The position numbers and the translations under genes were made by a program. A stretch of 64,000 nt of DNA from Exilibacterium tricleocarpae (lineage in GTDB: Bacteria; Pseudomonadota; Gammaproteobacteria; Pseudomonadales; Cellvibrionaceae), in NCBI RefSeq assembly GCF_007004655.1, contig NZ_ML660095.1, forward strand, positions 144,385-208,384, written 5' to 3'. Each line of letters starts with the position of its first letter. Position 1 is the first letter of the stretch. Under the pieces are notes generated by a model, which saw only the letters and a list, made by a program, of their open reading frames with translations, did no database searches and was not told where the DNA came from. Shown in pieces: positions 1 to 64,000 of the stretch.

Positions 1-795
1 TTTACAGCCCACCTTGTACAGGCAGTAGCCTTTGCGGGCGCCCTCGTCGTCCCAGTCTTCGACAAACTGCCCGGCATCGAAATGCGGCCGGCGATAGCAT
101 TTGTCGTGAATGCGCTGGCTGTAAAACATTTTCGGCCGCCCCTGGCGATCCAGTTGCGGCAGCCGGTCGAAGGTCACCATATAAGTGATCACACCGGTCA
201 TCACCTCGGCGATCGGCGGGCAGCCGGGCACTTTGATAATCGGCTTGCCGTGCACCACCTTGTGTACCGGTGTGGCGCGGGTCGGGTTGGGTTTGGCGGC
301 CTGTACACAGCCGTAGGAGGCGCAGGAGCCCCAGGAAACAATCGCCTTGCAGTGTTTCGCCGCATGGGTGAGCTGCTCCAGAAAAGGCTTGCCACCGATA
401 ATGCAGGACATACCCTCCTGGTTCAGTGGCGGATTGCCCTCCACCGCCAGCAGAAAATTGCCGTCGTATTTTTCGATGGTCTCCTCGATAATCGCCTCGG
501 CCTGAACACCGGATGCCGCCATCACCAGGCTGTCGTAGTCCAGTGACACCATGGAGAGAATGACGTCTTTGGCCAAGGGGTGGGCCGAACGGATAAACGA
601 CTCGGAGCAACAGGTGCATTCCAGGCCGTGCAGCCAGATGACCGGGATGCGCGGTTTGGTTTCCATAGCCTCGGCAATCCTGGGTGCGAAGGCGGGGCCG
701 AGCCCCAGGGCCGCCGCCGTCAGGCTGCAGTATTTCATAAAGCTGCGCCGCGTGATGCCCTGCCGCCGCATTACCTCATAAAAGGTTTCGGTCAT
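1..795 (-). CDS. hupS: [NiFe] hydrogenase small subunit, O2-tolerant group 1d type (3' end outside window)
   Basis: Electron-transfer subunit of a membrane-bound uptake hydrogenase, exported folded by Tat to the periplasmic face. The 265 visible residues begin with a Tat signal (RRSFMK at 16-21, hydrophobic stretch to about residue 43). Proximal-cluster cysteines lie in [10 protein letters not shown], where C62 replaces the usual glycine, and in GSCASYGC (C158, C163). C62 and C163 match the two supernumerary cysteines that support the [4Fe-3S] cluster of O2-tolerant enzymes such as E. coli Hyd-1, which the whole sequence resembles closely. The ATG is preceded by GGGGAGG and lies about 57 nt below the expected start of the sigma-54 promoter at 863-878. 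The large subunit and cytochrome b genes should follow beyond the left edge. The frame is open to base 1, so the C-terminal medial and distal cluster region is not visible. Confidence 0.97.
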
Positions 796-862
796 CAGAA
801 TTTCCTCCCCGTGGTCTTCAGTCGGCTGCGGGGCTTAGCCGCACCCTAGCTGCGCAAGGAAA

Positions 863-878
863 CGCGAATATCGTGCCA
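863..878 (-). promoter_or_regulatory. sigma-54 (-24/-12) promoter of the hydrogenase structural genes
   Basis: On the minus strand the sequence reads TGGCACGATATTCGCG. It matches the consensus TGGCACG-N4-TTGC at all positions but one (TC for TT) and keeps the obligatory 10-nt spacing between GG and GC. The predicted start is about 12 nt downstream, giving a leader of roughly 55-60 nt before the hupS ATG at 795. A sigma-54 activator with GAFTGA (hupR, 7199-8656) is encoded nearby, so this is the expected target. I found no TTG-N5-CAA HupR-type site upstream. Confidence 0.85.
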
Positions 879-1160
879 ACCTGAAAACCCGCTATCTTGG
901 CGAATAGGAGCATTGGCAAGGCACTGAATTGATAAGATATTTTCCAGTTTGCCTTTCATTCTGGTAAATAGCTTTTCATTTTTGCTTGCATCGACCGGCA
1001 AGTCTTGCCAGAATGGCCGCAAAGAAACTATCCGCAATCGGTTACTTTTTTTTCAGCGAACCGGCCCTGGCCGGACAAAAAACCAGCCGGCGATAGCAAG
1101 CACCATCGATAGTAAGCACCAGCAATAACAAGAATAAACAGTGGTCAACGGAACCCTGTT
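879..1160. other. divergent intergenic region between hupS and hupD
   Basis: No gene is visible here. It should hold the activator site for hupS and the promoter of the plus-strand operon. Notable structure includes a 14-bp perfect palindrome CCGGCCCTGGCCGG at 1061-1074 and an imperfect 14-bp direct repeat (GATAGCAAGCACCA at 1092-1105, GATAGTAAGCACCA at 1108-1121). Neither can be assigned to a known regulator, and I found no convincing -24/-12 element facing hupD. Confidence 0.6.
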
Positions 1161-1862
1161 ATGGCGATGAAACAGACAGATGTCCTGATCCTCGGTATCG
1201 GCAACCTGTTGTGGGCCGACGAGGGCTTTGGTGTGCGCGCCGTCGAGGCGCTCAACCGGTACTACCACTTTCCCCAAAATGTGCGGCTGATGGACGGCGG
1301 CACTCAAGGTATTTACCTGGTCCCCTATGTACAGCAGGCCGACGTGCTGATTGTTTTCGATGCCGTCGACTACGGCCTGGCGCCCGGTACCCTCAAAATT
1401 GTGCGCGACGGCGAAGTGCCTAAATTTATGGGCGCCAAAAAAATGAGCCTGCACCAGACCGGTTTCCAGGAAGTGCTGGCGATGGCGGAGCTGCTGGGTG
1501 ACTACCCGCAAAAACTGTTGCTGATCGGCGTGCAGCCGGTGGAGCTGGAAGACTACGGCGGCAGCCTGCGGGCGCCGGTTAAAGCCTGCATCGAGCCCGC
1601 TCTTGATATCGCCCTCGAGTTTCTCCGCGATCTCGGCATTGTCGCCGCCGAGCGCAGGCAACCCCTCGACAGCGCCGGCGAACTGGCGCCTGCGAGCCTG
1701 GCCATCACATCCTATGAGACCCAGCGCCCTGACGACAGCGAGGCCTGCCGCAGCGGTGATGCGCGCATTCTGCAGTCGCCGGCTTTTCATTTCGAGCCCA
1801 AGTCGGTAACGGCGGAACCGCTTAACCTGAGCGTGGATATCGATCAGCGGGGGCGGGGCTGA
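1161..1862 (+). CDS. hupD: hydrogenase maturation endopeptidase HupD/HyaD
   Basis: Nickel-dependent endopeptidase that removes the C-terminal extension of the hydrogenase large subunit after metal-centre insertion. The N-terminus shows the family motif GIGNLLWADEGFGVRAVE with the Ni-sensing Glu/Asp region, followed by DGGTQG, a central VFDAVDYG and SLHQTGF. These three segments carry the conserved Glu, Asp and His. The protein has 233 residues, with a tail of 60 or more residues beyond the usual core of about 165 that is proline- and acid-rich and probably disordered. Two starts are possible (1161 and 1167, MAMK). It is first in the plus-strand operon and its stop overlaps the hupF start. The peptidase for the sensor large subunit is not needed, because HupV lacks an extension. 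Confidence 0.93.
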   Translation: MAMKQTDVLILGIGNLLWADEGFGVRAVEALNRYYHFPQNVRLMDGGTQGIYLVPYVQQADVLIVFDAVDYGLAPGTLKIVRDGEVPKFMGAKKMSLHQTGFQEVLAMAELLGDYPQKLLLIGVQPVELEDYGGSLRAPVKACIEPALDIALEFLRDLGIVAAERRQPLDSAGELAPASLAITSYETQRPDDSEACRSGDARILQSPAFHFEPKSVTAEPLNLSVDIDQRGRG

Positions 1863-2224
1863 TGTGTATCGGCACGCCCATGCAAGTGGTTTCCTGTGCG
1901 GCGCAGACGGCGCTCTGCGAACTCGACGGCAGCCGCGAGCAGGTGGATATAACGCTGGTCGGTGCCCAGCCGGCCGGCACCTGGCTGCTGGTATTTCTCG
2001 GTGCGGCCCGCGAGGTGATGGACCCGCTGGAGGCGCGGCGCACGCTCGACGGCATAGCGGCGCTGCAACAGGTCATGCGCGGCAGTGCGCAGGTCGATCA
2101 CTTGTTTGCCGATCTGGTAGACCGCGAACCGCCCCTGCCCGAGCATCTGCGCCCGGCGGCGGCCGGCGCTGCGGTAACTGTAAACAACGGAGGCGCGCGC
2201 GGCGATGATATCACCACTGGTTAG
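1862..2224 (+). CDS. hupF: HypC-family hydrogenase chaperone HupF
   Basis: Dedicated HypC/HupF chaperone for the uptake hydrogenase large subunit. The N-terminus MCIGTPMQV carries the invariant Cys2 used to carry or deliver the Fe(CN)2CO unit, followed by the small beta-barrel core (GTWLLVFLGAAREVMD). At 120 residues it is longer than canonical HypC (about 90 residues, 14596-14877 here), as is usual for HupF. In Rhizobium HupF also protects the enzyme under oxygen, which fits an O2-tolerant enzyme; that role is inferred here. It overlaps the hupD stop by one base and hupG by 20 bases, indicating translational coupling. Confidence 0.93.
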   Translation: MCIGTPMQVVSCAAQTALCELDGSREQVDITLVGAQPAGTWLLVFLGAAREVMDPLEARRTLDGIAALQQVMRGSAQVDHLFADLVDREPPLPEHLRPAAAGAAVTVNNGGARGDDITTG

Positions 2225-2609
2225 GCGGCTGGTCGAGGTGTGGAAATACCCCGCAGCCGACACCGGCAACCTGCCACAGTTACTGGCCGACAACGAGCAT
2301 CTGGTGCTGTTTTTTCCGGGCGATCCCGAACGCTATCCGGAGGGCGACGATGTCGCGGTTATTCTGCCGGAGCTGGTACGCGCCTTCGAGGGCAGGCTCA
2401 ATGCGGCGGTGGTGCACAGTGAGAATGAAACGGCGCTGAGGCAGCGCTACCCGTTTAAAGCCTGGCCGGGACTGGTGTTTCTGCGCAGAGGCGTGCAATT
2501 GGGCAGCATCTGTAAGGTGAAGGACTGGGCGGATTATCTCGAACAGATCGAGGCGCTGCTGGGGCGGGAAACGGGGGCTGAACAGGCGATACCGAGTGTT
2601 AATTTGTAG
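2205..2609 (+). CDS. hupG: small-subunit Tat-proofreading chaperone HupG/HyaE
   Basis: Thioredoxin-fold protein of the HyaE/HoxO/HupG family. It is thought to bind the twin-arginine signal of the hydrogenase small subunit and hold it until assembly is complete. The 134 residues show the family core: a HLVLFFPGDP strand, an acidic VILPELVRAF helix, then YPFKAWPGLVFLRRG. No CxxC redox motif is present, as expected for this family. The ATG lies inside the hupF 3' end, and the gene is followed by palindromic element A, which starts 15 bp after the stop. Confidence 0.9.
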   Translation: MISPLVRRLVEVWKYPAADTGNLPQLLADNEHLVLFFPGDPERYPEGDDVAVILPELVRAFEGRLNAAVVHSENETALRQRYPFKAWPGLVFLRRGVQLGSICKVKDWADYLEQIEALLGRETGAEQAIPSVNL

Positions 2610-2624
2610 TTTTGCCTCGAACCC

Positions 2625-2819
2625 GGTTGCCATGTGGGGATTTTGCTTTTTGAGACACGCTGCAAGTACCCGCACAGCGGGTCCAGCCCGAAATCACAGA
2701 TTTCGGGCGTTTCGCGGCGCGAAGCGGTGCTTCGCTAATAGCCGCTACACCCCTGTAAGCTTGACGGCGGCATCCATGCCGCCGACAGTCTCAAAAAGCA
2801 AAATCCCCACATGGCAACC
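2625..2819. repeat. nested palindromic element A (32-bp perfect terminal inverted repeats)
   Basis: Arms 2625-2656 (starting GGTTGCCATGTGGGG) and 2788-2819 are perfect inverted copies. Inside are a hairpin with arms GCCCGAAATC/GATTTCGGGC (2686-2708) and a second hairpin GGCGGCATCCATGCCGCC near 2766-2783. The layout (long outer palindrome, inner GGATGC-type hairpin) matches elements B and C. No coding capacity. It separates hupG from hupH. Confidence 0.8.
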
Positions 2820-2952
2820 TGCATTGTGCCAACTTCAGTTTGTTTTGAGTTTAGTGTCCAATAGGTTGGGATTGCACTGCCTTAAGAAATTTTGGGTAGC
2901 TGATCGACCTCCACGTCATGCCTATCGATTTTGGTTAAGAATGTCGGAGGTA

Positions 2953-3079
2953 GGTTTTCCGCTGGGTGGGGCTTTCAGAAACTCTCGACAGCAGGGATGC
3001 TGTCGGGAAGTCCCCAGGGATGGGTTTATCGAGGGGACGCCCAGTCCGTGTTTCTGAAAGCCCCACCCAGCGGAAAACC
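2953..3079. repeat. nested palindromic element B (30-bp perfect terminal inverted repeats)
   Basis: Arms 2953-2982 (GGTTTTCCGCTGGGTGGGG...) and 3050-3079 are perfect inverted copies. The core holds the hairpin CGACAGCAGGGATGCTGTCG followed by GGGAAGTCCCCAGGGATGGG. The same core, in reverse orientation and with unrelated arms, occurs in element C at 20408-20519. The element lies just upstream of hupH. A reading frame runs through it into hupH but has no coding signature there. Confidence 0.85.
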
Positions 3080-3154
3080 GGTCGATTAGCACGCTTTTGC
3101 TTAAGTTATTGCCATTCCGATAAGTTGCCAGAGAAAAAATTAACGGTGAATAAA

Positions 3155-4024
3155 ATGGAACATCCCAATCAGATTCCCGTCGTTAATATCTACGGGCCCG
3201 GCTCACAGCCCGAACCCGACACGGAGGGCGGACGGCTCGACTATATGACCATGCCCACCAGTATGTCGACGTTTCAACCACCCTTGCTGCCGGAACCGGA
3301 TGAAGTCGGGGATATTTCCGCGGCGCTGGCGTTTCTCGACAAGGGTTGCGCGGCCTTGGAACAAGTCAGCCGCCAGGGCGGTGAGCGGCTGATCCCGCTG
3401 CAGGGACTCAATGACAATGCCCTCGGTCTGATCAACCAGATACTGGGCGTCGGCGAGGTCAGCGCCACTATCGCCGGCGACACACCCGTCGATATCCAGG
3501 AGTCGGTGATGGCGGGATTATGGCGCGTTCACCATCTGGATAAAGAGGGCAGGGTGGCCGGTGACTTTCTCGAAGTGGCGGCGATTCCCGCTGCGGTGCG
3601 GCAACTGGCTTTTCAGTCGGCGCGCGCCGGCGTCGACACCAATACAGAGGGCCTGCCTGCCGGCGTTATCAACTCTCCGGCACTGCTGGTCGAACTGGAC
3701 GAAAAAGCCAGACATTATCGGGCCGGCGTCAGCCCCCATGTGATTAACCTGAGCCTGTTGCCATTGTCACCGGAAGATCTGCTGTTACTGGGCGAGAGAC
3801 TCGGCGTCGGGCCCGTCACGATTCTCTCGCGCGGTTACGGCAACTGCCGCATCGGCAGCACCGCCTGCCGCTCGGTCTGGTGGATCAAATACTACAACTC
3901 CGAAGACGCACTGATACTGAATACCATCGAGGTGACGGCTATCCCGGATGTGGCCGTGGCGGCGCCGGAAGATATCGCCGACAGTGCCGAGCGGCTGCGG
4001 GAGATCGTGGAGATTTACCGATGA
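3155..4024 (+). CDS. hupH: hydrogenase accessory protein HupH/HyaF/HoxQ
   Basis: Maturation factor of the HupH/HyaF family, implicated in assembly of the small subunit and its Fe-S clusters. The 289 residues show the characteristic C-terminal block: the ILSRGYGNCRIGSTACRSVWWIKYYN segment followed by IEVTAIPDVAVAAPEDI. The start is uncertain. The ATG at 3155 begins MEHPNQIPVVNIYGPGSQP, which resembles other family N-termini (short leader, then GPGSQP), while a GTG at 3146 is an alternative with a slightly better upstream purine tract. It overlaps hupI by 4 bases (ATGA). Elements A and B make a gap of about 545 bp from hupG, so hupH may need read-through or its own promoter. Confidence 0.92.
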   Translation: MEHPNQIPVVNIYGPGSQPEPDTEGGRLDYMTMPTSMSTFQPPLLPEPDEVGDISAALAFLDKGCAALEQVSRQGGERLIPLQGLNDNALGLINQILGVGEVSATIAGDTPVDIQESVMAGLWRVHHLDKEGRVAGDFLEVAAIPAAVRQLAFQSARAGVDTNTEGLPAGVINSPALLVELDEKARHYRAGVSPHVINLSLLPLSPEDLLLLGERLGVGPVTILSRGYGNCRIGSTACRSVWWIKYYNSEDALILNTIEVTAIPDVAVAAPEDIADSAERLREIVEIYR

Positions 4025-4251
4025 GCAAAGCAGCCGGCAGCGGTTTCGAAGGCTCCTATCTCGGCGCCGATGATCGCCTCGACGATGGGGCGGTGATGGA
4101 GTGCAAAATCTGCTGGAGCCGCTACGATCCGGCCGCCGGCGATGACTACTGGCAGATAGCGCCGGGCACGCCTTTCACCCGCCTGCCGTCCCACTGGCGC
4201 TGCCCGCAGTGCGACGGCGAAAAAAATCAGTTTATGCGCGTGTGGGATTGA
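4021..4251 (+). CDS. hupI: rubredoxin HupI/HoxR
   Basis: Small hydrogenase-associated rubredoxin of 76 residues. The two Fe-binding knuckles are CKIC (C28, C31) and CPQC (C61, C64), with the aromatic-rich YDPAAGDDYWQIAPGTPF segment between. In Rhizobium and Ralstonia it is needed for an active enzyme under aerobic conditions, probably as a small-subunit cluster redox partner during assembly. Its start overlaps the hupH stop and hupJ follows after one base. Confidence 0.95.
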   Translation: MSKAAGSGFEGSYLGADDRLDDGAVMECKICWSRYDPAAGDDYWQIAPGTPFTRLPSHWRCPQCDGEKNQFMRVWD

Positions 4252-4252
4252 A

Positions 4253-4789
4253 ATGGTTGCGGACATGACAAAGGCGGTCGGCGAGCTGGAAAGTTGTTTC
4301 CGGCAGATACAGCAGCAGCGTATGCGGGATATGCCGATTCTCAATAAGGCCTTGCAGGTTGCCGCGGTCGGCTTTCACCCCTGGCGCGAGTTTTGGATGG
4401 GTGTGTTGATAACCCCGTGGTTTGCCAATCTGGTGCTTTTGCCTGCAGCGGCGGGCGCAGGGACTTTGCCCGCGCCCGGCAGCAGCGCCAGTTTTGCGTT
4501 TCCCGCCGGTCGCTTTACGTTTATTTCCGCCCGCGAGGCCGGTATCGGTACTTTTTTGAGCTGCTCACTGCTGTCGCCGGTATTTGAGCTGCGGACTCAG
4601 CAACAGGCCGAGGAAATGGCGCGCGAAGCGATCCGCACGATCATGCGGTCCCATACCGCAAACCGCAGCGATAACGGAACCCATGACGCTGTCCCCGATA
4701 AAATCAGCCGCCGGCGTTTTCTCGCCCGCCTGGCGGCATCGGACACAGACGCCGCAGCCACAGCAGACAAGCGGAGCGATCGCTTATGA
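4253..4789 (+). CDS. hupJ: hydrogenase assembly chaperone HupJ/HybE family
   Basis: HybE/HupJ/HoxT chaperone. Family members bind hydrogenase subunits and act in Tat-coupled quality control. The core motif (PILNKALQVAAVGFHPW, then GVLITPWFANLVLLP) is present in the first 70 residues, followed by GRFTFISAREAGIGTFLSCSLLSPVFEL. The C-terminal 60 residues after the RTIMRS helix are polar, contain RRRFLARL and look disordered. Such an extension is common in HoxT-type members. It overlaps hupK by 4 bases. Confidence 0.92.
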   Translation: MVADMTKAVGELESCFRQIQQQRMRDMPILNKALQVAAVGFHPWREFWMGVLITPWFANLVLLPAAAGAGTLPAPGSSASFAFPAGRFTFISAREAGIGTFLSCSLLSPVFELRTQQQAEEMAREAIRTIMRSHTANRSDNGTHDAVPDKISRRRFLARLAASDTDAAATADKRSDRL

Positions 4790-5961
4790 CGACGCCGGCC
4801 GGCCAACTCACTATCAGGCTGCAGCCCGGAAACGGCAGGCAGCCGGTGGCAATCGAATCCACCCGCCCCCAGTATCTGGCGCGACTGTTTAACGGCAAGC
4901 CGCTCGAGGAGGCACTGCAAGCTATCCCATTGTTGTTCAATATCTGTCGCGGCGCCCAGTCAGTGGCCGCGGTGCGGGCGGCTGAGCAGGCGTTGGGCTG
5001 GCCGCCGGCGCAGTGCCGCGAGCAAAACCGGGAAACTTTGTTACAGTTGGAAATGCTGCATGAACATCTGTGGAAACTCTTGATGGACCTGCCGCCGAGC
5101 CTCGGGCTGGCGGCCAGGCAGACGGAGATGGCAGCGGCCAGCCGCCAGCTCGGCCAGTCGATAAAGCATTTGCGCCAACACAACTGCACCCTGCAGGCAC
5201 CCGGGGTGCCGGGTGATGCACAGGCAGCAGAGCTGCTGCCCGATAGGGCCTTGATCAATACACTGCAGCACCTGTTGTTTGGTGAAACCGGCGCGGCGGC
5301 GGACCGTTGGGAAGGGCTGGCGGCCGGGGCCGGGCTGGCCGGTGCATTGTTGCGTGCGCTGGCGCCTTTGGACTGGGTCAGCGCCATTCGCCCCGAAGCG
5401 CCGCCGGCGATGGCGCGAGCTGCGGTCGGGTCGCTGTTGGCCGCAGAAACACCCAATCACTATATACAGCTACACTTGCCCGCCGGCAGCGGTTTTGAGA
5501 GCGGCCCCCTGCTGCGTATGGGTGCTCACCCGCCGCTGGAGGCGGCGTGCAGACGCCCGGCACAGTGTCTGTCTCTGCGCCTCGTCGCCCTACTGTTGGA
5601 GACCGATAAGCTACTGCGCGACTTATATCCGGCACCGCGCCACAAAAGCGGCGAAGTGGCGCCGCCACAGTCGGGCTGCTGTCAGGTGGAAACTTCCCGC
5701 GGACGCCTGACCCATGCGCTGTCACTGGCGAGCGACAGATCGACACAAGCGCTGGTCAAAAAAATCGTTGTGTTGTCGCCCACCGACTGGCATTTTCACT
5801 CCCGGGGTATCGTCGCGAACTTGTTAAGTGAGCAACCGGCTGCCGACAGCGACAAGCGCTATCGCGGCGCCGAGCTGTTGATCAAATTGATCAATCCCTG
5901 CTGCGCCTATCGGCTAACGCTTGTCGAAGGCGGCACACAGAGGGCTCGCCGCTATGCATGA
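4786..5961 (+). CDS. hupK: hydrogenase maturation factor HupK/HoxV
   Basis: HupK/HoxV family, a degenerate relative of the hydrogenase large subunit that serves as scaffold or carrier for the Fe(CN)2CO unit before transfer to the apo-enzyme. FNICRGAQSVAAVRAAEQALG near residue 50 is the vestige of the large-subunit RxCGxC region, and INPCCAYRL near the C-terminus resembles the second Cys pair. The 391 residues are alanine/leucine-rich with no membrane segment. The start overlaps hupJ, and the 3' end overlaps hypA by 8 bases. Confidence 0.88.
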   Translation: MTTPAGQLTIRLQPGNGRQPVAIESTRPQYLARLFNGKPLEEALQAIPLLFNICRGAQSVAAVRAAEQALGWPPAQCREQNRETLLQLEMLHEHLWKLLMDLPPSLGLAARQTEMAAASRQLGQSIKHLRQHNCTLQAPGVPGDAQAAELLPDRALINTLQHLLFGETGAAADRWEGLAAGAGLAGALLRALAPLDWVSAIRPEAPPAMARAAVGSLLAAETPNHYIQLHLPAGSGFESGPLLRMGAHPPLEAACRRPAQCLSLRLVALLLETDKLLRDLYPAPRHKSGEVAPPQSGCCQVETSRGRLTHALSLASDRSTQALVKKIVVLSPTDWHFHSRGIVANLLSEQPAADSDKRYRGAELLIKLINPCCAYRLTLVEGGTQRARRYA

Positions 5962-6295
5962 AATGTCGATTTGCGAGGGCATAGTACAGGTCATTGAAGC
6001 GCAGGCGGCGCTGCAGAATTACCAGCGGGTGAAAACCGTTTGGTTGGAAATCGGCGCTTTGTCCGGCGTCGAGATCGAAGCGCTGAAATTCTGCTTCGAT
6101 GCCGTCTGTCACGACACCATTGCCGCGGGCTCCAGCCTGCATATCTGCGAGGTACCGGGCAGCGCCTGGTGTATGCAGTGCGCCAGGGCGCTGACGGTAA
6201 CGGCGCGCTACGATCCCTGCCCGAATTGCGGCAGTTACCAGCTGCAGGTGACCGGCGGCGACGAAATGAGAATCAAAGAACTGGAGGTGGCATAA
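5954..6295 (+). CDS. hypA: nickel metallochaperone HypA
   Basis: Delivers Ni(II) with HypB to the hydrogenase large-subunit precursor. The N-terminus [12 protein letters not shown] carries the invariant Ni-binding His2. The zinc site is formed by CMQC and CPNC about 26 residues apart. At 113 residues it has the normal family length. The start was chosen because an earlier in-frame ATG (5921) would displace the essential MHE terminus. Its stop overlaps the hypB ATG (TAATG). Confidence 0.97.
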
Positions 6296-7206
6296 TGTGT
6301 ACAGTTTGTGGATGTGGCCAGGGTGAGCAGCGTATCGAGGGACAGGCTCACCAGCACCGAGATCATCAGCACTCTCACGCAGAGCACCACCCTCACGCAG
6401 AGCACCACCATCACGCAGAGCACCACCATCACGGTGATCACCACCATAGCGACCACGGTCATCCCCACCACGATCACCTTCACCACAGTCATCTTCACCA
6501 CTATGGTCTGGGCCCGGCCCGCGCCCATGCTCCCGGTCTGGATCAGGCGCGGATGGTGAAAATCGAGCAGGATATTCTCGGCAAAAACGATCAGTACGCC
6601 GCCGCAAACCGCCGGCATTTTGCCGAGCGGGCTATTTTTGCCCTCAACCTGGTTTCCAGTCCGGGCTCCGGTAAAACCAGTCTGCTTACTCGCACACTGC
6701 ACGACCTGAGCGGCGAAATACCGCTGGCGGTTATCGAGGGCGATCAGGAGACCAGCCAGGATGCCGAGCGCATTCGCGCCACCGGTGCTCCGGCGATTCA
6801 GATCAACACCGGCAAGGGCTGCCACCTGGATGCGCATATGGTGGGACACGCCGTCGAGTCGCTGGCACCGGCGTCCGGTTCGGTGCTGTTTATAGAGAAT
6901 GTCGGCAACCTGGTATGCCCGGCTGCTTTCGATCTGGGCGAAGCCCACAAAGTCGCCATCCTGTCGGTGACCGAAGGCGAAGATAAACCGATCAAGTATC
7001 CGGATATGTTTTATGCGGCGGATCTGCTGCTGCTGAACAAAATCGACCTGCTGCCCTACCTGCAGTTCGATGTCGAGCGCTGCATCGATTTCGCCCGCCG
7101 GGTCAATCCACAGGTCGAGGTCATGCGGATTTCCGCCACCAGTGGCGAGGGCATGAGCCAGTGGTACGAGTGGATCAGGTCGGCGCGGGAGCAGCGGCAT
7201 GCTTAA
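6295..7206 (+). CDS. hypB: nickel-storing GTPase HypB
   Basis: SIMIBI-class GTPase that powers Ni insertion. The N-terminus MCTVCGCG is the high-affinity Ni site (CxxCGC). It is followed by a His/Glu/Asp-rich stretch at about residues 20-75, with near-identical 18-bp DNA repeats encoding AEHHHH units, which is typical of nickel-storing HypB. The G domain shows [10 protein letters not shown] (P-loop), [17 protein letters not shown] (switch/metal site) and NKID. The 303 residues are complete. It overlaps hupR by 8 bases, so the transcription factor is translationally linked to nickel maturation. Confidence 0.97.
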
Positions 7207-8656
7207 TCTGCCCACGGTGTTGATCCTTGACGACGAGCAGCGCTCGGTAGAAAGCCTGGCGCGCATCCTCGACGAGGATTTCGATGTGCACTGCGCCACC
7301 AGTATTGACGCGGCGCGGGAAATACTGCAGCGCGAGTGGGTGCAGATTATTCTCTGCGACCAGCGCATGCCCGAGATGAGTGGTGTTGAGTTTCTCGCCG
7401 AGGTGCGCGAACAGTGGCCGGCGGTGATTCGCATGATCATTTCCGGTTATACCGACTCGGCCGATATTATCGACGCCATCAACACCGCCGGTATCTACCA
7501 CTTCATCAGCAAGCCCTGGCAGCCCGCCGACCTGGTGTTGAAACTGCAGAACGCTGCGCAGTTGTTCCAGTTGCAGCGCCAGAACGAGCAGCTCGGCATC
7601 GAATTGAAACTGCGCCCGGAAACCCTGGCCGATGAACTGAATGAAAAGCGCCGCCTGCTGCAGGCGCGCTTCGACTGGGATCAGGGCATAGTGCGAACTT
7701 CGCAAAGCAGTATGAACCGGATCTGTGAAACCATCCAGCAGGTGGCGCCCTACGATGTCAGTGTGCTGCTGACCGGTGAATCCGGCACCGGCAAAGAACT
7801 CTGCGCCCGGGCGCTGCACTACAACAGCCTGCGCCAGGGCGCACCTTTTGTGGCGGAAAACTGCGGTGCCCTGCCCGATGAGCTGCTGGAAAGCGAACTG
7901 TTCGGCCACAAGCGCGGCGCCTTTACCGGCGCTGTCGACGACCGTGTCGGGCTGTTCGAGAAAGCCAGTGGCGGCAGTATCTTTCTCGATGAAATCGGCG
8001 AGATATCGCCGGCCTTCCAGGTCAAGTTATTGCGCGTATTACAAGAGGGGGAAATCCGCCCGCTGGGCACCAATCAGCGCCGGCAGATCGACGTGCGGGT
8101 GATCGCCGCCACCAACCGGGACTTGGAAGAGGATGTCAAACAGGGGCGTTTTCGCCAGGACCTCTTCTACCGCCTGGCCACCTTCATGATCAAACTGCCG
8201 CCGCTGCGCGAGCGCTCGGTGGATATCGCCACCCTCGCCTACAGTATTCTCGACGAAGTCATGGAACAACTGGGTAAAAAAGTCCGCGGCTTTACCGACG
8301 AGGCCATCACCTGCATGGAGGCCTACCGCTGGCCGGGCAATGTGCGCGAGTTGCAAAACGAAATCAAGCGCATGCTGGTGCTGGGCCGGGACGACTACCT
8401 GGGTGCCGATCTGCTTGACCCGCGCATCGTTATGGCCGAGCCTGAACCGGCGCGCAGTGATCTGACACTGGTCACCGGCGTGGAGGGCTCATTGAAGGAG
8501 CGTGTGGAAACACTGGAGACGCGGATACTGAAAGAGACGCTGATTCGCCACCGCTGGAATAAAACCCGCGCGGCCGAGGAACTGGGGCTGTCGCGAGTGG
8601 GGTTGCGCAGCAAGCTGGAGCGCTATGAACTGGAAAAGGCCGATGCCCAGGGATGA
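7199..8656 (+). CDS. hupR: NtrC-family sigma-54 response regulator HupR/HoxA
   Basis: Activator of hydrogenase structural genes. The N-terminal receiver has the phospho-acceptor D54 in [10 protein letters not shown] and a conserved SKPW lysine. The AAA+ domain has Walker A GESGTGKE (193-200), GAFTGA (240-245, sigma-54 contact), Walker B LDEIGE and the arginine-finger region. The C-terminal Fis-type HTH is [19 protein letters not shown]. In HupR/HoxA systems the unphosphorylated form is active and phosphorylation by the cognate kinase switches it off; the sequence alone does not show which mode applies here. The obvious target is the -24/-12 promoter at 863-878. It sits between hypB and its kinase hupT. 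Confidence 0.95.
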
Positions 8657-8672
8657 CGAGGGTACAGAAACC

Positions 8673-9743
8673 ATGACTGCGCCTATGCCAAAAAACGAAT
8701 CCCTTACCGATCAGGTCAGTCTGCCCGAACAGCTACCCGATGCGGTCGGCGAGAGCGTCTGGATCGAGGTCATTCAGCGTATGGATACCATCTATGCCGA
8801 CCTGGTTCACCACCAGGTGGAACTGGAAGAGAAAAACACCGCCCTCGAGCAAACCTATCGCCAGTTGCAACAGACCCACGAGGAATTGAAAAACACGCAA
8901 CAGCAACTGGTACAGGCGGAAAAAATGGCTTCGCTCGGTCGCCTGGTGGCCGGCGTCGCCCACGAGTTGAACAATCCGATCAGCTTTATTCTCGGCAACA
9001 CCCACGCACTGGCGGGCTACAACCGCCGCCTGCAGACGTTTTTCTCCGGCCTGGAAAAGCTGGCCGACCCGCGGGTGGAGGAACTGCGCCGCCACAGCCG
9101 TATCGATCGCCTGTTGAACGATCTCGATCCATTGGTTGAGGGCAGCATGGAGGGCGCACAGCGGGTCGGCGATATTGTCGACAGCCTGTTGCGCTTTACC
9201 AATCCGCAGCCGCGGCAGATTGCGCAGTTCGATATCTGCCGTTTGGCCCACACCGCCACGCAGTGGGTACTGCGCGCGGCCCGCAACAAGCCAGCGGTGC
9301 ATTTCGATATGCCCGAGTCGCTGAATTTTTACGGTTACGAAGGGCCGGTGCACCAGATCCTGGTCAACCTGGTGCACAACGCCGTGGATGCCAGCGAAAA
9401 CGTCGACGCCCCGGCATTGTGGCTGACACTGCAACGGCAGCCACAGCAGTTGCTGATCAGCGTCAGGGATAATGGTGCCGGTATCGATCCCGAACACCTG
9501 AACACTATCTTCGACCCCTTCTTTACCACCAAACAGTCGGGCAAGGGCACCGGGCTTGGTCTCTATATCAGCTACCTGCTGGCCACCGAGCAGTGCGGCG
9601 GCCAGTTGCGCGCCGATAATCATATCGACGGCGGCGCCGTTTTCGAGCTGACGTTGCCACTTAATCAACAGCCACTTAATCAACAGCCGCTTAATCAGCA
9701 GTCACTTAACCGGCAGGGAGGCGAGTGTGACAGACAACAGTAA
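8673..9743 (+). CDS. hupT: soluble sensor histidine kinase HupT/HoxJ
   Basis: Kinase of the H2-sensing cascade. It has no membrane segment. An N-terminal coiled-coil (about residues 45-85) leads into [21 protein letters not shown] with phospho-acceptor His97, then N, G1 (DNGAGI) and G2 (GKGTGLGL) ATP-binding boxes. HupT/HoxJ forms a complex with the regulatory hydrogenase encoded directly downstream. I chose the ATG at 8673 (after GACGAGGG); an ATG at 8643 and one at 8625 inside hupR are alternatives. The last 20 residues are three to four copies of PLNQQ encoded by a 15-bp tandem repeat, an unusual tail. Confidence 0.92.
9658..9717 (+). repeat. 15-bp tandem repeat at the hupT 3' end
   Basis: About four imperfect copies of CACTTAATCAACAGC, encoding [20 protein letters not shown] at the C-terminus of the kinase. 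The unit is a multiple of three, so copy-number change would lengthen or shorten the tail in frame. Confidence 0.8.
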
Positions 9744-10749
9744 ACTCAATCTGCTGTGGTTGCAGTCCGGCGGCTGCGGCGGCTGCAGCATGTCGCTGCT
9801 GAATGCGGAAAATCCCTCGCTGTATGAATTGTTCGAGCAGGCGGGCATCGAACTGCTTTGGCATCCGAGTTTAAGCGAGCGCGGCGGCCGTGCGCTGATC
9901 GAGCTGCTGCAGTCCATCGTTGCGGGCGACACGCGGCTGGATATTCTCTGCCTCGAGGGCTCCGTGATGAAGGGGCCCAACGGCACCGGCAAATTCCATC
10001 TGCTGAGCGGCACCGACACACCCATGTTCGAGTGGCTGGAAAAACTCGCCGGCGTCGCCGACGTGGTGCTGGCGGTGGGCAGTTGTGCCGCTTTCGGCGG
10101 CATTACCGCCGCCGGTGACAATATCGGCGAGGCCATCGGCCTGCAGTACGACGGCGAGCAGCCGGGCGGGCTGCTGCCGCAGACCTGGCGCAGCCGCGGC
10201 GAGCTGCCGGTGATCAACGTCGCCGGCTGTCCCGTACATCCGGGCTGGGTAACCGACAGTCTGCTGTTGATCGCCGACCGGCAGATGCAAGGCGACCAGA
10301 TCGACGAATACCAGCGGCCGCGGCTCTACACCGATCACCTGGTTCACCACGGCTGCCCGCGCAACGAATACTACGAATTCAAAGCCAGCGCCGAAAAACC
10401 CTCGGACCAGGGCTGCATGATGGAAAACATGGGCTGCCTCGGTACCCAGGCGCGCGCCGACTGCAATATCCGCCCCTGGAACGGCAGTGGCTCCTGCCTC
10501 AAAGGCGGCTATGCCTGTATCAACTGCACCGCGCCGGGCTTCGAAGAGCCCGGACACGCCTTCAGTGAAACACCGAAAGTGGCCGGTATTCCGGTGGGCC
10601 TGCCCACCGATATGCCCAAGGCCTGGTTTGTCGCGCTCGCCTCGCTGGCCAAGGCGGCCACGCCGGAGCGCCTGCGCCAAAACGCCACCTCCGAACGCCT
10701 GATTTATCCGCCCGCCCACACCTCCACCAAGGGGAGGGACAAGTCGTGA
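9727..10749 (+). CDS. hupU: regulatory (H2-sensing) hydrogenase small subunit HupU/HoxB
   Basis: Cytoplasmic small subunit of the H2 sensor (group 2b). It has no Tat signal: the protein starts directly with LNLLWLQSGGCGGCSMSLL, the proximal-cluster motif of sensor hydrogenases with the standard glycine (CGGC) rather than the extra cysteine seen in hupS. Further cluster cysteines lie in VGSCAAFGG, VAGCPVHPG, HGCPRNEYYEFKASAEKPSDQGCMMENMGCLG and GSGSCLKGGYACINC. GTG start; it overlaps the hupT 3' end by 17 bases and hupV by 4 (GTGA). It signals H2 through HupT to HupR. Confidence 0.95.
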   Translation: MTDNSKLNLLWLQSGGCGGCSMSLLNAENPSLYELFEQAGIELLWHPSLSERGGRALIELLQSIVAGDTRLDILCLEGSVMKGPNGTGKFHLLSGTDTPMFEWLEKLAGVADVVLAVGSCAAFGGITAAGDNIGEAIGLQYDGEQPGGLLPQTWRSRGELPVINVAGCPVHPGWVTDSLLLIADRQMQGDQIDEYQRPRLYTDHLVHHGCPRNEYYEFKASAEKPSDQGCMMENMGCLGTQARADCNIRPWNGSGSCLKGGYACINCTAPGFEEPGHAFSETPKVAGIPVGLPTDMPKAWFVALASLAKAATPERLRQNATSERLIYPPAHTSTKGRDKS

Positions 10750-12212
10750 GCGATGGCGGCGGCAGGAAAATTCTCGGGCCGATCAACCGCGTCGAAGGCG
10801 ATCTGGAAGTGCGTCTCGAAGTCGAGCGGCGACAGGTCACCCGCGCCTGGGTCAACTCGCCGCTGTTTCGCGGCTTCGAAAAAATACTGCAGGGCAAGGC
10901 GCCGGCCGACGCACTGGTTTATACGCCGCGCATCTGCGGTATCTGTTCGGTATCGCAGTCAATTGCCGCCGCCGCCGCGCTGGCACAACTGCAGGGGATT
11001 GCGCCTACGGAAAACGGCCAACTGGCGACCAACCTGACCCTGGCCTGCGAAAATCTGGCCGATCACCTCAGCCATTTCTACCTGTTTTTTATGCCGGATT
11101 TCGCCCGCGCCGGCTACGCCGATCAGCCCTGGTACTCGCAGCAGGCGCCGCGCTTTCGCGCCCAGACCGGCGCGGCCGGCAACCAGGTGCTGCCGGCGCG
11201 CGCAGCGTTTTTACAGCTCACCGGGCTGCTGGCGGGCAAGTGGCCTCACTCGCTGAGTCTGCAGCCCGGCGGTACCAGCAAACCCCTTAACCGCAGCGAG
11301 CAGTTGCGACTGCAGGCAATGATCGGCAAGTTTCGCCGCTTTCTGGAGCAGACGCTGTTCGGCGACCAATTGGAAAACGTCAATACCCTGGCATCGATCA
11401 AGCAATTGCAGCAGTGGCAGTCGCAACATCCGCACAGTGATTTCGGCCGTTTTCTCGCTATTGCCGACGCCCTGCAACTCGATCAGCTCGGCCGCGCCGC
11501 CGACCGCTTTATGAGCTATGGCGCTTACACACTGAGACAGGGCTGGCTGTTCCGGCGCGGCTGCGTCACCCTGGAAGAGGGCCATGCGGTCTACGCCAAA
11601 CTGGACGAGCGCAGTATTACCGAAGATATCGCCAGCAGTTGGCTGGCCGGCGAGCGCTGCCCTTTACATCCCTATCGCGGCCGCACCGAACCCGACGCCG
11701 AACAGAGCGGTTACAGTTGGTGCAAGGCGCCGCGGCTGGACGGGCGCAGTGTCGAAGTCGGCGCGCTGGCGCGGCAGGTCGTCAACGGCCATCCGCTGGC
11801 GCTGGACCTGGTGGCGCAAAGCGGCGCCAGTGTCTACAGCCGCGTCATTGGCCGACTGCTGGAACTGGCGCTGGTGGTGCCGGAAATGGAAAACTGGTGC
11901 GCCGAACTCGACCCGCAGCAGCCCTATTGCCGCCACGGTGTGGCACCCGACAGCGGCCGCGGTGCCGGCATGGTGGAGGCGGCGCGGGGCAGCCTCGGCC
12001 ACTGGCTGCAGGTTGAAGGAGGCCGCATCAGTAACTACCAGATTATTGCGCCCACCACCTGGAATTTTTCCCCGCGCGACGGCGGCGATCAGCCGGGGGC
12101 GCTGGAGCAGGCGCTGGAGGGCGCGCCGGTGGCCGGCGATATCGAAGAGGCGCTGGCGGTGCAGCATATTATCCGCTCGTTTGATCCCTGTATGGTCTGT
12201 ACGGTGCATTGA
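10746..12212 (+). CDS. hupV: regulatory (H2-sensing) hydrogenase large subunit HupV/HoxC
   Basis: Catalytic [NiFe] subunit of the H2 sensor. The N-terminal pair is RICGICSVSQS, in which the usual His of RxCGxCxxxH is Gln, and the C-terminal pair is DPCMVCTVH. The protein ends exactly at that His, so there is no cleavable extension and no endopeptidase step. Both features are diagnostic of regulatory rather than energy-converting enzymes. 488 residues, GTG start overlapping hupU. Its stop overlaps the hypF start (TGATG). Confidence 0.95.
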   Translation: MSDGGGRKILGPINRVEGDLEVRLEVERRQVTRAWVNSPLFRGFEKILQGKAPADALVYTPRICGICSVSQSIAAAAALAQLQGIAPTENGQLATNLTLACENLADHLSHFYLFFMPDFARAGYADQPWYSQQAPRFRAQTGAAGNQVLPARAAFLQLTGLLAGKWPHSLSLQPGGTSKPLNRSEQLRLQAMIGKFRRFLEQTLFGDQLENVNTLASIKQLQQWQSQHPHSDFGRFLAIADALQLDQLGRAADRFMSYGAYTLRQGWLFRRGCVTLEEGHAVYAKLDERSITEDIASSWLAGERCPLHPYRGRTEPDAEQSGYSWCKAPRLDGRSVEVGALARQVVNGHPLALDLVAQSGASVYSRVIGRLLELALVVPEMENWCAELDPQQPYCRHGVAPDSGRGAGMVEAARGSLGHWLQVEGGRISNYQIIAPTTWNFSPRDGGDQPGALEQALEGAPVAGDIEEALAVQHIIRSFDPCMVCTVH

Positions 12213-14605
12213 TGAACAGTCTCGCCGAGTCGACTACCTGCCAGCGAACCATCCGCGTGCGCGGTATCGTGCAGGGCGTGGGTTTTCGCCCGGCGGTATG
12301 GCGCTTTGCCAGACAGTTGGGCCTTTGCGGGCAGGTGCGCAACGACGGCGACGGCCTGTTGATCGAATGCCGGGGACCGCGACCAAACGTCTATCAACTG
12401 ATTGAACAATTGCACCGCGAGGCGCCGGCGCAGGCGCGCATCAGCAGTATCGATCACTGGGCCGGCGGCGAGCCGATCACCGGCGACGACTTCGTCATCG
12501 CCCGCAGTCGCGAACAGTCCCGTGCCGGTACCGGCATAGCGCCGGACCTGGCCACCTGTACCGCCTGTGCCGCCGAGGTGAAACAGGCCGGCAGCCGCCG
12601 CTACCGCTACGCGTTTACCAACTGCACCCACTGCGGGCCGCGACTGAGCATCATCCGCAACCTGCCCTACGACCGCGCCAATACCAGTATGACCGCCTTT
12701 GAGCAGTGCCCGCACTGCCTGGAGGAATACCAAAATCCCGCCGACCGCCGCTTTCACGCCCAGCCCAATGCCTGCCCCGACTGTGGCCCCTCGCTGTGTC
12801 TAGTCGATCGCGACGGTGGCACTATCGACGGCGATGACTCACTCGAAGCTGCACTGCGCTGCTTGCGGCAGGGGCAGATACTGGCGCTGAAAGGAATCGG
12901 TGGCTTCCAACTGGCGGTGGATGCCGGCAATGCCGCTGCGGTGGCCGAACTGCGCCGCCGCAAAAGTAGGCCGCACAAACCCTTTGCCCTGATGGCGCGC
13001 GATCTGACGGTTATCCAGCGTTACTGCCACATCAGCCCGCTGCAGCGGCAACTGCTGCAAAGTGCTGCCGCACCCATAGTGTTGCTCGAACGCCGGCACG
13101 GCGGGCCGGGCCTCGACGCTGTGGCGCCCGATCAACGGCGCCTCGGCTTTATGCTGCCGACCTCGCCGCTGCACCACTTGCTGCTGGAAACTTTTGCCAC
13201 GCCGCTGGTGATGACCTCCGGCAATGCTGCCGGCCAACCGCAGTGTATCGACAATCAACAGGCGCTACGGGAACTGGGAGAGGTGGCCGATAGCTTCCTG
13301 CTGCACGACCGGGATATTGTGCAGCGGGTCGACGACTCGGTGGTGCAGATCACCGGCGAACAACCGCAACTGTTGCGCCGTGCCCGCGGTTATGCGCCAG
13401 CACCGCTGCCACTGCCGCCGGGCTTCGAAACCTGCACGCCAATCCTCGCCACCGGCGGCGATCTGAAAAATACTTTTTGCCTGCTCGGCGCCGGGCGGGC
13501 GATCCTGTCCCAACATATCGGCGATCTGCGCGATGCCGGCACCCTGGCCGATTTCGAGCACTGCCTGAAACTGTTCAACGGTCTGTACCCGTCTGACCGG
13601 CAACAGCCGGCGGCGGTTGCCGTCGATCAGCACCCGCAGTATCTGTCGGGGGATTTTGGCCGCTCACTGGCAGCGGAAAAAAAACTGCCGCTGATCGAGG
13701 TGCAACACCACCACGCCCATATCGCCGCCTGTATGGGGGACAATCAACGCCCGCTGCAGGCGCCGCCGCTACTGGCCGTGGTGTTGGATGGTATGGGCTT
13801 TGCGAAAGCCGATCCGGCGCAACCCCTGTGGGGCGGTGAGATATTCCTCGCCGATTACACCGTCGCGAAACGGCTTGCCCGCCTCAAACCTACGGCGTTA
13901 CCGGGCGGAGATACAGCGATGCGGCAGCCCTGGCGCAACTGTCTCGCGCAGTTGCACAGCGCGCTGGGATGGCAGTCGGTGGCGCAGCGCTATGCCGGTT
14001 TGCCGCTGATCGACGCCCTCAAGCGGCAGCCGCTGGATACCTTGCTGAGGATGATCGACAAAGGCGTCAACGCCCCGCTAAGTTCCTCCTGCGGGCGTTT
14101 ATTCGATGCGGTTGCCGCCGCGGTCGGCATCCATAGCGAAGGCGCTATCAGCTATGAGGGACAGGCGGCGATAGCACTCGAGGCTTGTATTGAGGACGCC
14201 GACTGGCGTGCTGCCGGCGTCTATCCCTTTGCCTTGCAGCGCACCGATCAACTCTGGCAGATCGATCCGGCGCCGCTGTGGCCGGCCCTGCTCGGCGATC
14301 TGGCAGCCGGCTGCCGGCGCGGCCTGATCGCCGCCCGTTTCCATCTGGGACTGGCGGCGGTACTGGTCGAGTGTCTCTGCTTGCTGGCGCGGGAGCACGG
14401 CGTAAAAACGATCGCCTTAAGCGGCGGCGTTTTGCAAAATCCGCGTCTGTCAAACGCCCTGCAATCGCAACTGCAGGCGCGGGACTTCGAGGTACTGGTG
14501 CACCGGCAGGTACCCGCCAATGACGGCGGCATCGCCCTGGGGCAAGGGCTGGTGGCAGCAGCTCAACTACAAAGCGGTTACACAGGAGAACAATCATGTG
14601 CCTAG
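12212..14605 (+). CDS. hypF: carbamoyltransferase HypF
   Basis: Converts carbamoyl phosphate to carbamoyl-AMP and transfers it to the HypE C-terminal Cys, making the cyanide ligands. Domains in order: acylphosphatase (VRGIVQGVGFRPAVWRF, about residues 10-100), two zinc fingers (CTACAAE to CGPR and CPHCLEEY to CPDCG), a YrdC-like domain (ALKGIGGFQLAVDA onward) and a Kae1-like domain (VQHHHAHIAACM and a C-terminal ALSGGVLQNP). 797 residues. The ATG at 12212 overlaps the hupV stop and is preferred over the adjacent TTG at 12209. It overlaps hypC by 10 bases. Confidence 0.97.
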   Translation: MNSLAESTTCQRTIRVRGIVQGVGFRPAVWRFARQLGLCGQVRNDGDGLLIECRGPRPNVYQLIEQLHREAPAQARISSIDHWAGGEPITGDDFVIARSREQSRAGTGIAPDLATCTACAAEVKQAGSRRYRYAFTNCTHCGPRLSIIRNLPYDRANTSMTAFEQCPHCLEEYQNPADRRFHAQPNACPDCGPSLCLVDRDGGTIDGDDSLEAALRCLRQGQILALKGIGGFQLAVDAGNAAAVAELRRRKSRPHKPFALMARDLTVIQRYCHISPLQRQLLQSAAAPIVLLERRHGGPGLDAVAPDQRRLGFMLPTSPLHHLLLETFATPLVMTSGNAAGQPQCIDNQQALRELGEVADSFLLHDRDIVQRVDDSVVQITGEQPQLLRRARGYAPAPLPLPPGFETCTPILATGGDLKNTFCLLGAGRAILSQHIGDLRDAGTLADFEHCLKLFNGLYPSDRQQPAAVAVDQHPQYLSGDFGRSLAAEKKLPLIEVQHHHAHIAACMGDNQRPLQAPPLLAVVLDGMGFAKADPAQPLWGGEIFLADYTVAKRLARLKPTALPGGDTAMRQPWRNCLAQLHSALGWQSVAQRYAGLPLIDALKRQPLDTLLRMIDKGVNAPLSSSCGRLFDAVAAAVGIHSEGAISYEGQAAIALEACIEDADWRAAGVYPFALQRTDQLWQIDPAPLWPALLGDLAAGCRRGLIAARFHLGLAAVLVECLCLLAREHGVKTIALSGGVLQNPRLSNALQSQLQARDFEVLVHRQVPANDGGIALGQGLVAAAQLQSGYTGEQSCA

Positions 14606-14877
14606 GTATTCCGGGGCGGATAGTCGCCATTACCGATGCCGACAAACTGATGGCCAGGGTCGATGTCGCCGGTGTGCAGCGCGAGATCAATATCGCCTGT
14701 GTGGTCGACCCGGGGCAGGCACCGGACAGTATTATCGGCACCTGGGTACTGGTGCATGTGGGCTTCGCCATGAGTCGCATCGACGAGCAGGAAGCGCAGA
14801 AAACCCTGCAATTGCTGGCGGAGCTGGGTGAAATGCAGGAAGAACTCACCGCTATGCAGTCTACAGCACAGCCTTAG
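14596..14877 (+). CDS. hypC: hydrogenase maturation chaperone HypC
   Basis: Carries the Fe(CN)2CO moiety with HypD and docks on the large-subunit precursor. MCLGIPGRI holds the essential Cys2, and VHVGFAMSRIDEQEAQKTL is the conserved C-terminal helix region. At 93 residues it has the standard length, in contrast with the longer HupF paralogue at 1862-2224. Having both HypC and HupF is usual for uptake-hydrogenase organisms. It is translationally coupled to hypF. Confidence 0.97.
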   Translation: MCLGIPGRIVAITDADKLMARVDVAGVQREINIACVVDPGQAPDSIIGTWVLVHVGFAMSRIDEQEAQKTLQLLAELGEMQEELTAMQSTAQP

Positions 14878-14888
14878 CGTCGGAGGCG

Positions 14889-15569
14889 ATGATGAGCGAA
14901 GACAGCAAACCACTCGACGACCTCTATCCTTTCCTGCACGGCAAGCGCAAAGACCCGCAGCGCGAGCGCCGGGCGCTGTTGCAATCGGTGCGGCAAAAAG
15001 CCGAACACAGCGTCGCCATGAAGGAAAAGTTTTTTGCCGACAACGGCCCGGCGCTGGTTGACGCCGCCACTGCGCTGGCGCGGGTCTATCAGCGCGGGGG
15101 CCGGCTGTTTACCATGGGCAACGGCGGCTCCAGTTGTGACGCCAGCCACTTTGCCGTGGAGTTCCAGCACCCGGTTACCGCCGGCCGGCCGCCGCTGCCG
15201 GCCATGAATCTGTGCATGGATATGGCCATGATCAGCGCCGTGGCCAACGATGTGGGCGTCGAGCATATGTTTACCCGGCAACTGCGGGCCCACGCCCGAA
15301 CCGGCGACGGCCTGGTGGGTTTTTCCACCAGCGGCAATTCCAAAAACCTGATGGCCGCTTTTGAAACGGCCCGGCAGATGCAATTGCTGACACTGGGCTT
15401 TTGCGGCGGCGACGGCGGCGCCATGCGCAGCAGCGGCCTGCTCGATCACTGCCTGCTGGTGGAGACCGACTCGATCCACCGGGTGCAGGAGGTACATCTG
15501 GCCATCTATCACATCCTCTGGGATTTAACCCATACCCTGCTTGCCGACAAGCGCGGAGGTCTACAATGA
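14889..15569 (+). CDS. SIS-domain phosphosugar isomerase (GmhA-like) inside the hyp operon
   Basis: Single SIS domain of the sedoheptulose-7-phosphate isomerase (GmhA) type. Visible motifs are FTMGNGGSSCDASHFAVEF (phosphosugar-binding loop), FSTSGNSKNL and a C-terminal helix HRVQEVHLAIYHILWDL carrying Glu/His residues equivalent to the GmhA active site. 226 residues, with an N-terminal polar extension of about 40 residues. The start is 14889 or 14892 after CGGAGG. It overlaps hypD by 4 bases, so it is a true operon member, yet no LPS heptose gene is nearby. SIS genes recur next to hyp genes in other genomes, but no step in NiFe-cofactor assembly is assigned to them as far as I know. Confidence 0.9.
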   Translation: MMSEDSKPLDDLYPFLHGKRKDPQRERRALLQSVRQKAEHSVAMKEKFFADNGPALVDAATALARVYQRGGRLFTMGNGGSSCDASHFAVEFQHPVTAGRPPLPAMNLCMDMAMISAVANDVGVEHMFTRQLRAHARTGDGLVGFSTSGNSKNLMAAFETARQMQLLTLGFCGGDGGAMRSSGLLDHCLLVETDSIHRVQEVHLAIYHILWDLTHTLLADKRGGLQ

Positions 15570-16717
15570 AATACGTCGACGAATTTCGCGATCCCGAACG
15601 GGCGGCTGCGCTGCAACAACGGATAAAACACCTCGCCGCACAAATCTTTGCGCGCCGCGGCCGGCCGTTGCAGTTAATGGAGTTTTGCGGCGGTCACACC
15701 CATACCATTTTCCGCTACGGCATCGAGCAACTGCTGCCGGATAGTATTGAGCTGGTGCACGGACCCGGTTGCCCGGTGTGTGTATTGCCGCGGGGGCGCG
15801 TCGATGACTGTGTGGCGCTGGCACAACGCCCGGAGGTGATCTTTACCACTTTTGGCGATGCGATGCGGGTGCCTGGCTCACGCCAGAGCCTGCTCGAGGC
15901 CAAGGCCGCCGGCGCCGATGTGCGTATGGTCTATTCACCGCTGGATGCGCTGGCGCTGGCCCGCAAGCACCCCTCGCGCGAGGTGATCTTTTTCGCTCTC
16001 GGCTTCGAAACCACCATGCCCAGCACGGCTTTGACAGTGCTGCGAGCGGCCGGCGAAAACATCGGCAATTTCTCCCTGTTCTGCAACCATATCACCACCG
16101 TGCCGACCATCAAGGCGATCCTCGATTCGGCGGATATGAAAATCGACGGCTTCCTGGCCCCGGGCCATGTCAGTATGGTGGTGGGTGAAACACCCTTCCA
16201 TTTTGTCTGCGACCACTACCACAAGCCGCTGGTAATCACCGGCTTCGAGCCGCTGGATATTCTGCAGTCGCTGTGGATGTTGTTGCGGCAGATACACGGC
16301 GGCTACTGTAGCGTCGAAAACCAGTACAGTCGCGTTGTCGCCAGCGGCGGCAACGACGCCGGCCTCAATGCCATCCATCAGGTTTTCGAACTGCGCGAAT
16401 ATTTCGAATGGCGCGGTCTCGGCTCCATCGACCACTCGGGGGTGCGCATCCGCGAGCAGTACGCCGCCTTTGACGCCGAGAGAAAATTCAGCCTCGTCAA
16501 TCTGCAAATAGCCGATCCCAAATCCTGCCAATGTGGCGAGGTGCTGAAAGGCGTGATCCGCCCGTGGCAGTGCAAAGTGTTCGGCGAGCAGTGCAATCCG
16601 CAAAAACCGCTGGGCGCGCTGATGGTGTCCTCCGAAGGCGCCTGTGCCGCTTACTATAACTTCGGCGATCAGCAGGCGCTGATCAGACTGAGAGAAGAAA
16701 ACGGAGTCAGTGTATGA
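15566..16717 (+). CDS. hypD: Fe-S scaffold protein HypD
   Basis: Scaffold on which the Fe(CN)2CO group is built together with HypC. Visible motifs are MEFCGGHTHTI and HGPGCPVCVLP (redox-active cysteines), ALGFETTMPSTA, and the four cysteines of the [4Fe-4S] site within CQCGEV and CKVFGEQC. 383 residues, the normal length. The ATG at 15566 overlaps the SIS gene stop and has GCGGAGG upstream. An in-frame start further upstream (15401) lies inside the SIS gene and is rejected. It overlaps hypE by 4 bases. Confidence 0.97.
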   Translation: MKYVDEFRDPERAAALQQRIKHLAAQIFARRGRPLQLMEFCGGHTHTIFRYGIEQLLPDSIELVHGPGCPVCVLPRGRVDDCVALAQRPEVIFTTFGDAMRVPGSRQSLLEAKAAGADVRMVYSPLDALALARKHPSREVIFFALGFETTMPSTALTVLRAAGENIGNFSLFCNHITTVPTIKAILDSADMKIDGFLAPGHVSMVVGETPFHFVCDHYHKPLVITGFEPLDILQSLWMLLRQIHGGYCSVENQYSRVVASGGNDAGLNAIHQVFELREYFEWRGLGSIDHSGVRIREQYAAFDAERKFSLVNLQIADPKSCQCGEVLKGVIRPWQCKVFGEQCNPQKPLGALMVSSEGACAAYYNFGDQQALIRLREENGVSV

Positions 16718-17757
16718 GCAACGCGCCCTTTACACCCGGGCAGACCATCACCATGGCCCACGGCAGCGGCGGCAAGGCGATGCATCAACTGATCGAATCG
16801 CTGTTCGTGGCCACCTTTGATGATCCGCAGCTTTCGCAGTTGGAAGACCAGGCGCGCTTTTACTTCGCCGAGATGACCGGTGCCGGCGACCGCCTGGCTT
16901 TTACCACTGACTCCTATGTGGTGGACCCGTTGTTTTTCCCCGGCGGTGATATCGGCCAGTTGGCTGTTACCGGCACCGTCAACGATCTGGCGGTGGGCGG
17001 CGCCAGGCCGCTGTATTTGAGCTGTGGCATGATCATCGAAGAGGGGCTGCCGATAGAAACCCTGCAGGCGGTGGCACAGTCGATGAAGCGCAGCGCTGAA
17101 ACCGCCGGTGTGTCGATCGTTACGGGTGATACCAAGGTGGTACCCCGCGGCGCCTGTGACAAACTGTTTATCAATACCGCCGGCGTGGGTGTGATACCGG
17201 CGGGCATACAAATCGAAGCTGGTGGCGCCAAGCCGGGAGACGCCATTTTAATCAACGGCTACCTGGGAGACCACGGCGCCGCCATTGTCGATGCCCGCGG
17301 TGAGCTGGCCATGGAGAGCCAGATTGAAACCGATTGCCAGCCGCTGAATCACCTGATCGCGGATATGCTGGCGGTATGCCCCGATATCCGCTGCCTGCGC
17401 GATGCCACCCGCGGCGGCCTGGCAACGGTGCTCAACGAGTTTGCTGCGGCCGGCAACTGCTGTATGCAAATCGAGGAACAGGCGCTGCCGATCCGCACCG
17501 AGGTGCGGGGTATCTGTGAAATTCTGGGACTGGACCCGCTCTACCTGGCCAACGAGGGCAAACTGGTAGCGGTGGTCCCCGCCCAGGCCGTCGACGCGCT
17601 GCTCGATCTGATGCGCGCCCACCCCGCCGGCGCCCACAGCGCGGCCATAGGTTGCGTTGCCGGGGCGCCGGCCGGACGGGTGCTGATAAAAACCGCCTTC
17701 GGCAGCCAGCGTATTGTCGATACACTGATTGGCGAACAACTACCGAGGATATGTTGA
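16714..17757 (+). CDS. hypE: thiocyanate-forming dehydratase HypE
   Basis: ATP-dependent dehydratase that turns the HypF-made thiocarbamate on its C-terminal Cys into thiocyanate. PurM-like fold with the N-terminal MAHGSGGKAMHQLI and GDTKVVPRG motifs. The protein ends in EQLPRIC, with the acceptor cysteine last as required. 347 residues. It overlaps hypD upstream and the nickel permease gene downstream (TGATG). Confidence 0.97.
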   Translation: MSNAPFTPGQTITMAHGSGGKAMHQLIESLFVATFDDPQLSQLEDQARFYFAEMTGAGDRLAFTTDSYVVDPLFFPGGDIGQLAVTGTVNDLAVGGARPLYLSCGMIIEEGLPIETLQAVAQSMKRSAETAGVSIVTGDTKVVPRGACDKLFINTAGVGVIPAGIQIEAGGAKPGDAILINGYLGDHGAAIVDARGELAMESQIETDCQPLNHLIADMLAVCPDIRCLRDATRGGLATVLNEFAAAGNCCMQIEEQALPIRTEVRGICEILGLDPLYLANEGKLVAVVPAQAVDALLDLMRAHPAGAHSAAIGCVAGAPAGRVLIKTAFGSQRIVDTLIGEQLPRIC

Positions 17758-18383
17758 TGACCAGTTTATTGGCCTTTGGTTTTCTGCTCGGCATACGGCA
17801 CGCGCTGGAAGCGGATCATATCGTTACGGTGGCCTCGCTGGCCAGTACCCATCGCTCGCAGCGCCAGGTGGTGCGCCAGGGCCTGGCCTGGGGCGTGGGA
17901 CACAGTTTGACGCTGCTGCTGTTTGCCGGTGTCGTATTGTGGCTGGACACACTGATACCCGAAGGGCTCGCCACCGGTCTGGAAATGTTGGTGGGCGCGC
18001 TGATGATTGTGCTCGGCATCGATGTGGTGAGGCGCGGCCGCGCCACCGGGCAGGCTGTGCCGGCGGCCTTTGCAGCCCCTGGCGGCGACAGGGAGCAACT
18101 GCCGCTGCGCGCCCTGGCGATGGGTCTCATTCACGGTATGGCGGGGTCGGCCGCTTTGATTTTGCTGTTTGTAGAGCGCATGAATTCGGTGCTGCAGGGC
18201 CTTGCCTATGTGGTTATTTTCAGTATTGGATCATTAGCGGGGATGTTGCTGTTCTCCGTGGTGATTTCATTTCCGCTCGGTTTTACCGCAAAAAATTTCG
18301 CCCGGTTCCATACGGGTCTGCGGCTGGGGATCGGTCTGTTAACTGCGGCTATTGGTCTGGTGCTGATCGTCGAGAGGCTTTGA
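17757..18383 (+). CDS. short nickel permease (HupE/UreH/NiCoT-like)
   Basis: Integral membrane protein, 208 residues with about six hydrophobic segments. The N-terminal helix carries RHALEADHI, an HX4DH signature of Ni/Co permeases (His15, Asp20, His21), and GHSLTLL and HGMAGSAALILL follow. It is shorter than HoxN/NixA (about 330 residues) and resembles the compact UreH-type members. It probably supplies Ni(II) for HypA/HypB, judged by its place as last gene of the hyp operon. I prefer the ATG at 17757, 8 nt below GAGGA, over the ATG at 17751, which would leave too little spacing. Confidence 0.85.
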   Translation: MTSLLAFGFLLGIRHALEADHIVTVASLASTHRSQRQVVRQGLAWGVGHSLTLLLFAGVVLWLDTLIPEGLATGLEMLVGALMIVLGIDVVRRGRATGQAVPAAFAAPGGDREQLPLRALAMGLIHGMAGSAALILLFVERMNSVLQGLAYVVIFSIGSLAGMLLFSVVISFPLGFTAKNFARFHTGLRLGIGLLTAAIGLVLIVERL

Positions 18384-18499
18384 GCACTTTCTAGGTGCTC
18401 CAGATAAGGGGATTCGATACCGGTTTTCTCCTTCAGATTCCGCAGTACCGCGTCCCCGAGGTCCCGGTCAGTGTGAATATCGACGAATCCCCCCGGACG
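18384..18499. other. convergent intergenic region after the hyp operon
   Basis: A small hairpin GAGCAC/GTGCTC (18382-18399) directly follows the permease stop but has no T-tract, so it is a weak terminator candidate. The minus strand has a start-less open frame from about 18490 to 18390 whose peptide (DIHTDRDLGDAVLRNLKEKT) looks protein-like; it may be a gene remnant or chance. Confidence 0.4.
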
Positions 18500-20329
18500 C
18501 TATGGGATTCGCCAGCAGGTTGTCAGCAGGTCGAGCAGCGAACTGGAGTTTTCACCATTGTTGGCCACGGTGGTATTGCCGCCGATCGTGCGATGGCTGT
18601 GGGTCAACAGTTCCTCAAACGCGCAGGCATCCTCCAGGTTGATATTGTCTGTCAGCGTAAAATCACCATCAATACGATTGATATTGTGCAGTCCTTCCAG
18701 GTTGTTCAACGATAAATTGTTGGTTATCTGTAAATCCCCCGGTACCTTTTTCAGCGCCGAGAAACCGATGATGGTCTCCATGTTCATGTTGGAGTCGATC
18801 AACAGATTGTTGCCCAGTGTGCGTAGTCGGTTAAAACCTTGCAGATGCCTCAGCTTGTGGTTGTAACCTACATACACGTTGCCTTGAACAGCTTGCAACC
18901 TGAAAGCGGCAACTGATGTGGCGGCCTGGTTTGTTTTGATGCCCAGACTGCCTCCGATATTGACCAGGCTCGGGAATACGATCGATCTCAGGTTGCCGTT
19001 CAGATACAGGCTGACATCCTTGTTGACAGAGGTCAGTGTCCCCAGGTTTAACTGGATGATATTTGAATTGCGCTGGATTTTAACATCACCGCTTACGCGG
19101 GCCAGGCCCTCCAGCCCTGACGTGGTCACCAGCCCGGTATTTCTGATAACGTGCAGCGATCCATTGGTAATGTCTGTGAGCTGATTCAGACCATTGAGAG
19201 AAAGCAGGGTGTGGTTGTTTGATACATCCAGCCCACCCACTTTCTTGAGACCCGACAAACCAAGCAGGCTGTCAATGGGATCGGTGGGGTGATCGACGAC
19301 AGTCAGTTTGCCGCTGACTTCACAATACTGGAGACCGTCCACTTGCTCTTGAGTCTCCAGCACCAGATCACCATCGTAGTAAGAGCTACACACATGGCAG
19401 TGATTTTTGATGGCCGCCAGTGAGTTAGTGGCGCGGGTGTTGTCGTAAATCCTGGTATAAAAATTGTCCGGTACATTGCTCCACAACCCGGTTGCGCCAC
19501 AGGCACTCGTCAAGTTTCGATTGCCCATAAGTTCAAAGTAATTGGTGCGAAAACGTATGGAGCTGTTGTCATACACGACATGCCGTAACCCATCGAGATT
19601 TTCTAACGAAGGGTTATTGTTGATCTTGAGTTCCATAATCGGCGCCGTGAAATTGCGTAACCCGTCCACATTGCGCAAATTCGTATTTTGGATGATATAA
19701 ATGTGACCCGGCTCACCGCCGGTCACGGCGCGGGCGTTGAGCAAGCCGTCGAGGTGAGTCAGCAAGGGACTGCGGGTGATCTCTATTATCCTGGGCAGGG
19801 TATGGACCGTGCTTAACGCATCGAGTGACTGCAAGCTGCGGTTGTATCCTATGTGCAGCCTGGCTCGACTGGTGGCGGCACTATCGCCGATTTGTCTCAG
19901 CTTGGGCATGCCCTCAAGCGAGGTGATATTGTGACTGTTAACTATCACTAATCCATAACCGATATACTCGAGGTTGGCCAACCCCGTTAAATCCGTCAGT
20001 CCGGTTTGCGCATCGAGCACCAGAGCCCCTGGAATACGCTTAATATTCTCAAACCCTTCGAGGCTGCGGATATGCTCATTGCGCTCCATAATGATGCTGC
20101 CGGTGAGGCTTTGCAGCATGGAAAGACGACGTATATTACCGATATTGCTCCAGCCGCCGGGACCACGGCTGCCGATTTTCAGATCGCCTTCTATATGAGT
20201 GCAGTCAAATGCACTCACATCCGCCTGGGTCAGAAGCAAGACGGTGCTGGTGCAGGTTTTTGCCGTGGCTTTTCCGCCGACGAGTAGTGAGCAAATAACT
20301 GTTATTAGTAGTGACACATATTTTTTCAT
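18500..20329 (-). CDS. secreted receptor-L-domain / leucine-rich-repeat-like protein
   Basis: 609 residues with an N-terminal signal peptide (MKKYVSLLITVICSLLVGGKATA). The rest is built from irregular repeats of about 22-26 residues such as SLEGFENIKRIPGALVLD, SLNGLNQLTDI and HLQGFNRLRTLGNNLLID. These resemble receptor L-domain or irregular leucine-rich solenoids. Two solenoid blocks are separated near residues 300-330 by a Cys pair region (NHCHVCSSYYDGDLVLETQEQVDGLQYCEVSG). A binding or adhesion role outside the cytoplasm is inferred from the fold alone. Codon use is less GC-rich than the neighbouring hyp genes, which may indicate separate origin. It is monocistronic and convergent with the hydrogenase operon. 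Confidence 0.75.
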   Translation of the reverse strand: MKKYVSLLITVICSLLVGGKATAKTCTSTVLLLTQADVSAFDCTHIEGDLKIGSRGPGGWSNIGNIRRLSMLQSLTGSIIMERNEHIRSLEGFENIKRIPGALVLDAQTGLTDLTGLANLEYIGYGLVIVNSHNITSLEGMPKLRQIGDSAATSRARLHIGYNRSLQSLDALSTVHTLPRIIEITRSPLLTHLDGLLNARAVTGGEPGHIYIIQNTNLRNVDGLRNFTAPIMELKINNNPSLENLDGLRHVVYDNSSIRFRTNYFELMGNRNLTSACGATGLWSNVPDNFYTRIYDNTRATNSLAAIKNHCHVCSSYYDGDLVLETQEQVDGLQYCEVSGKLTVVDHPTDPIDSLLGLSGLKKVGGLDVSNNHTLLSLNGLNQLTDITNGSLHVIRNTGLVTTSGLEGLARVSGDVKIQRNSNIIQLNLGTLTSVNKDVSLYLNGNLRSIVFPSLVNIGGSLGIKTNQAATSVAAFRLQAVQGNVYVGYNHKLRHLQGFNRLRTLGNNLLIDSNMNMETIIGFSALKKVPGDLQITNNLSLNNLEGLHNINRIDGDFTLTDNINLEDACAFEELLTHSHRTIGGNTTVANNGENSSSLLDLLTTCWRIP

Positions 20330-20407
20330 AAGGGCTCTCTTCGATATTTCATCATTAGCACTCTCACCAGAATGACACTTGGTTAAGCAACTATGTGCTA
20401 ATTGACC

Positions 20408-20519
20408 GGTCTGGCCCTGGCTGAAGCCTCCAGAAACACGTCGTGAACCCGTCCATGGGGACTTCTCGACAGCATCCCTGCTGCCGAGCGTTGCTGGAGG
20501 CTTCAGCCAGGGCCAGACC
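20408..20519. repeat. nested palindromic element C (26-bp perfect terminal inverted repeats)
   Basis: Arms 20408-20433 (GGTCTGGCCCTGGCTGAAGC...) and 20494-20519 are perfect inverted copies, and the pairing continues imperfectly inward. Read on the minus strand the core CGGCAGCAGGGATGCTGTCG, then GAAGTCCCCATGGACGGGTT, aligns almost base for base with element B, while the arms of B and C are unrelated. Confidence 0.85.
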
Positions 20520-21000
20520 TACCTTTGGTACACTTAATCGAGATCGATGTAACTGGGGCGGTAACCGATCAACTGGCACATTTTTTCTTAACTGTACCGT
20601 TCCACTCTGACCACTCTTTCCGCTTTCGGGTAAGTAGAGTTCGACGTCCTTTTTCCGAAATCATCAGAAGCCGCTACAGCGCTGGACAAGGATTTTCGAA
20701 CAAGTGGCAGGGTGGTTTTTTTGTATTGCTAAATCGACAGTCTCAAATTAAACCATATGGATTAAAAAAAATATGTCTGTGTCTTGAAAAGATGTAAAGC
20801 TTTGTAACTATGCTTCAGGGTTTGTGTGACTTATATCGCAACGGCTTTTAACCGCGTATAGATGTTACCGGCCCTGATTTTATTCACCGAGATCATCAAA
20901 GGCTTGCGGAATCTTTCCGGTCTTTTCCGCCGGTCCACTGCAGAGAAGGGTTCGGGGCGAGCTAGACGGACCATATCTCGGGAGAACAACGATACAGTGA

Positions 21001-21201
21001 ATCCAAGCAGAGGATGCAGTTAGAATCATCGAGCGGTTTGCGCCTGTGCGCGCAGGTAAAGTGAGACGTCTGGGTATTGATGGCGACCCCATGAGGAAGG
21101 CTGTGTTCGTCGCTCTCCAGCGGGCTGCGATGAAGTTATCGATAACTGATTGCCTGCAGCCGAAACTTAATGCCCTTTTTGGCATAAGTCGTTCATACTG
21201 A
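21001..21201 (+). pseudogene. possible remnant of an unrecognised gene
   Basis: An open frame of 66 codons after a TGA, without an upstream start or ribosome-binding site, encodes a protein-like stretch that includes ERFAPVRAGKVRRLGIDGDP and MRKAVFVALQRAA. I do not recognise the family. It could be the 3' end of a decayed gene or a chance frame. Confidence 0.2.
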
Positions 21202-21478
21202 TGACCAGTATATCGGTTGGAGAGTGGATATGTTGCAAACCGGCTGGTAGGTGTAGTTTTTGCGCCCGGGTCTGTTTTTATCCCATCCCGAAGGCTTGCA
21301 AGTATGCTGTTCCGTTCGCCGGGGGTGCCGAGCGGCTTCGGTACACCCCGGGGTTACCTGTCTTTTCCTGTTTACCATCACTTATCGAGTAGCTGGGTTT
21401 TGTCGCCCTGATGCCGGATGAACATTTTATCTTAATAAAAACAGAGGCTTAGAGGGGTTTTCAAAGCCTTTTTTAAAT

Positions 21479-21513
21479 CACATGTAATATTTCTTGACGG
21501 CTCACATGTAATA
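21479..21513 (+). promoter_or_regulatory. direct-repeat operator and promoter region of the DUF2170-PspA operon
   Basis: CACATGTAATA occurs twice in direct orientation (21479-21489 and 21503-21513), 24 bp apart. A TTGACG -35-like hexamer (21494-21499) lies between the copies. The second copy ends 16 bp before the ATG at 21530. I see no -24/-12 element, unlike the sigma-54-driven psp operon of E. coli. Confidence 0.5.
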
Positions 21514-21529
21514 AATTAAGGTGTGCGTC

Positions 21530-22156
21530 ATGAAAGCGAAGTCATCAGCGCACTACCAGCGAGAGTTCCGGCGCCGCCTGCGTGAGCAGGGGCTGGTCAA
21601 GAAGGAGGTCTGGATCCGCCCGGAGCATGCCAAGCACCTGGCACTGGTGGAAAAGCAGTTGCGTGAAGCCAACGGATCCCAGTGGATAAAAGGAGTCATG
21701 AGTATGACCAATAAAACCAATCTATGGACCACCACCAGTCTACACACCGCTTTGCAGGAAATGGATTTGTTTACCAATGGCGCGGCGTCGCTGGAATTGA
21801 TCGACGGTATCGAGCCCTCTCTGCATATTGTGATGCATGAATTTGGGGACCTGCCGGTGTTTTTAACCGTCTCGGGTGATCAGATTATTGTCGAATCTAT
21901 CTTGTGGTCGGTCGACGATGTGGCGGATGTCGTCAAGTTTAATGACGCCGTGCTGCGCACCCATAAGTACTTCCCCTTGTCCACAATCAGCCTGGACGCC
22001 ACCTCGAGCGGTTCTGACTATTACCAAATGTTCGGAGCCTTGAGTTCCACTTCCATTCTTTCCAACGTTATTTTTGAAATTGAGACGCTGGCTACCAATG
22101 TGATTCACGCTACCGAAGCCTACAGTGAATTCCTGACCATCCCGGTAGAGGCGTAG
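21530..22156 (+). CDS. yjfI: YjfI-family (DUF2170) protein, first gene of the PspA/flotillin operon
   Basis: 208 residues in two parts. The N-terminal 50 or so residues (HYQREFRRRLREQGLVKKEV, then WIRPEHAKHLALVEKQLR) are basic and resemble a ribbon-helix-helix DNA-binding segment. The rest is the acidic alpha/beta DUF2170 domain (VMHEFGDLPVFLTVSGDQI). DUF2170 genes regularly precede PspA homologues, as in E. coli yjfI-yjfJ, but their function is unknown. The RHH-like start and the twin direct repeats just upstream suggest autoregulation (inference). An ATG at 21530 is preferred over an in-frame GTG at 21521. The next gene follows after 11 bp. Confidence 0.8.
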   Translation: MKAKSSAHYQREFRRRLREQGLVKKEVWIRPEHAKHLALVEKQLREANGSQWIKGVMSMTNKTNLWTTTSLHTALQEMDLFTNGAASLELIDGIEPSLHIVMHEFGDLPVFLTVSGDQIIVESILWSVDDVADVVKFNDAVLRTHKYFPLSTISLDATSSGSDYYQMFGALSSTSILSNVIFEIETLATNVIHATEAYSEFLTIPVEA

Positions 22157-22167
22157 AGGAGACTGCT

Positions 22168-22857
22168 ATGAATATCTGGGCGAAAATGATGACGGCTTTG
22201 CGCGGCGGTGTGAACGAGGCGGGCGAGGCTATCGTCGACAGCCAGGCGCTGCGTATTCTCGACCAGGAGGTGCGGGACGCCTCTGAAGAGCTGAAGCAAA
22301 GTAAGGACAGCCTGGCCGCCATTATTGCCAGGCAGAAGCTATCTGAAGAAAAGGTGGTCAAGCTTAACAAAGAAATCGAAACGCACGAGGGCTATGCGGT
22401 AAAAGCGCTGGAGAAAGGCGATGAGTCACTCGCCCGCGAAGTTGCCGGCAAGATAGCTGACTTTGAAAACCAGTCTGCGGCCGAGGCTGAGGCGGGCGCC
22501 GGTTATGCTCGCAGCGCCGACCAGTTGCGCGCGGCGATCAAGCAGGCGGAAGCCAATATCAAGCGCTTGAAGCAGCAGGTGGATACGGTAAAAGCGACGG
22601 AAAACGTGCAGCGGGCTCAAGAGGCGGTGGCCGAGCGCCACAGCGGTTCGAACTCGAAGCTGCGCACCGCGATGGACTCTCTTGAACGGATTAAGGAAAA
22701 GCAGTCGCTCAAAGCCGCCAAAATGAATGCCGCCAGTGAGTTGGCCGCGGAGACGTCCGATGCCACGCTCCAGCAGAAGCTCGAGGAGGCCGGTATTGCG
22801 CCTTCGGGTAAGAGTGCCGACGATATTCTCGAGCGGCTAAAGAAAAAAGGCGCCTGA
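22168..22857 (+). CDS. yjfJ: PspA/IM30-family protein (YjfJ-like)
   Basis: ESCRT-III-like membrane-binding protein of 229 residues, almost entirely helical coiled coil. It starts MNIWAKMMTALRGGVNEAGEAIVDSQALRILDQEV, the PspA helix 1-2 region, and runs through heptad-rich segments (EELKQSKDSLAAIIARQKL and so on) to a short C-terminal SADDILERLKKKG. Family members polymerise on the inner membrane and protect it under stress. Its linkage with YqiJ, flotillin and a AAA+ ATPase is a known alternative to the pspABC context. RBS GGAGA lies before the ATG. Confidence 0.88.
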   Translation: MNIWAKMMTALRGGVNEAGEAIVDSQALRILDQEVRDASEELKQSKDSLAAIIARQKLSEEKVVKLNKEIETHEGYAVKALEKGDESLAREVAGKIADFENQSAAEAEAGAGYARSADQLRAAIKQAEANIKRLKQQVDTVKATENVQRAQEAVAERHSGSNSKLRTAMDSLERIKEKQSLKAAKMNAASELAAETSDATLQQKLEEAGIAPSGKSADDILERLKKKGA

Positions 22858-22915
22858 GACCGCCGAGCTCAATTGCAGGGAAGCCGTCTCCAATCCGGAT
22901 AAAAAGGGGTAAAGC

Positions 22916-23593
22916 ATGTTTGCAGTATTGCTTAGCAAAGAGATGGACCCGTTCTACCAGAATGTATCCTCTTTCCCGACGGTATTCTTTACCTTCTTTC
23001 TGATCTTAACCCTGCTGTTCTGGCTGGTGGCAGTGTTGGGTCTGGTGGATATCGATGCCTTCGATATACCTGGTACGGACCTCGAAATCGGCGACGGTAA
23101 TACGTCGACGCCCGATGCCGTGGCGGGGGTTATTTTAAAGCTTGGTTTAAACGGTGTGCCGCTGTCTGTGGTTATCTCACTGGTGTCGCTTATCGGTTGG
23201 TTTATTTCCTATAACACGGTGCATTTCTTTTCCTATTTGATTCCCTCTGCGGGCCTGGCGCGTTTTCTGGTGGGGCTGCCGGTGTTGTTGGGTGCGCTCT
23301 ACTTGAGCGTTCTGGCGACCGGTTTCCTGATCCGGCCGCTGCGCCCGCTGTTTAAGAAAATGCAACGGCATACTGAAAAAATGGTGCTGGGGCAGACAGC
23401 GGTAGTACGTACCTCCAGGGTTGATCCGGGTTTTGGCGAAGCCATCTTTGATGACGGCGGTGCAGGACTGATTCTCAAGGTAAGGGCCTCAGAGGGCCAG
23501 CAGTTTGGCAAAGGCGACAGGGTTGTCCTTATCGAATACCTCAAAGACGCCAATGCCTATCGTGTGGTTTCAGAAGAAGAGTTCAACGGCTAA
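22916..23593 (+). CDS. yqiJ: YqiJ-family membrane protein (NfeD-like OB fold)
   Basis: 225 residues. Three hydrophobic segments (about 22-45, 82-102 and 115-140) are followed by a cytoplasmic C-terminal OB-fold region (MVLGQTAVVRTSRVDPGFGEAI to RVVLIEYLKDANAYRVV). YqiJ/NfeD proteins partner with flotillin-type SPFH proteins, and here the YqiK flotillin gene follows directly. The pair is thought to organise membrane microdomains. Start at ATG 22916, with GGGGTAAAG upstream. Confidence 0.85.
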   Translation: MFAVLLSKEMDPFYQNVSSFPTVFFTFFLILTLLFWLVAVLGLVDIDAFDIPGTDLEIGDGNTSTPDAVAGVILKLGLNGVPLSVVISLVSLIGWFISYNTVHFFSYLIPSAGLARFLVGLPVLLGALYLSVLATGFLIRPLRPLFKKMQRHTEKMVLGQTAVVRTSRVDPGFGEAIFDDGGAGLILKVRASEGQQFGKGDRVVLIEYLKDANAYRVVSEEEFNG

Positions 23594-23636
23594 CGGCCCG
23601 CATATTGATTAGTACTAATAAAACGGAGTAATGATT

Positions 23637-25520
23637 ATGGCTGATATATCAGGATTTATGGGGATACTGGTCCCGGCAGTTGCGGTTTTTGTCGTCTTGA
23701 TGGGATTGCTGGCCGTTGTGAAGGCCTGGTATGTAAAGGTTGAGCAGGGTACCGCGCTTATTGTCAACGGCCTGGGGACTGTGCCCAGGGTACACTTCAC
23801 CGGCGCTCTGGTATACCCGATTATTTACAAAAAGGAATTGATGCGTATCTCGCTGATAACCCTGGAAGTGGACCGGCGCGGCAGCGACGGCTTGATTTGC
23901 CGGGATAATATGCGTGCCGATATTACCGTTGCCTTCTACCTGCGGGTTAACGAGACGGAGGAGGATGTCTTGAAAGTTGCCAAATCCATTGGTGCCAACC
24001 GCGCCTCGGATAAGGTTGCAGTAGACGAATTATTTTCTGCCAAGTTCTCCGAAGCGTTGAAGACAGTGGGTAAACAGATTGAGTTTGTACAACTCTTTGA
24101 AAACCGCCAGGACTTTCGGGAAAAGATCATAGAAGTTATCGGCGATGATTTAAACGGTTATGTATTGGAAGATGTGGCGATTGATTATCTGGAACAGACG
24201 CCGAAGAAGTCGTTGGACCCCAGCAATATTCTCGACGCTGAAGGTATCAAAAAAATTACCGAACTGACCGCTGAGCAAAATGTGCGCACCAATATCCTGG
24301 AGCGCGACGAAGAGTTGGCTATCAAGAAGAAAAATGTGGAAACCGTCGAGGCGATGCTGGAGCTGGAGCGCCAACAGGCGGATGCCGAGGCCAAACAGGA
24401 GCGGGAGATAGCCACCATCAGGGCACGGGAAGAGGCCGAGACGAAGAAGGTACAGGAAGAAGAGCGGCTCAAAATGGAAGCGGCCACGATTCAGGTGGAC
24501 CAGGATCTGGCGGTGCAAACCGAAAACCAGAAACGGGAAATCGAAGTGGCGGAGCAAAATCGCCAGCGCGCCGTGGTGATCGAGCAGGAGAAAGTTGTCC
24601 GGGCCAAAGACCTGGAGATCGTCTCCCGGGAACGTGAAGTGGAGTTGCAGCGTATCGAGGCAGAGAAAGCTGTAGAAGTCGAGAAAAAGGAAATAGCCAA
24701 TGTAATCCGCGAACGGGTTGCCGTCGATAAAACCGTTGCTATCGAAGAAGAACGCATCAACGAGGTGCGCGAAGTCTCGGAAGCCGACCGGCGCAAACAG
24801 GTTCAGGTACTGGCGGCGGAGGCCCAGGCCGAGGAAGAGAAGGTGAAACAGGTAAAAGCCGCCGAGGCCGAGGAACTGGCCGCGCAGCACAAGGCAACCG
24901 AAATCACCACTATCGCCCAGGCGGAGCTGGAGGCCTCGGCCAAAGAGGCCGATGCCAAGAAGAAACTGGCCGAGGGCGTTCAAGCCGAGCGCGCCGCACC
25001 GGGCTTGGCAGAGGCCAAGGTGCAGGAGGCCAAGGCCGACGCGCTGGAGAAAGAGGGGATGGCCGAGGCGGCGGTTATCGGCGCCAAGGGCGAATCCGAG
25101 GCCAGGTCGAAGAAAGAAATAGGTATGGCCGGTGCCGAAGTGACCCGCGAGCAGTTTAAAGCCGAGGCCGACGGTCTGGTCGAGAAGTTCGATGCCATGG
25201 GGGCCATGAGTGATAAGGCCCGTGATCACGAAGAGTTTCGTATGAGCCTGGAGACGGCGCTGAAAGAGGCCTTGGCGTCGATAGAGGCCGGCAAGGATAT
25301 CGCCAAGGAAAACGCCGAGGTGTTGGCGACTGCGCTGCAAAAAGCCCATATCGATATCGTCGGCGGTGAGGGTCATTTCTTCGACACCTTTGCCAAGTCG
25401 CTGTCCCTGGGCAAAGCGGTTGACGGTCTCGCCGCCAAGAGCGGCACCGTAGCGGCTTTTCTGGAAAAGTTTATCGACGAGAAGGAGGGGGCCGGCAACA
25501 GCGAGAAGAAAGCAGGTTAG
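23637..25520 (+). CDS. yqiK: YqiK-type flotillin (SPFH/Band 7 scaffold)
   Basis: 627 residues. An N-terminal membrane anchor (about residues 8-30), then the SPFH/PHB domain (VEQGTALIVNGLGTVPRVHFTGALVYPII to about residue 200), a very long Glu/Ala/Lys-rich coiled coil (about 220-500) and the flotillin C-terminal domain. It should form inner-membrane oligomeric cages or microdomains and act with YqiJ. It is somewhat longer than E. coli YqiK. The ATG at 23637 is preferred to that at 23631 because it sits 8 nt below GGAG. Confidence 0.92.
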   Translation: MADISGFMGILVPAVAVFVVLMGLLAVVKAWYVKVEQGTALIVNGLGTVPRVHFTGALVYPIIYKKELMRISLITLEVDRRGSDGLICRDNMRADITVAFYLRVNETEEDVLKVAKSIGANRASDKVAVDELFSAKFSEALKTVGKQIEFVQLFENRQDFREKIIEVIGDDLNGYVLEDVAIDYLEQTPKKSLDPSNILDAEGIKKITELTAEQNVRTNILERDEELAIKKKNVETVEAMLELERQQADAEAKQEREIATIRAREEAETKKVQEEERLKMEAATIQVDQDLAVQTENQKREIEVAEQNRQRAVVIEQEKVVRAKDLEIVSREREVELQRIEAEKAVEVEKKEIANVIRERVAVDKTVAIEEERINEVREVSEADRRKQVQVLAAEAQAEEEKVKQVKAAEAEELAAQHKATEITTIAQAELEASAKEADAKKKLAEGVQAERAAPGLAEAKVQEAKADALEKEGMAEAAVIGAKGESEARSKKEIGMAGAEVTREQFKAEADGLVEKFDAMGAMSDKARDHEEFRMSLETALKEALASIEAGKDIAKENAEVLATALQKAHIDIVGGEGHFFDTFAKSLSLGKAVDGLAAKSGTVAAFLEKFIDEKEGAGNSEKKAG

Positions 25521-25584
25521 TCCGGGCAATGGTTTTGTAGCCGCACACCGGTTTTCCAGATGGCTGCGTTGAAAGGATGAAACT

Positions 25585-28500
25585 ATGGTACAGCAGAGCC
25601 ACGCCGACAGTATTGTCGATACTGCCGTAGCTGAGGGGGGCGCCTATGAAGTCATTCAAAAGCGCCTGATAGAACAGGGTAAGCGCCTGGGTGAAAAGAC
25701 CCGCGAGCTGAACCAGGCGCGGCTGGCCGAGTTCGGCGGCACTGAAATGAAAGTCGCAGCCCGCGTTCGGGTGCGCACGGAGAACAATTGTATCGCCCGC
25801 GATATCGTGCAGGTGGGTGAATTTTTGTTGTTTGGCTACAACGTCTTTATCGGTCTGAAAAAGGAAACCCGGCTCGAGGATGTATTTGCCCTCTTTGCAC
25901 TCAAGGGAAAGGAGGAGCAGGTGGCGTTGGAGTCGATTGCTATCGGAGACAGTTTTCTGGCGGAACCCGGCTTTAAGAATGACTTCGAGGAGCTCTACCG
26001 TTATTACAAGCATACACGCCTGGTTCAGCTTACTGTCAAGCAGGGCAAACTGCTGGCCGGCTTCCAGATCGGTGAGCGGCTGGAGGACTTGCGGGTGTTT
26101 CGCTGGTCGGTCTCGGCTGATGGCAAAACCCTAAAGTATATCGATAACCGCGGCGAGCGCGATATTCAGTTGCCGCCGTCGTTCGACTTCGAGTGGTCGG
26201 AGGTTTCCAGGGAAGATTCGGTGCACGGCCGTCACCCGCACTTCAATATACTCGATACCTTGTTTGTCGAGACCACTCACGGCGATCTGACCATCAAGGT
26301 GGAAAACAATACCGAGGACGGGCTGGGTATTTATCGGGAGCCCGTGGAGGATAAGACTCAATCGCTGGATGATGCCAGTATATTCTACGCTTCTGTAGGC
26401 GGGTTGATTCTGCTGAAGGTTCTTCCCTACCGGGAACAGCAATGGCGGTACTTTATCTTTAATAAAGTCACCCGGGACGTCTTGCGGATCGACGCCATCG
26501 GCGAGTCTTGCGTGCAGTTGCCGGAGGACCACGGCGTCATTTTCCCCGGTGGTTTTTACCTGCAGACCGGCGAATACAAAGCGTTTAATGACCCACCGGA
26601 AGGGCTGAAGTTCAAGCGTATGCTGCGCTCCCCTAACGGCGAGGACGTGCTCTATGTATTCTACGAACCACAGCGGGGTGTGGTGGGTCTGTTCGCGTAC
26701 AATCTGATAGAGAAGGCGTTACAAAACCCCATCTATGGACATGGTTATGCGCTCGCCGAGGACGGCACCGTGGTTATCTTCTCAGCCGAGGGGGAACCCA
26801 CACGCGTGCACCCGATGCAGATTTGGATGACGCCTTTTGCCAGTCGCGAGTATGCCAGTAAGGTGCCGGCAAGCCAGACTTTCTACGGTAGGGTGGGCAA
26901 CGCGGAACTGGTGCGGGGCGTATCGGACCTCTACAGCATTTGCCGCATTATCGATAACCAGTCCGTATCGGCGCGCCTGTACGAAGAGCTGGGCAGAACA
27001 GCCGATAAGATGTTTGATGCTCACTATTGGATCGAGGACCCGCAGGCCGATGGTATCGGGGAGGTTTTGCGGGAAATCACTGCCACGGCCGAGTTGGTCA
27101 TCGACGAATTCGAAAAGGTCGAAAGCATCAAACAGCAATCGGCCAAGACCATGGCGGAAGCCGAGCAGGAGCAAGAGGAAATCCTGCAGACCCTGCGCAC
27201 CGGGAGCTGGGAGACAGCGGAGGATTATGTCGCCGCGCTCGAGCGCATTCGCCGTCAACGCGGCCATTTGACCACGATTCGCGACTACCGCTATATCGAT
27301 GTAGAGCGAATCGCGGAACTCGATCAGCAATTGCTGGCGTCGCAGGACGACCTGGGTACCAGAACTGTAGAGTTCCTGTCCGCCGAGGAGGCGCTGGCGC
27401 CTTATCTGGCCAAGATTGACGCCTTGAACAAAGAAGTGGAGCAGGCAGATACCAATGCGGCGTTAACGCCGTTGATAGACACTATCGAGGCCACTGCGAC
27501 CGGTCTCGACCTGCTCTCGGAGTTGATGGCGACGCTACAGGTGCAGGACGCCACCCAGCGCACCCGTATTATCGATGCTATTTCCGCGGTCTACTCAAAA
27601 CTGAATCAGAGTAAGGCCGGAGCCAGACACAAGCAGAAAAACCTGGGTTCCGAAGAGGCGGTTGCCCAGTTTGCCGCGCAGTTCAAACTGTTTTCCCAGA
27701 GTGTGACCAATGCACTGGGTCTTGCCACCACGCCCGAACGCTGTGACGAACAGCTTTCACGTCTGTTGGTACAGCTTGAAGAGCTGGAGGGTCAGTTCAG
27801 TGACTACGACCGGTTTCTCGGCGATATTGTCGCCAAACGTGATGAAATTTACGAATCCTTTGAGACCCACAAACAACAGTTGCTCGACCAACAGCAGCGC
27901 AAGGCGCAGTCGCTGGCCGACGCCGCCGCGCGAATGCTGGCAAGTATCGAGCGCCGCTCGCTCAAATTTACCGAGACTGACGCGCTCAATACATACTTTG
28001 CCGCCGATGCGCTGGTGATAAAAATCCGGGAGCTGGTGGAACAGCTTCGCGGCCTCGACAGCGCTGTGCAGGCCGACGAGATCGAAGCGCGCTTCAAGTC
28101 CATTAAAGAGCAGGCGTTGCGCTCGTTGCGGGATAAATCGGATATCTACGAGGACGGCGGCAACGTTATCAAGTTGGGCCCGCGTCACAAATTCAGCGTT
28201 AACACCCAGGATCTGGATCTGACGATTATCCCCCGTGAGGGCGACCTCTATATCCACTTGACCGGGACCGGCTATTTCGAAAAAATCGAGCATCCCGACC
28301 TCGCCGATCTGCGGGAGTATTGGGATGTATCGCTGGAATCGGAGAGTGCTGAGGTATATCGCAGCGAGTACCTGGCGGCTCAGGTTTTACAGGCCGCCGA
28401 GCGGGGCGGCGACTTTACCATGGCCGACTTGACCGCAGCTATGCGGGACACTGCGGCACTGGCGAAACTGGTGCGCGACTTTGCCGCGCCGCGCTACCGG

Positions 28501-30873
28501 GAAGGTTACGAGAAAGGCGTGCACGATCACGACGCTGAATTGATACTCAGGGAGTTGCTGCCGGCGCTGGAGCGCGCAGACTTGCTGCGTTACGACCCCG
28601 ACAGCCGCGGTTTGGCGCAGGTGTTCTGGTGCAACGTCGAGTTGCTGGCCCAGCATACCGAGGATCCCAGTTTGCGCTATGACACCTGGGTGGAGCGGGC
28701 ACAGTCGGCTTCCCTGATGTACTCGGTGTTTGCCAGCGCCAATGCCATCGATCTGCTGGTTGCCGAGGTAACCCGTGGGCTGCAACAGTTTCTGGCGTTT
28801 TATCCCATCGATTTCGATACTGCCGTAGTGGATCGCGCGGCCGCTTATCTGGTGGCGGAGCTGGGGCGCGAGCGGGTGGAGTTTATTTGCAGCAAGTACG
28901 CCAGCGAGCTGGTGGCGGCGCTCAAGCGCAGTGTCGAGGACGTAACCTGGCGTAAGTACCAGGCGGCACTGGATAAAGTGCGCGGCCAGCCCGCCGTGCG
29001 CTGGCAGCTCTCCAAGGCCTGGCTCGAGGCGCTGGTCGCAAGCGGTGATCTCGATCATCTGCGCCGCTATATTCCGGAGGCGGTGGCGCTGATCAACAGC
29101 GACAAGCGCCTGGACCGGCGTTTTACCGAAACCGACCTGGAGTTGACGGCGACCGGCCTGTTGGGTGAGCACCCTACCCTTGTCGAGCGGACGCTGCATT
29201 TTGCCGTGGATGAATTCCTGCAGCGCCTTCAGCGCCATCAGCGCTTTTTTGTCGCCGGTTATCGCCGTTATCACCAACTGCGCCAGGACGTTGCCCGGCA
29301 GGAACGCGAGGCGTTGCGGCTCGAGGAGTTTAAACCCAAGCCGCTGAGTTCTTTTGTGCGCAATCGGCTGATCAACGAGGCGTACCTGCCCATTATCGGC
29401 GACAACCTCGCCAAGCAGATGGGTACCGTGGGCGAGAACAAGCGCACGGATTTGATGGGGTTGCTGATGATGATCTCGCCGCCGGGCTATGGTAAAACGA
29501 CATTGATGGAGTATGTCGCCAGCCGCTTGGGGCTGATTTTTATGAAAATCAACTGCCCGTCGCTGGGTCACGATGTATTGTCGCTGGACCCGCAGCAGGC
29601 ACCCAACGCCACCGCCCGGCAGGAGCTTGTCAAGCTCAACCTGGCGTTGGAAATGGGCAATAATGTGATGTTGTATCTGGACGATATACAACACACTCAC
29701 CCGGAATTTCTGCAAAAGTTTATCTCTCTCTGTGACGGCACCCGGCGGGTGGAGGGCGTCTGGAAAGGCAAAACCAAAACCTACGATATGCGCGGGCGTA
29801 AATTTTGCGTGGTTATGGCGGGCAACCCCTATACCGAGTCGGGCGAAGTGTTTAAGATTCCCGATATGCTTGCCAACCGGGCGGATATCTACAATTTAGG
29901 TGATATTCTCGGGGGAATGGATGAGCAGTTTTCCCTGAGTTATATCGAAAACAGCCTGACTTCCAACCCGGTGCTGGCGCCGCTGGCAACCCGCGAGATG
30001 GGTGATGTCTACAAATTGATTCGCCGGGCCCAGGGGGAAAGCGTAGCCACTACCGACCTCAGCCATGCTTACAGCGGTGCGGAGATCAATGAAATCGAGG
30101 AGGTGTTGCGCAAGCTGTTTGTGATTCAGGACATTGTGCTGAAGATCAACCAGCAGTATATCGCTTCAGCGGCTCAGGACGACAAATACCGCCGCGAGCC
30201 GGCATTTAAGTTGCAGGGCAGTTACCGCAATATGAACAAGATGGCGGAAAAGGTCTCCGCGGTGATGAATGAAGAAGAATTACTGCAGATGATCAGCGAT
30301 CACTATATCGGCGAGTCGCAACTGCTGACCTCCGGTTCGGAGGAGAACCTGCTCAAGCTGGCGCAATTGCGCGGCAATATGACCGGGGCGGAAGCCGAGC
30401 GATGGGACGAGATCAAAAGACAGTTTTTACGCAACAAGGCCATGGGGGGAGACGATGCTGAAGTGGGTGGTAAAGTTGTCGTGCAACTGACCGATCTGGT
30501 CGAGGGAGTGAACCGTTTACATGCCGTAGCCGAACAGTTGAGCCGCAATCAGCCTCAGGTTCAAGAGGCAACACCGAACACGGCGTTGCTCAGTATCAAT
30601 AAGTCGCTGCAAAAGTTGGGGAAGTTGCTGGCGGCTAACCAACCCCATGTGGAAGTCGTTAACCAACCGGTACCGGGCATGGATAAAATACTGCAGGTAT
30701 TGGCCGAAACCATAGAACACAGCATCTTCCCGCTGGTGCGCAGCATGGACAAGAAACTGGAGATAGATCTGCGCACGCACGACAAGATGCAGGATATATC
30801 CGAACAGTTGCGTAGTCTGGAAAAGTCTGTCGCCGAGGAGAAACACAGGAAATCCAGTAAGCCGAATCCATGA
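25585..30873 (+). CDS. giant coiled-coil AAA+ ATPase (DUF3686-type, annotated 'DNA repair ATPase' in relatives)
   Basis: 1762 residues, the largest gene here. The N-terminal 450 residues are beta-rich with repeated strand pairs. A coiled-coil region follows (about 480-900), then a mixed helical region. The AAA+ domain has Walker A PPGYGKTT (about 1299-1306), Walker B MLYLDDIQ (about 1361-1368) and a sensor-like VVMAGNPYTESGEVFKIPDM segment. A further coiled-coil tail ends at RKSSKPNP. No membrane segment. The 'DNA repair' label of relatives has no support in the sequence; co-transcription with PspA and flotillin points instead to remodelling of membrane-associated polymers, much as Vps4 does for ESCRT-III. 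That is inference. RBS AAAGGATG; it overlaps the rhomboid gene by 4 bases. Confidence 0.8.
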   Translation: MVQQSHADSIVDTAVAEGGAYEVIQKRLIEQGKRLGEKTRELNQARLAEFGGTEMKVAARVRVRTENNCIARDIVQVGEFLLFGYNVFIGLKKETRLEDVFALFALKGKEEQVALESIAIGDSFLAEPGFKNDFEELYRYYKHTRLVQLTVKQGKLLAGFQIGERLEDLRVFRWSVSADGKTLKYIDNRGERDIQLPPSFDFEWSEVSREDSVHGRHPHFNILDTLFVETTHGDLTIKVENNTEDGLGIYREPVEDKTQSLDDASIFYASVGGLILLKVLPYREQQWRYFIFNKVTRDVLRIDAIGESCVQLPEDHGVIFPGGFYLQTGEYKAFNDPPEGLKFKRMLRSPNGEDVLYVFYEPQRGVVGLFAYNLIEKALQNPIYGHGYALAEDGTVVIFSAEGEPTRVHPMQIWMTPFASREYASKVPASQTFYGRVGNAELVRGVSDLYSICRIIDNQSVSARLYEELGRTADKMFDAHYWIEDPQADGIGEVLREITATAELVIDEFEKVESIKQQSAKTMAEAEQEQEEILQTLRTGSWETAEDYVAALERIRRQRGHLTTIRDYRYIDVERIAELDQQLLASQDDLGTRTVEFLSAEEALAPYLAKIDALNKEVEQADTNAALTPLIDTIEATATGLDLLSELMATLQVQDATQRTRIIDAISAVYSKLNQSKAGARHKQKNLGSEEAVAQFAAQFKLFSQSVTNALGLATTPERCDEQLSRLLVQLEELEGQFSDYDRFLGDIVAKRDEIYESFETHKQQLLDQQQRKAQSLADAAARMLASIERRSLKFTETDALNTYFAADALVIKIRELVEQLRGLDSAVQADEIEARFKSIKEQALRSLRDKSDIYEDGGNVIKLGPRHKFSVNTQDLDLTIIPREGDLYIHLTGTGYFEKIEHPDLADLREYWDVSLESESAEVYRSEYLAAQVLQAAERGGDFTMADLTAAMRDTAALAKLVRDFAAPRYREGYEKGVHDHDAELILRELLPALERADLLRYDPDSRGLAQVFWCNVELLAQHTEDPSLRYDTWVERAQSASLMYSVFASANAIDLLVAEVTRGLQQFLAFYPIDFDTAVVDRAAAYLVAELGRERVEFICSKYASELVAALKRSVEDVTWRKYQAALDKVRGQPAVRWQLSKAWLEALVASGDLDHLRRYIPEAVALINSDKRLDRRFTETDLELTATGLLGEHPTLVERTLHFAVDEFLQRLQRHQRFFVAGYRRYHQLRQDVARQEREALRLEEFKPKPLSSFVRNRLINEAYLPIIGDNLAKQMGTVGENKRTDLMGLLMMISPPGYGKTTLMEYVASRLGLIFMKINCPSLGHDVLSLDPQQAPNATARQELVKLNLALEMGNNVMLYLDDIQHTHPEFLQKFISLCDGTRRVEGVWKGKTKTYDMRGRKFCVVMAGNPYTESGEVFKIPDMLANRADIYNLGDILGGMDEQFSLSYIENSLTSNPVLAPLATREMGDVYKLIRRAQGESVATTDLSHAYSGAEINEIEEVLRKLFVIQDIVLKINQQYIASAAQDDKYRREPAFKLQGSYRNMNKMAEKVSAVMNEEELLQMISDHYIGESQLLTSGSEENLLKLAQLRGNMTGAEAERWDEIKRQFLRNKAMGGDDAEVGGKVVVQLTDLVEGVNRLHAVAEQLSRNQPQVQEATPNTALLSINKSLQKLGKLLAANQPHVEVVNQPVPGMDKILQVLAETIEHSIFPLVRSMDKKLEIDLRTHDKMQDISEQLRSLEKSVAEEKHRKSSKPNP

Positions 30874-31433
30874 ACGACCTACCCCTTAAATTTCGTGTGC
30901 TGACCTGTATTCTATTGCTGATGGCGGGTGTGCATATTCTGAATATGACAAATGGCTTTCAGTTTGTCGGTTACGGTATTCGACCGAGGGATATCAGCAG
31001 CCTGCCAAATATACTGTCGGCCCCGTTTCTACATGGCAGCGTCGGGCACCTGCTGAATAACCTTATAGGATTGTTCGTTTTCAGCAGTCTTTGTTTTGTG
31101 CGCTCGATCAAGTCGTATCTGGGTTGCAGTCTGTTGATTATCGTTGTCGGCGGGTTACTGGTTTGGCTGTTTGGTCGCCCCGCCACTCATATTGGTGCCA
31201 GTGGCTGGGTATTCGGGCTTTGGAGTTTGAGTATCGCCCTGGCGTGGTTCGAACGCCATCTGGTCAATATTATCATTGCGGTTTTTGTTATATTCTTTTA
31301 TAGCGGCATGATCTTTGGGGTCTTGCCCGGTGCGGCTCATGTTTCCTTCGAGTCGCATTTGTTCGGCGCTGTGGCCGGCGTTCTTTGCGCGACACTGGTA
31401 GCCAAGCGGCGTAGAGTCAAGTCACTATCCTAA
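30870..31433 (+). CDS. rhomboid-family intramembrane serine protease
   Basis: 187 residues, six hydrophobic segments. The rhomboid signature is complete: HGSVGHLLNN (HxxxN helix), GASG with catalytic Ser in ATHIGASGWVFGLW, and the catalytic His in FESHLFGAVAGVL. It is a compact six-helix form without extra domains. The ATGA overlap with the AAA+ gene shows it is part of this operon, so substrates may be operon partners or stress-released membrane proteins. It lacks the HLNWxHL-type motif I associate with rhombosortases and is therefore not assigned to that group. Confidence 0.9.
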   Translation: MNDLPLKFRVLTCILLLMAGVHILNMTNGFQFVGYGIRPRDISSLPNILSAPFLHGSVGHLLNNLIGLFVFSSLCFVRSIKSYLGCSLLIIVVGGLLVWLFGRPATHIGASGWVFGLWSLSIALAWFERHLVNIIIAVFVIFFYSGMIFGVLPGAAHVSFESHLFGAVAGVLCATLVAKRRRVKSLS

Positions 31434-31448
31434 ACAGCGGAGGTTGTT

Positions 31449-31970
31449 ATGAATTGCCCACAGTGTAAAGGTTACCGCCTGGCGCCGAGGGAGCTGGAGC
31501 CGGGTCTGATTGCCGCCGGTTGCTCCAAGTGCGAGGGTGTGTTGATATCACTGCTGAATTACCGTTATTGGGCGGACTATAAGCGCTTTAGCGGGCCGGA
31601 TGGGGATGAGGAGATTATTGCCGAAGACAACGAGAAAGCCCAGTTGTGCCCCAAATGCCATCGCATTATGGCCAAGTACCGTATTGGCATAGAGGCATCG
31701 AATAAAATTGACTTGTGTGCCAATTGTGATGAAGCCTGGCTCGACAGTGGGGAGTGGTCACTGTTAAAACGGCTGGATCTCCAGGACAAGTTGCCGAAAA
31801 TCTTTACCGACGCCTGGCAGGCAAATATTCGCAAACTCCGGCAGACACAACAGCAGAAAGCGCGTTATCAAAATATCTTGGGAGATGATTTCGAGCGGGT
31901 GGAGGAATTCAAGAGCTGGCTGGAAGCCCATGTGGAAGCGGACAAAATTAAGCAGTATCTGCTTTATTGA
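31449..31970 (+). CDS. zinc-ribbon (zf-TFIIB-like) protein
   Basis: 173 residues with two zinc ribbons: MNCPQCKGYRL to GCSKCEGVLIS, and LCPKCHRIMAKYRIG to LCANCDEAWLDSGEW. The C-terminal half is a charged helix (LRQTQQQKARYQNILGDDF). Zf-TFIIB proteins of this type often carry such paired ribbons with a WLDxGE signature. A scaffold or adaptor role in the operon is possible, but no function is known. RBS CGGAGG, 15 bp after the rhomboid stop. It is last in the operon, convergent with aas. Confidence 0.8.
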   Translation: MNCPQCKGYRLAPRELEPGLIAAGCSKCEGVLISLLNYRYWADYKRFSGPDGDEEIIAEDNEKAQLCPKCHRIMAKYRIGIEASNKIDLCANCDEAWLDSGEWSLLKRLDLQDKLPKIFTDAWQANIRKLRQTQQQKARYQNILGDDFERVEEFKSWLEAHVEADKIKQYLLY

Positions 31971-32021
31971 CCAGCCGCTTCCTATTAAAGGTGCAGGGCT
32001 GTGCCATTCTGACTGCTTCGC

Positions 32022-32042
32022 CCGGACACCAACCTAGTCCGG
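32022..32042. terminator. possible bidirectional terminator hairpin
   Basis: CCGGAC-N9-GTCCGG hairpin in the 106-bp gap between two convergent genes. No clear T-tract on either side, so intrinsic termination is uncertain. Confidence 0.3.
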
Positions 32043-32076
32043 TGCCGGATGGCAAGCCCCCAACAAAAGCCGCCAG

Positions 32077-35000
32077 CTAAAACTGCTGCACCAACTCGGC
32101 AACACCTTTGTAGTCCGTTTTGCCCGTTCCCAACCGGGGAATCTCCTCGATTTTATGAATACTGGCGGGCAGCAGGAGATTGTCGATACCCCCGGCAATC
32201 AGGCGGCTGCGAATCTCTGCCGGGTCGGTGTCGCCTTCCATCAACAAGACAATTCTTTCCCCCTTTTTCTCATCCGGCATACTGACCGCAACAAAATAGA
32301 CCTCGTCGCTGTCGAGTATACTTTTCACTTTCTCCTCCACCGCCCCGAGGCTTACCATCTCACCGCCGATTTTGGCAAAGCGGGAGTAGCGGTCGATAAT
32401 GGTCAGAAACCCCTCTTTGCTGATATGCCCTTTATCACCGGTTTTATACCAGCGGCGGCCGTCCAGCTCGACAATCGCCTGCGCCGTTTTTTCCTCATCG
32501 TCCAGATAGCCCATCATAACCTGGGTGCCGGAAATCATAATCAGCCCATTCTCGCCCAGGGGCAGGTTCTCGAGTGTGTCGGGGTCCACCACTCGAAAGG
32601 ATGTACCCGGCAACGGCAGGCCGACGCTGCCGGGGCGATTGCCGTATTGCACGCGCCAGTAGCCGGTATCCAACGCATCGGGCACATTGACGCTGGCCAC
32701 CGGTGTGGTTTCGGTAGTGCCGTAGCCCTCGTAAATGGTTTTGCTGAACTTGCGCTCGAAAGCCTCCCGCGTGCTTTGATTGAGCTTTTCGGCGCCCGCC
32801 ACCACCAGGCGCAGCGAATCGAGCATCAGCGGTTCCACCTTGGGGTTTTTGGCATAAAGACGTAGAAAGGTCGCCGTGCCGCACAATACGGTAGCGCGGT
32901 GGCGGGCGATCGCCTTGGCGACGCCCAACACATCGGTCGGGTCGGGGTGGCAGACGATCGGCAATCCCTCCAGCACCGGCATAATCGAGGTCACCGTCAG
33001 ACCGAAGCAGTGAAACGGCGGCAGGCTTCCCACCATGACATCGTCCTCGCGCATATTCAGCACATCGCTGATCTGCTTGCAGTTGGCGACGATATTGCGA
33101 TGGCTCAACACCACACCCTTGGGCGCGCCTTCACTGCCGCTGCTGAACAGAATCGCCGCCGGCTGATCCAGCTTGCGGCGTTTGCCGCAAATTCGATACA
33201 GCAGGCCCGCCGGCAATAACAGAGCCTTCAGGTGGGCCACGGCCAGTTGCGCTTTACTGAAGCTGGCCTTGATATCCTCCATATACAGCAGCTCGCAACC
33301 GGCAAACAGCTTCTCGATATCGATACCGCGTTTTCGCAATCTGCTGGCAAAGAGTCTGGACGTGTAAATATGGCGGATATTACCGGCGGCGATTGCTGCC
33401 GCCGTAGCGTCGGCGCTGGCGGTGTAGTTGAGATTGACGGCGGTCTGGCCATTGAACATAACCGCCATATTGGCAATGATATTGGCGCCGCTGGCCGGTA
33501 GTACAATGCCGATATTGGGCTCCGGGCTGGCCGCGCGAATGCGTTTGGCGAAGGCCACTGTCGCCGTCAGCATGCGCCGGTAGCTGAGTTTGTCGCCCTG
33601 GGAATCCACCACCGCAATCTCCTTGCCATAACGTTTTGCGGTCTTGATCCAACTCAGGGGCACCGTGGGCAGGGTATCGGTAAACTGCTCCCAGGCGCTG
33701 ATCGAAAGCTCGAATACTTTTTGTTTCAGTGTTTCCACCGGCGTGGCAATCGATAATGTCGGCCCGAAGGCGACGATAACATTGCGCCGGCCCGCCGACG
33801 GGGTCCGGGCCTTGCGCAGTTTATCATTGGAGCGGGAGAAAGCGCTGCCCCACAATCCGCGCAGATAGAAAGGTAAAATAACGCCGTCCACGCCTTCGAC
33901 CGCGCGCTCATAGCCACTGTGAAACTTGCCGAGCTGGCCGTTGCGGCTGATGGCACCTTCCGGAAACAGGCAGACCACTTCTCCCTGTTTGAGCAGATCG
34001 TTAATGGTCGACAGTGCGTCTTCACTGTGGCCTTTGGCAATGGGTACCACCCCGAAAACTTTCAGGAACGGTTTCAGAAACCAGCGGTTGTAGATTTCCC
34101 GCTGCATGACAAATCGCACCGGACGCGGGCAGGCGATCTGCACCAGGGCCCAGTCGATCCAGCTGATATGGTTGCCGAGCATCAGCACGGCGCCCTGGGC
34201 CGGCAGGTTCCTAAAGCCGACGACATCGATTTTGTAGCGGCGTTTAAACAAGGCGGTGACCAGAATACGGGCGAAGGAATGGGGCAGTTGCCTGACCGTG
34301 TGCCCGGTTCCCACCAGTGCGACTACGGCCAGCAATACCAGGATGGTTTCGCTGTTCAGGCCGAAAGTGGCAAAGGTAACGGTCAAACCCAGAAACGACA
34401 GCATGGCCACGTTCTGGGCCCAGTTGTTACCGGCCAGTACCGTGCCCAGTTCGTCTTCGCGGGCATTGAATTGGATCAGGGCGTTCAGCGGGATGATAAA
34501 CAGACCGCCCATCACGCCCAGGGTCAGAAATGTCAGGCCCATGGTCCAGGGGCTTTCCAGGGTCGGCATCAGCACCAGTGCGGCGGTGAGGCCGGCCGCC
34601 CCCAGCGGGATCAGGCCGGTTTCGATATAGTTGCGAGAGACCCGCCCGGCAATAATTGAGCCGAGCATAATGCCGATGCCCGTGCAGGCCAGAATCCCCT
34701 GGATCACCAGGGTGTTGTCCTCCTGCAGGGTGGCCTTGGCAAACGCCGGGAAGGCCGCCAGCACCACCTGTGAGATGGCCCAGAACACCGACAGCCCGAT
34801 AATGGACTGCCAGATCGTGTGTTTGCTGCGAATCGAGCGCAGGTTGCGCTTGAGGTACCGGCCTTTGAAGTACTCGGGTGCCGAGAAGGTTTTCCCGGTG
34901 TTGGTTTGGGTTTTCTGGGGCAGGCGATAGGCGAAGATGAGTTCGATAACCGCCAGGGTGACGAGAATCCAGCCGATAGGCGCGATATTGGTCATGATGG

Positions 35001-35526
35001 TGCCGGAACTGGTCAGGACCACATCCCGGAGATACAGCTCGAACAGCCCGGAAAATACGAAGGTGCCCAGCAAGATGCCGATAATGGTGGTGGCCTGCAC
35101 CACCCCATTGGCGCGTGCGAGTGGTTCCTTACCCACCAGCTCCTTGATATAGCCGTACTTGGCGGGCCCGTAGAGCGCACTTTGAATCGCCAGCAGCAGC
35201 GTCAGGGCAAACGCCATCCAGAACCAGCCGGCGTAATAACTGGCGGTGATCAGCAGGGTGGCGGCCACGGCGGCCCAGGCACTGTAGCGCATGACCTGGT
35301 TTTTCGGGTATTTATCGGAGAGGAAGCCGGCCGGGGAAAACAGCAACACGAAAGGAATGAGGATCAGCGCATTGACAATCGCGGTCAGCACCACCTGGGT
35401 CTGGCCATCGTAGATTTTAAAGACGGTGTTTTGCACGATGATCTTGTGGCCGAGATCCACAAAGGCGTTTAAAAACAGAACGATGAGATAAGGTAAAAAC
35501 CCTTTGAAATCGACTAGCCTGGGCAT
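32077..35526 (-). CDS. aas: LplT-PlsC-Aas trifunctional lysophospholipid transport and reacylation protein
   Basis: 1149 residues in three fused parts. Residues 1 to about 420 form an MFS-type lysophospholipid flippase (LplT-like, about 12 membrane segments, SPAGFLSDKYPKNQV loop). From about 430 to 640 lies a PlsC acyltransferase (GNHISWIDW with the HX4D dyad, and FPEGAISRNG). From about 660 to the end is an AMP-forming acyl-ACP/acyl-CoA ligase (ILFSSGSEGAPKGVVLSH and YKTGDKGHISKEGFL). In E. coli lplT and aas are separate; the fused form is known in other proteobacteria. It recycles lysophosphatidylethanolamine at the inner membrane. The ATG at 35526 is chosen for its AAGGAGAGG; an in-frame start at 35631 lacks one and would add a non-homologous leader. 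Confidence 0.93.
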   Translation of the reverse strand: MPRLVDFKGFLPYLIVLFLNAFVDLGHKIIVQNTVFKIYDGQTQVVLTAIVNALILIPFVLLFSPAGFLSDKYPKNQVMRYSAWAAVAATLLITASYYAGWFWMAFALTLLLAIQSALYGPAKYGYIKELVGKEPLARANGVVQATTIIGILLGTFVFSGLFELYLRDVVLTSSGTIMTNIAPIGWILVTLAVIELIFAYRLPQKTQTNTGKTFSAPEYFKGRYLKRNLRSIRSKHTIWQSIIGLSVFWAISQVVLAAFPAFAKATLQEDNTLVIQGILACTGIGIMLGSIIAGRVSRNYIETGLIPLGAAGLTAALVLMPTLESPWTMGLTFLTLGVMGGLFIIPLNALIQFNAREDELGTVLAGNNWAQNVAMLSFLGLTVTFATFGLNSETILVLLAVVALVGTGHTVRQLPHSFARILVTALFKRRYKIDVVGFRNLPAQGAVLMLGNHISWIDWALVQIACPRPVRFVMQREIYNRWFLKPFLKVFGVVPIAKGHSEDALSTINDLLKQGEVVCLFPEGAISRNGQLGKFHSGYERAVEGVDGVILPFYLRGLWGSAFSRSNDKLRKARTPSAGRRNVIVAFGPTLSIATPVETLKQKVFELSISAWEQFTDTLPTVPLSWIKTAKRYGKEIAVVDSQGDKLSYRRMLTATVAFAKRIRAASPEPNIGIVLPASGANIIANMAVMFNGQTAVNLNYTASADATAAAIAAGNIRHIYTSRLFASRLRKRGIDIEKLFAGCELLYMEDIKASFSKAQLAVAHLKALLLPAGLLYRICGKRRKLDQPAAILFSSGSEGAPKGVVLSHRNIVANCKQISDVLNMREDDVMVGSLPPFHCFGLTVTSIMPVLEGLPIVCHPDPTDVLGVAKAIARHRATVLCGTATFLRLYAKNPKVEPLMLDSLRLVVAGAEKLNQSTREAFERKFSKTIYEGYGTTETTPVASVNVPDALDTGYWRVQYGNRPGSVGLPLPGTSFRVVDPDTLENLPLGENGLIMISGTQVMMGYLDDEEKTAQAIVELDGRRWYKTGDKGHISKEGFLTIIDRYSRFAKIGGEMVSLGAVEEKVKSILDSDEVYFVAVSMPDEKKGERIVLLMEGDTDPAEIRSRLIAGGIDNLLLPASIHKIEEIPRLGTGKTDYKGVAELVQQF

Positions 35527-35749
35527 ATGACGCCTCTCCTTCCGGTTATTCTGCGGTTTGCTCAGTGCCTCGGTCCCGGGTAGGCCCGTGCTTGCCGAGG
35601 CACAGGCTAATCTGCCAGGAGGTTGCTCCAAATGCTACGTTTAATTCGTTTGTATTGTTCGGTACACTGCAAAGTATCACTATACGGACCCTTCTTTAGA
35701 ATCGCTAATATAGATAAGATCCGCTATGGCCAGAGAAACACTGTCTTTT

Positions 35750-35794
35750 GTAGAACTACTATGTTTTGTAGAACTACTGTGTATGTAGAACTAC
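35750..35794 (+). promoter_or_regulatory. triple direct repeat GTAGAACTAC, candidate operator
   Basis: GTAGAACTAC occurs at 35750-35759, 35768-35777 and 35785-35794 (spacing 18 and 17 bp). Each copy is a near-palindrome (GTAG..CTAC). The repeats lie between divergent aas and the XRE-type regulator gene, 56 bp before the latter's ATG, so autoregulation or control of aas is plausible. Confidence 0.55.
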
Positions 35795-35849
35795 CAGGGT
35801 TTCCGGAACCACTGTGGTTCAAAACACCACCCTGTCCCGGGGAATCACT

Positions 35850-36590
35850 ATGGCCCAGGTAGCGGCGATTGTCGATGCACTGAAATCGGTGCTCAAGGCC
35901 CATAAACTCAAATACCGCGATGTCGCCGTGACGCTGGAGCTGTCAGAGGCCAGTGTGAAGCGGTTGTTTCGCACCTGTGATTTCGACCTGGCGCAGTTGG
36001 AAAAAATCTGTCATATGATGGAGATCGAGATTTCCGACCTGATCCAGATGATGGCCGAGCAGCAGGCGGAGATTCAGGAACTCACGGAGCAGCAGGAACA
36101 GGAGATCGCCGGCGATCTGGCCCTGCTAATGATCACCGTCTGCGTGCTAAACCGCTGGAGCCTGGAGGATATCCTGTCGTTTTACCGGTTTAGCGAAACC
36201 GAGTGCATCCAGCGGCTGGCCCATCTGGACCGCCTGCGTATTATCGAGCTGCTCCCGAAAAACCGGATCAAGCTGCTGGTCGCGCCCAATTTTTCCTGGC
36301 GTAAGGGCGGTCCCATCCAGACATTCTTCCTGCAGACCATCGAAAAAGAGCTGTTTCGGGCCCGCTTTGACAAGGAGAATCACAAACTCCTGGTGCTGAA
36401 CGGCATGCTTTCCGATAACGCCAACCGTGAGTTCCAGGGGAAGATGGACAGGCTGGCCCGGGAGTTTGACCGGCTCAACGATACCGACGCCGGCCTGGCG
36501 CTCGGCAAGCGCCACGGCACGACGGTGGTGTTGGCGATGCGCGACTGGCAGTACGATATCTTCAAGCCGCTGCGGCGCGATGCTGAATGA
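35850..36590 (+). CDS. XRE-type HTH transcriptional regulator
   Basis: 246 residues. The N-terminal helix-turn-helix (LKYRDVAVTLELSEASVKRLFRTCDFDLAQLEKICHMM) is of the Cro/CI type, followed by a helical linker (QQAEIQELTEQQEQEIAGD). The alpha/beta C-terminal domain has no recognised ligand motif; similar proteins occur widely in Pseudomonas-like genomes as uncharacterised regulators. The ATG at 35850 follows GGGGAATCACT; an upstream in-frame start (35814) would add residues before the HTH that are not family-like. The three repeats at 35750-35794 are its most likely binding site. Confidence 0.85.
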   Translation: MAQVAAIVDALKSVLKAHKLKYRDVAVTLELSEASVKRLFRTCDFDLAQLEKICHMMEIEISDLIQMMAEQQAEIQELTEQQEQEIAGDLALLMITVCVLNRWSLEDILSFYRFSETECIQRLAHLDRLRIIELLPKNRIKLLVAPNFSWRKGGPIQTFFLQTIEKELFRARFDKENHKLLVLNGMLSDNANREFQGKMDRLAREFDRLNDTDAGLALGKRHGTTVVLAMRDWQYDIFKPLRRDAE

Positions 36591-36928
36591 CAGCTTTTCC
36601 CCACAAAGGCAATACCACTACCTCCTGCAGTAGCACCAGATAATACTTTTACTATTCTGCTTGCCCATTCTAGACAGACCACCAACACTCGGCTGCGGTG
36701 TGTAACCGCTGTTCATGGCGCGTCGCTAGGCGATACAGGAGTCCGGGCCAGGCCGCGCGACAGCCGTTAAGTGTGAAAGGTTGCGCGCGAATGCGGATGT
36801 CGTGCGAACACGGCCGGTCGTTCGATAAGTGGCCCATGGAATTCAGGACTGCACGGCCGGGCAGGCGATGGGCTAACTGTGCCGTGTTCGAGGTATTTTC
36901 ATAAATCTGTTACTTAGAGGGCTCTGGC
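36591..36928. other. intergenic region without a supported gene
   Basis: Only a short arginine-rich open frame (36698-36904) is present, with no ribosome-binding site or family resemblance. A leader or promoter for the lipoprotein gene at 36929 is expected near the end, but I see no clear -35/-10 pair. Confidence 0.5.
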
Positions 36929-37771
36929 ATGACCAGGAATGTAGCTGGCTATTTTCTCTTGTTTTTTCTCGTCGTGGCGATTTTTGTCAGCGGTTGCGCA
37001 TTCAACCGCACTCAACACCGCAGCAGCAGTGTGGTGGAGTTTTTATATCCCAATACCTCCATGCGCGAAGTGAGACCGGGTATTCCGCGGTTGCAGTTGC
37101 CGCTGAAAGTGGGTATTGCGTTTGTACCCGGCCGGGTGCAGTCTCATCGGGTACTCACCGAAAGTCATAAAACCGTGCTGATGAAGCAGGTCAGCGAACG
37201 CTTCAGGCGCTACGACTTTGTCGGCTCCATTGAGCTGATTCCATCGGCCTACCTGAGACCGCGAGGCAGTTTTGCCAACCTGGATCAGATCCAAAGAATG
37301 TACGACGTCGATGTTGTGGCGCTGCTCGCCTACGACCAAACTCAGTTTACTGACGAGGGGCTGGCCTCTATCGCCTACTGGACGATTGTGGGCGCTTATG
37401 TCATACCGGGCGAGAAAAACGATACTCACACGATGATCGATGCCACTGTCTACGATATTGCCAGTCGCAAGTTACTGTTTCGCGCCCCCGGTGTGCATCA
37501 TATCGACAGCCTGGCGACCCCTGTCAACCTGTCAGAGCAGTTGCGCAACGACAGTTTGAAAGGGTTTCAGAAAGCCAGTGAAAATTTAACCGAGAATCTG
37601 GAGTTTGAGCTTGCGTCATTTCGGCAAAAGGTAAAACAAGCACCCGCTGACTACCAGGTGGTGCGGCGATCGGGCTATGCCGGCGGTGCCACTAATCCTT
37701 ATGGGTTGTTGCTGCTGGCCGGCCTTGGGGTGTGGCTGCATCGCAGCAGGCGCAGCGGTGCAGGGGGCTGA
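36929..37771 (+). CDS. rhombotail-type lipoprotein
   Basis: 280 residues. A lipoprotein signal ends in VSGC (lipidated Cys23). A soluble domain of unknown function follows (LKVGIAFVPGRVQSHRVLTESHKTVLMKQV, then VDVVALLAYDQTQFTD). The C-terminus carries a sorting-like tail: a GG pair in YAGGATNPYG, a hydrophobic helix (LLLLAGLGVWL) and a basic end (HRSRR). This matches the GlyGly-CTERM/rhombotail arrangement processed by rhombosortases. No rhombosortase is recognised in the window; the rhomboid at 30870-31433 lacks its typical motif. Confidence 0.8.
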   Translation: MTRNVAGYFLLFFLVVAIFVSGCAFNRTQHRSSSVVEFLYPNTSMREVRPGIPRLQLPLKVGIAFVPGRVQSHRVLTESHKTVLMKQVSERFRRYDFVGSIELIPSAYLRPRGSFANLDQIQRMYDVDVVALLAYDQTQFTDEGLASIAYWTIVGAYVIPGEKNDTHTMIDATVYDIASRKLLFRAPGVHHIDSLATPVNLSEQLRNDSLKGFQKASENLTENLEFELASFRQKVKQAPADYQVVRRSGYAGGATNPYGLLLLAGLGVWLHRSRRSGAGG

Positions 37772-38148
37772 CCGATTTTCTTACCACGCTAACCCGGTGG
37801 GTTCTTTGGTGGGGCTTCTCCATCAGGTCTTCCCACCGGTATGTTCCACCGGGCTTTCCTACCAGGCTTTTCTACCCGGTGTTCCTACCGGACTACGGAT
37901 GTTCCTCCTGGCCTTTGTCGCGAAGTTGTCTGGTGGGCGCCTGTTGCCGGAATCTCTTGCCGGACCCCCGGCCGGGTCTACCGCTGAACGCTCGCGTTCG
38001 GTTTTCTCCTTGGGTGCGCCGGCTGGACTTTGCTATATCGCTGGCGCATGATTTCCCAGCATCGCTGGCGCGCGACTGACCTTTTCTTTTGGGGGGATGG
38101 TGGTTCAGTGCGTCATAGTGATACCGATAAAATACTGGGAGATCTGTT
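37772..38148. other. intergenic region with irregular short repeats
   Basis: From about 37820 to 37910 the sequence repeats variants of TTCCYACCGG (TTCCCACCGG, TTCCACCGGG, TTCTACCCGG, TTCCTACCGG). Near 38035-38075 TCGCTGGCGC occurs twice. These are possible degenerate repeats of unknown role. No coding frame with a ribosome-binding site is supported. Confidence 0.5.
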
Positions 38149-39435
38149 GTGAAATACCTCTTCATACTGTGGCTGCTCGTTGCCAGTCAGTTGGCCCTGG
38201 CCGGGACTACTCTGATTTATGCCGGCAAGCTTATTAACGGCGCCGATACTGCCCCTCTGGTCGAGCAGACCATTGTGGTGCGGGACAATCGTATTGTCTC
38301 GGTGCAGCCCGGCTATACCGACAGTCGCGACGGCGAAACGGTGATCGATTTGCGCGATTACACAGTAATGCCGGGCCTTATGGATATGCACACCCATTTG
38401 ACTCAACAGTTTGCGGCAAACAGTTATATCGAGCGCTTCAAGCTCAACGAGGCGGACTACGCGCTCAATGCCGTGGCCTATGCCCGTAAAACCCTGCTGG
38501 CCGGTTTTACCACGGTGCGTGATCTCGGTGATTTCTACAACGCTACAGTGGCGTTGCGCAAAGCTATCGACGCCGGTAAGGTCATCGGGCCGCGTGTCTA
38601 CACCGCCGCCAAGTCCATTGCCACCACCGGCGGTCATGCCGATCCCACCAATGGCTATCGACGCGACCTGATGGGGCGTCCCCAGGCCGCCGAGGGTGTT
38701 GTTAACGGTGTTGCCGAAGCCCGCGAGGCGGTAAGGCAGCGCTACAAGGACGGTGCCGACCTGATTAAGATCACAGCCACTGGCGGTGTTCTGAGCGTGG
38801 CCAAAAGCGGGCAGAATCCGCAGTTTATGCAGGATGAAGTTGCAGCGATTGTCGAGACCGCGCGCGACTACGGCATGGCGGTAGCGGTTCATGCCCACGG
38901 CAAAGAGGGCATGAAGCGTGCGATCGAAGCCGGGGTCGATTCCATCGAACACGGCACCTATATGGATAAGGAAATCATGCGTCTGATGAGAAAGCACGGT
39001 ACCTACTATGTGCCCACTATCATGGCCGGTAACTGGGTCGGCGAGAAAGCCAAGATAGACGGCTTTTTTCCGGAACTGGTGCGCCCCAAAGCGGCGGCCA
39101 TTGGCCCGCTGATTCAGGAGACCTTTGCCCGGGCCTACCGCAACAATGTCAAGATCGCCTTCGGCACCGACAGCGGCGTATCGGCGCACGGCGATAACGC
39201 CCAGGAGTTTGCCCTGATGGTGGCGGCCGGCATGCCGGCCATGGAAGCCATTCGCAGCGCGACCCTGCATGCAGCGCGGCTGCTGCGGGTCGATGATCAA
39301 CTGGGCACACTGGCGGCGGGCAAGCTCGCCGATATTGTCGCCGTCCAAGGCGACCCTTTGGCCGACATTACCCTGCTGCAGAGTATCGGTTTTGTGATGA
39401 AGGACGGGGTGGTTTACAAGGGCCCGGACCAGTAG
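38149..39435 (+). CDS. exported amidohydrolase-family (prolidase/imidazolonepropionase-like) hydrolase
   Basis: 428 residues with a signal peptide (cleavage likely after ALA at residue 18). The amidohydrolase barrel shows the metal ligands MDMHTHL (HxH), a carboxylatable Lys in [20 protein letters not shown] and the catalytic Asp in GTDSG. The pattern fits the Xaa-Pro/Xaa-Arg dipeptidase-like subgroup of exported binuclear hydrolases that cleave dipeptides or N-acyl amino acids in the periplasm; the exact substrate cannot be read. GTG start behind GGGAGA. Monocistronic. Confidence 0.88.
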
Positions 39436-39645
39436 TCCCTGTGACGGATTCGATTGTAGAAAATAATCTGGTTGAATGAGGCCGCCAACCGGCTGGGCGA
39501 GCGGTTGGCGGTACCTCCACCCGGTCAGGCGGGATTCACACTGATGTTGATGAGAGACGCTGGCGCCGGACCCGTGACTGCGGCAGGCGCGGTGGCGGTG
39601 GCCGGCGGCAAGGCAGGCCGGAAAGTATTGGCAATTATTGAGGGC

Positions 39646-39677
39646 AAAAAAAAGGGGCCAACGTCACTGTTGGCCCC
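39646..39677 (-). terminator. rho-independent terminator of the small lipoprotein gene
   Basis: On the minus strand a 9-bp GC-rich stem (GGGGCCAAC paired with GTTGGCCCC, 6-nt loop) is followed directly by eight T residues. It lies 21 bp past the stop of the gene at 39698-39976. The reverse (plus) direction has A rather than T after the stem, so it is one-sided. Confidence 0.88.
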
Positions 39678-39697
39678 AAGCCTGTGGCTAGTGCATG

Positions 39698-39976
39698 CTA
39701 GTCGCCAGGTGGTATCTTGAGTCGAAATGATGACAGCGCCTCAGTGCCGTATACGTAGAGGGCGGCCGCATCGGGCAGCAGGCCCCATAGAGGCTCCAGA
39801 CCAAGTGAATAACTGACCAGTGTCGCCTCGTCAGTCTCTACAGTCATCCGGCTGCCGGTGACGCTGGAAACTGTCAGGTCTGCGTCCCTGCTGAGCTGTT
39901 CTGTGTCGCTGGTTTCGCCGCCGCCGCAGGCGGCCAGCAGCACAGAGGCCGACAGCAAGACGCTATGGATTGTCAT
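39698..39976 (-). CDS. small predicted lipoprotein
   Basis: 92 residues. The lipobox LLAACGGG is typical of outer-membrane lipoproteins, and the mature part is short and acidic (SDTEQLSRDADLTVSS), ending SSFRLKIPPGD. The family is not recognised. The ATG at 39976 is chosen because it places the hydrophobic signal at the N-terminus. A strong intrinsic terminator follows at 39646-39677. It is divergent from mipA. Confidence 0.7.
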   Translation of the reverse strand: MTIHSVLLSASVLLAACGGGETSDTEQLSRDADLTVSSVTGSRMTVETDEATLVSYSLGLEPLWGLLPDAAALYVYGTEALSSFRLKIPPGD

Positions 39977-40150
39977 TAGGCCTGATCCTGTGAATACACC
40001 CTTAGGGCGGAACAAAGCGCCTGTGGGCACGACTATTTAAGTGACAGTGAGCTTACAGGCAGCCTGCCGTCTCGATCTGTTGGCGATTTGTTTAAGAGTG
40101 TTAAACTCTGTAAAACCGGGTGGCCGGGGTGTGGGGCCGGTGGACAAAAC

Positions 40151-40164
40151 TACATATTTTTACA
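40151..40164 (+). promoter_or_regulatory. RstA-box-like site upstream of mipA
   Basis: TACATATTTTTACA matches the E. coli RstA box TACATNTNGTTACA at all defined positions except one (T for G). A related TACATTTCTACA follows at 40174-40185. It lies about 90 bp before the mipA ATG, close to the RstA-like regulator gene (41568-42272). Confidence 0.55.
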
Positions 40165-40253
40165 AAAATCCGGTACATTTCTACAGACATCAACAAATCT
40201 GCTGTCCACAATAAAAACGTAGAAATTCCAGAGCTCGTCGCGATATTTTACTT

Positions 40254-41135
40254 ATGCCTTACTCACCTCGATTAACAGGGTTGTCCCTGATGCTGTTGTC
40301 CCTGACCGGGTGGCCGGTGCTGGCCGCTGACAACGGCTGTGATAAAGACGATCCAAACTGCGTGCAGGTGGGCACCTGGCAGTTCAGCCTCGCTGTCGGG
40401 CTTGGCGCTCGCTCCAATCCGGTGGAGGGGGGTGACACCATACCGCTGGTGTTGGTGCCCCAATTCAGCTACTACGGCGATCGCTTCTTTATTGATAACC
40501 TCGATTTCGGCTACACCCTGTACGATAGCCCCAAGCAGTCTTTCAGTCTGATTGCCAGCCCCGGTTATGACCGGGTATTTTTCCAGCGCAATGACCTGCA
40601 GAACTTCTTTGTGGAATCCGCCGGCCTGCAAACCTCACTGGGACTGCCGGGGACCGGCCTCGGCTTTGTGGACGATGACTTGGGGGACGAGGAACGCCTG
40701 AATCTACAGGTTTTGCGGGAGCGGGAGCGCCGGGTGACCTATCTGGGAGGCCTCGAATGGAGCTATGGCTTCGACGGCGCCCAGTTGCAATTCAATTACC
40801 TGCATGAAGTTACCGGCGAGCACCATGGCGACGAAGCGCGCCTGGCACTTGCCATTCCTCTGTATAGCCAGCGCTGGCAGTTGGCTGCCACTCTTGGGGC
40901 CACCTGGAAAAGCGACCGTTTAGTGTCGTACTATTACGGCGAAAAGAGGCTGTATGAACCCGGCTCGGCGGTGAATCCCTTCGCCAGGGTGAGTTATACT
41001 CGTCCACTGAACGAAAAGTGGACGCTGAGGATATTTGGACACTACCAGAAACTGGGATCCAGTATTGCAAACAGCCCAATCGTAGAGGAAGACGATGTGT
41101 TAACGGTGTTTGTAGGAGGAGTGTATAGCTTTTAG
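40254..41135 (+). CDS. mipA: MipA/OmpV-family outer-membrane protein
   Basis: 293 residues. A signal peptide (cleavage after VLA-A) is followed by the MipA/OmpV beta-barrel: WQFSLAVGLGARSNPVEGGDTIPLVLVPQFSYYGDRFFIDNLDFGY near the N-terminus, alternating strands, and a terminal FVGGVYSF ending in Phe. Family members are outer-membrane barrels linked to peptidoglycan enzymes or envelope stress. In several gammaproteobacteria mipA sits with a DUF3019 gene and an RstAB-like two-component pair, exactly as here. Confidence 0.93.
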   Translation: MPYSPRLTGLSLMLLSLTGWPVLAADNGCDKDDPNCVQVGTWQFSLAVGLGARSNPVEGGDTIPLVLVPQFSYYGDRFFIDNLDFGYTLYDSPKQSFSLIASPGYDRVFFQRNDLQNFFVESAGLQTSLGLPGTGLGFVDDDLGDEERLNLQVLRERERRVTYLGGLEWSYGFDGAQLQFNYLHEVTGEHHGDEARLALAIPLYSQRWQLAATLGATWKSDRLVSYYYGEKRLYEPGSAVNPFARVSYTRPLNEKWTLRIFGHYQKLGSSIANSPIVEEDDVLTVFVGGVYSF

Positions 41136-41244
41136 GTCACCTGGCCGCAGGCCAGCCCAAATTGCAGGTTATATAGCGCTGATTGCGTGTAGTTTTCATG
41201 GGACGGTTGCGGAACCCGCCGACAAGGGACGGATTCAACTGGAG

Positions 41245-41553
41245 TTGAACCCGCGCCTCTGTACGCTCGCAGAAAATGAACTTCACTGCCAGGCCGATAT
41301 CGATATTATTTGGCGTTCGGATCGACAAGAATCTGTGTGCGTTTCCATTGTCGAGCGACCCGAGATCGAGCATTGCTGGGACAATTACCGTGAGGGAACC
41401 TACAGCATCAAGCTTACATTCAGCAGTGACCTAGTGGTCGAGCTGAGAGACAAGGAGGCCAGGGAGTTACTGGTATCCGAGACCCTGGCGGTGGTGCGGG
41501 AAATGTTGAGATACCGGCACAAACGCCGCAAACCCTGGAATCTGTTTCAGTAA
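41245..41553 (+). CDS. DUF3019-family secreted protein (start unresolved)
   Basis: The conserved part (RIQLELNPRLCTLAENELHC to KRRKPWNLFQ) contains the paired cysteines of DUF3019. The first standard start in frame is the TTG at 41245, which would cut off the strand before LNPRLC and any signal peptide. The frame is open upstream to 41116, and the stretch read from about 41161 (IAGYIALIACSFHGTVAEPA) looks like a signal peptide but has no ATG, GTG or TTG. An ATT or other rare start near 41161, or a sequencing or frameshift change, is possible. It lies between mipA and rstA, consistent with its family's context. Confidence 0.7.
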   Translation: MNPRLCTLAENELHCQADIDIIWRSDRQESVCVSIVERPEIEHCWDNYREGTYSIKLTFSSDLVVELRDKEARELLVSETLAVVREMLRYRHKRRKPWNLFQ

Positions 41554-41567
41554 TAAGTGATCCGATT

Positions 41568-42272
41568 ATGAGTGTAGTACCCAGCCCTAGAATACTGTTG
41601 GTTGAAGATGATGCGCGCCTTGCGGAGCTGGTGAACACTTACCTCGGCGAACATGGATTTATCGTCAATATCGAGGCACAGGGGGACCGGGTAGTGACCC
41701 GGGTACAGCGCGATAAGCCCGATCTGATTATTCTGGATGTCATGTTACCCGGTAAGGACGGCTTTGAAATCTGCCGCGACCTGCGCCCGCATTACAGCGG
41801 CCCGATTCTGATGCTGACGGCCCGCGCCAGCGATATCGATCAGGTACTGGGACTGGAGTTGGGGGCCGATGACTATGTGATCAAGCCGGTGGAGCCGCGT
41901 ATTTTGCTGGCGCGTATAAACGCCTTGTTGCGCCGTGCCGGCTGCGGTTTCGACACCGAAAGTGAGGACCGCAGCTTCGGCAGCCTCTCGATCAACTCCA
42001 GTGCCCGGGTCGCCACCCTGGAGGACAAGCCGATTTCGCTGTCGAGCCACGAGTTTGACCTGCTGCTGATTCTGTCTGCCCGGGCCGGCGAGGTCCAGTC
42101 GCGCGAGGCGTTGTACCAGCAGCTTTACGGCCGCCCTTATGACGGCCTGGACCGCACCGTGGATGTCAGAATTTCTCACCTGCGTCGCAAGCTCGGCGAC
42201 GATGCCGACAGCCCCTTCCGGATAAAGACGGTGTGGGGCCGCGGCTATCTGTTTGTTCCCGACGCATGGTAA
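41568..42272 (+). CDS. rstA: OmpR-family response regulator, RstA-like
   Basis: 234 residues. Receiver domain with LLVEDDARLAELV, phospho-acceptor Asp in LIILDVMLPGKDG and YVIKPVEPR, then a winged-helix C-terminal domain (SLSSHEFDLLLILSARAG, TVDVRISHLRRKLGDD, KTVWGRGYLF). The DQVLGLELGADDYVIKPVEP block is characteristic of the RstA branch. It pairs with the downstream kinase (25-bp gap) and is probably the regulator acting at the TACAT site upstream of mipA (40151-40164). Confidence 0.92.
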   Translation: MSVVPSPRILLVEDDARLAELVNTYLGEHGFIVNIEAQGDRVVTRVQRDKPDLIILDVMLPGKDGFEICRDLRPHYSGPILMLTARASDIDQVLGLELGADDYVIKPVEPRILLARINALLRRAGCGFDTESEDRSFGSLSINSSARVATLEDKPISLSSHEFDLLLILSARAGEVQSREALYQQLYGRPYDGLDRTVDVRISHLRRKLGDDADSPFRIKTVWGRGYLFVPDAW

Positions 42273-42297
42273 CAAACCTTCTCAACAAGCACCTTTG

Positions 42298-43599
42298 ATG
42301 GCTCGTCTCTTTATCCAGCTCTATTTGCTCATTGTCGCTACGCTGCTGGTGATGGGCTGGGGCCTGGATCGCCTGTGGCAGCTTTACGGCGACCAGACCA
42401 GCCTCGAGAACGACGGGACCTACAGCACATTGTTGATACTGGAGCACGAACTCCGGCAACTTTCTCCCGATCGCTGGCAGGCCTATGTGGACGAGGTCAG
42501 CGCCTCCACCGCGGTGCAGTTGCTGCTGTTCGACGGCGATGACATTGCCGGCAGTGCGGTGCAGGACAAGCTCGCCCGCGGCGAAATGGCCCAGATGCAG
42601 TCGGAGGCTGACTACTGGCTTTACCTGAAGCAGATTCCCGGCGCCGACCGCGTGCTGGCGCTCAAGCAGCAGCGCGAAGCCCAGGGGCGCAGCCCCTTCG
42701 AGTGGCTGCTGATGTTGATTTTCTACGCTGCCATCGCGCTGGTCATCATGATCTGGGTGTGGCCGCTGTCGCGGGACCTGAAGATACTGGAGCGTGCCAC
42801 CCGCAAATTTGCCGATAACAGTTGGACATTCGACGCCGATATCAAACCCAATGCCCAAGTGTTTCCGCTGGCCAATGCCTTTCGACAGATGGCGGCGCGC
42901 ATTGAGCGACTCATCAACTCCCACAAAGACATGTCGAATGCCGTATCGCATGAGCTGAAGACGCCGCTGGCCCGCATTCAGTTCGAGCTGGCTATTGCCG
43001 AGAAAGCCGCTGATCTGACTGCCATGCGACGGCACATCAGCAATATCAAGGGCGATGCCGAGGAAATGAATGCCCTGGCGACGGCGACGCTGGATTATGC
43101 CATTTTGGAGCGCGCCGATTTTTCCCTGCACATCAGCGAGCACCGCCTGGCGGAGATTCTGGCGGCCATTGTCGAGCATACCAATCGCGAGGCCGGCGAC
43201 GGTGTTCATATCCGCTTCCATACCGTTGTGCCCGCCATGCCGGTAAGCTGCGACTTGCACCTGATGGAGCGTTTGGCGAAAAACCTCATCTACAATGCTC
43301 TCAAGTACGCTCGCACACAGGTTAGCGTAAGTCTCGGCTTTGGCGGGCAGGCGTTCTGCCTCACCGTCGAGGACGATGGCCCGGGCATCCCCGAATCCGA
43401 GCGCGAACGGGTGTTCGACTCCTTTGTGCGCTTGCGCACGGCCGGCTCCGGTAAAGACGGCTTTGGGCTGGGGCTGGCTATCGTCAAGCGCGTTGCGCAG
43501 TGGCACGATGGCAGCGTCAGGGTGAGCGAGTCCGATCTCGGCGGCGCCCGCTTTGATGTCTGGTGGCCGCGCTCACCGGGTGTGCCGGCCGGGCATTGA
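42298..43599 (+). CDS. rstB: membrane sensor histidine kinase, RstB-like
   Basis: 433 residues. Membrane segment 1 (about 5-22), a periplasmic sensor of about 110 residues, membrane segment 2 (about 145-165), HAMP, then the phospho-acceptor His in SHELKTPLARIQFELA, and N, G1 (DDGPGIPE) and G2 (GFGLGLAI) boxes. It is the partner of the RstA-like regulator. The ATG at 42298 is chosen so that the hydrophobic MARLFIQLYLLIVATLLV is N-terminal; an in-frame ATG at 42253 inside rstA adds a polar leader. Confidence 0.92.
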   Translation: MARLFIQLYLLIVATLLVMGWGLDRLWQLYGDQTSLENDGTYSTLLILEHELRQLSPDRWQAYVDEVSASTAVQLLLFDGDDIAGSAVQDKLARGEMAQMQSEADYWLYLKQIPGADRVLALKQQREAQGRSPFEWLLMLIFYAAIALVIMIWVWPLSRDLKILERATRKFADNSWTFDADIKPNAQVFPLANAFRQMAARIERLINSHKDMSNAVSHELKTPLARIQFELAIAEKAADLTAMRRHISNIKGDAEEMNALATATLDYAILERADFSLHISEHRLAEILAAIVEHTNREAGDGVHIRFHTVVPAMPVSCDLHLMERLAKNLIYNALKYARTQVSVSLGFGGQAFCLTVEDDGPGIPESERERVFDSFVRLRTAGSGKDGFGLGLAIVKRVAQWHDGSVRVSESDLGGARFDVWWPRSPGVPAGH

Positions 43600-43675
43600 C
43601 CCGTAGGTCGAACTCCACTGCCTCTGTTTTCTATGGGATAATGCCTGCCTTTGCCAGCCCGGTTGGATTGCATAA

Positions 43676-44323
43676 ATGCTCAAGTACCAGATAATTCCGG
43701 TTACGCCCTACCAGCAGAACTGCACCCTCATCTGGTGCGATGAGACCCGGCGCGCAGCCGTGGTGGACCCGGGCGGGGATTTGCACCTGATTGACCAGGC
43801 GGTGCAAAACCAGGGGGTCACCCTGGAGAAAATCCTCTTGACTCACGGTCATCTCGACCATGTCGGTGGTACCGCGGAGTTGGCGCAAACCGCCGGCCTC
43901 CCTATCGAAGGCCCGCAGATCGAAGACAAATTCTGGATCGACATGCTGCCCCAGCAAGCGCAGATGATGGGGTTCCCCGCCCCCGCCCCGTTTTGCCCGC
44001 AGCGCTGGCTGAACCAGGGCGATACGGTTGCGCTCGGCAATCTCACGCTGGAGGTGCGCCACTGTCCCGGCCATACGCCGGGGCACATTATTTTCTTCCA
44101 CCCCGAATCCAGGCTGGCCCTGGTCGGCGATGTGTTGTTTCAGGGGTCGATCGGCAGAACCGATTTTCCCCGCGGCGACCACACTACGCTGGTCAACGCC
44201 ATCCGCCAGCAGCTGTGGCCCCTCGGTGATGATGTGGCGTTTATTCCCGGGCACGGTCCCATGTCCACCTTCGGTCGCGAGCGCCAGAGCAATCCGTTTG
44301 TCGCGGATAAGCATTACGGTTGA
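43676..44323 (+). CDS. YcbL-type metallo-beta-lactamase-fold hydrolase (glyoxalase II-like)
   Basis: 215 residues. Metal-binding motif LTHGHLDHVGG (HxHxDH), distal His in CPGHTPGHI, Asp in ALVGDVLFQGSIGRTDFP, and terminal FIPGHGPMSTFGRER. The order and length fit the single-domain YcbL/GloB-like subfamily, with probable hydrolysis of S-lactoylglutathione-like thioesters. The substrate is inferred from family. It is followed by a thioesterase gene. Confidence 0.9.
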   Translation: MLKYQIIPVTPYQQNCTLIWCDETRRAAVVDPGGDLHLIDQAVQNQGVTLEKILLTHGHLDHVGGTAELAQTAGLPIEGPQIEDKFWIDMLPQQAQMMGFPAPAPFCPQRWLNQGDTVALGNLTLEVRHCPGHTPGHIIFFHPESRLALVGDVLFQGSIGRTDFPRGDHTTLVNAIRQQLWPLGDDVAFIPGHGPMSTFGRERQSNPFVADKHYG

Positions 44324-44355
44324 TGCCGAATCCGCACAGATGTTCAGGTAGATTT

Positions 44356-44793
44356 ATGAGTCAATCCATTTGGTTTAAAGATGCAACGCCGCAGCAGCTC
44401 AACGAGTTTGCGAAAGGCACGATATCGGATGTGCTCGGTATCGAGATTACCGAAGTCGGGCCCGATTTTGTGCGCGGCACCATGCCCGCCGATGCGCGCA
44501 CTTTCCAGCCCATGGGCAGGGTCCACGGCGGTGCCAATGTAGTGCTGGCCGAAAGCCTGGGCAGCGTGGCCGCCAATATGTTGGTCGACACCACTGAATA
44601 TTTCTGTGTCGGCCTGGAGGTCAATGCCAACCACGTGCGCGGTGTCACTGGTGGCACCGTCACCGGCACAGCCCGCCTGCTCTATCAAGGGCGCAGCACC
44701 CAGGTGTGGGAGATTCGCCTCGAGGACGAGCGCGGTAAACTGAGCTGTATCTCGCGCCTTACCATGGCCGTGGTCAAGCACGGGCAGTCTTGA
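44356..44793 (+). CDS. hotdog-fold acyl-CoA thioesterase (PaaI/YdiI-like)
   Basis: 145 residues with the hotdog signature ARTFQPMGRVHGGANVVLAESLGSVAA, in which the HGGANVVLAE segment forms the central helix and catalytic Glu of the EntH/YdiI/PaaI group. The N-terminus is short and there is no signal peptide. The start at 44356 follows GGTAGATTT. The stop codon lies within the first unit of a 21-bp tandem repeat. Confidence 0.88.
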   Translation: MSQSIWFKDATPQQLNEFAKGTISDVLGIEITEVGPDFVRGTMPADARTFQPMGRVHGGANVVLAESLGSVAANMLVDTTEYFCVGLEVNANHVRGVTGGTVTGTARLLYQGRSTQVWEIRLEDERGKLSCISRLTMAVVKHGQS

Positions 44794-44930
44794 GCTTTGT
44801 GTGGACAGTCTTGAACTTTGTGTGGACAGTCTTGAACTTTATTTGGACAGTCTTGAACTTTATTTGGACAGTCTTGAACTTTTCGCGGGCAGTCTCGAAC
44901 CTTTCGTAGACAGCCTTGAACTTCCGGGTT
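44784..44930. repeat. 21-bp tandem repeat array, seven units
   Basis: Seven units close to GACAGTCTTGAACTTTATTTG follow one another without spacers. The central four are nearly identical and the outer three diverged. The first unit overlaps the thioesterase stop. Read on the minus strand the array gives KVQDCPN-type heptads, but no start or gene context supports translation. Confidence 0.85.
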
Positions 44931-44961
44931 ACTAAAAAGTAAGCTACTTTGAGGATTAGTC

Positions 44962-45402
44962 ATGCCTTGGACCGTATACCTTTCCGGTGAAATACACACC
45001 GATTGGCGCCAGCGTATCGAAGCGGGCGCCCGAGAGCGCAAACTGCCGGTGACGTTTACCTCGGCGGTAACCGATCACGACGCCAGCGATGCTGCCGGGG
45101 ACCACCTCGGTGCGGAGGACAACGCCTTCTGGCGCGACCACAAGTCCGCCAAGGTCAATGCGATCCGCACCAAAACCCTGATCGAACAGGCAGACCTGGT
45201 GGTAGTGCGCTTCGGCGACCGGTACAAGCAGTGGAATGCCGCCTTCGACGCCGGCTACTGCGCAGCTCTCGGCAAGCCTTATATCACCTTGCACGACGAG
45301 GCTCTGGTTCACCCTCTGAAAGAGGTGGACGCCACCGCACTGGCCTGGGCCCGCACGCCGGAGCAGGTGGCGGATATCCTCGCGTATATCATCACTGCAT
45401 AG
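44962..45402 (+). CDS. ytoQ: YtoQ-family protein
   Basis: 146 residues of the YtoQ family, related to nucleoside 2-deoxyribosyltransferases. Recognisable blocks are YLSGEIHTDWRQRI at the N-terminus, VTDHDASDAAGDHLGAE, LIEQADLVVVRFGDRYKQWNAAFDAGY and KPYITLHDEALVHPLKE. The physiological substrate is unknown. Start ATG 44962, with GAGGATTAG upstream. It overlaps the 3' end of the convergent kinase gene. Confidence 0.88.
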   Translation: MPWTVYLSGEIHTDWRQRIEAGARERKLPVTFTSAVTDHDASDAAGDHLGAEDNAFWRDHKSAKVNAIRTKTLIEQADLVVVRFGDRYKQWNAAFDAGYCAALGKPYITLHDEALVHPLKEVDATALAWARTPEQVADILAYIITA

Positions 45403-47041
45403 GCGTCACTGTATCGGCTTGGTAACCGGCCTGTTCTACCGGCAGTACGATCGAGAACACGGTACCTTTGCCGGGCGCGCTTTTGACGTCGATTTTGCCG
45501 CTATGGCTGTGGATGATCTCCTGTACGATATGCAGCCCCAACCCGGTTCCCTCACCGACATCCTTGGTGGTAAAGAAGGGGTCGAAAATTTTGACCAGTG
45601 TATCCTCAGGCATGCCGCAGCCGTTGTCCTTGACCTGTAGCCACACCCGCCGGTCTTTGGCGCCGGTGGCCAGGGTGATCTGGCCGCCGCCGTTGAGTGC
45701 GTGAGAGGCGTTGACCAAAAGGTTTAAAAACACTTGGGAGAGCTTGTCACCCTCGGCGATTATTACCGGTATCTTGCCGAGCCGGGTAACCACTTTGGTA
45801 TCCGGTGACAGCTGGTTGGCGACGATGCGCAGCGCCTGTTGGACCAGGTCATTGATATTGACCTGGGTGTAACCGTTGTTATTGACATGTGAAAAACCGT
45901 AAAGGTCTTTCACGATGCCCTGGATGCGTACTGCCCCGTCGACTGCGTCCTTCAGGATTTCCTGGCTGTCGGGTATCAGAAACTCAAAGTCTTCCTCCTC
46001 GTGCAAGGTGCGCAGTTCCTGTAAGTGGGTGCCCGCCGTTTGCGGGGCGTCGGCGGCGGCTTGAAAGAGAGCTTCCTGGCCCGCTATGGCGCGCTTGAAC
46101 GCATCAAAGTACCTTGTCAGTGTAGAGAGATTGCTTTTTATGTAACTCATTGGATTGTTGATTTCATGGGCGATACCGGCCGCCAGTTGGCCGATGGAGG
46201 ACAACTTTTCCGCCTGGATCAGTTGCAGGCGGGTATCTTGCAGCTCCTGCAGGTTTTCCTCCAGTTCCGTTTTCTTTTTTTCCACCTGGTTTTTGGCTTT
46301 GGCAAGACGGGCAGTGAAGTTGTGCAGGCCTTTACTGAGTGCGACAATTTCCCGCGGTGCTTTGCCGATCAGGAAGATCGAGTCGTCGGAAAACTTGTTC
46401 TGGGCTGTTTGCGCCGATAGTACTTCCAGTGGCCTTACAATGCTTTTATTTAACCAGAGCCATGCCAGCAGCATGACCAGAATATAAAGGCTGCAGCTTA
46501 TCCCCAGGACGAATTGCAATCGTCTGTTGGCGCCGGCCAGCAATGAGGTGTCCATTTGCAACTGTTGGGCAACCGTGCTGTCGAGCTGATCCAATTGGTC
46601 AATTAATGAAGCGGTGATGGCATCCGTGCGGGTGACGGATTCGTTCCATGCATCACTGTCGGGGTCTGCCTGGATGGCCGCCTCGCCGGTCAGTGCGACA
46701 ACCGCGCGGATCGATTCGGGTAGCGTTGCCGCCAGCGTACTGATATCGGGGTTGTCCAGTTCCTCGAATTGTCGACTGATGGCCACCAGTTGTTCGGCCT
46801 GGGTGGAGATGCCACCGACCAGGTAACTCTGTTGATACCCGAAAAACAAATCGATGGTGGTCAGCCACTGCGCGCTCATTAACTGCAAGTGACGATTGTC
46901 CCGCTGTGCGAGTTGGCTCAACTCGGCCTGTTTTTGCAGCGCTGCGATCTGCTGGTACTGGGCGGATACCAAGCCAAATACCAGCGCCGCACCGGCGACA
47001 CAGGTGCCGATCACGATCAGCGTTTGCAAGGATATCCGCAT
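45392..47041 (-). CDS. membrane-bound sensor histidine kinase, last gene of a c-di-GMP signalling operon
   Basis: 549 residues. Membrane segment 1 (about 7-27), a periplasmic helical sensor of about 145 residues, membrane segment 2 (about 178-198), HAMP-like linker, coiled coil (about 250-280), then phospho-acceptor His in GIAHEINNPMSYIKSN and ATP boxes (DNGCGMPEDT, GEGTGLGLHI). The catalytic half closely resembles the kinase at 53120-54094. There is no receiver domain, so it should phosphorylate separate response regulators such as the REC-HD-GYP and REC-EAL proteins upstream in the same operon (inference). Confidence 0.88.
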   Translation of the reverse strand: MRISLQTLIVIGTCVAGAALVFGLVSAQYQQIAALQKQAELSQLAQRDNRHLQLMSAQWLTTIDLFFGYQQSYLVGGISTQAEQLVAISRQFEELDNPDISTLAATLPESIRAVVALTGEAAIQADPDSDAWNESVTRTDAITASLIDQLDQLDSTVAQQLQMDTSLLAGANRRLQFVLGISCSLYILVMLLAWLWLNKSIVRPLEVLSAQTAQNKFSDDSIFLIGKAPREIVALSKGLHNFTARLAKAKNQVEKKKTELEENLQELQDTRLQLIQAEKLSSIGQLAAGIAHEINNPMSYIKSNLSTLTRYFDAFKRAIAGQEALFQAAADAPQTAGTHLQELRTLHEEEDFEFLIPDSQEILKDAVDGAVRIQGIVKDLYGFSHVNNNGYTQVNINDLVQQALRIVANQLSPDTKVVTRLGKIPVIIAEGDKLSQVFLNLLVNASHALNGGGQITLATGAKDRRVWLQVKDNGCGMPEDTLVKIFDPFFTTKDVGEGTGLGLHIVQEIIHSHSGKIDVKSAPGKGTVFSIVLPVEQAGYQADTVTPMQ

Positions 47042-47108
47042 ATGATATTTCCCGTTACCTGCCGTGCTCGGCCTTATCCAGTATCTGCACCTGGTTGGTC
47101 CGGGGTGA

Positions 47109-48152
47109 TCACTGCTTGAGGCTTGCCATGGTTGCCAGGGTCGCTTCCAGGGCCATCAACTCGGCCCGGTTGGCGCATTGCTGAGATGTCGAGAAAGACC
47201 TGCCGATGGTCGCGTCGAAGACCTCGCCCACTTGAGCGGTGGGCCAGCCGCCGTCGCTGGCAACCCGGGTGATTGCCGCGGCTTTATCGATTGCCCACCA
47301 TACCGGATAGGCCTGGCCGTCAATGGTATGAGGCGCATGAAACACCGCGCCGAGTAGTTGGCCCTGCCGATCATAAGCCTTGGCCAACTGCGCGTGTTCA
47401 AAGTGAATCCCGATGCCGGAGTTACTGGTTTTGTGTGCGAGGTCTTGCGCCGTGACGGTGGTATAGAAGTCCGGCACCAACTCGACATTGGTGGCAGCAT
47501 TGAATGCCTGGCGGGCCCGCGCCAGCATTTGCGCCTCGGCGACTTCCGCTCCCCAGACGTACTGAGTCACCAGTGTGGTCTTCAACCCGCAGCGCAGGAT
47601 GGCGCTGGCCAGGGGTTCAGCCTTGGCCGGCAGGGTCATGCCGGTTGTATCCAGTGAGAGGCTGTCATCAGCCAGCATGTGTTTTAGCTCGGCGTAAGAC
47701 TTGCCGAAAAAGTTCTTTCGAAACTCTATGGCTGCTACGGACTTACACTGGCTGCTGCGGCAGCGCTGCATATGGAAATCCTTGATGTTTAGATTGAGGT
47801 CCAGAGCCCAAGCCACCTCTACCAATCCCCATTGACTTTGCTCCGAGCGCGAGTGCACGAAACCCAGGGGCAGGTTGTTTTTGACAGCGACATACAAGGT
47901 ATGGCGGCCGAGTTCGCCGAAATGCAGTGTGTTGGGCGGTAGTTCTCTCGACACTTGCTTGCGCACGGACTGGTCGACCACCCGCACAATGGATTTATAG
48001 TTGTCCGCTTCGGGAAAGAGTTTATTGATGCTGGCAACGGGATCGCGCAGTGAGCAGTAGGCTTGCGCGGTGCTGGTGTCAGCGCCCGCGACAAGCATTA
48101 GTGTAACGAGTGCGCCGACCAGGTGCGGAACTGAGAGATGGCGAGTAAACAT
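47109..48152 (-). CDS. secreted protein of unknown function
   Basis: 347 residues with a signal peptide (cleavage likely after STAQA, about residue 31). The mature N-terminal half has a segment (INKLFPEADNYKSIV and LPLGFVHSRSEQSQWGLVEVAWALDLNLNIKDFHMQRC) that faintly recalls FMN-binding domains of NosR/RnfG type, but this is weak. Two cysteine pairs occur (QRCRSSQC and a lone LRCG). It sits between an outer-membrane barrel and a membrane kinase, so a periplasmic ligand-binding role is possible; no function is assigned. Confidence 0.65.
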   Translation of the reverse strand: MFTRHLSVPHLVGALVTLMLVAGADTSTAQAYCSLRDPVASINKLFPEADNYKSIVRVVDQSVRKQVSRELPPNTLHFGELGRHTLYVAVKNNLPLGFVHSRSEQSQWGLVEVAWALDLNLNIKDFHMQRCRSSQCKSVAAIEFRKNFFGKSYAELKHMLADDSLSLDTTGMTLPAKAEPLASAILRCGLKTTLVTQYVWGAEVAEAQMLARARQAFNAATNVELVPDFYTTVTAQDLAHKTSNSGIGIHFEHAQLAKAYDRQGQLLGAVFHAPHTIDGQAYPVWWAIDKAAAITRVASDGGWPTAQVGEVFDATIGRSFSTSQQCANRAELMALEATLATMASLKQ

Positions 48153-48182
48153 AATGCCTCCTTAGCTGAATCGAGAGCTTGT

Positions 48183-49214
48183 TTAAAACCGATAGCGGAG
48201 TTGTAGACTGAGAACACGATCTTCTCTGGCACCCTGAAAGGTCGACAGATCGGCCTGATATTGCGCACTTAACGCCCAGTGGTTGTCGGGAGTGAAACGA
48301 ACACCGACGGCGCTTTGCACAGCGCGATCTCGGCCTTGGTTGTCGACATCGACGGAAAAATAGCGGGTTTGTATATAGGCCAGCCACTGCTCCGATGGGC
48401 TGCGCCGGTTGATCTCGAGCAGACCGTTGAGCACGTCCTGCTCATTGGTATCGCCCGCCGAGACTTCGCTGAACAGCGCCCAGAGGCCCACATACCACTG
48501 TGCATCGATGCCGAAACGGTTGCGGGTGGTTTCTCCAAGCTCGCTGGTATAGGCGGACAGGCCCCAGACCAGGTTTTTACTGCGATCGGTGCCGACTCTG
48601 CCCGCGTACACGAAATCACCGTTGTCGCGATGCCAGGTCTGCCCGCCGCCCCGGGTGGCTGCCACCTCGTACTCCAAGTTGGAAGTCTCGCCATTGACGG
48701 ATATGCCCCAGTCAGCTTTTACACCGAGATTGGGACCATGAGTGTAATTTCTGAGAGTGCCGTTGGTAGTGATGATATGCTCGATACCGAAAGGTATCTC
48801 GAAGTGTCCGATGCGCACCCGGGGTTTGTTGATACCGAACCCGGAGTAGTTAAAGTTAAAGATGCGATATACCAGGCGGTTGTCATCTTCGTCGTCGAAG
48901 AAGCCCGGGTGTTTGACAATATTATTGTTGTCAGTCCAGTAAGCCTGAGTCGTTAGAGTCCCGATATCGCCATTTTCGCCGGAAAAGACTTTATGCAGAT
49001 CCAGGCCAACTACAGTGCTGTTGCCTGTGGTATCGGCCAGGCTGTAGCGGACACTGCGAGAGCTGACATCGAGGGTAAGCCGCAGGTTGTCAGAGTAGTC
49101 ACCGCTCCAGCCCGTCGTGCTCATACAACCCAGGGCAACAATACAAGCGCTTTGTGCAATGCATGCTCTCACTTTGGGGTGGTTAATTTTTATCCAATAT
49201 TTTTCACAAGCCAT
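48183..49214 (-). CDS. outer-membrane beta-barrel protein
   Basis: 343 residues. A signal peptide (hydrophobic region about 18-35), then alternating amphipathic strands (LRLTLDVSSRSVRYSLAD, GTLTTQAYWTD, RIGHFEIPFGIEHIITTNGT) and a terminal LSLQLRYRF ending in Phe, the barrel-assembly signature. The RIGHFEIPFG element resembles phosphate-selective-porin-like or other porin barrels. Start at ATG 49214 after CGGAGGG. It lies in the middle of a signalling operon, 48 bp after the REC-HD-GYP gene. Confidence 0.78.
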   Translation of the reverse strand: MACEKYWIKINHPKVRACIAQSACIVALGCMSTTGWSGDYSDNLRLTLDVSSRSVRYSLADTTGNSTVVGLDLHKVFSGENGDIGTLTTQAYWTDNNNIVKHPGFFDDEDDNRLVYRIFNFNYSGFGINKPRVRIGHFEIPFGIEHIITTNGTLRNYTHGPNLGVKADWGISVNGETSNLEYEVAATRGGGQTWHRDNGDFVYAGRVGTDRSKNLVWGLSAYTSELGETTRNRFGIDAQWYVGLWALFSEVSAGDTNEQDVLNGLLEINRRSPSEQWLAYIQTRYFSVDVDNQGRDRAVQSAVGVRFTPDNHWALSAQYQADLSTFQGAREDRVLSLQLRYRF

Positions 49215-49262
49215 AGGTTGCCCTCCGTTATATAACGACACGGTAGTAAAGGAGTTAATGGT

Positions 49263-50621
49263 TTAGGTTGCTGTGGTATCTAGCTGCTCGGCTTCACTCT
49301 GTTGTTCGGACTGTTCGGGGGCTATTACACTGAAACTCAGCTTGCTCTCGGAATCCACTTCAAATTGGCGCAGTTTGGCAATCGTTTTGTCGGTCAGTTC
49401 GGTGCCTTTGGCCAACAACAAAAGACCGGCTTCGGAAATCAGGTCTTCGCTCAGCGTCATCTCCGCTTGCAGTTCTGAAGCGGTGACGTTGAGGACAACC
49501 TGGTGATGTGTTTGCGGTTGGTTCTTGAGCATGGCCAGCAGGACTTCAACCACCTGGGCGTCATAGCGTTTGCCGCTCTGTTCCTGCAGATAGCGCAATG
49601 CCGGCTCAGACCCGGCAATGGATTTGACCAGTCGGCCGTTTTCGAGGTCGTGAAAGTCGCTCACCACTGCCAGTATTCGCGCTCCCATCGGTAACATGTC
49701 GCCGCTGAGGCCGTTTGGAAACCCTTTGCCGTCTACCCGTTCGTGGTGCCAGCGGATCAGGCGCGAGGCCGATTGTAACCCGGGTGCGTTGGCGAGGGCG
49801 GCCTCGCCGATGATGCAGTGTTTTTTGTAGAGCGCCAGTTCCTTGTCAGTCAGTTCATCCACGGCTTTCTGGCGTACCTGATCCGGCAGACTCAACATGC
49901 CGATATCGTGCAGCAGTCCCGCTGTATGCAGATCCGTAATATTGTCGGAGCTTAGTTCCATCTGCTTGCCGATGCTGACTGCGATCTTGGCCACCAGGCG
50001 GCTGTGGTTGGAGTGTTTGCCTTCGCGCCATTCGATAATGTGGGCGAGTATTTCCAGGCTGTCCTGAAAATTCTGTTCCAACTGCTTATGGGTGGCGGTC
50101 AACAGCGATATCGCCTGTTCGGTTTCGATGGTGCGTTCTTTTACCTTTAGATCGAGATTGTCGTTCAGCTCCTTGAGTTTTTTATTTTGATGGCGGGTGA
50201 GCAGCTGCAGTCGCAGCCGCTCGTCTTCCTGCTTTTTGGCCCGGATAGCGTTTTCCAACAATTCGCCGAGCACATTGTCGTCCCACGGCTTGTGCATGTA
50301 GTTGTATACCTTTGCCGCGTTGACCGCCTCGGCCACGGCATCGATATCGGCATAGCCGGTCAGCAATATGCGGATGGCGCTGGGTTGCTTCGCTCGAGCC
50401 TGGGTGAGAAACTCCGCGCCGTTCATTTGCGGCATACGCATATCCGAGACGATAACGTCGACCTTGTGTTCATCCAGCAGTGCCAGGCCCTCGGCACCGC
50501 CGGGTGCCTTCAGCGTATTCCAGCCGCGGGAGCGGCAGAACCGGGTAAGTGCGTCGAGAATCGGCTTTTCGTCGTCGACAAACAATAACAGCGGTTTTTT
50601 GGGTTTGGTTTTACTTTCCAC
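49263..50621 (-). CDS. response regulator with HD-GYP phosphodiesterase domain
   Basis: 452 residues. Receiver (LLLFVDDEKPILDAL, phospho-acceptor Asp in VIVSDMRMPQMNG, MHKPW), a coiled-coil linker, then HD-GYP with LLHDIGM and HHERVDGKGFPNG, where Tyr of GYP is Phe. The metal-binding His/Asp residues that I can place are present, so c-di-GMP hydrolysis is plausible. The C-terminal 80 residues are acidic (SEQQSEAEQLDTT). GTG at 50621 behind GAAGGAGGG is preferred; a longer in-frame reading would run into the upstream REC-EAL gene. Shewanella HnoD is a degenerate HD-GYP protein in a comparable network. Confidence 0.9.
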   Translation of the reverse strand: MESKTKPKKPLLLFVDDEKPILDALTRFCRSRGWNTLKAPGGAEGLALLDEHKVDVIVSDMRMPQMNGAEFLTQARAKQPSAIRILLTGYADIDAVAEAVNAAKVYNYMHKPWDDNVLGELLENAIRAKKQEDERLRLQLLTRHQNKKLKELNDNLDLKVKERTIETEQAISLLTATHKQLEQNFQDSLEILAHIIEWREGKHSNHSRLVAKIAVSIGKQMELSSDNITDLHTAGLLHDIGMLSLPDQVRQKAVDELTDKELALYKKHCIIGEAALANAPGLQSASRLIRWHHERVDGKGFPNGLSGDMLPMGARILAVVSDFHDLENGRLVKSIAGSEPALRYLQEQSGKRYDAQVVEVLLAMLKNQPQTHHQVVLNVTASELQAEMTLSEDLISEAGLLLLAKGTELTDKTIAKLRQFEVDSESKLSFSVIAPEQSEQQSEAEQLDTTAT

Positions 50622-50689
50622 CGGCCAAAGCCCTCCTTCGTTAATTACAGCATAGCTGGATTTTGTCCAACTGCCCGTGCGGCCGGCCT

Positions 50690-52366
50690 TTATTGCTTGG
50701 TAAGATCGAACAGCCGGGGTAGCTGACGCTCTATCTGCACACTGCTGCCGATTGAGCCGAGGGCCTCCCCCTGAAAATAGTCGCCGATTGCCAGCCACTC
50801 GGGCGGCGGGTGCGGCGTATCGATATCGGAAATAATGATTTTGGCGCCATTCTGACGGGCAACTTCTACCGTTTGCCGTGCGCTTTCACCAGTCGGATGC
50901 AGGTTCCGATGCAGGCGCAGATAGGAGATAGGCAGTATCTCGAATAAACCGCTATCGCTGCTTTTACCGTCGAAACCGTCGATGCAGAGCTTTATGCCCA
51001 GGCGGTGCATAACCATCAGGTTATGGCGAATTTTTTTGGTCGCCTGCCTCAGGCCGGCCTCGGTAAAAGTGAGAATCAATGCCTGTGTCGGTACCCCGAA
51101 AGAATGGGCGGCTTGTTGAATAATGACCGGTGTGGACGGTGTCGCCAACATACGGTCAGACAGGCGCTGCAGCAGTCGGATTTGGTTGCAACCACGCCGG
51201 CGCCAGCGGCTGAGCTGGGCATAGGCATTGCAGAGGTACCAGGGGCAGAGCACCTGATGGGTGCCACACAAGTCGGTGAGTTTGAACAGGTCGTCCTGTC
51301 CGGTCTCAGAGCAGTCGGGCCAGTGCAGCAGGCTTTCGACAATGCTGATACGACCCCCGGCGGCGTCGATTACAGGCTGGTATTGCACATTTACCTGGTC
51401 GGCTCTGATGGCTTTGTGGAACTGCGCGGCCAGGACCGCCTGTTTGTGGCACCATTGAACCCCCGCCTGGTCGTCACATTCAAACAAATTGCCGTTGTGG
51501 CGACTGCTGTCGAGGGCGGCCTCGGCATTGGCAAGCATCTTTTCCGCACTGACAGCCGTGCCCGGGCTGCAGCCGCCCATATGCCAGTCGATTGCTATAT
51601 CCATGCCCTTGAACGTGAACGGACAGAGAAACGCCCGCTCGACTTTCAATGCCTGGTGGGTCAGGCTGGTATTGTCGGTGTGCTCAAACAAGGCGGTGGT
51701 AAAGCGACGGTGGCCGGTGCGTGCCAGCGGTGCGCCCGGGGGCAGATATTGGCGCAGTCGGTCAACGATATGGTGCAGCAACGGGGAGAAGACCCCGGGT
51801 TGCAACTGCGATGCGGCGGGCGTCCGGATTGTAAACTCCAAGGTGAGAACCTGGGGCGGCAGTTGCACACTGGAGCCCGTACGCATGGATCGGTCGATGT
51901 GTGCGATCAGTGCCGGCTTGGTCAACAGTTTGGCCGTCGACTCAATGTCGTCCTCCCGCACTTCCGCGTGTTGTAACGACGGTAACGACGGTAACGACTG
52001 TAACGGCAGTAAAGACAGGCGAATTAATTTTTTTAGCTCGTCATCCCGCCACGGCTTGGATAGAAAGCGAAACAGCTCCGCGTCGTTGACAGCCCGGGTC
52101 AGGGTGTCGAAATCACTGTAGCCCGACACCATGATTCTGGCGGTATCCGGATAAGATTGGCGGGCCAGGCAGAGCAGGTCGATGCCGGACATCTGCGGCA
52201 TTCGTTGGTCCGTCACGATAACGTCCACCGTCCGGGCGGCCAGGACCTCCAGGGCGCTTTCGCCGCAGTCGGCCTCCAAAATCCGGTAACCCTCATCGCG
52301 CAGGGAACGGCGCATGGCTTTGCGCACCGCCGTATCGTCGTCTACAAGCAAGAGAGTGTTGTTCAT
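50690..52366 (-). CDS. response regulator with degenerate GGDEF-like and EAL domains
   Basis: 558 residues. Receiver (LLLVDDDTAVRKAMRRS, phospho-acceptor Asp in VIVTDQRMPQMSG, LSKPW). A linker of 9-bp DNA repeats (SLPSLPSLQH) follows, then a region of GGDEF-like spacing without the GGDEF signature, and an EAL domain whose motif is VESLLHW. Catalytic positions are eroded: DDFGTG reads DGFDGK, ExE is TEAGL, and the final QGY reads QGE. Probably a c-di-GMP-binding or regulatory protein rather than an active enzyme. Its receiver is close to that of the protein at 54715-55935, indicating duplication. It shares the upstream 49-bp element. Confidence 0.85.
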   Translation of the reverse strand: MNNTLLLVDDDTAVRKAMRRSLRDEGYRILEADCGESALEVLAARTVDVIVTDQRMPQMSGIDLLCLARQSYPDTARIMVSGYSDFDTLTRAVNDAELFRFLSKPWRDDELKKLIRLSLLPLQSLPSLPSLQHAEVREDDIESTAKLLTKPALIAHIDRSMRTGSSVQLPPQVLTLEFTIRTPAASQLQPGVFSPLLHHIVDRLRQYLPPGAPLARTGHRRFTTALFEHTDNTSLTHQALKVERAFLCPFTFKGMDIAIDWHMGGCSPGTAVSAEKMLANAEAALDSSRHNGNLFECDDQAGVQWCHKQAVLAAQFHKAIRADQVNVQYQPVIDAAGGRISIVESLLHWPDCSETGQDDLFKLTDLCGTHQVLCPWYLCNAYAQLSRWRRRGCNQIRLLQRLSDRMLATPSTPVIIQQAAHSFGVPTQALILTFTEAGLRQATKKIRHNLMVMHRLGIKLCIDGFDGKSSDSGLFEILPISYLRLHRNLHPTGESARQTVEVARQNGAKIIISDIDTPHPPPEWLAIGDYFQGEALGSIGSSVQIERQLPRLFDLTKQ

Positions 52367-52423
52367 TGTCTGGCTCCGCCCTGTCGAAGTTTTGCGGTAT
52401 CTGTGAAGTGATTCACATAATTT

Positions 52424-52472
52424 GCATATACTGTATAACTTGAATTTGTTGAATATCCAAAATAATTGTTAG
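52424..52472. promoter_or_regulatory. 49-bp element shared with 56004-56052 (copy 1)
   Basis: Begins GCATATACTGTATAACTTGA and ends AAATAATTGTTAG, matching the copy at 56004-56052 at about four fifths of positions with identical length and no gaps. It lies in the 160-bp divergent region between a REC-EAL gene (minus) and the HTH-REC gene (plus), so it may serve both. It is AT-rich and probably contains the promoter. Confidence 0.75.
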
Positions 52473-52526
52473 AACTAACATATTCGGTATACTGGTCGCT
52501 AAAGCATAAAGCGCGGGATCACTGGG

Positions 52527-53102
52527 ATGACCACACAGCCAAAATCGCTCACTACCGGTCAGGCGGCGGCTTTTTGCAGCGTCAGTCTGCGCACCGTTAT
52601 CAACTGGATTAACCGCGGGTTGCTGGCGGCGCACAAACTGCCCGGTCGCGGGGACCACCGCATTCAACCGCAGGACCTGGTGCAGTTTATGCGCACCAAT
52701 GATATGCCGGTCCCGCAAGCCCTGCTCGACGGCGCCCAAAGCGAGACCCGGGTGGCTCTGGTAGTGGATGATGATGGGGCCATGGCTCGTTCCATCAGCC
52801 GCGTATTGCGCCAGGCGGGTTTTGAGGTCACAGCGGTTCACAATGGTTTTGAGGCCGGTATGGCGCTGATGCGTTTGCGCCCGCAACTGATGACCCTGGA
52901 TTTGCAGATGCCGGGGTTGTCCGGGTTCGAAGTACTCGCGCAAATGCGGGAGCAGGGCCTGACAGAGACACGGGTAATAGTGATTTCCGGCATGGACGCC
53001 GGCAGCCGGGCGCGGGCTGGCGAGGCCGGTGCCGCGGCAGTGCTGGCGAAGCCTTTTGATGAGAGTGAACTGATTGCGTGTGCGAAGCAGCTGGCCGTAT
53101 GA
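52527..53102 (+). CDS. HTH (MerR/excisionase-like) protein with C-terminal receiver domain
   Basis: 191 residues. The N-terminal 60 residues form an excisionase/MerR-type helix-turn-helix (SLTTGQAAAFCSVSLRTVINWINRGLL, then GDHRIQPQDLVQFM). A receiver domain follows (ALVVDDDGAMARSISRVL, Asp in MTLDLQMPGLSG, AKPF). This inverts the usual receiver-then-HTH order. In Shewanella the H-NOX kinase also signals to an HTH-containing regulator, HnoC; equivalence here is inferred. Divergent from a REC-EAL gene over the shared 49-bp element and convergent with the H-NOX kinase. Confidence 0.88.
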   Translation: MTTQPKSLTTGQAAAFCSVSLRTVINWINRGLLAAHKLPGRGDHRIQPQDLVQFMRTNDMPVPQALLDGAQSETRVALVVDDDGAMARSISRVLRQAGFEVTAVHNGFEAGMALMRLRPQLMTLDLQMPGLSGFEVLAQMREQGLTETRVIVISGMDAGSRARAGEAGAAAVLAKPFDESELIACAKQLAV

Positions 53103-53119
53103 TGCCTGTCTGCTTGATT

Positions 53120-54094
53120 TTATGATCCGGTGCTGGCTTGGGGTTTTACCGGCAACGAGATGACGAAAGTTGTTCCGCGGCCCGGTGTGCTCGTTACTTC
53201 GATTGCACCGCCGTGCTTTTTGATAATACCGTGGGAGATGGAAAGCCCCAGACCTGTGCCGACGCCGACTTCTTTGGTGGTAAAAAATGGATTGAAAATG
53301 TCCTTGATGATTTCCTCCTCCATGCCGCGGCCGGTGTCGCTGACCATCACCAGTATCTGCTCCTCCTCATAACAGGTGGCGACATCGATGCGGCCAAAGT
53401 CGTCAATTGCCTGGGAGGCGTTGACGAACAGGTTGAGAAAAACCTGTTGCAGATGCCCCGGAAAACCATAAGTCGGGGGTAGTTCGCCGAACTCGATCGC
53501 CACCTCGCACTTGTACTTCAATTCACTGGATACCAGCTTCAATGTGTTTTCGATACATGCGTTTATATCGACCTGTTCTTCCTCTTTGTCGTCGATGCGG
53601 GCAAAGTTCTTTAGATTTTGCACGATGTCGTGGATGCGCTCGGTGCCGTCGATGCCGTCGTCAATCAGGCTGTCGATGTCTTCAACGATGTAGGCAACAT
53701 CGTATTCCTCAGCCGCTGTCCTGGTTGCGTTCAGGCATGCGGAGACTTCCGGCGTTAATGACTCTTTCTCCAATTGAAGCAACAAATCGTCATAGGTGCG
53801 CAACACAGCTTTAATACTTGCGCCGTAGCGTTTCAGTGTTGTGAGGTTGCTCTTGACAAAGCTGGTCGGGTTGTTGATCTCATGGGCTACGCCGGCGGAG
53901 AGCTGGCCGATGGAGGCAAGTTTTTCCTGGTGCAGGAGCTGTGCTTTTTGATCCCGCAGTTTGTCGTAGGCCTGCCGCAGAGAGCGATTGGTGTCATATA
54001 ACTCCCGCGAGCGGTTTTCCAGTAGATCCTCGGCCTTCTCCCGGGCTTTCTTTTGCCGGGAGTAAGCCGCTTTGTAGTCTATGATGTCGTCCAT
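53120..54094 (-). CDS. soluble histidine kinase paired with H-NOX (HnoK-like)
   Basis: 324 residues, no membrane segment. An N-terminal coiled coil (YSRQKKAREKAEDLLENRSRE and so on) leads into HQEKLASIGQLSAGVAHEINNPTSFVKSN with the phospho-acceptor His, then N, G1 (DTGRGMEE) and G2 (GVGTGLGLSI). H-NOX proteins commonly inhibit or control such kinases by protein contact. It begins 5 bp after the H-NOX stop and belongs to the same transcript. It has no receiver domain, so separate receivers in the neighbourhood (HTH-REC, REC-EAL, REC-HD-GYP) are candidate targets. Confidence 0.9.
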   Translation of the reverse strand: MDDIIDYKAAYSRQKKAREKAEDLLENRSRELYDTNRSLRQAYDKLRDQKAQLLHQEKLASIGQLSAGVAHEINNPTSFVKSNLTTLKRYGASIKAVLRTYDDLLLQLEKESLTPEVSACLNATRTAAEEYDVAYIVEDIDSLIDDGIDGTERIHDIVQNLKNFARIDDKEEEQVDINACIENTLKLVSSELKYKCEVAIEFGELPPTYGFPGHLQQVFLNLFVNASQAIDDFGRIDVATCYEEEQILVMVSDTGRGMEEEIIKDIFNPFFTTKEVGVGTGLGLSISHGIIKKHGGAIEVTSTPGRGTTFVISLPVKPQASTGS

Positions 54095-54099
54095 GCCTG

Positions 54100-54645
54100 T
54101 TAAGTCTGGCGCGTAATGATAAACCGGCACTCGTCGGCACCACTGTGCATACAGGGGCCGTGGGAAAGTTCATAGTCGATACCATAGTATTGCGCCGCGC
54201 CCGCAATCAGGCCCTCGGCCAGGATGCAGAGCTTGCGCGGGGAGTGATAGTAAAGTACCAGTGTGTTCGCCTCGGGCGGATCGTAGCGCAGATCGGGCAA
54301 GTTGGGGTTTTCGTAGAGTTTTCTCACTTCTTTGTGGATTACATCATCAATACTCATCAAGAAACGGAAAAAATCTTTCTCGTTTTCAATCAACATGGGA
54401 TATTTAGCAACCAAAGCATCGAATAAATGCCGGCCGAAGTATCGGACCAGTTCCTCTACCGGCTTTTGCGTCAGCTCCGCCAGCTTTTCGACCAGGGCAA
54501 ACAACTCCGTGTCGGGATAGTCCTCGACCGAGGTATAAACACCCTCGGAAGCGGGTTTTACCGCCAGTAGTAATTGCTCCCAGGTGGCCATGCCCAGGTC
54601 GCCTTCCACCATCTCGTTGAATGCTATAAAAACGGCGCCCTTCAT
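54100..54645 (-). CDS. H-NOX (heme nitric-oxide/oxygen-binding) sensor
   Basis: 181 residues, the full length of a stand-alone H-NOX. The proximal heme ligand is His104 (IDDVIHKEVRKLY), and the heme-propionate motif YxSxR is Y133-S135-R137 in YYHSPRKLC. The sequence after YxSxR (KLCILAEGLIAGAA) lacks the distal tyrosine that confers O2 binding in Thermoanaerobacter H-NOX, which suggests a NO-selective sensor (inference). The start at 54645 gives the family N-terminus MKGAVFIAFNEMVEG. The kinase gene follows after 5 bp. Confidence 0.95.
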   Translation of the reverse strand: MKGAVFIAFNEMVEGDLGMATWEQLLLAVKPASEGVYTSVEDYPDTELFALVEKLAELTQKPVEELVRYFGRHLFDALVAKYPMLIENEKDFFRFLMSIDDVIHKEVRKLYENPNLPDLRYDPPEANTLVLYYHSPRKLCILAEGLIAGAAQYYGIDYELSHGPCMHSGADECRFIITRQT

Positions 54646-54714
54646 AACTCTCTTGCCTCTCAAAGTGCCTGTCACTAGCATAGACGTAGATTTGGTGTCG
54701 TGCTAAGAAGCTGG

Positions 54715-55935
54715 TCAGTGGTAGCGATCCTGTATGGCCTCCGGTGTCAGCAACACCTGGGACTGGTCGCACAATTGTCCGGTCTCGCCATACAGGCTGC
54801 CTTGCAGGTAGTCGCAGCCTGAGATCAACAACTGGTAGTGGCAGTTGGTTTTTTCAATGCCTCCGGCAATGACTTTGATACCGCGCGCATGGGCGTAGTC
54901 AACCAGTGCCTGGCAGGCGCTCGGATCGGCGATGCCGCTCGTGTTGCTGTAGGGACAGTTGCCGTGATTGAAGCGCAGCAGCCCGATTGGCAGAGACTCC
55001 AGCAACATCATATTGGCCTGGTCGAGCCTGAAATCGTCGATGCACAGGGTGACACCGGTCTGCCGCAGCTTTTGTAGAGTGCCACAGATATCATCGGGCG
55101 CCTGTCTGATGTTGATAGCGGAGCAGGCGAGAATCAGGCTTGTGGGCGAGACCCCGTGATCGCAGAGTAGTTGCCTTATAAGTTGCGGCGTAAAGGGGTT
55201 TGCCAACATTCGCTCAGACAATCGCACGACCATCTGCAGATGATCGAGCTTGCAGGCATGCCATTGCCTGAGTTGCTCGAGGCCGTCACAAAGGTAGCGT
55301 GTGTTCAGTACTTTATCGGCATTGCAGGTATCGCCCAGCACCATCAAGTCCTCATGCTGAGCGGTTCCCAAATCGGGGTGTTGCCATCTCAACGCCGCCT
55401 CGACCGCTGTCATCTCGCCGTGCCCGGCAGTAATGACAGGCAGGTAGCTCTGGATGATATGCCCCTCCTGAAGTGCCTGGTTGAAATCCGTAACCAGTGA
55501 CAGAGGCGAGGGTCGGGTGGGTTGCAATGCCGGTTCAGCTTTGGGTGCCTGCTTCACAGGCCCCCGCCGGGGTGCTTTGAGGATTTTCTGAATGATACCG
55601 CGCAGGCGCAGGTCGTCCCAGGGTTTGTGAACGAACCGGTGCAGGTCCGCATCGTTGACCGCCTGGGCGAGGCTGTCGACATCACATTGCCCGGAGACCA
55701 TGATTCTGAGCGTCTCGGGATAATCCCGGCGGGCGCGGCGCAACAACTCCGCGCCGGACATTTCGGGCATCCGTTGATCGGTCAGAATGACATCCACTCG
55801 GTTGGCGGCCAGGAGTTTGAGCGCTCGCGCGCCGCAGTCGGCTTCCAAAATGCGATAGCCGTCCGCTGCGAGAGAGCGGCGTAAAGCCCTGCGTACCTGG
55901 GCTTCATCGTCTACAAGTAAAAGTGTCTGGTTCAT
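54715..55935 (-). CDS. response regulator with degenerate EAL domain, upstream of H-NOX
   Basis: 406 residues. Receiver (LLLVDDEAQVRRALRRS, Asp in [18 protein letters not shown]), then an EAL domain starting SLVTDFNQALQEGHIIQSYLPV. VEAALRW keeps the EAL Glu and IDDFRLDQANM keeps a DD pair, but the ExE region reads CSAINIR, the KxD region reads LRFNHG, and VAEG reads IAGG. Hydrolysis is therefore doubtful. The receiver is nearly identical in layout to that at 50690-52366. The ATG at 55935 follows CGGAGAGG. Position matches HnoB (REC-EAL) of H-NOX systems. Confidence 0.85.
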   Translation of the reverse strand: MNQTLLLVDDEAQVRRALRRSLAADGYRILEADCGARALKLLAANRVDVILTDQRMPEMSGAELLRRARRDYPETLRIMVSGQCDVDSLAQAVNDADLHRFVHKPWDDLRLRGIIQKILKAPRRGPVKQAPKAEPALQPTRPSPLSLVTDFNQALQEGHIIQSYLPVITAGHGEMTAVEAALRWQHPDLGTAQHEDLMVLGDTCNADKVLNTRYLCDGLEQLRQWHACKLDHLQMVVRLSERMLANPFTPQLIRQLLCDHGVSPTSLILACSAINIRQAPDDICGTLQKLRQTGVTLCIDDFRLDQANMMLLESLPIGLLRFNHGNCPYSNTSGIADPSACQALVDYAHARGIKVIAGGIEKTNCHYQLLISGCDYLQGSLYGETGQLCDQSQVLLTPEAIQDRYH

Positions 55936-56003
55936 ACTTTGCCTCTCCGAGTCAGTCGATTTTGTTACGGCTACGGGACTGCTGCCCTGGGATACTGTTA
56001 ACA

Positions 56004-56052
56004 CGCATATAATGTATAACTTGAATAACTAGTATTTCTCAAATAATTGTTA
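56004..56052. promoter_or_regulatory. 49-bp element shared with 52424-52472 (copy 2)
   Basis: Begins GCATATAATGTATAACTTGA and ends AAATAATTGTTAG. It lies 69 bp upstream of the REC-EAL ATG at 55935 on the minus strand, similar to the 58-bp distance in copy 1. It contains AT-rich stretches that could be the -10 region of the minus-strand promoter. Confidence 0.75.
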
Positions 56053-56244
56053 GCTTTAGACAGCGCTGATTACGAGCCTGAATGGTATATGCCCCGGCGT
56101 TGCTGGGGTGACCGGTCGGCCGCCACCGGCGCGACCTGGGATGGCTGGCCGATCCGGCCGTGCTCAATCGGACCGTATCAGCTATAGTCGCCTATCCCAC
56201 GCGGGTGTGGGTTGTACCAATCACCATGAAATGCAGGAAAAACT

Positions 56245-56631
56245 ATGATCGGCTACGTAACTTTAGGTACCAACGACATTGCGCGGGCGGCGGCTTTTTA
56301 CGACAGCCTGCTTGCGGAACTGGGCGCAAAGCGGTTGATGGAGAGCGCCAGCTTTATCGCCTGGAGCACCGGCCCCGGGCAACCCGGCTTCAGCATCACC
56401 ACACCCTTCAACGGCGAGGCGGCGAGCGTTGGCAATGGGGTAATGATCGCACTGGCGGCCGACAGCCCGCAGAAAGTGGATGCGGTGTACCGAAAAGCCA
56501 TCGAACTGGGCGCCGCTGATGAGGGGCCGGCCGGGCCCCGGGGCGAGGTGTCGGGGTTCTATGCCGGCTACTTTCGCGATCTTGACGGTAATAAACTCAA
56601 TGTGTTCTGTATGGTAGAGTCCGGCACCTGA
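56245..56631 (+). CDS. VOC-family (glyoxalase/bleomycin-resistance fold) protein
   Basis: 128 residues, one pair of beta-alpha-beta-beta-beta modules: MIGYVTLGTNDIARAAAFYDSLLAELGAKRL at the N-terminus and FYAGYFRDLDGNKLNVFCMV at the C-terminus, the latter with a metal-site-like DxDGNK. The substrate cannot be deduced; many such proteins are annotated as glyoxalases without evidence. Start ATG behind AGGAAAAACT. Apparently monocistronic. Confidence 0.88.
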   Translation: MIGYVTLGTNDIARAAAFYDSLLAELGAKRLMESASFIAWSTGPGQPGFSITTPFNGEAASVGNGVMIALAADSPQKVDAVYRKAIELGAADEGPAGPRGEVSGFYAGYFRDLDGNKLNVFCMVESGT

Positions 56632-56822
56632 TCTGCTTATAACCCCCGGTATCGCCGGTTTCTGATCTAAATCAATAACACCGTCAGTCAGGTGGTGTGA
56701 CATAGGGGCGGTACCAGGCGGGGCCGGCCAATGGGGCCGGCACCTTACCTGTTTTAAACAAAAAAATGGTCGGTTGTTGCCGGCTGCAAGCCTCGGTCAG
56801 ATTCTTTTTATTGGGATAGTTG

Positions 56823-58382
56823 ATGTTTGAGCCTGTCGTCATTCTGCTTGCCTTTATTGCCGGCATGGCATTTCGCGGATTTGGTTACCCGCCCCTGCTC
56901 GGCTATCTGCTGGCGGGCTTTCTCGCCCATGAAATGGAAATCGGCGATGCGACAACCATAACGCTGATTGCAGACCTGGGTATTACGCTGCTGTTGTTTA
57001 CGATCGGCCTGAAACTCAACCTGAAAGAGTTGATGGCACCCCAGGTCTGGGCGGTGGCCGGTGCGCAGATGGCGATCGTCATTCCGCTGACCACCCTGGT
57101 TATTGTAGTGGCGGGATTGGTGTTTCCGCGTCTGGCGTTGCCCAATACCGGTGCGGCCTGGTTGCTGGCCTTCGCGCTGTCGTTCTCCAGCACGGTATTT
57201 GCGGTAAAAATATTCGATGAGCGCGGTGAGAACGCGTCGCTGCACGCCGCCATTGCCATCGGTATTTTGATTGTGCAGGACTTGATTGCCGTGACTTACC
57301 TGGTGGTCTCTTCGGGTAAATTGCCGAGCCTGTTTGCGCTCGGTCTGTTGGCGCTGCCGCTGCTGCGCCCGGTGCTGATTTACCTGCTGCGCCTGGCGGG
57401 GCACGGTGAGCTGTTGGTGTTGTTTGGCATTGCCGCTGCGGTAGGCACGGCGGAACTGTTTGAAGCGGTTAATCTGAAAGGCGGGCTGGGGGCATTGATT
57501 GTCGGCGTATTACTTGGCAACACGGAAAAAACCAGTGAACTTTATAAAAATCTGATTAACTTTAAAGACTTGTTTCTGATCGGCTTTTTTCTCAGCGTCG
57601 GTTACAATGGTTTGCCCTCCGGCGACATGCTGTTGGCCGCCGTCGCTTTGAGTTTGCTGATTTTTTTACGGCCAATCATTTATTTCCTGCTGCTGACCGC
57701 GTTCAAGTTGCGTGCCAGGACTGCGCTGCTGGCGGGGTTGTCACTGTTCAATTACAGCGAGTTCGGTCTGATTGTGGCCGCACTGGCTGCCGCCTCCGGA
57801 CAGTTGCCACCGCAGTGGGTCACGACTCTGGCATTGGCAATGGCGCTATCGTTCTTTATTTCCGTACCCTTCAATGCGATGGCACACAGGCTCTACGCGC
57901 GTTTTTCAATGGTGTTGCATAAATTTGAACGCGCTGCCCGTCTGCCGGAGGAACGACAGGCAAGCCTGGGTGCGGCCGACAATGTGGTGGTGGGCATGGG
58001 GCGGGTCGGCTCCGGTGCCTATCAGTATCTGCAGGAACTCTACCCGGACAATGTCGTCGGCGTCGAAGAAAGCGTCGACAAAGCGGAACAGCATGTCGGG
58101 CATGGCATTCGCTGTGTTCATGGCGATGGCGGCGACCAGGACTTTTGGGAACAGGCCAATCTGTCCGAGCGCAAACTGATACTGGTGTGCCTAACCAACC
58201 ACAAGGAAAATTTGGAGGTGGTAAAACTGCTGCGGCAATTGAACTTCCCCGGCAGAATCGCCGTGGTCTCGCAGTTTCCCGATCAACAAAAAGAGTTACA
58301 GGCGCTCGGTTGTGTCACCTTTAACCTTTACGCCGAGGCCGGCCACGGCTTTGCCGAACACGTGCTGGAGCAGATCGGTTAA
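56823..58382 (+). CDS. CPA2-family cation:proton antiporter with RCK domain (KefB/YbaL-like)
   Basis: 519 residues. About 12 membrane segments in residues 1-375, including GITLLLFTIGLKLNLKEL, ALSFSSTVFAVKIFDERGE (the TM5 region of CPA2 carriers) and LSLFNYSEFGLIVA. A cytoplasmic RCK/KTN domain follows (NVVVGMGRVGSGAYQYLQ onward) with the GMGRVGSGAY nucleotide-binding loop. It lacks the full KTN-C half found in KefB/C. Function is K+ or Na+/H+ exchange under stress. I use the ATG at 56823; a TTG directly upstream is less likely. Confidence 0.9.
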   Translation: MFEPVVILLAFIAGMAFRGFGYPPLLGYLLAGFLAHEMEIGDATTITLIADLGITLLLFTIGLKLNLKELMAPQVWAVAGAQMAIVIPLTTLVIVVAGLVFPRLALPNTGAAWLLAFALSFSSTVFAVKIFDERGENASLHAAIAIGILIVQDLIAVTYLVVSSGKLPSLFALGLLALPLLRPVLIYLLRLAGHGELLVLFGIAAAVGTAELFEAVNLKGGLGALIVGVLLGNTEKTSELYKNLINFKDLFLIGFFLSVGYNGLPSGDMLLAAVALSLLIFLRPIIYFLLLTAFKLRARTALLAGLSLFNYSEFGLIVAALAAASGQLPPQWVTTLALAMALSFFISVPFNAMAHRLYARFSMVLHKFERAARLPEERQASLGAADNVVVGMGRVGSGAYQYLQELYPDNVVGVEESVDKAEQHVGHGIRCVHGDGGDQDFWEQANLSERKLILVCLTNHKENLEVVKLLRQLNFPGRIAVVSQFPDQQKELQALGCVTFNLYAEAGHGFAEHVLEQIG

Positions 58383-58586
58383 CGTTATTCCGGTAACGTC
58401 TTTACATTTTTTTAATAACTTTCACATAAGTTTCCTGTTGCCGGTCCCGCGGCTTGGCTACACTGACCGACCTATATAAAAAATATATTTGCAGCTGCCG
58501 GATAGTATAGGGCGTTAAAGTGTCCCATGCCTGCGGGTCTTCGGCGCCCAGCCGCGATGGATAGTCTTACGGATTGAGGTAATTGA

Positions 58587-59816
58587 GTGAATAAAAAGAA
58601 ACAGATTCTCTACCCCTTGGTAATACTGGCGCTTGGCGCCGGCCTGTACTGGGGGATATCGAGCCTCGAAAAGCCGCCACAGACCAAGGCGCCGAAAGCG
58701 GTCGCGCCGCTGGTTAATGTAGTGCCCGTAACAGTCGAGCCCTTGCAGTTACAAGTGGATTCTCACGGCGTGGTCGAACCCAAGTATTTAACGCGGCTGG
58801 TGGCACAGGTGAACGGTGAAGTGGTGTTTTTGGCACCGGAATTTGTCAGCGGCGGTTTTGTCAAGCAGGGCCAGCTATTGGCGCGTATCGACCCGAGCGA
58901 TTATCGGGCCCTGGTAACCGAGTCGGCGGCCAACCTGGCCTCCGCCGAGGCGGCGCTGGAACTGGAGCAGGCCCAGGGGCAGGTGGCCGCTGCCGAGTGG
59001 CGCAATATCGACGGCCGCACGCCCACCGGGCTGGGTTTGCGCAAGCCGCAGCTGGCACAGGAGCAGGCGCGCGTCAGCGCCGCACAGGCGGCGGTGACGC
59101 GCGCCCGGCGCAATCTTGAGCGAACCCGCATTGTGGCACCCTATGACGCCCTTATTCAGGACCGCGAAATCAGTCTCGGCTCCTATGTCAGCACCGGCAC
59201 GGTGTTGGGGAGTTTACAGGGCGTGGACGTCGCCGAGGTGAGGTTGCCGATCGCCGACGCCGAGTTACAGTTCCTGGAACAGCAGGGCCGCCGGGGTGAA
59301 GTTGAATTGACGGCGGACTTCTCCGGCCGCCCCACTGTCTGGCAGGCCACTATCGTACGCAGTGAGGGGGTTGTCGATCGGAAAAGCCGCATGACCTACC
59401 TGGTCGCCGAGATACGTGCACCCTATGCGGGCGTGTTTGACTCTCACCTTTTACAATCCGACCCCGCCCGGCAGGACATGCCTGGAACCACTGTGCCGCC
59501 GCTGCGGTTTGGTACTTATGTAAAAGCCAAAATCGCCGGCATTTCACTGCCGCAGGTCAGTGTCATCCCCCGGCATTTGATCGAAGAAGGGCGCATACCG
59601 ATACTCGATGAAAATCAGCAGTTGCGTTATCGACAGGTCAATATCATTCGCCAACAGGGTACCGACGCCATTATTGCCGGCGATGTGTTGGCGGGCGATC
59701 GCCTGATTACGACAGCGCTTGAGTATCCCATCGAAGGCATGCTGCTGACGCCTGCCGTGGACGGCGAAGCGCTACTCGAATCAAAAGTGGCTCGACGGGG
59801 CGCAACCAGTGAATAG
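58587..59816 (+). CDS. RND efflux periplasmic adaptor (MFP/HlyD family)
   Basis: 409 residues. An N-terminal hydrophobic anchor (about 7-25) is followed by the barrel-sandwich/lipoyl halves (HGVVEPKYLTRLVAQVNGEVVFLAPEF; LERTRIVAPYDALIQDREISLGSYVSTG) flanking a coiled coil (about 110-190, QAQGQVAAAEWRN region), then beta-barrel and membrane-proximal domains. GTG start after GAGGTAATTGA. It overlaps the permease gene by 8 bases, so the two form one efflux unit. No outer-membrane factor is adjacent. Confidence 0.92.
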   Translation: MNKKKQILYPLVILALGAGLYWGISSLEKPPQTKAPKAVAPLVNVVPVTVEPLQLQVDSHGVVEPKYLTRLVAQVNGEVVFLAPEFVSGGFVKQGQLLARIDPSDYRALVTESAANLASAEAALELEQAQGQVAAAEWRNIDGRTPTGLGLRKPQLAQEQARVSAAQAAVTRARRNLERTRIVAPYDALIQDREISLGSYVSTGTVLGSLQGVDVAEVRLPIADAELQFLEQQGRRGEVELTADFSGRPTVWQATIVRSEGVVDRKSRMTYLVAEIRAPYAGVFDSHLLQSDPARQDMPGTTVPPLRFGTYVKAKIAGISLPQVSVIPRHLIEEGRIPILDENQQLRYRQVNIIRQQGTDAIIAGDVLAGDRLITTALEYPIEGMLLTPAVDGEALLESKVARRGATSE

Positions 59817-62800
59817 CGGAGAACCGGCTGTCGAAAAGGGCCTGATCGCCTGGTTTGCCAACAATAGTGTGGCGGCCAACCTGTTGATGATTGTGATTAT
59901 TCTCGGTGGTTTGATCACCGCTATGACTATTCGCAAACAGATGTTTCCACAGATAGAAATCAACTGGATACAGGCTTCCATCGTCTATCCGGGTGCCGCC
60001 GCGGCCGATGTACAGGAAGGCATCACCATTAAGGTAGAGGAAGCATTGGAGTCGGTGCGGGGGCTGGATCGGATTATTACCTATTCGAACCGCGGCAGTT
60101 TTATCGCCTATATGCGCATCGACGAAAACTATGACGCCCAGGAAGTATTGGATGACGTCAAGCTGCAGGTCGACACTATCTCGAGCTTTCCCGACGGCAT
60201 CGAGCGACCGGTTGTCGAGCGAATCAAATTTGAGCAGGAGGTAATGTACCTGAGCCTCGTCGGTGATCTGAATCACCGCCAGCTAAAGGAGTTGGGGCGC
60301 GAAATCCACGATGAAATACGGGCATTACCCTTTGTCAATGTCAGTGAGTTCTACAGCGGTTTGTCCTATGAAGTGGGGGTAGAGGTATCAAAGGACAGGC
60401 TGCGGGAGTACGGGCTTAGCTTTCAAGATATTGTCGCGGCACTCAATCAGTTTTCCACCAACCGCTCCGCCGGTCAGATTCGCGCCGCCGACGGTTATAT
60501 CTCCGTGCGGATGGAGAGCCAGGCCTATCGCGGTCACGAGTTCGAACAGATACCGCTGATTAATCTCAGCGATGGCACCCAGATAAAACTCGGGGAAGTG
60601 GCCACCGTAGTAGACGGTTTTCAGGAGGGTATCAACTACTCGAAATTTAATGGTCAGAATGCGGTAACACTGTTTGTCGGCGCCGGCAGTGACCAGAGCA
60701 TTACCGATGTGGCCAGGACTGTAAATAATTATGTTGCCGAAAAACAAGCCGCGTTGCCGCAAGGCGTGAGTCTCAATGTCTGGATTGACCTGACCTATTA
60801 TCTGGAAGGTCGTCTCAACATGATGTACACCAATATGTTTTACGGCGGTGTCCTGGTGTTTCTCATGCTGGCGTTGTTTCTGCGCACACGACTGGCTTTC
60901 TGGGTGATGATGGGACTGCCGGTGTGTTTCCTGGGCACACTGTTTGTGATGCCGCTGGAATGGGTGGATGTCACTATCAACGTCACCAGCCTGTTTGGCT
61001 TTATTTTGGTGTTGGGCATAGTCGTGGACGACGCCATCGTTATCGGCGAGAGCGTGCATGCCGAAATCGAGCGCAGGGGACAGAGTATTGACAATGTCGT
61101 GCGCGGGGCCAAACGGGTCGCGGTGCCTGCCACCTTTGGGGTTCTAACCACCGTTGCCGCCTTTGGTCCCATGGTCCTGGCCGATGGCCCCATGGCGGCG
61201 TTCTCCCAGTCCATCGGCTTTGTCGTCGTCTTCTGCCTGTTGTTCTCGCTGGTTGAATCGAAACTGATACTGCCGGCTCACCTGGCCCACATGAAGGTGA
61301 AAGCTGCAGGCGGCGATGGTCGTATGACCAGACTGCGGGCGCGTATCGACGGTTTTCTGAAGCACTTTATCGAGGCTTATTACCGGCCGTTTCTCGAGCG
61401 CATGATCTATTTTCGTTATGCCACCATAGCTGTGTTTATCGCAGTGTTGCTGGTCAGCATCGGCCTGTTTCAGGGCGGTATTATCCGCTATGTAGGTGAA
61501 CCCAAAATTCCCCATGACTACCCTGAAATCAATGTGGAAATGAACGCGAGCAGTTCTGAAAATGACACGTTGAATACAGCACGGAATATTCAACGGGTAT
61601 TGGAACGGGTGGAGAAGGACGTTGAAAGTCAGTATGGCACGGGTATGATTCAAGACCTGCTGGTGGATATGCGCTCGCGCACCCAGGTTGCCATTATGGC
61701 GCGGCTGGTCGAACCCGAACAGCGCCCCATCGACACCTTTGAGCTGGCAGCGCTGTGGCGCGCTGCGCTGCCGGCGCTGCCTGGCGTAAAGACCCTCAGT
61801 ATAAGAGACGATATTTTTTCATCGGATCGGGACGATGGCGATATCAGCTTTTTGCTGGAAGGCGACAATCATGACGAACTGCAACAGGCCACCGGCGAAC
61901 TGAAACGTAAACTGGCGAGCCTGAAAGGCGTTGGCGATGTCAACGACAGCCGTGAGATTCCGGCCAAGGAGGTGCGCCTGACCCTGAAGCCGCTGGCGTA
62001 CAGCGTCGGCCTCACGGTAGCCGATGTGGCGGCGCAGACGAACTTCAGTTTATACGGTGCCGAGGCGCAGCGCATTATGCGCGATGGCGAGGAAGTCAAA
62101 GTCATGGTGCGCTACCCGGACTACCAGCGCAACTCCGTCGGCCTGGTGAACAAAGTCCTGATTCAGACACCGGAGGGGGCCGAAGTGCCCTTGTCAGAAG
62201 TGGCGCATATCGAAATTGTCGACGGCTACCATCGCATCCGTCACGAAAACGGCAAGCAGAGCATTTCGGTCTGGGCGTCGGTGGATGCCGATCAGGCCGA
62301 GCCGCTTAAAATTACCGAAGATATCAACACAAACTTTATTCCGCAACTGAACGAGAAGTTTCCCTCGGTGAGCGGGGCCACGGCCGGTAGAATTCAGGAA
62401 GAAATTGAAAGTAGAAACAAGCAGCTGCGGGATTTTGCCATTTCGCTGCTGGTGATTTACGCCCTGCTGGCGATTCCGTTGAAGTCTTATATACAGCCGG
62501 TTTTGATCATGTCGGTGATTCCGTTTGGCGTAATCGGCGCGATGCTCGGACACCTGCTGTTGGGGCTGAGTATGAGCGCGTTATCGCTGTTCGGTGTGAT
62601 CGCCGCCTCGGGGGTGGTGATCAATGACTCGCTGGTAATGGTGGACTTTATCAATCAGGCCCGGCGCCGGGGCACGGCGCTGGTGGAGGCGGTGGTGCAA
62701 TCCGGTTGCCGGCGTTTCAGGGCAATTCTATTGACCTCGATAACCACATTTATCGGACTGGTGCCTATTATCACCGAGACCAGTCTGCAGGCGAAGATCG

Positions 62801-62961
62801 TTGTCCCGATGGCGGTATCACTGGCTTTCGGCGTGCTGTTTGCCACGGTGATCACGTTGTTGTTGGTGCCATGTCTGTATATCGCCGGTGTCGATATCGG
62901 CCGGCTGTTTATATCTCTACGCTGGCAGCGGCTCGGCTTCCTGCTGCCGTCGGGCCGGTAG
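59809..62961 (+). CDS. RND-family efflux permease
   Basis: 1050 residues, the standard length of the AcrB/MdtB group. Twelve membrane segments with two large periplasmic loops. Helix 4 has the proton-relay pair in GIVVDDAIVIGESVHAEIERRG, and the C-terminal half has ASGVVINDSLVMVDFINQA. N-terminal segment VAANLLMIVIILGGLITAMTI starts directly after a short cytoplasmic leader. The substrate is unknown; the branch looks like those of environmental bacteria with paired MFP and no local TolC. GTG start overlapping the MFP stop. Confidence 0.94.
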   Translation: MNSGEPAVEKGLIAWFANNSVAANLLMIVIILGGLITAMTIRKQMFPQIEINWIQASIVYPGAAAADVQEGITIKVEEALESVRGLDRIITYSNRGSFIAYMRIDENYDAQEVLDDVKLQVDTISSFPDGIERPVVERIKFEQEVMYLSLVGDLNHRQLKELGREIHDEIRALPFVNVSEFYSGLSYEVGVEVSKDRLREYGLSFQDIVAALNQFSTNRSAGQIRAADGYISVRMESQAYRGHEFEQIPLINLSDGTQIKLGEVATVVDGFQEGINYSKFNGQNAVTLFVGAGSDQSITDVARTVNNYVAEKQAALPQGVSLNVWIDLTYYLEGRLNMMYTNMFYGGVLVFLMLALFLRTRLAFWVMMGLPVCFLGTLFVMPLEWVDVTINVTSLFGFILVLGIVVDDAIVIGESVHAEIERRGQSIDNVVRGAKRVAVPATFGVLTTVAAFGPMVLADGPMAAFSQSIGFVVVFCLLFSLVESKLILPAHLAHMKVKAAGGDGRMTRLRARIDGFLKHFIEAYYRPFLERMIYFRYATIAVFIAVLLVSIGLFQGGIIRYVGEPKIPHDYPEINVEMNASSSENDTLNTARNIQRVLERVEKDVESQYGTGMIQDLLVDMRSRTQVAIMARLVEPEQRPIDTFELAALWRAALPALPGVKTLSIRDDIFSSDRDDGDISFLLEGDNHDELQQATGELKRKLASLKGVGDVNDSREIPAKEVRLTLKPLAYSVGLTVADVAAQTNFSLYGAEAQRIMRDGEEVKVMVRYPDYQRNSVGLVNKVLIQTPEGAEVPLSEVAHIEIVDGYHRIRHENGKQSISVWASVDADQAEPLKITEDINTNFIPQLNEKFPSVSGATAGRIQEEIESRNKQLRDFAISLLVIYALLAIPLKSYIQPVLIMSVIPFGVIGAMLGHLLLGLSMSALSLFGVIAASGVVINDSLVMVDFINQARRRGTALVEAVVQSGCRRFRAILLTSITTFIGLVPIITETSLQAKIVVPMAVSLAFGVLFATVITLLLVPCLYIAGVDIGRLFISLRWQRLGFLLPSGR

Positions 62962-63084
62962 CTGCCCGACGCAGCCCGGTTCCGACCATCGACAAAAACG
63001 ATGCTGTATCTTTCCGGCTTCCTCCCGGCGCGGATTGGGGTATAGTTACCTCCTTATCCCTTATCTACTCCCAGGAGCGTCGAT

Positions 63085-64000
63085 ATGTCCGGTAAACGCA
63101 CTCGAGTCGAATTTCCCGGTTACGATGGCGGCAAACTGGTGGGGTTGCTGGAAACGCCGACCGGTAAAACCCTGGCCTATGTGTTGTTTGCCCACTGTTT
63201 TACCTGTGGCAAGGACAGTGCCGCGGCCTCGAGAATTTCCCGGGCGCTGGTTGCTGGGGGTTATGCGGTACTGCGGTTTGACTTTACCGGGCTCGGCGGC
63301 AGCGACGGCGATTTTGCCAACACACATTTTTCCTCCAATGTGCAGGACCTGTTGGCCGCGGCGGCCTATCTGCGACAAAACTATCAGGCCCCCGCCATTC
63401 TGGTGGGACACAGCTTAGGCGGTGCGGCAGTACTGAGCGCAGCACATCAACTCAGCGAGGTGCGGGGGGTGGCGACCATAGCGGCACCGGCCGACGCCGC
63501 CCATGTCGCTAAACAGTTTCACTGTGATATTGCCGCCATTGAAGCCGCCGGCGAGGCGCAGGTGGAACTGGCCGGCAGAACCTTTACCATCAAGAAGAGC
63601 TTTCTCGATGATATCGCCGCCCAGGATTCCGCGCATATCGGCGCCTTGCGGGCGTCGCTGTTGTTGTTTCATTCACCGCTGGACACCATGGTTTCGATTG
63701 CGGAGGCGGAAAAGATCTATCGCGCCGCCCGTCACCCGAAGAGTTTTCTCAGTTTGGATAAGGCCGACCACCTGCTGAGTAATAAAGCCGACGCCGAGTA
63801 TGTTGCTGCCTGTATAGCTGCCTGGGCCGGTCGCTTTGTCGAGTCGCAGGCGGCGGTAAGTGAGAGAAAAACGTCGACAATAGAAGCCGGGCAAATAGGC
63901 GTGGAGGAGCGCAATCACAAATTTTCCCGCAATGTATTTTCAGATCATCACTTTTGGCTGGCGGATGAGCCGGTAGCGATGGGCGGCGACGATCTGGGAC
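63085..64000 (+). CDS. bifunctional alpha/beta hydrolase-OsmC protein (3' end outside window)
   Basis: 305 residues visible. The alpha/beta hydrolase part (about 1-255) has the oxyanion region FAHCFTCGKDS, the nucleophile elbow in LVGHSLGGAAV, a catalytic Asp in HSPLDTMVSIAEAEKI and a candidate catalytic His in DKADHLLSN. After a linker the OsmC-like peroxidase domain begins (NHKFSRNVFSDHHFWLADEP) and is cut off at base 64000. This two-domain fusion is known in proteobacteria and may act in hydroperoxide or ester detoxification. RBS CCAGGAG. Confidence 0.93.
   Translation, partial: MSGKRTRVEFPGYDGGKLVGLLETPTGKTLAYVLFAHCFTCGKDSAAASRISRALVAGGYAVLRFDFTGLGGSDGDFANTHFSSNVQDLLAAAAYLRQNYQAPAILVGHSLGGAAVLSAAHQLSEVRGVATIAAPADAAHVAKQFHCDIAAIEAAGEAQVELAGRTFTIKKSFLDDIAAQDSAHIGALRASLLLFHSPLDTMVSIAEAEKIYRAARHPKSFLSLDKADHLLSNKADAEYVAACIAAWAGRFVESQAAVSERKTSTIEAGQIGVEERNHKFSRNVFSDHHFWLADEPVAMGGDDLG

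Follow-up and report, generated by a model that had tools for sequence, protein, structure and literature searches.

Gene layout at the locus

The window analysed here is a 64,000-nucleotide stretch of the Exilibacterium tricleocarpae genome, in whose list of open reading frames (ORFs) seven ORFs, all on the + strand, span positions 21521-31970. From the proximal to the distal end, they are:

21530-22156, + strand: DUF2170/BacA protein (NF050185, PF09938)
22168-22857, + strand: PspA of the YjfJ type (PF04012, 163 bits; E. coli YjfJ, E=5.4e-30)
22916-23593, + strand: YqiJ/NfeD-short-like protein with three hydrophobic stretches (family-profile match to E. coli YqiJ)
23631-25520, + strand: YqiK-type flotillin (match to E. 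coli YqiK, E=2.6e-40)
25585-30873, + strand: DUF3686-AAA+ ATPase, 1762 amino acids (PF12458, PF25472, PF00004)
30870-31433, + strand: rhomboid protease with predicted catalytic residues S111 and H163 (PF01694 and residue pattern)
31449-31970, + strand: protein with four zinc-ribbon-type C..C pairs, CPQC, CSKC, CPKC and CANC (PF13453)

The intergenic gaps measure, in order, 11, 58, 37, 64, -4 and 15 bp, the negative value being the single ATGA overlap, located at the AAA+/rhomboid junction (30870-30873). The original prediction had described packing in one direction, gaps of 65 bp or less, an ATGA overlap and the identities of the seven genes; the layout is as described (gaps of -4 to 64 bp), and the identities are confirmed by profile and sequence matches. 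Upstream of the operon, between 20330 and 21520, the list (minimum 80 amino acids) holds no ORF longer than 101 amino acids, while a convergent MFS/acyltransferase/AMP-binding gene lies downstream. Alignment places the conserved start of the DUF2170 gene at ATG 21530 and not at GTG 21521.

The DUF2170 protein scores 323 bits against the NCBIfam BacA model NF050185 (cut-off 300), which makes it a member of the BacA family, and 170 bits against PF09938. YqiJ and the flotillin have no Pfam match above cut-off. The window YqiJ protein taken alone does not match E. coli YqiJ at E<=0.001; a profile of the YqiJ proteins of the family does (E=1.7e-13 at Z=1, on three test sequences). A defence system was considered and rejected, PADLOC returning just weak matches of its JetC models to the coiled-coil PspA. 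The seven genes probably form one compact operon with membrane stress as its likely role. Chance as the source of the gene set is answered by the recurrence of the same set elsewhere, and the earlier claim of a single operon is supported.

Relation to published PspA operons

In Pseudomonas aeruginosa PA14/PAO1, the bac operon (bacABCDEF) also starts with genes for DUF2170, PspA, a short NfeD/YqiJ protein and a flotillin. The window follows the bac order, with PspA, YqiJ/NfeD, flotillin and a large AAA+ after DUF2170. In the parts of the literature consulted, the bac operon is linked to biofilm, swarming and osmotic shock (PMC2587700, PMC10948618, PMC13086221), bacA-F are reported to be co-transcribed in P. 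aeruginosa and BacB-F to accumulate 6.1- to 13.5-fold in a bacA mutant (PMC10948618), and an AlphaFold2 interaction probability of 0.981 is given for BacA-BacB (PMC13092808). The bac transcript continues beyond the first four genes; in the window, gap length is what points to co-transcription. The P. aeruginosa locus itself was not found in a sample of 149 genomes from one Pseudomonas genus, in which the best identity to P. aeruginosa BacA is 78%, and the last bac gene therefore has to be read from the three closest relatives found (L145-L147). From these we infer that BacE is the AAA+, that bacF encodes a PLD-type protein, and that the P. aeruginosa operon probably has no rhomboid. The window operon, by comparison, has no PLD gene, and the rhomboid and zinc-ribbon genes occupy the sixth and seventh places.

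The same five proteins make up a class described by Ravi et al. (2024; PMC11237479), which associates CesT/Tir-PspA with a band-7/flotillin protein, a beta-propeller AAA+ and YqiJ, a PLD hydrolase being an extra in some Proteobacteria. The word rhomboid is absent from the main text, and the passages and section consulted assign DUF2170 no operator or DNA-binding role. The first five genes are therefore those of an already published class, bac or CesT-PspA-flotillin-AAA+. The association had been presented as known only in parts: its core turns out to be in print, whereas the addition of the rhomboid stands, no rhomboid-PspA-flotillin operon having been found among the literature matches listed; four of the papers matched mention both rhomboid and PspA once or twice.

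Two other systems share fewer components. The yjfIJKLMC-type operon of E. coli and Pseudomonas has the DUF2170-PspA dyad, followed in Pseudomonas by the same rhomboid family, but the yjf-type loci that were laid out are devoid of flotillin and DUF3686 AAA+, and most of those in Pseudomonas carry another operator, TCACGCGTGA. The E. coli pspF/pspABC system shares PspA with the window operon, which lacks PspB and PspC, the partners of the E. coli-type Psp system; these are matched just on contig C22, where the genome harbors a separate pspA-pspB-pspC cluster. The PspA of E. coli is plausibly both effector and sensor.

The AAA+ ATPase, the rhomboid and the zinc-ribbon protein

The large ATPase matches DUF3686 (PF12458) with 666 bits, together with weaker AAA matches, and possesses Walker A (GYGKTT) and Walker B (LYLDDI) motifs. 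Its AAA+ module is placed by the model and the fold search at about residues 1250-1430. The modelled core is closest to CbbQ (5c3c, Z 12.9 over 134 residues), NorQ (12.5) and AfCbbQ2 (12.3), dynein and midasin modules tying with these within 1 Z and ClpA/B coming next. The predicted core fold hence resembles that of MoxR-like proteins, a likeness that does not assign the ATPase to the MoxR family. A gene for a VWA-protein partner is typical of MoxR-type AAA+ proteins; none of the seven operon proteins has a VWA domain.

These matches bear on the machine first imagined for the locus, an ESCRT-like one in which a Vps4-like AAA+ would be the disassembly motor of PspA filaments and the rhomboid its release protease. 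PspA is a member of the ESCRT-III superfamily (PMC8281802, in the part consulted), ATP-dependent remodelling is proposed for certain PspA-AAA+ pairs in the consulted part of Ravi et al. (PMC11237479), and the AAA+ and rhomboid genes frequently overlap by 4 bp (23 of the 37 AAA+-linked rhomboid loci). However, the folds best matched by the model are MoxR/NorQ/CbbQ and dynein-like; same-strand PspA is missing from 35 of 57 AAA+ clusters, though 8 of the 35 have a PspA in an adjoining divergent unit; and 54 of the 80 nearest rhomboid relatives adjoin PspA without the AAA+. Such a machine appears quite improbable, and the disassembly motor is so far unsupported. Vps4 is absent among the 50 matches listed in either fold search, which excludes nothing. 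A YqiJ gene belongs to the cluster at 53/57 AAA+ loci.

The rhomboid (PF01694, 69 bits) possesses H55, H60, N64, the G109xS111G motif and H163. As predicted originally, it is catalytically complete as judged from its residues, with the GxSG serine S111 and the TM6 histidine H163, and the active-site serine and histidine are kept in all 107 aligned copies. The gene follows that of the AAA+ in 12 of 57 AAA+ loci and is absent from the other 45; among the Pseudomonas bac loci the figure is 11/15. The possibility that the rhomboid occurred only here, which would have spoken against the original prediction, is thereby dismissed. Within one collection, 69 of its 80 nearest relatives adjoin PspA or a DUF3686 AAA+, the remaining 11 lying elsewhere. 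The rhomboid is a real, recurrent and optional addition to the bac-type operon.

Its optional presence, and the interspersion of non-linked relatives among linked ones on the rhomboid tree, would also be compatible with a captured neighbour standing outside the system and kept by shared expression. We consider this unlikely: the rhomboid is linked to two distinct DUF2170-PspA operon types, and also to PspA-less AAA+ operons (Providencia), often through a -4 or -1 junction. In the tree, row L167, the outgroup, carries a translation from the wrong strand or reading frame, GlpG and the rows from the same genome form very long branches, and no claim made here uses its rooting; an AU test left the rhomboid family standing as a single group (p 0.32), from which nothing follows. 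Two further identities were examined and discarded. Similarity to rhombosortase is remote, the TIGR03902 score of 33.2 bits falling below the cut-off of 84, while another gene of the same genome reaches 128.9. An apparent rhomboid-PLD fusion in locus L158 is a PLD ORF whose extension overlaps, in another frame, a distinct rhomboid ORF; because of this overlap the rhomboid was missing from the layout of L158.

The zinc-ribbon protein (PF13453, 35 bits) is encoded in 8 of 57 AAA+ loci and in none of the 15 Pseudomonas loci, a count that by the chaining rule omits the copy of L007, sited behind an M90-peptidase gene. It recurs, but is a patchier and weaker companion than the rhomboid.

Candidate operators and the DUF2170 protein

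The region directly upstream of the DUF2170 gene contains the following elements:

21478-21489, no strand assigned: candidate operator copy 1, TCACATGTAATA, an exact 12-nt direct repeat in a 24-bp register (10-mer TCACATGTAA at 21478-21487)
21494-21499, + strand: -35-like TTGACG (5/6)
21502-21513, no strand assigned: candidate operator copy 2, TCACATGTAATA, the direct repeat within the promoter spacer
21517-21522, + strand: -10-like TAAGGT (3/6), separated from the -35 by 17 nt and from the ATG by 7 nt

Neither the repeat pair at 21478/21502 nor the regulatory layer as a whole figured in the original prediction; this layer is the most testable part of the locus. With 3/6 positions matched, the -10 element here is poor, and the DUF2170 promoter is not among the promoters listed by a generic scan of the window.

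The element recurs at related loci. A palindrome TYACATGTRA, mostly present as two copies ~23 bp apart, sits on a sigma70-like promoter directly before the DUF2170 gene. It occurs upstream in all 40 called bac-type loci (long DUF2170 plus AAA+; 36 distinct promoter sequences), with two or more boxes in 36 of them. Ninety-two of 96 copies fall inside the upstream regions, which represent 84,886 of 3,025,946 bases, and three of the remaining four lie 28-50 bp before the DUF2170 genes of L010 and L156, both with long DUF2170 and outside the 40/40 count, overlapping ORFs having removed these two genes from the layout. The last two boxes are 21-26 bp apart in 33 of 34 pairs. TTGA precedes the last box by 9-10 nt in 25 of 35 related promoters, and TANNNT follows it after 4-8 nt in all 35, L011 being omitted from the 36 for its degenerate second box. 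Among the literature matches listed for the box sequences, none was on topic by title.

The palindrome is found in 0/15 loci with a separate regulator gene, ribbon-helix-helix (RHH)-like, and in 0/29 AAA+ operons without DUF2170/PspA. The former 15 all carry GACATNNNATGTC, and 13 of them GACATAWTATGTC, while TCACGCGTGA occurs in 52 of 58 yjf-type DUF2170 loci, nearly all from Pseudomonas (this set was drawn by rhomboid similarity and is, except for one locus, from Pseudomonadaceae). The operator type changes together with the regulator gene of the operon, in counts that are not independent because many loci are related by descent.

The protein encoded next to these boxes is bipartite. Residues 1-48 of DUF2170 form, according to the alignment, a conserved basic helix-(strand?)-helix domain, and about residues 63-205 a CesT/YbjN-like domain with the fold of T3SS chaperones and YbjN (model against 8q8o, TM 0.94 of the target). 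The crystallised BacA chain, 146 amino acids long, is devoid of the N-terminal domain. This conserved basic domain and the palindromes are new here. The domain has no Pfam match to a DNA-binding family at E<=1, the only hit is a weak one to UrfF (19 bits, cut-off 100), and a low-confidence model shows two helices and no recognisable ribbon-helix-helix. Kinship with the separate RHH-like proteins is unsupported (hhalign probability 0.5%); the latter are named from their pattern alone, an RHH Pfam match being found in 0/2 scanned. A separate RHH-like gene lies near short DUF2170 genes in 15/19 cases and near long ones in 0/99, counts that include duplicate loci and one E. coli locus.

Alternatively, the palindromes might serve a regulator whose gene lies elsewhere, or an activator, with DUF2170 acting by protein-protein contact alone. 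The chaperone-type C-terminal fold fits this, and the bacA authors, in the parts consulted, favour protein-contact control and a sigma54 site before bacA. Against it, the kind of operator goes with the regulator gene that the operon itself contains, and the 7.18 Mb genome has just one site with the double box, as would suit a regulator acting locally. A sigma54 promoter for the operon was rejected, the two patterns tried matching 0/36 related promoters, window included; the nearest + strand match in the window, with 2 mismatches, lies ~950 bp upstream. A regulator from elsewhere is improbable in our estimate.

The reading we prefer, and hold to be reasonably probable, is that of a bac-type envelope-stress operon repressed by its own DUF2170 protein, which reads PspA, with the rhomboid serving membrane-protein quality control. 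The sequences show the gene content, its recurrence, the catalytic residues and the pairing of operator with regulator; DNA binding by DUF2170, PspA as the signal, and the tasks of the AAA+, rhomboid and zinc-ribbon proteins are inferences. The N-terminal domain of DUF2170 would bind the two TYACATGTRA palindromes flanking and filling the sigma70-type promoter before its ATG, and the CesT/YbjN-like C-terminal domain would bind PspA. Membrane damage drawing PspA to the membrane, or another release by PspA, would lift repression, and the whole set would be made. PspA may then coat the membrane, YqiJ-flotillin form a platform, and the MoxR-like AAA+ remodel or extract membrane-associated complexes; in the window variant, the translationally coupled rhomboid would cut orphan or damaged membrane proteins, as Shigella rhomboids act on orphan membrane proteins (PMC7232013, in the part consulted). 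The operator-regulator pairing, the box positions, the accumulation in the bacA mutant, the published BacA-BacB prediction, the rhomboid linkage and active site, and the Shigella rhomboids count for this reading. Counting against it are the N-terminal domain without a recognised family, the poor -10 and its absence from the promoter scan, the published sigma54 proposal, the shared descent of many loci, the lack of a rhomboid at most AAA+ loci, the separate psp cluster and the mild phenotype of flotillin (paFlo3) mutants of PA14, with only ~20% biofilm loss reported in the part of PMC13086221 consulted.

Extended to the family, the repressor model yields a Psp circuit without PspF or sigma54, which we judge slightly better than an even bet. 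DUF2170 proteins would be operon-specific DNA-binding repressors, sensing free PspA through the chaperone-like domain. The part that reads DNA, together with its palindrome, would have been exchanged in at least three ways (TYACATGTRA for a fused domain, TCACGCGTGA for a fused but diverged one, GACATNNNATGTC for a protein that is separate and unrelated), the PspA sensor being kept. The boxes allow the induction of a large class of PspA operons to be tested concretely and at low cost, and offer a possible explanation for the published rise of the remaining bac operon upon loss of bacA; the analysis also suggests that the BacA chain that was crystallised lacks the predicted DNA-reading part. Operons of two distinct types link PspA with a rhomboid protease and, if the model is true, the circuit would control the rhomboid in several lineages, connecting intramembrane proteolysis with a bacterial homologue of ESCRT-III.

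The window operon and its class

Seven ORFs, spaced by 11, 58, 37, 64, -4 and 15 bp, occupy the + strand at 21521-31970, in agreement with the original prediction of a seven-gene, one-strand set with gaps of at most 65 bp and an overlap. Domain scans of the seven proteins recognised DUF2170/BacA, PspA, DUF3686-AAA+, rhomboid and zinc-ribbon domains. The flotillin and YqiJ proteins of the window have no Pfam match above cut-off; the flotillin matches E. coli YqiK (E=2.6e-40), and the profile of the window YqiJ's family matches E. coli YqiJ. The same operon is present in the sole other genome of the genus. The host genome (7.18 Mb) carries a separate pspA-pspB-pspC cluster on another contig (C22), and the window operon is therefore its second PspA system.

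The operon class is already known. Its P. aeruginosa representative, the bac operon, comprises BacA (DUF2170), BacB (PspA), BacC, BacD and two more genes, the six being linked by RT-PCR, and the other bac products rise 6.1- to 13.5-fold in a bacA mutant (PMC10948618). Biofilm, swarming, rhamnolipids and mouse lung infection are all affected when the PspA member is lost, and osmotic shock raises the level of this protein (PMC2587700). Ravi et al. (2024) describe a class uniting CesT/Tir(DUF2170)-PspA with flotillin, AAA+ and YqiJ, at times with a PLD-type hydrolase (PMC11237479). The earlier statement that parts of the association had been noted in surveys is thus correct, but it missed the experimental bac work. 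Among the titles and text passages covered by the literature searches, largely open-access and with Ravi et al. as main text, neither the rhomboid branch, nor the three operator-regulator pairings, nor a DNA-reading role for DUF2170 appeared.

Several elements surround the operon. An inverted repeat at 20408-20519 (30-nt arms, 97% complementary, 52 nt apart) is one copy of a dispersed REPIN- or MITE-like element of ~120 bp, with at least 40 near full-length copies including this one (40 scored among 188 candidates). Adjoining the operon on the - strand, 18500-20329 encodes a 609-aa protein with Receptor L/leucine-rich-repeat-like domains. An ORF of 1184 aa (32077-35631, - strand) harbors MFS, acyltransferase and AMP-binding domains and resembles a fused LplT-Aas lysophospholipid repair protein.

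Rhomboid, zinc-ribbon and PLD genes as partners

DUF3686 matches were found in 10/369 genomes of the class sample, 46/390 of the order, 8/398 of the phylum and 2/2 of the genus, these samples overlapping and each counting the own genome. Among 57 AAA+ loci analysed, the own genome's excluded, a same-strand chaining rule clusters the AAA+ gene with DUF2170 and PspA in 22, rhomboid in 12 (a small ORF intervenes before it in locus L038), zinc-ribbon in 8 and PLD-type protein in 5. PspA lies in a neighbouring divergent unit in 8 of the 35 loci without clustered PspA. Sampling 149 genomes of one Pseudomonas genus gave DUF2170 matches in 76; of the 20 top-scoring loci (one genome, G556, left out), 15 possess the AAA+ gene, accompanied by rhomboid in 11, PLD in 12 and zinc-ribbon in none. 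Of the two proposed additional members, both recur elsewhere, and the rhomboid alone does so in the Pseudomonas set. In the three loci nearest to P. aeruginosa BacA (identity 78, 75 and 71%), AAA+ is followed by PLD and no rhomboid is present; bacF is therefore most likely a PLD gene.

A survey starting from the rhomboid covered the best 80 of 91 relatives from one scan of a species-level collection, with a 1.2 kb neighbourhood: 54 are near a same-strand PspA gene (53 of them in Pseudomonas), 13 near AAA+, 2 near an opposite-strand PspA gene and 11 near neither. The Pseudomonas PspA-linked loci read DUF2170-PspA-rhomboid; a K+-channel-like gene (its Kch label assigned from sequence) and yjfK-like genes often come next. 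Three Providencia loci read YqiJ-YqiK-AAA+ then rhomboid, PspA being absent from the stretch shown. These counts and loci make the rhomboid an optional companion that recurs in two types of PspA operon and in flotillin-AAA+ operons devoid of PspA. All 107 aligned rhomboids (same-contig repeats included) keep the predicted catalytic Ser and His, and the AAA+ and rhomboid genes meet in a -4 overlap in 23/37 loci.

To note, in the related operon L007 a gene for a SEC-C-containing Peptidase M90 (6837-7679) separates rhomboid from zinc-ribbon. Genes 3' of AAA+ in L019 resemble by sequence rnr and rlmB, both of which precede yjfIJ in E. coli; rnr/rlmB-like genes may also follow AAA+ in L016, L025 and L026, judged from size only.

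Candidate operators and the DUF2170 N-terminus

Two palindromes precede the operon:
21478 and 21502, no strand assigned: candidate operator copies TCACATGTAATA, an exact repeat.

Sixteen nucleotides separate the second copy from the conserved ATG at 21530. The pattern TYACATGTRA-N8-20-TYACATGTRA occurs at a single place in the genome, both strands read, and its backwards control gives 0 matches. Loci with long DUF2170 (with an N-terminal basic domain) and AAA+ have TYACATGTRA upstream in 40/40 cases, 36 with two or more boxes, in a bac-type set of limited independence (12 family codes, 13 loci from family f3 and 7 more from Pseudomonadaceae). In two further bac-type loci (L010, L156), not counted in the 40 because the layout omitted their DUF2170 gene, boxes lie 28-50 bp ahead of DUF2170. 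The yjf-type long DUF2170 loci, without flotillin and AAA+, have TCACGCGTGA in 52/58 and TYACATGTRA in 8/58, independence again being limited as all save one locus are Pseudomonadaceae drawn largely by rhomboid similarity. Loci with a separate RHH-like gene, a regulator named from pattern only, have GACATNNNATGTC in 15/15 (5 family codes). Short DUF2170 loci without a regulator gene have TCACGCGTGA in 1/3 (L147), AAA+ operons without DUF2170 and PspA have GACATAWTATGTC in 1/29 (L058), and the remaining loci have upstream boxes in 0/17. The upstream windows, 84,886 of 3,025,946 bases, contain 92/96 strict TYACATGTRA copies and 101/103 and 29/29 copies of the other two strict boxes.

Among 36 distinct bac-type promoters, 31 have two boxes, and the last pair is spaced by 21-26 bp in 33/34. 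Anchoring 35 of them on the last box (L011 left out) places TTGA 9-10 nt 5' of it in 25 (about 1% in shuffled sequence) and TANNNT 3' of it in all 35. Since only 4-7 nt separate this hexamer from the ATG, the operon message would be leaderless.

In six loci (L021, L022, L024, L027, L035, L037), DUF2170-PspA-RHH-like and YqiJ-YqiK-AAA+ are divergent units. The intergenic region between them has GACATAWTATGTC-type boxes close to either end, and one regulator could therefore control both.

Long DUF2170 proteins share ~48 conserved N-terminal residues. Across 32 sequences (<90% identical pairwise), mean identity to the window protein is 0.63 over this part, 0.57 over the DUF2170 domain and 0.21 over the linker. 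A separate RHH-like gene lies within 3 kb of DUF2170 in 15/19 short forms and 0/99 long forms; homology between the fused and separate modules is not detectable. The DUF2170 model predicts helices 6-19 and 31-47 with low confidence, and its C-terminal domain matches 8q8o, YbjN, AmyR, ExsC and CesT. The solved chain 8q8o, from which the sequence of the studied P. aeruginosa BacA product is known here, has 146 residues aligned from residue 66 of the 211-residue ORF; as PA3732 is 16 kDa (PMC2587700), this product appears devoid of the N-terminal part. The words ribbon, DNA-binding and repressor are absent from the main text of PMC10948618.

AAA+ fold and proposed mechanism

The AAA+ model (residues 860-1762; pLDDT 82.8, pTM 0.62) best matches CbbQ (Z 12.9, 134 residues) and NorQ (12.5), followed by midasin and dynein AAA modules (12.3), then ClpA/ClpB (about 11), matches within 1 Z being ties; NorQ, ClpB-type, MCM and RuvB chains are among the Foldseek matches listed. 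A kinship to Vps4 may still exist. Model residues 529-542 form a hairpin ahead of the sensor-1 strand, and a pre-sensor-1 hairpin is a trait of non-classic AAA+ clades and is not known from Vps4.

By analogy with rhomboids that act in the quality control of orphan membrane proteins (PMC7232013), the rhomboid of this operon would have a similar task. PA14 mutants of the flotillin paFlo3 lose only about 20% of biofilm, which speaks against a strong effector role (PMC13086221).

DUF2170 would repress its own operon from a seat within the promoter, its chaperone-type domain being the putative PspA-binding part. This switch would mirror the logic of E. coli PspA-PspF with different parts. A DUF2170 (BacA)-PspA complex has been predicted (PMC13092808), and a strong BacA-PspA interaction is mentioned as unpublished (PMC10948618). 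The recount of loci slightly favours the reading of DUF2170 as the switch of the operon.
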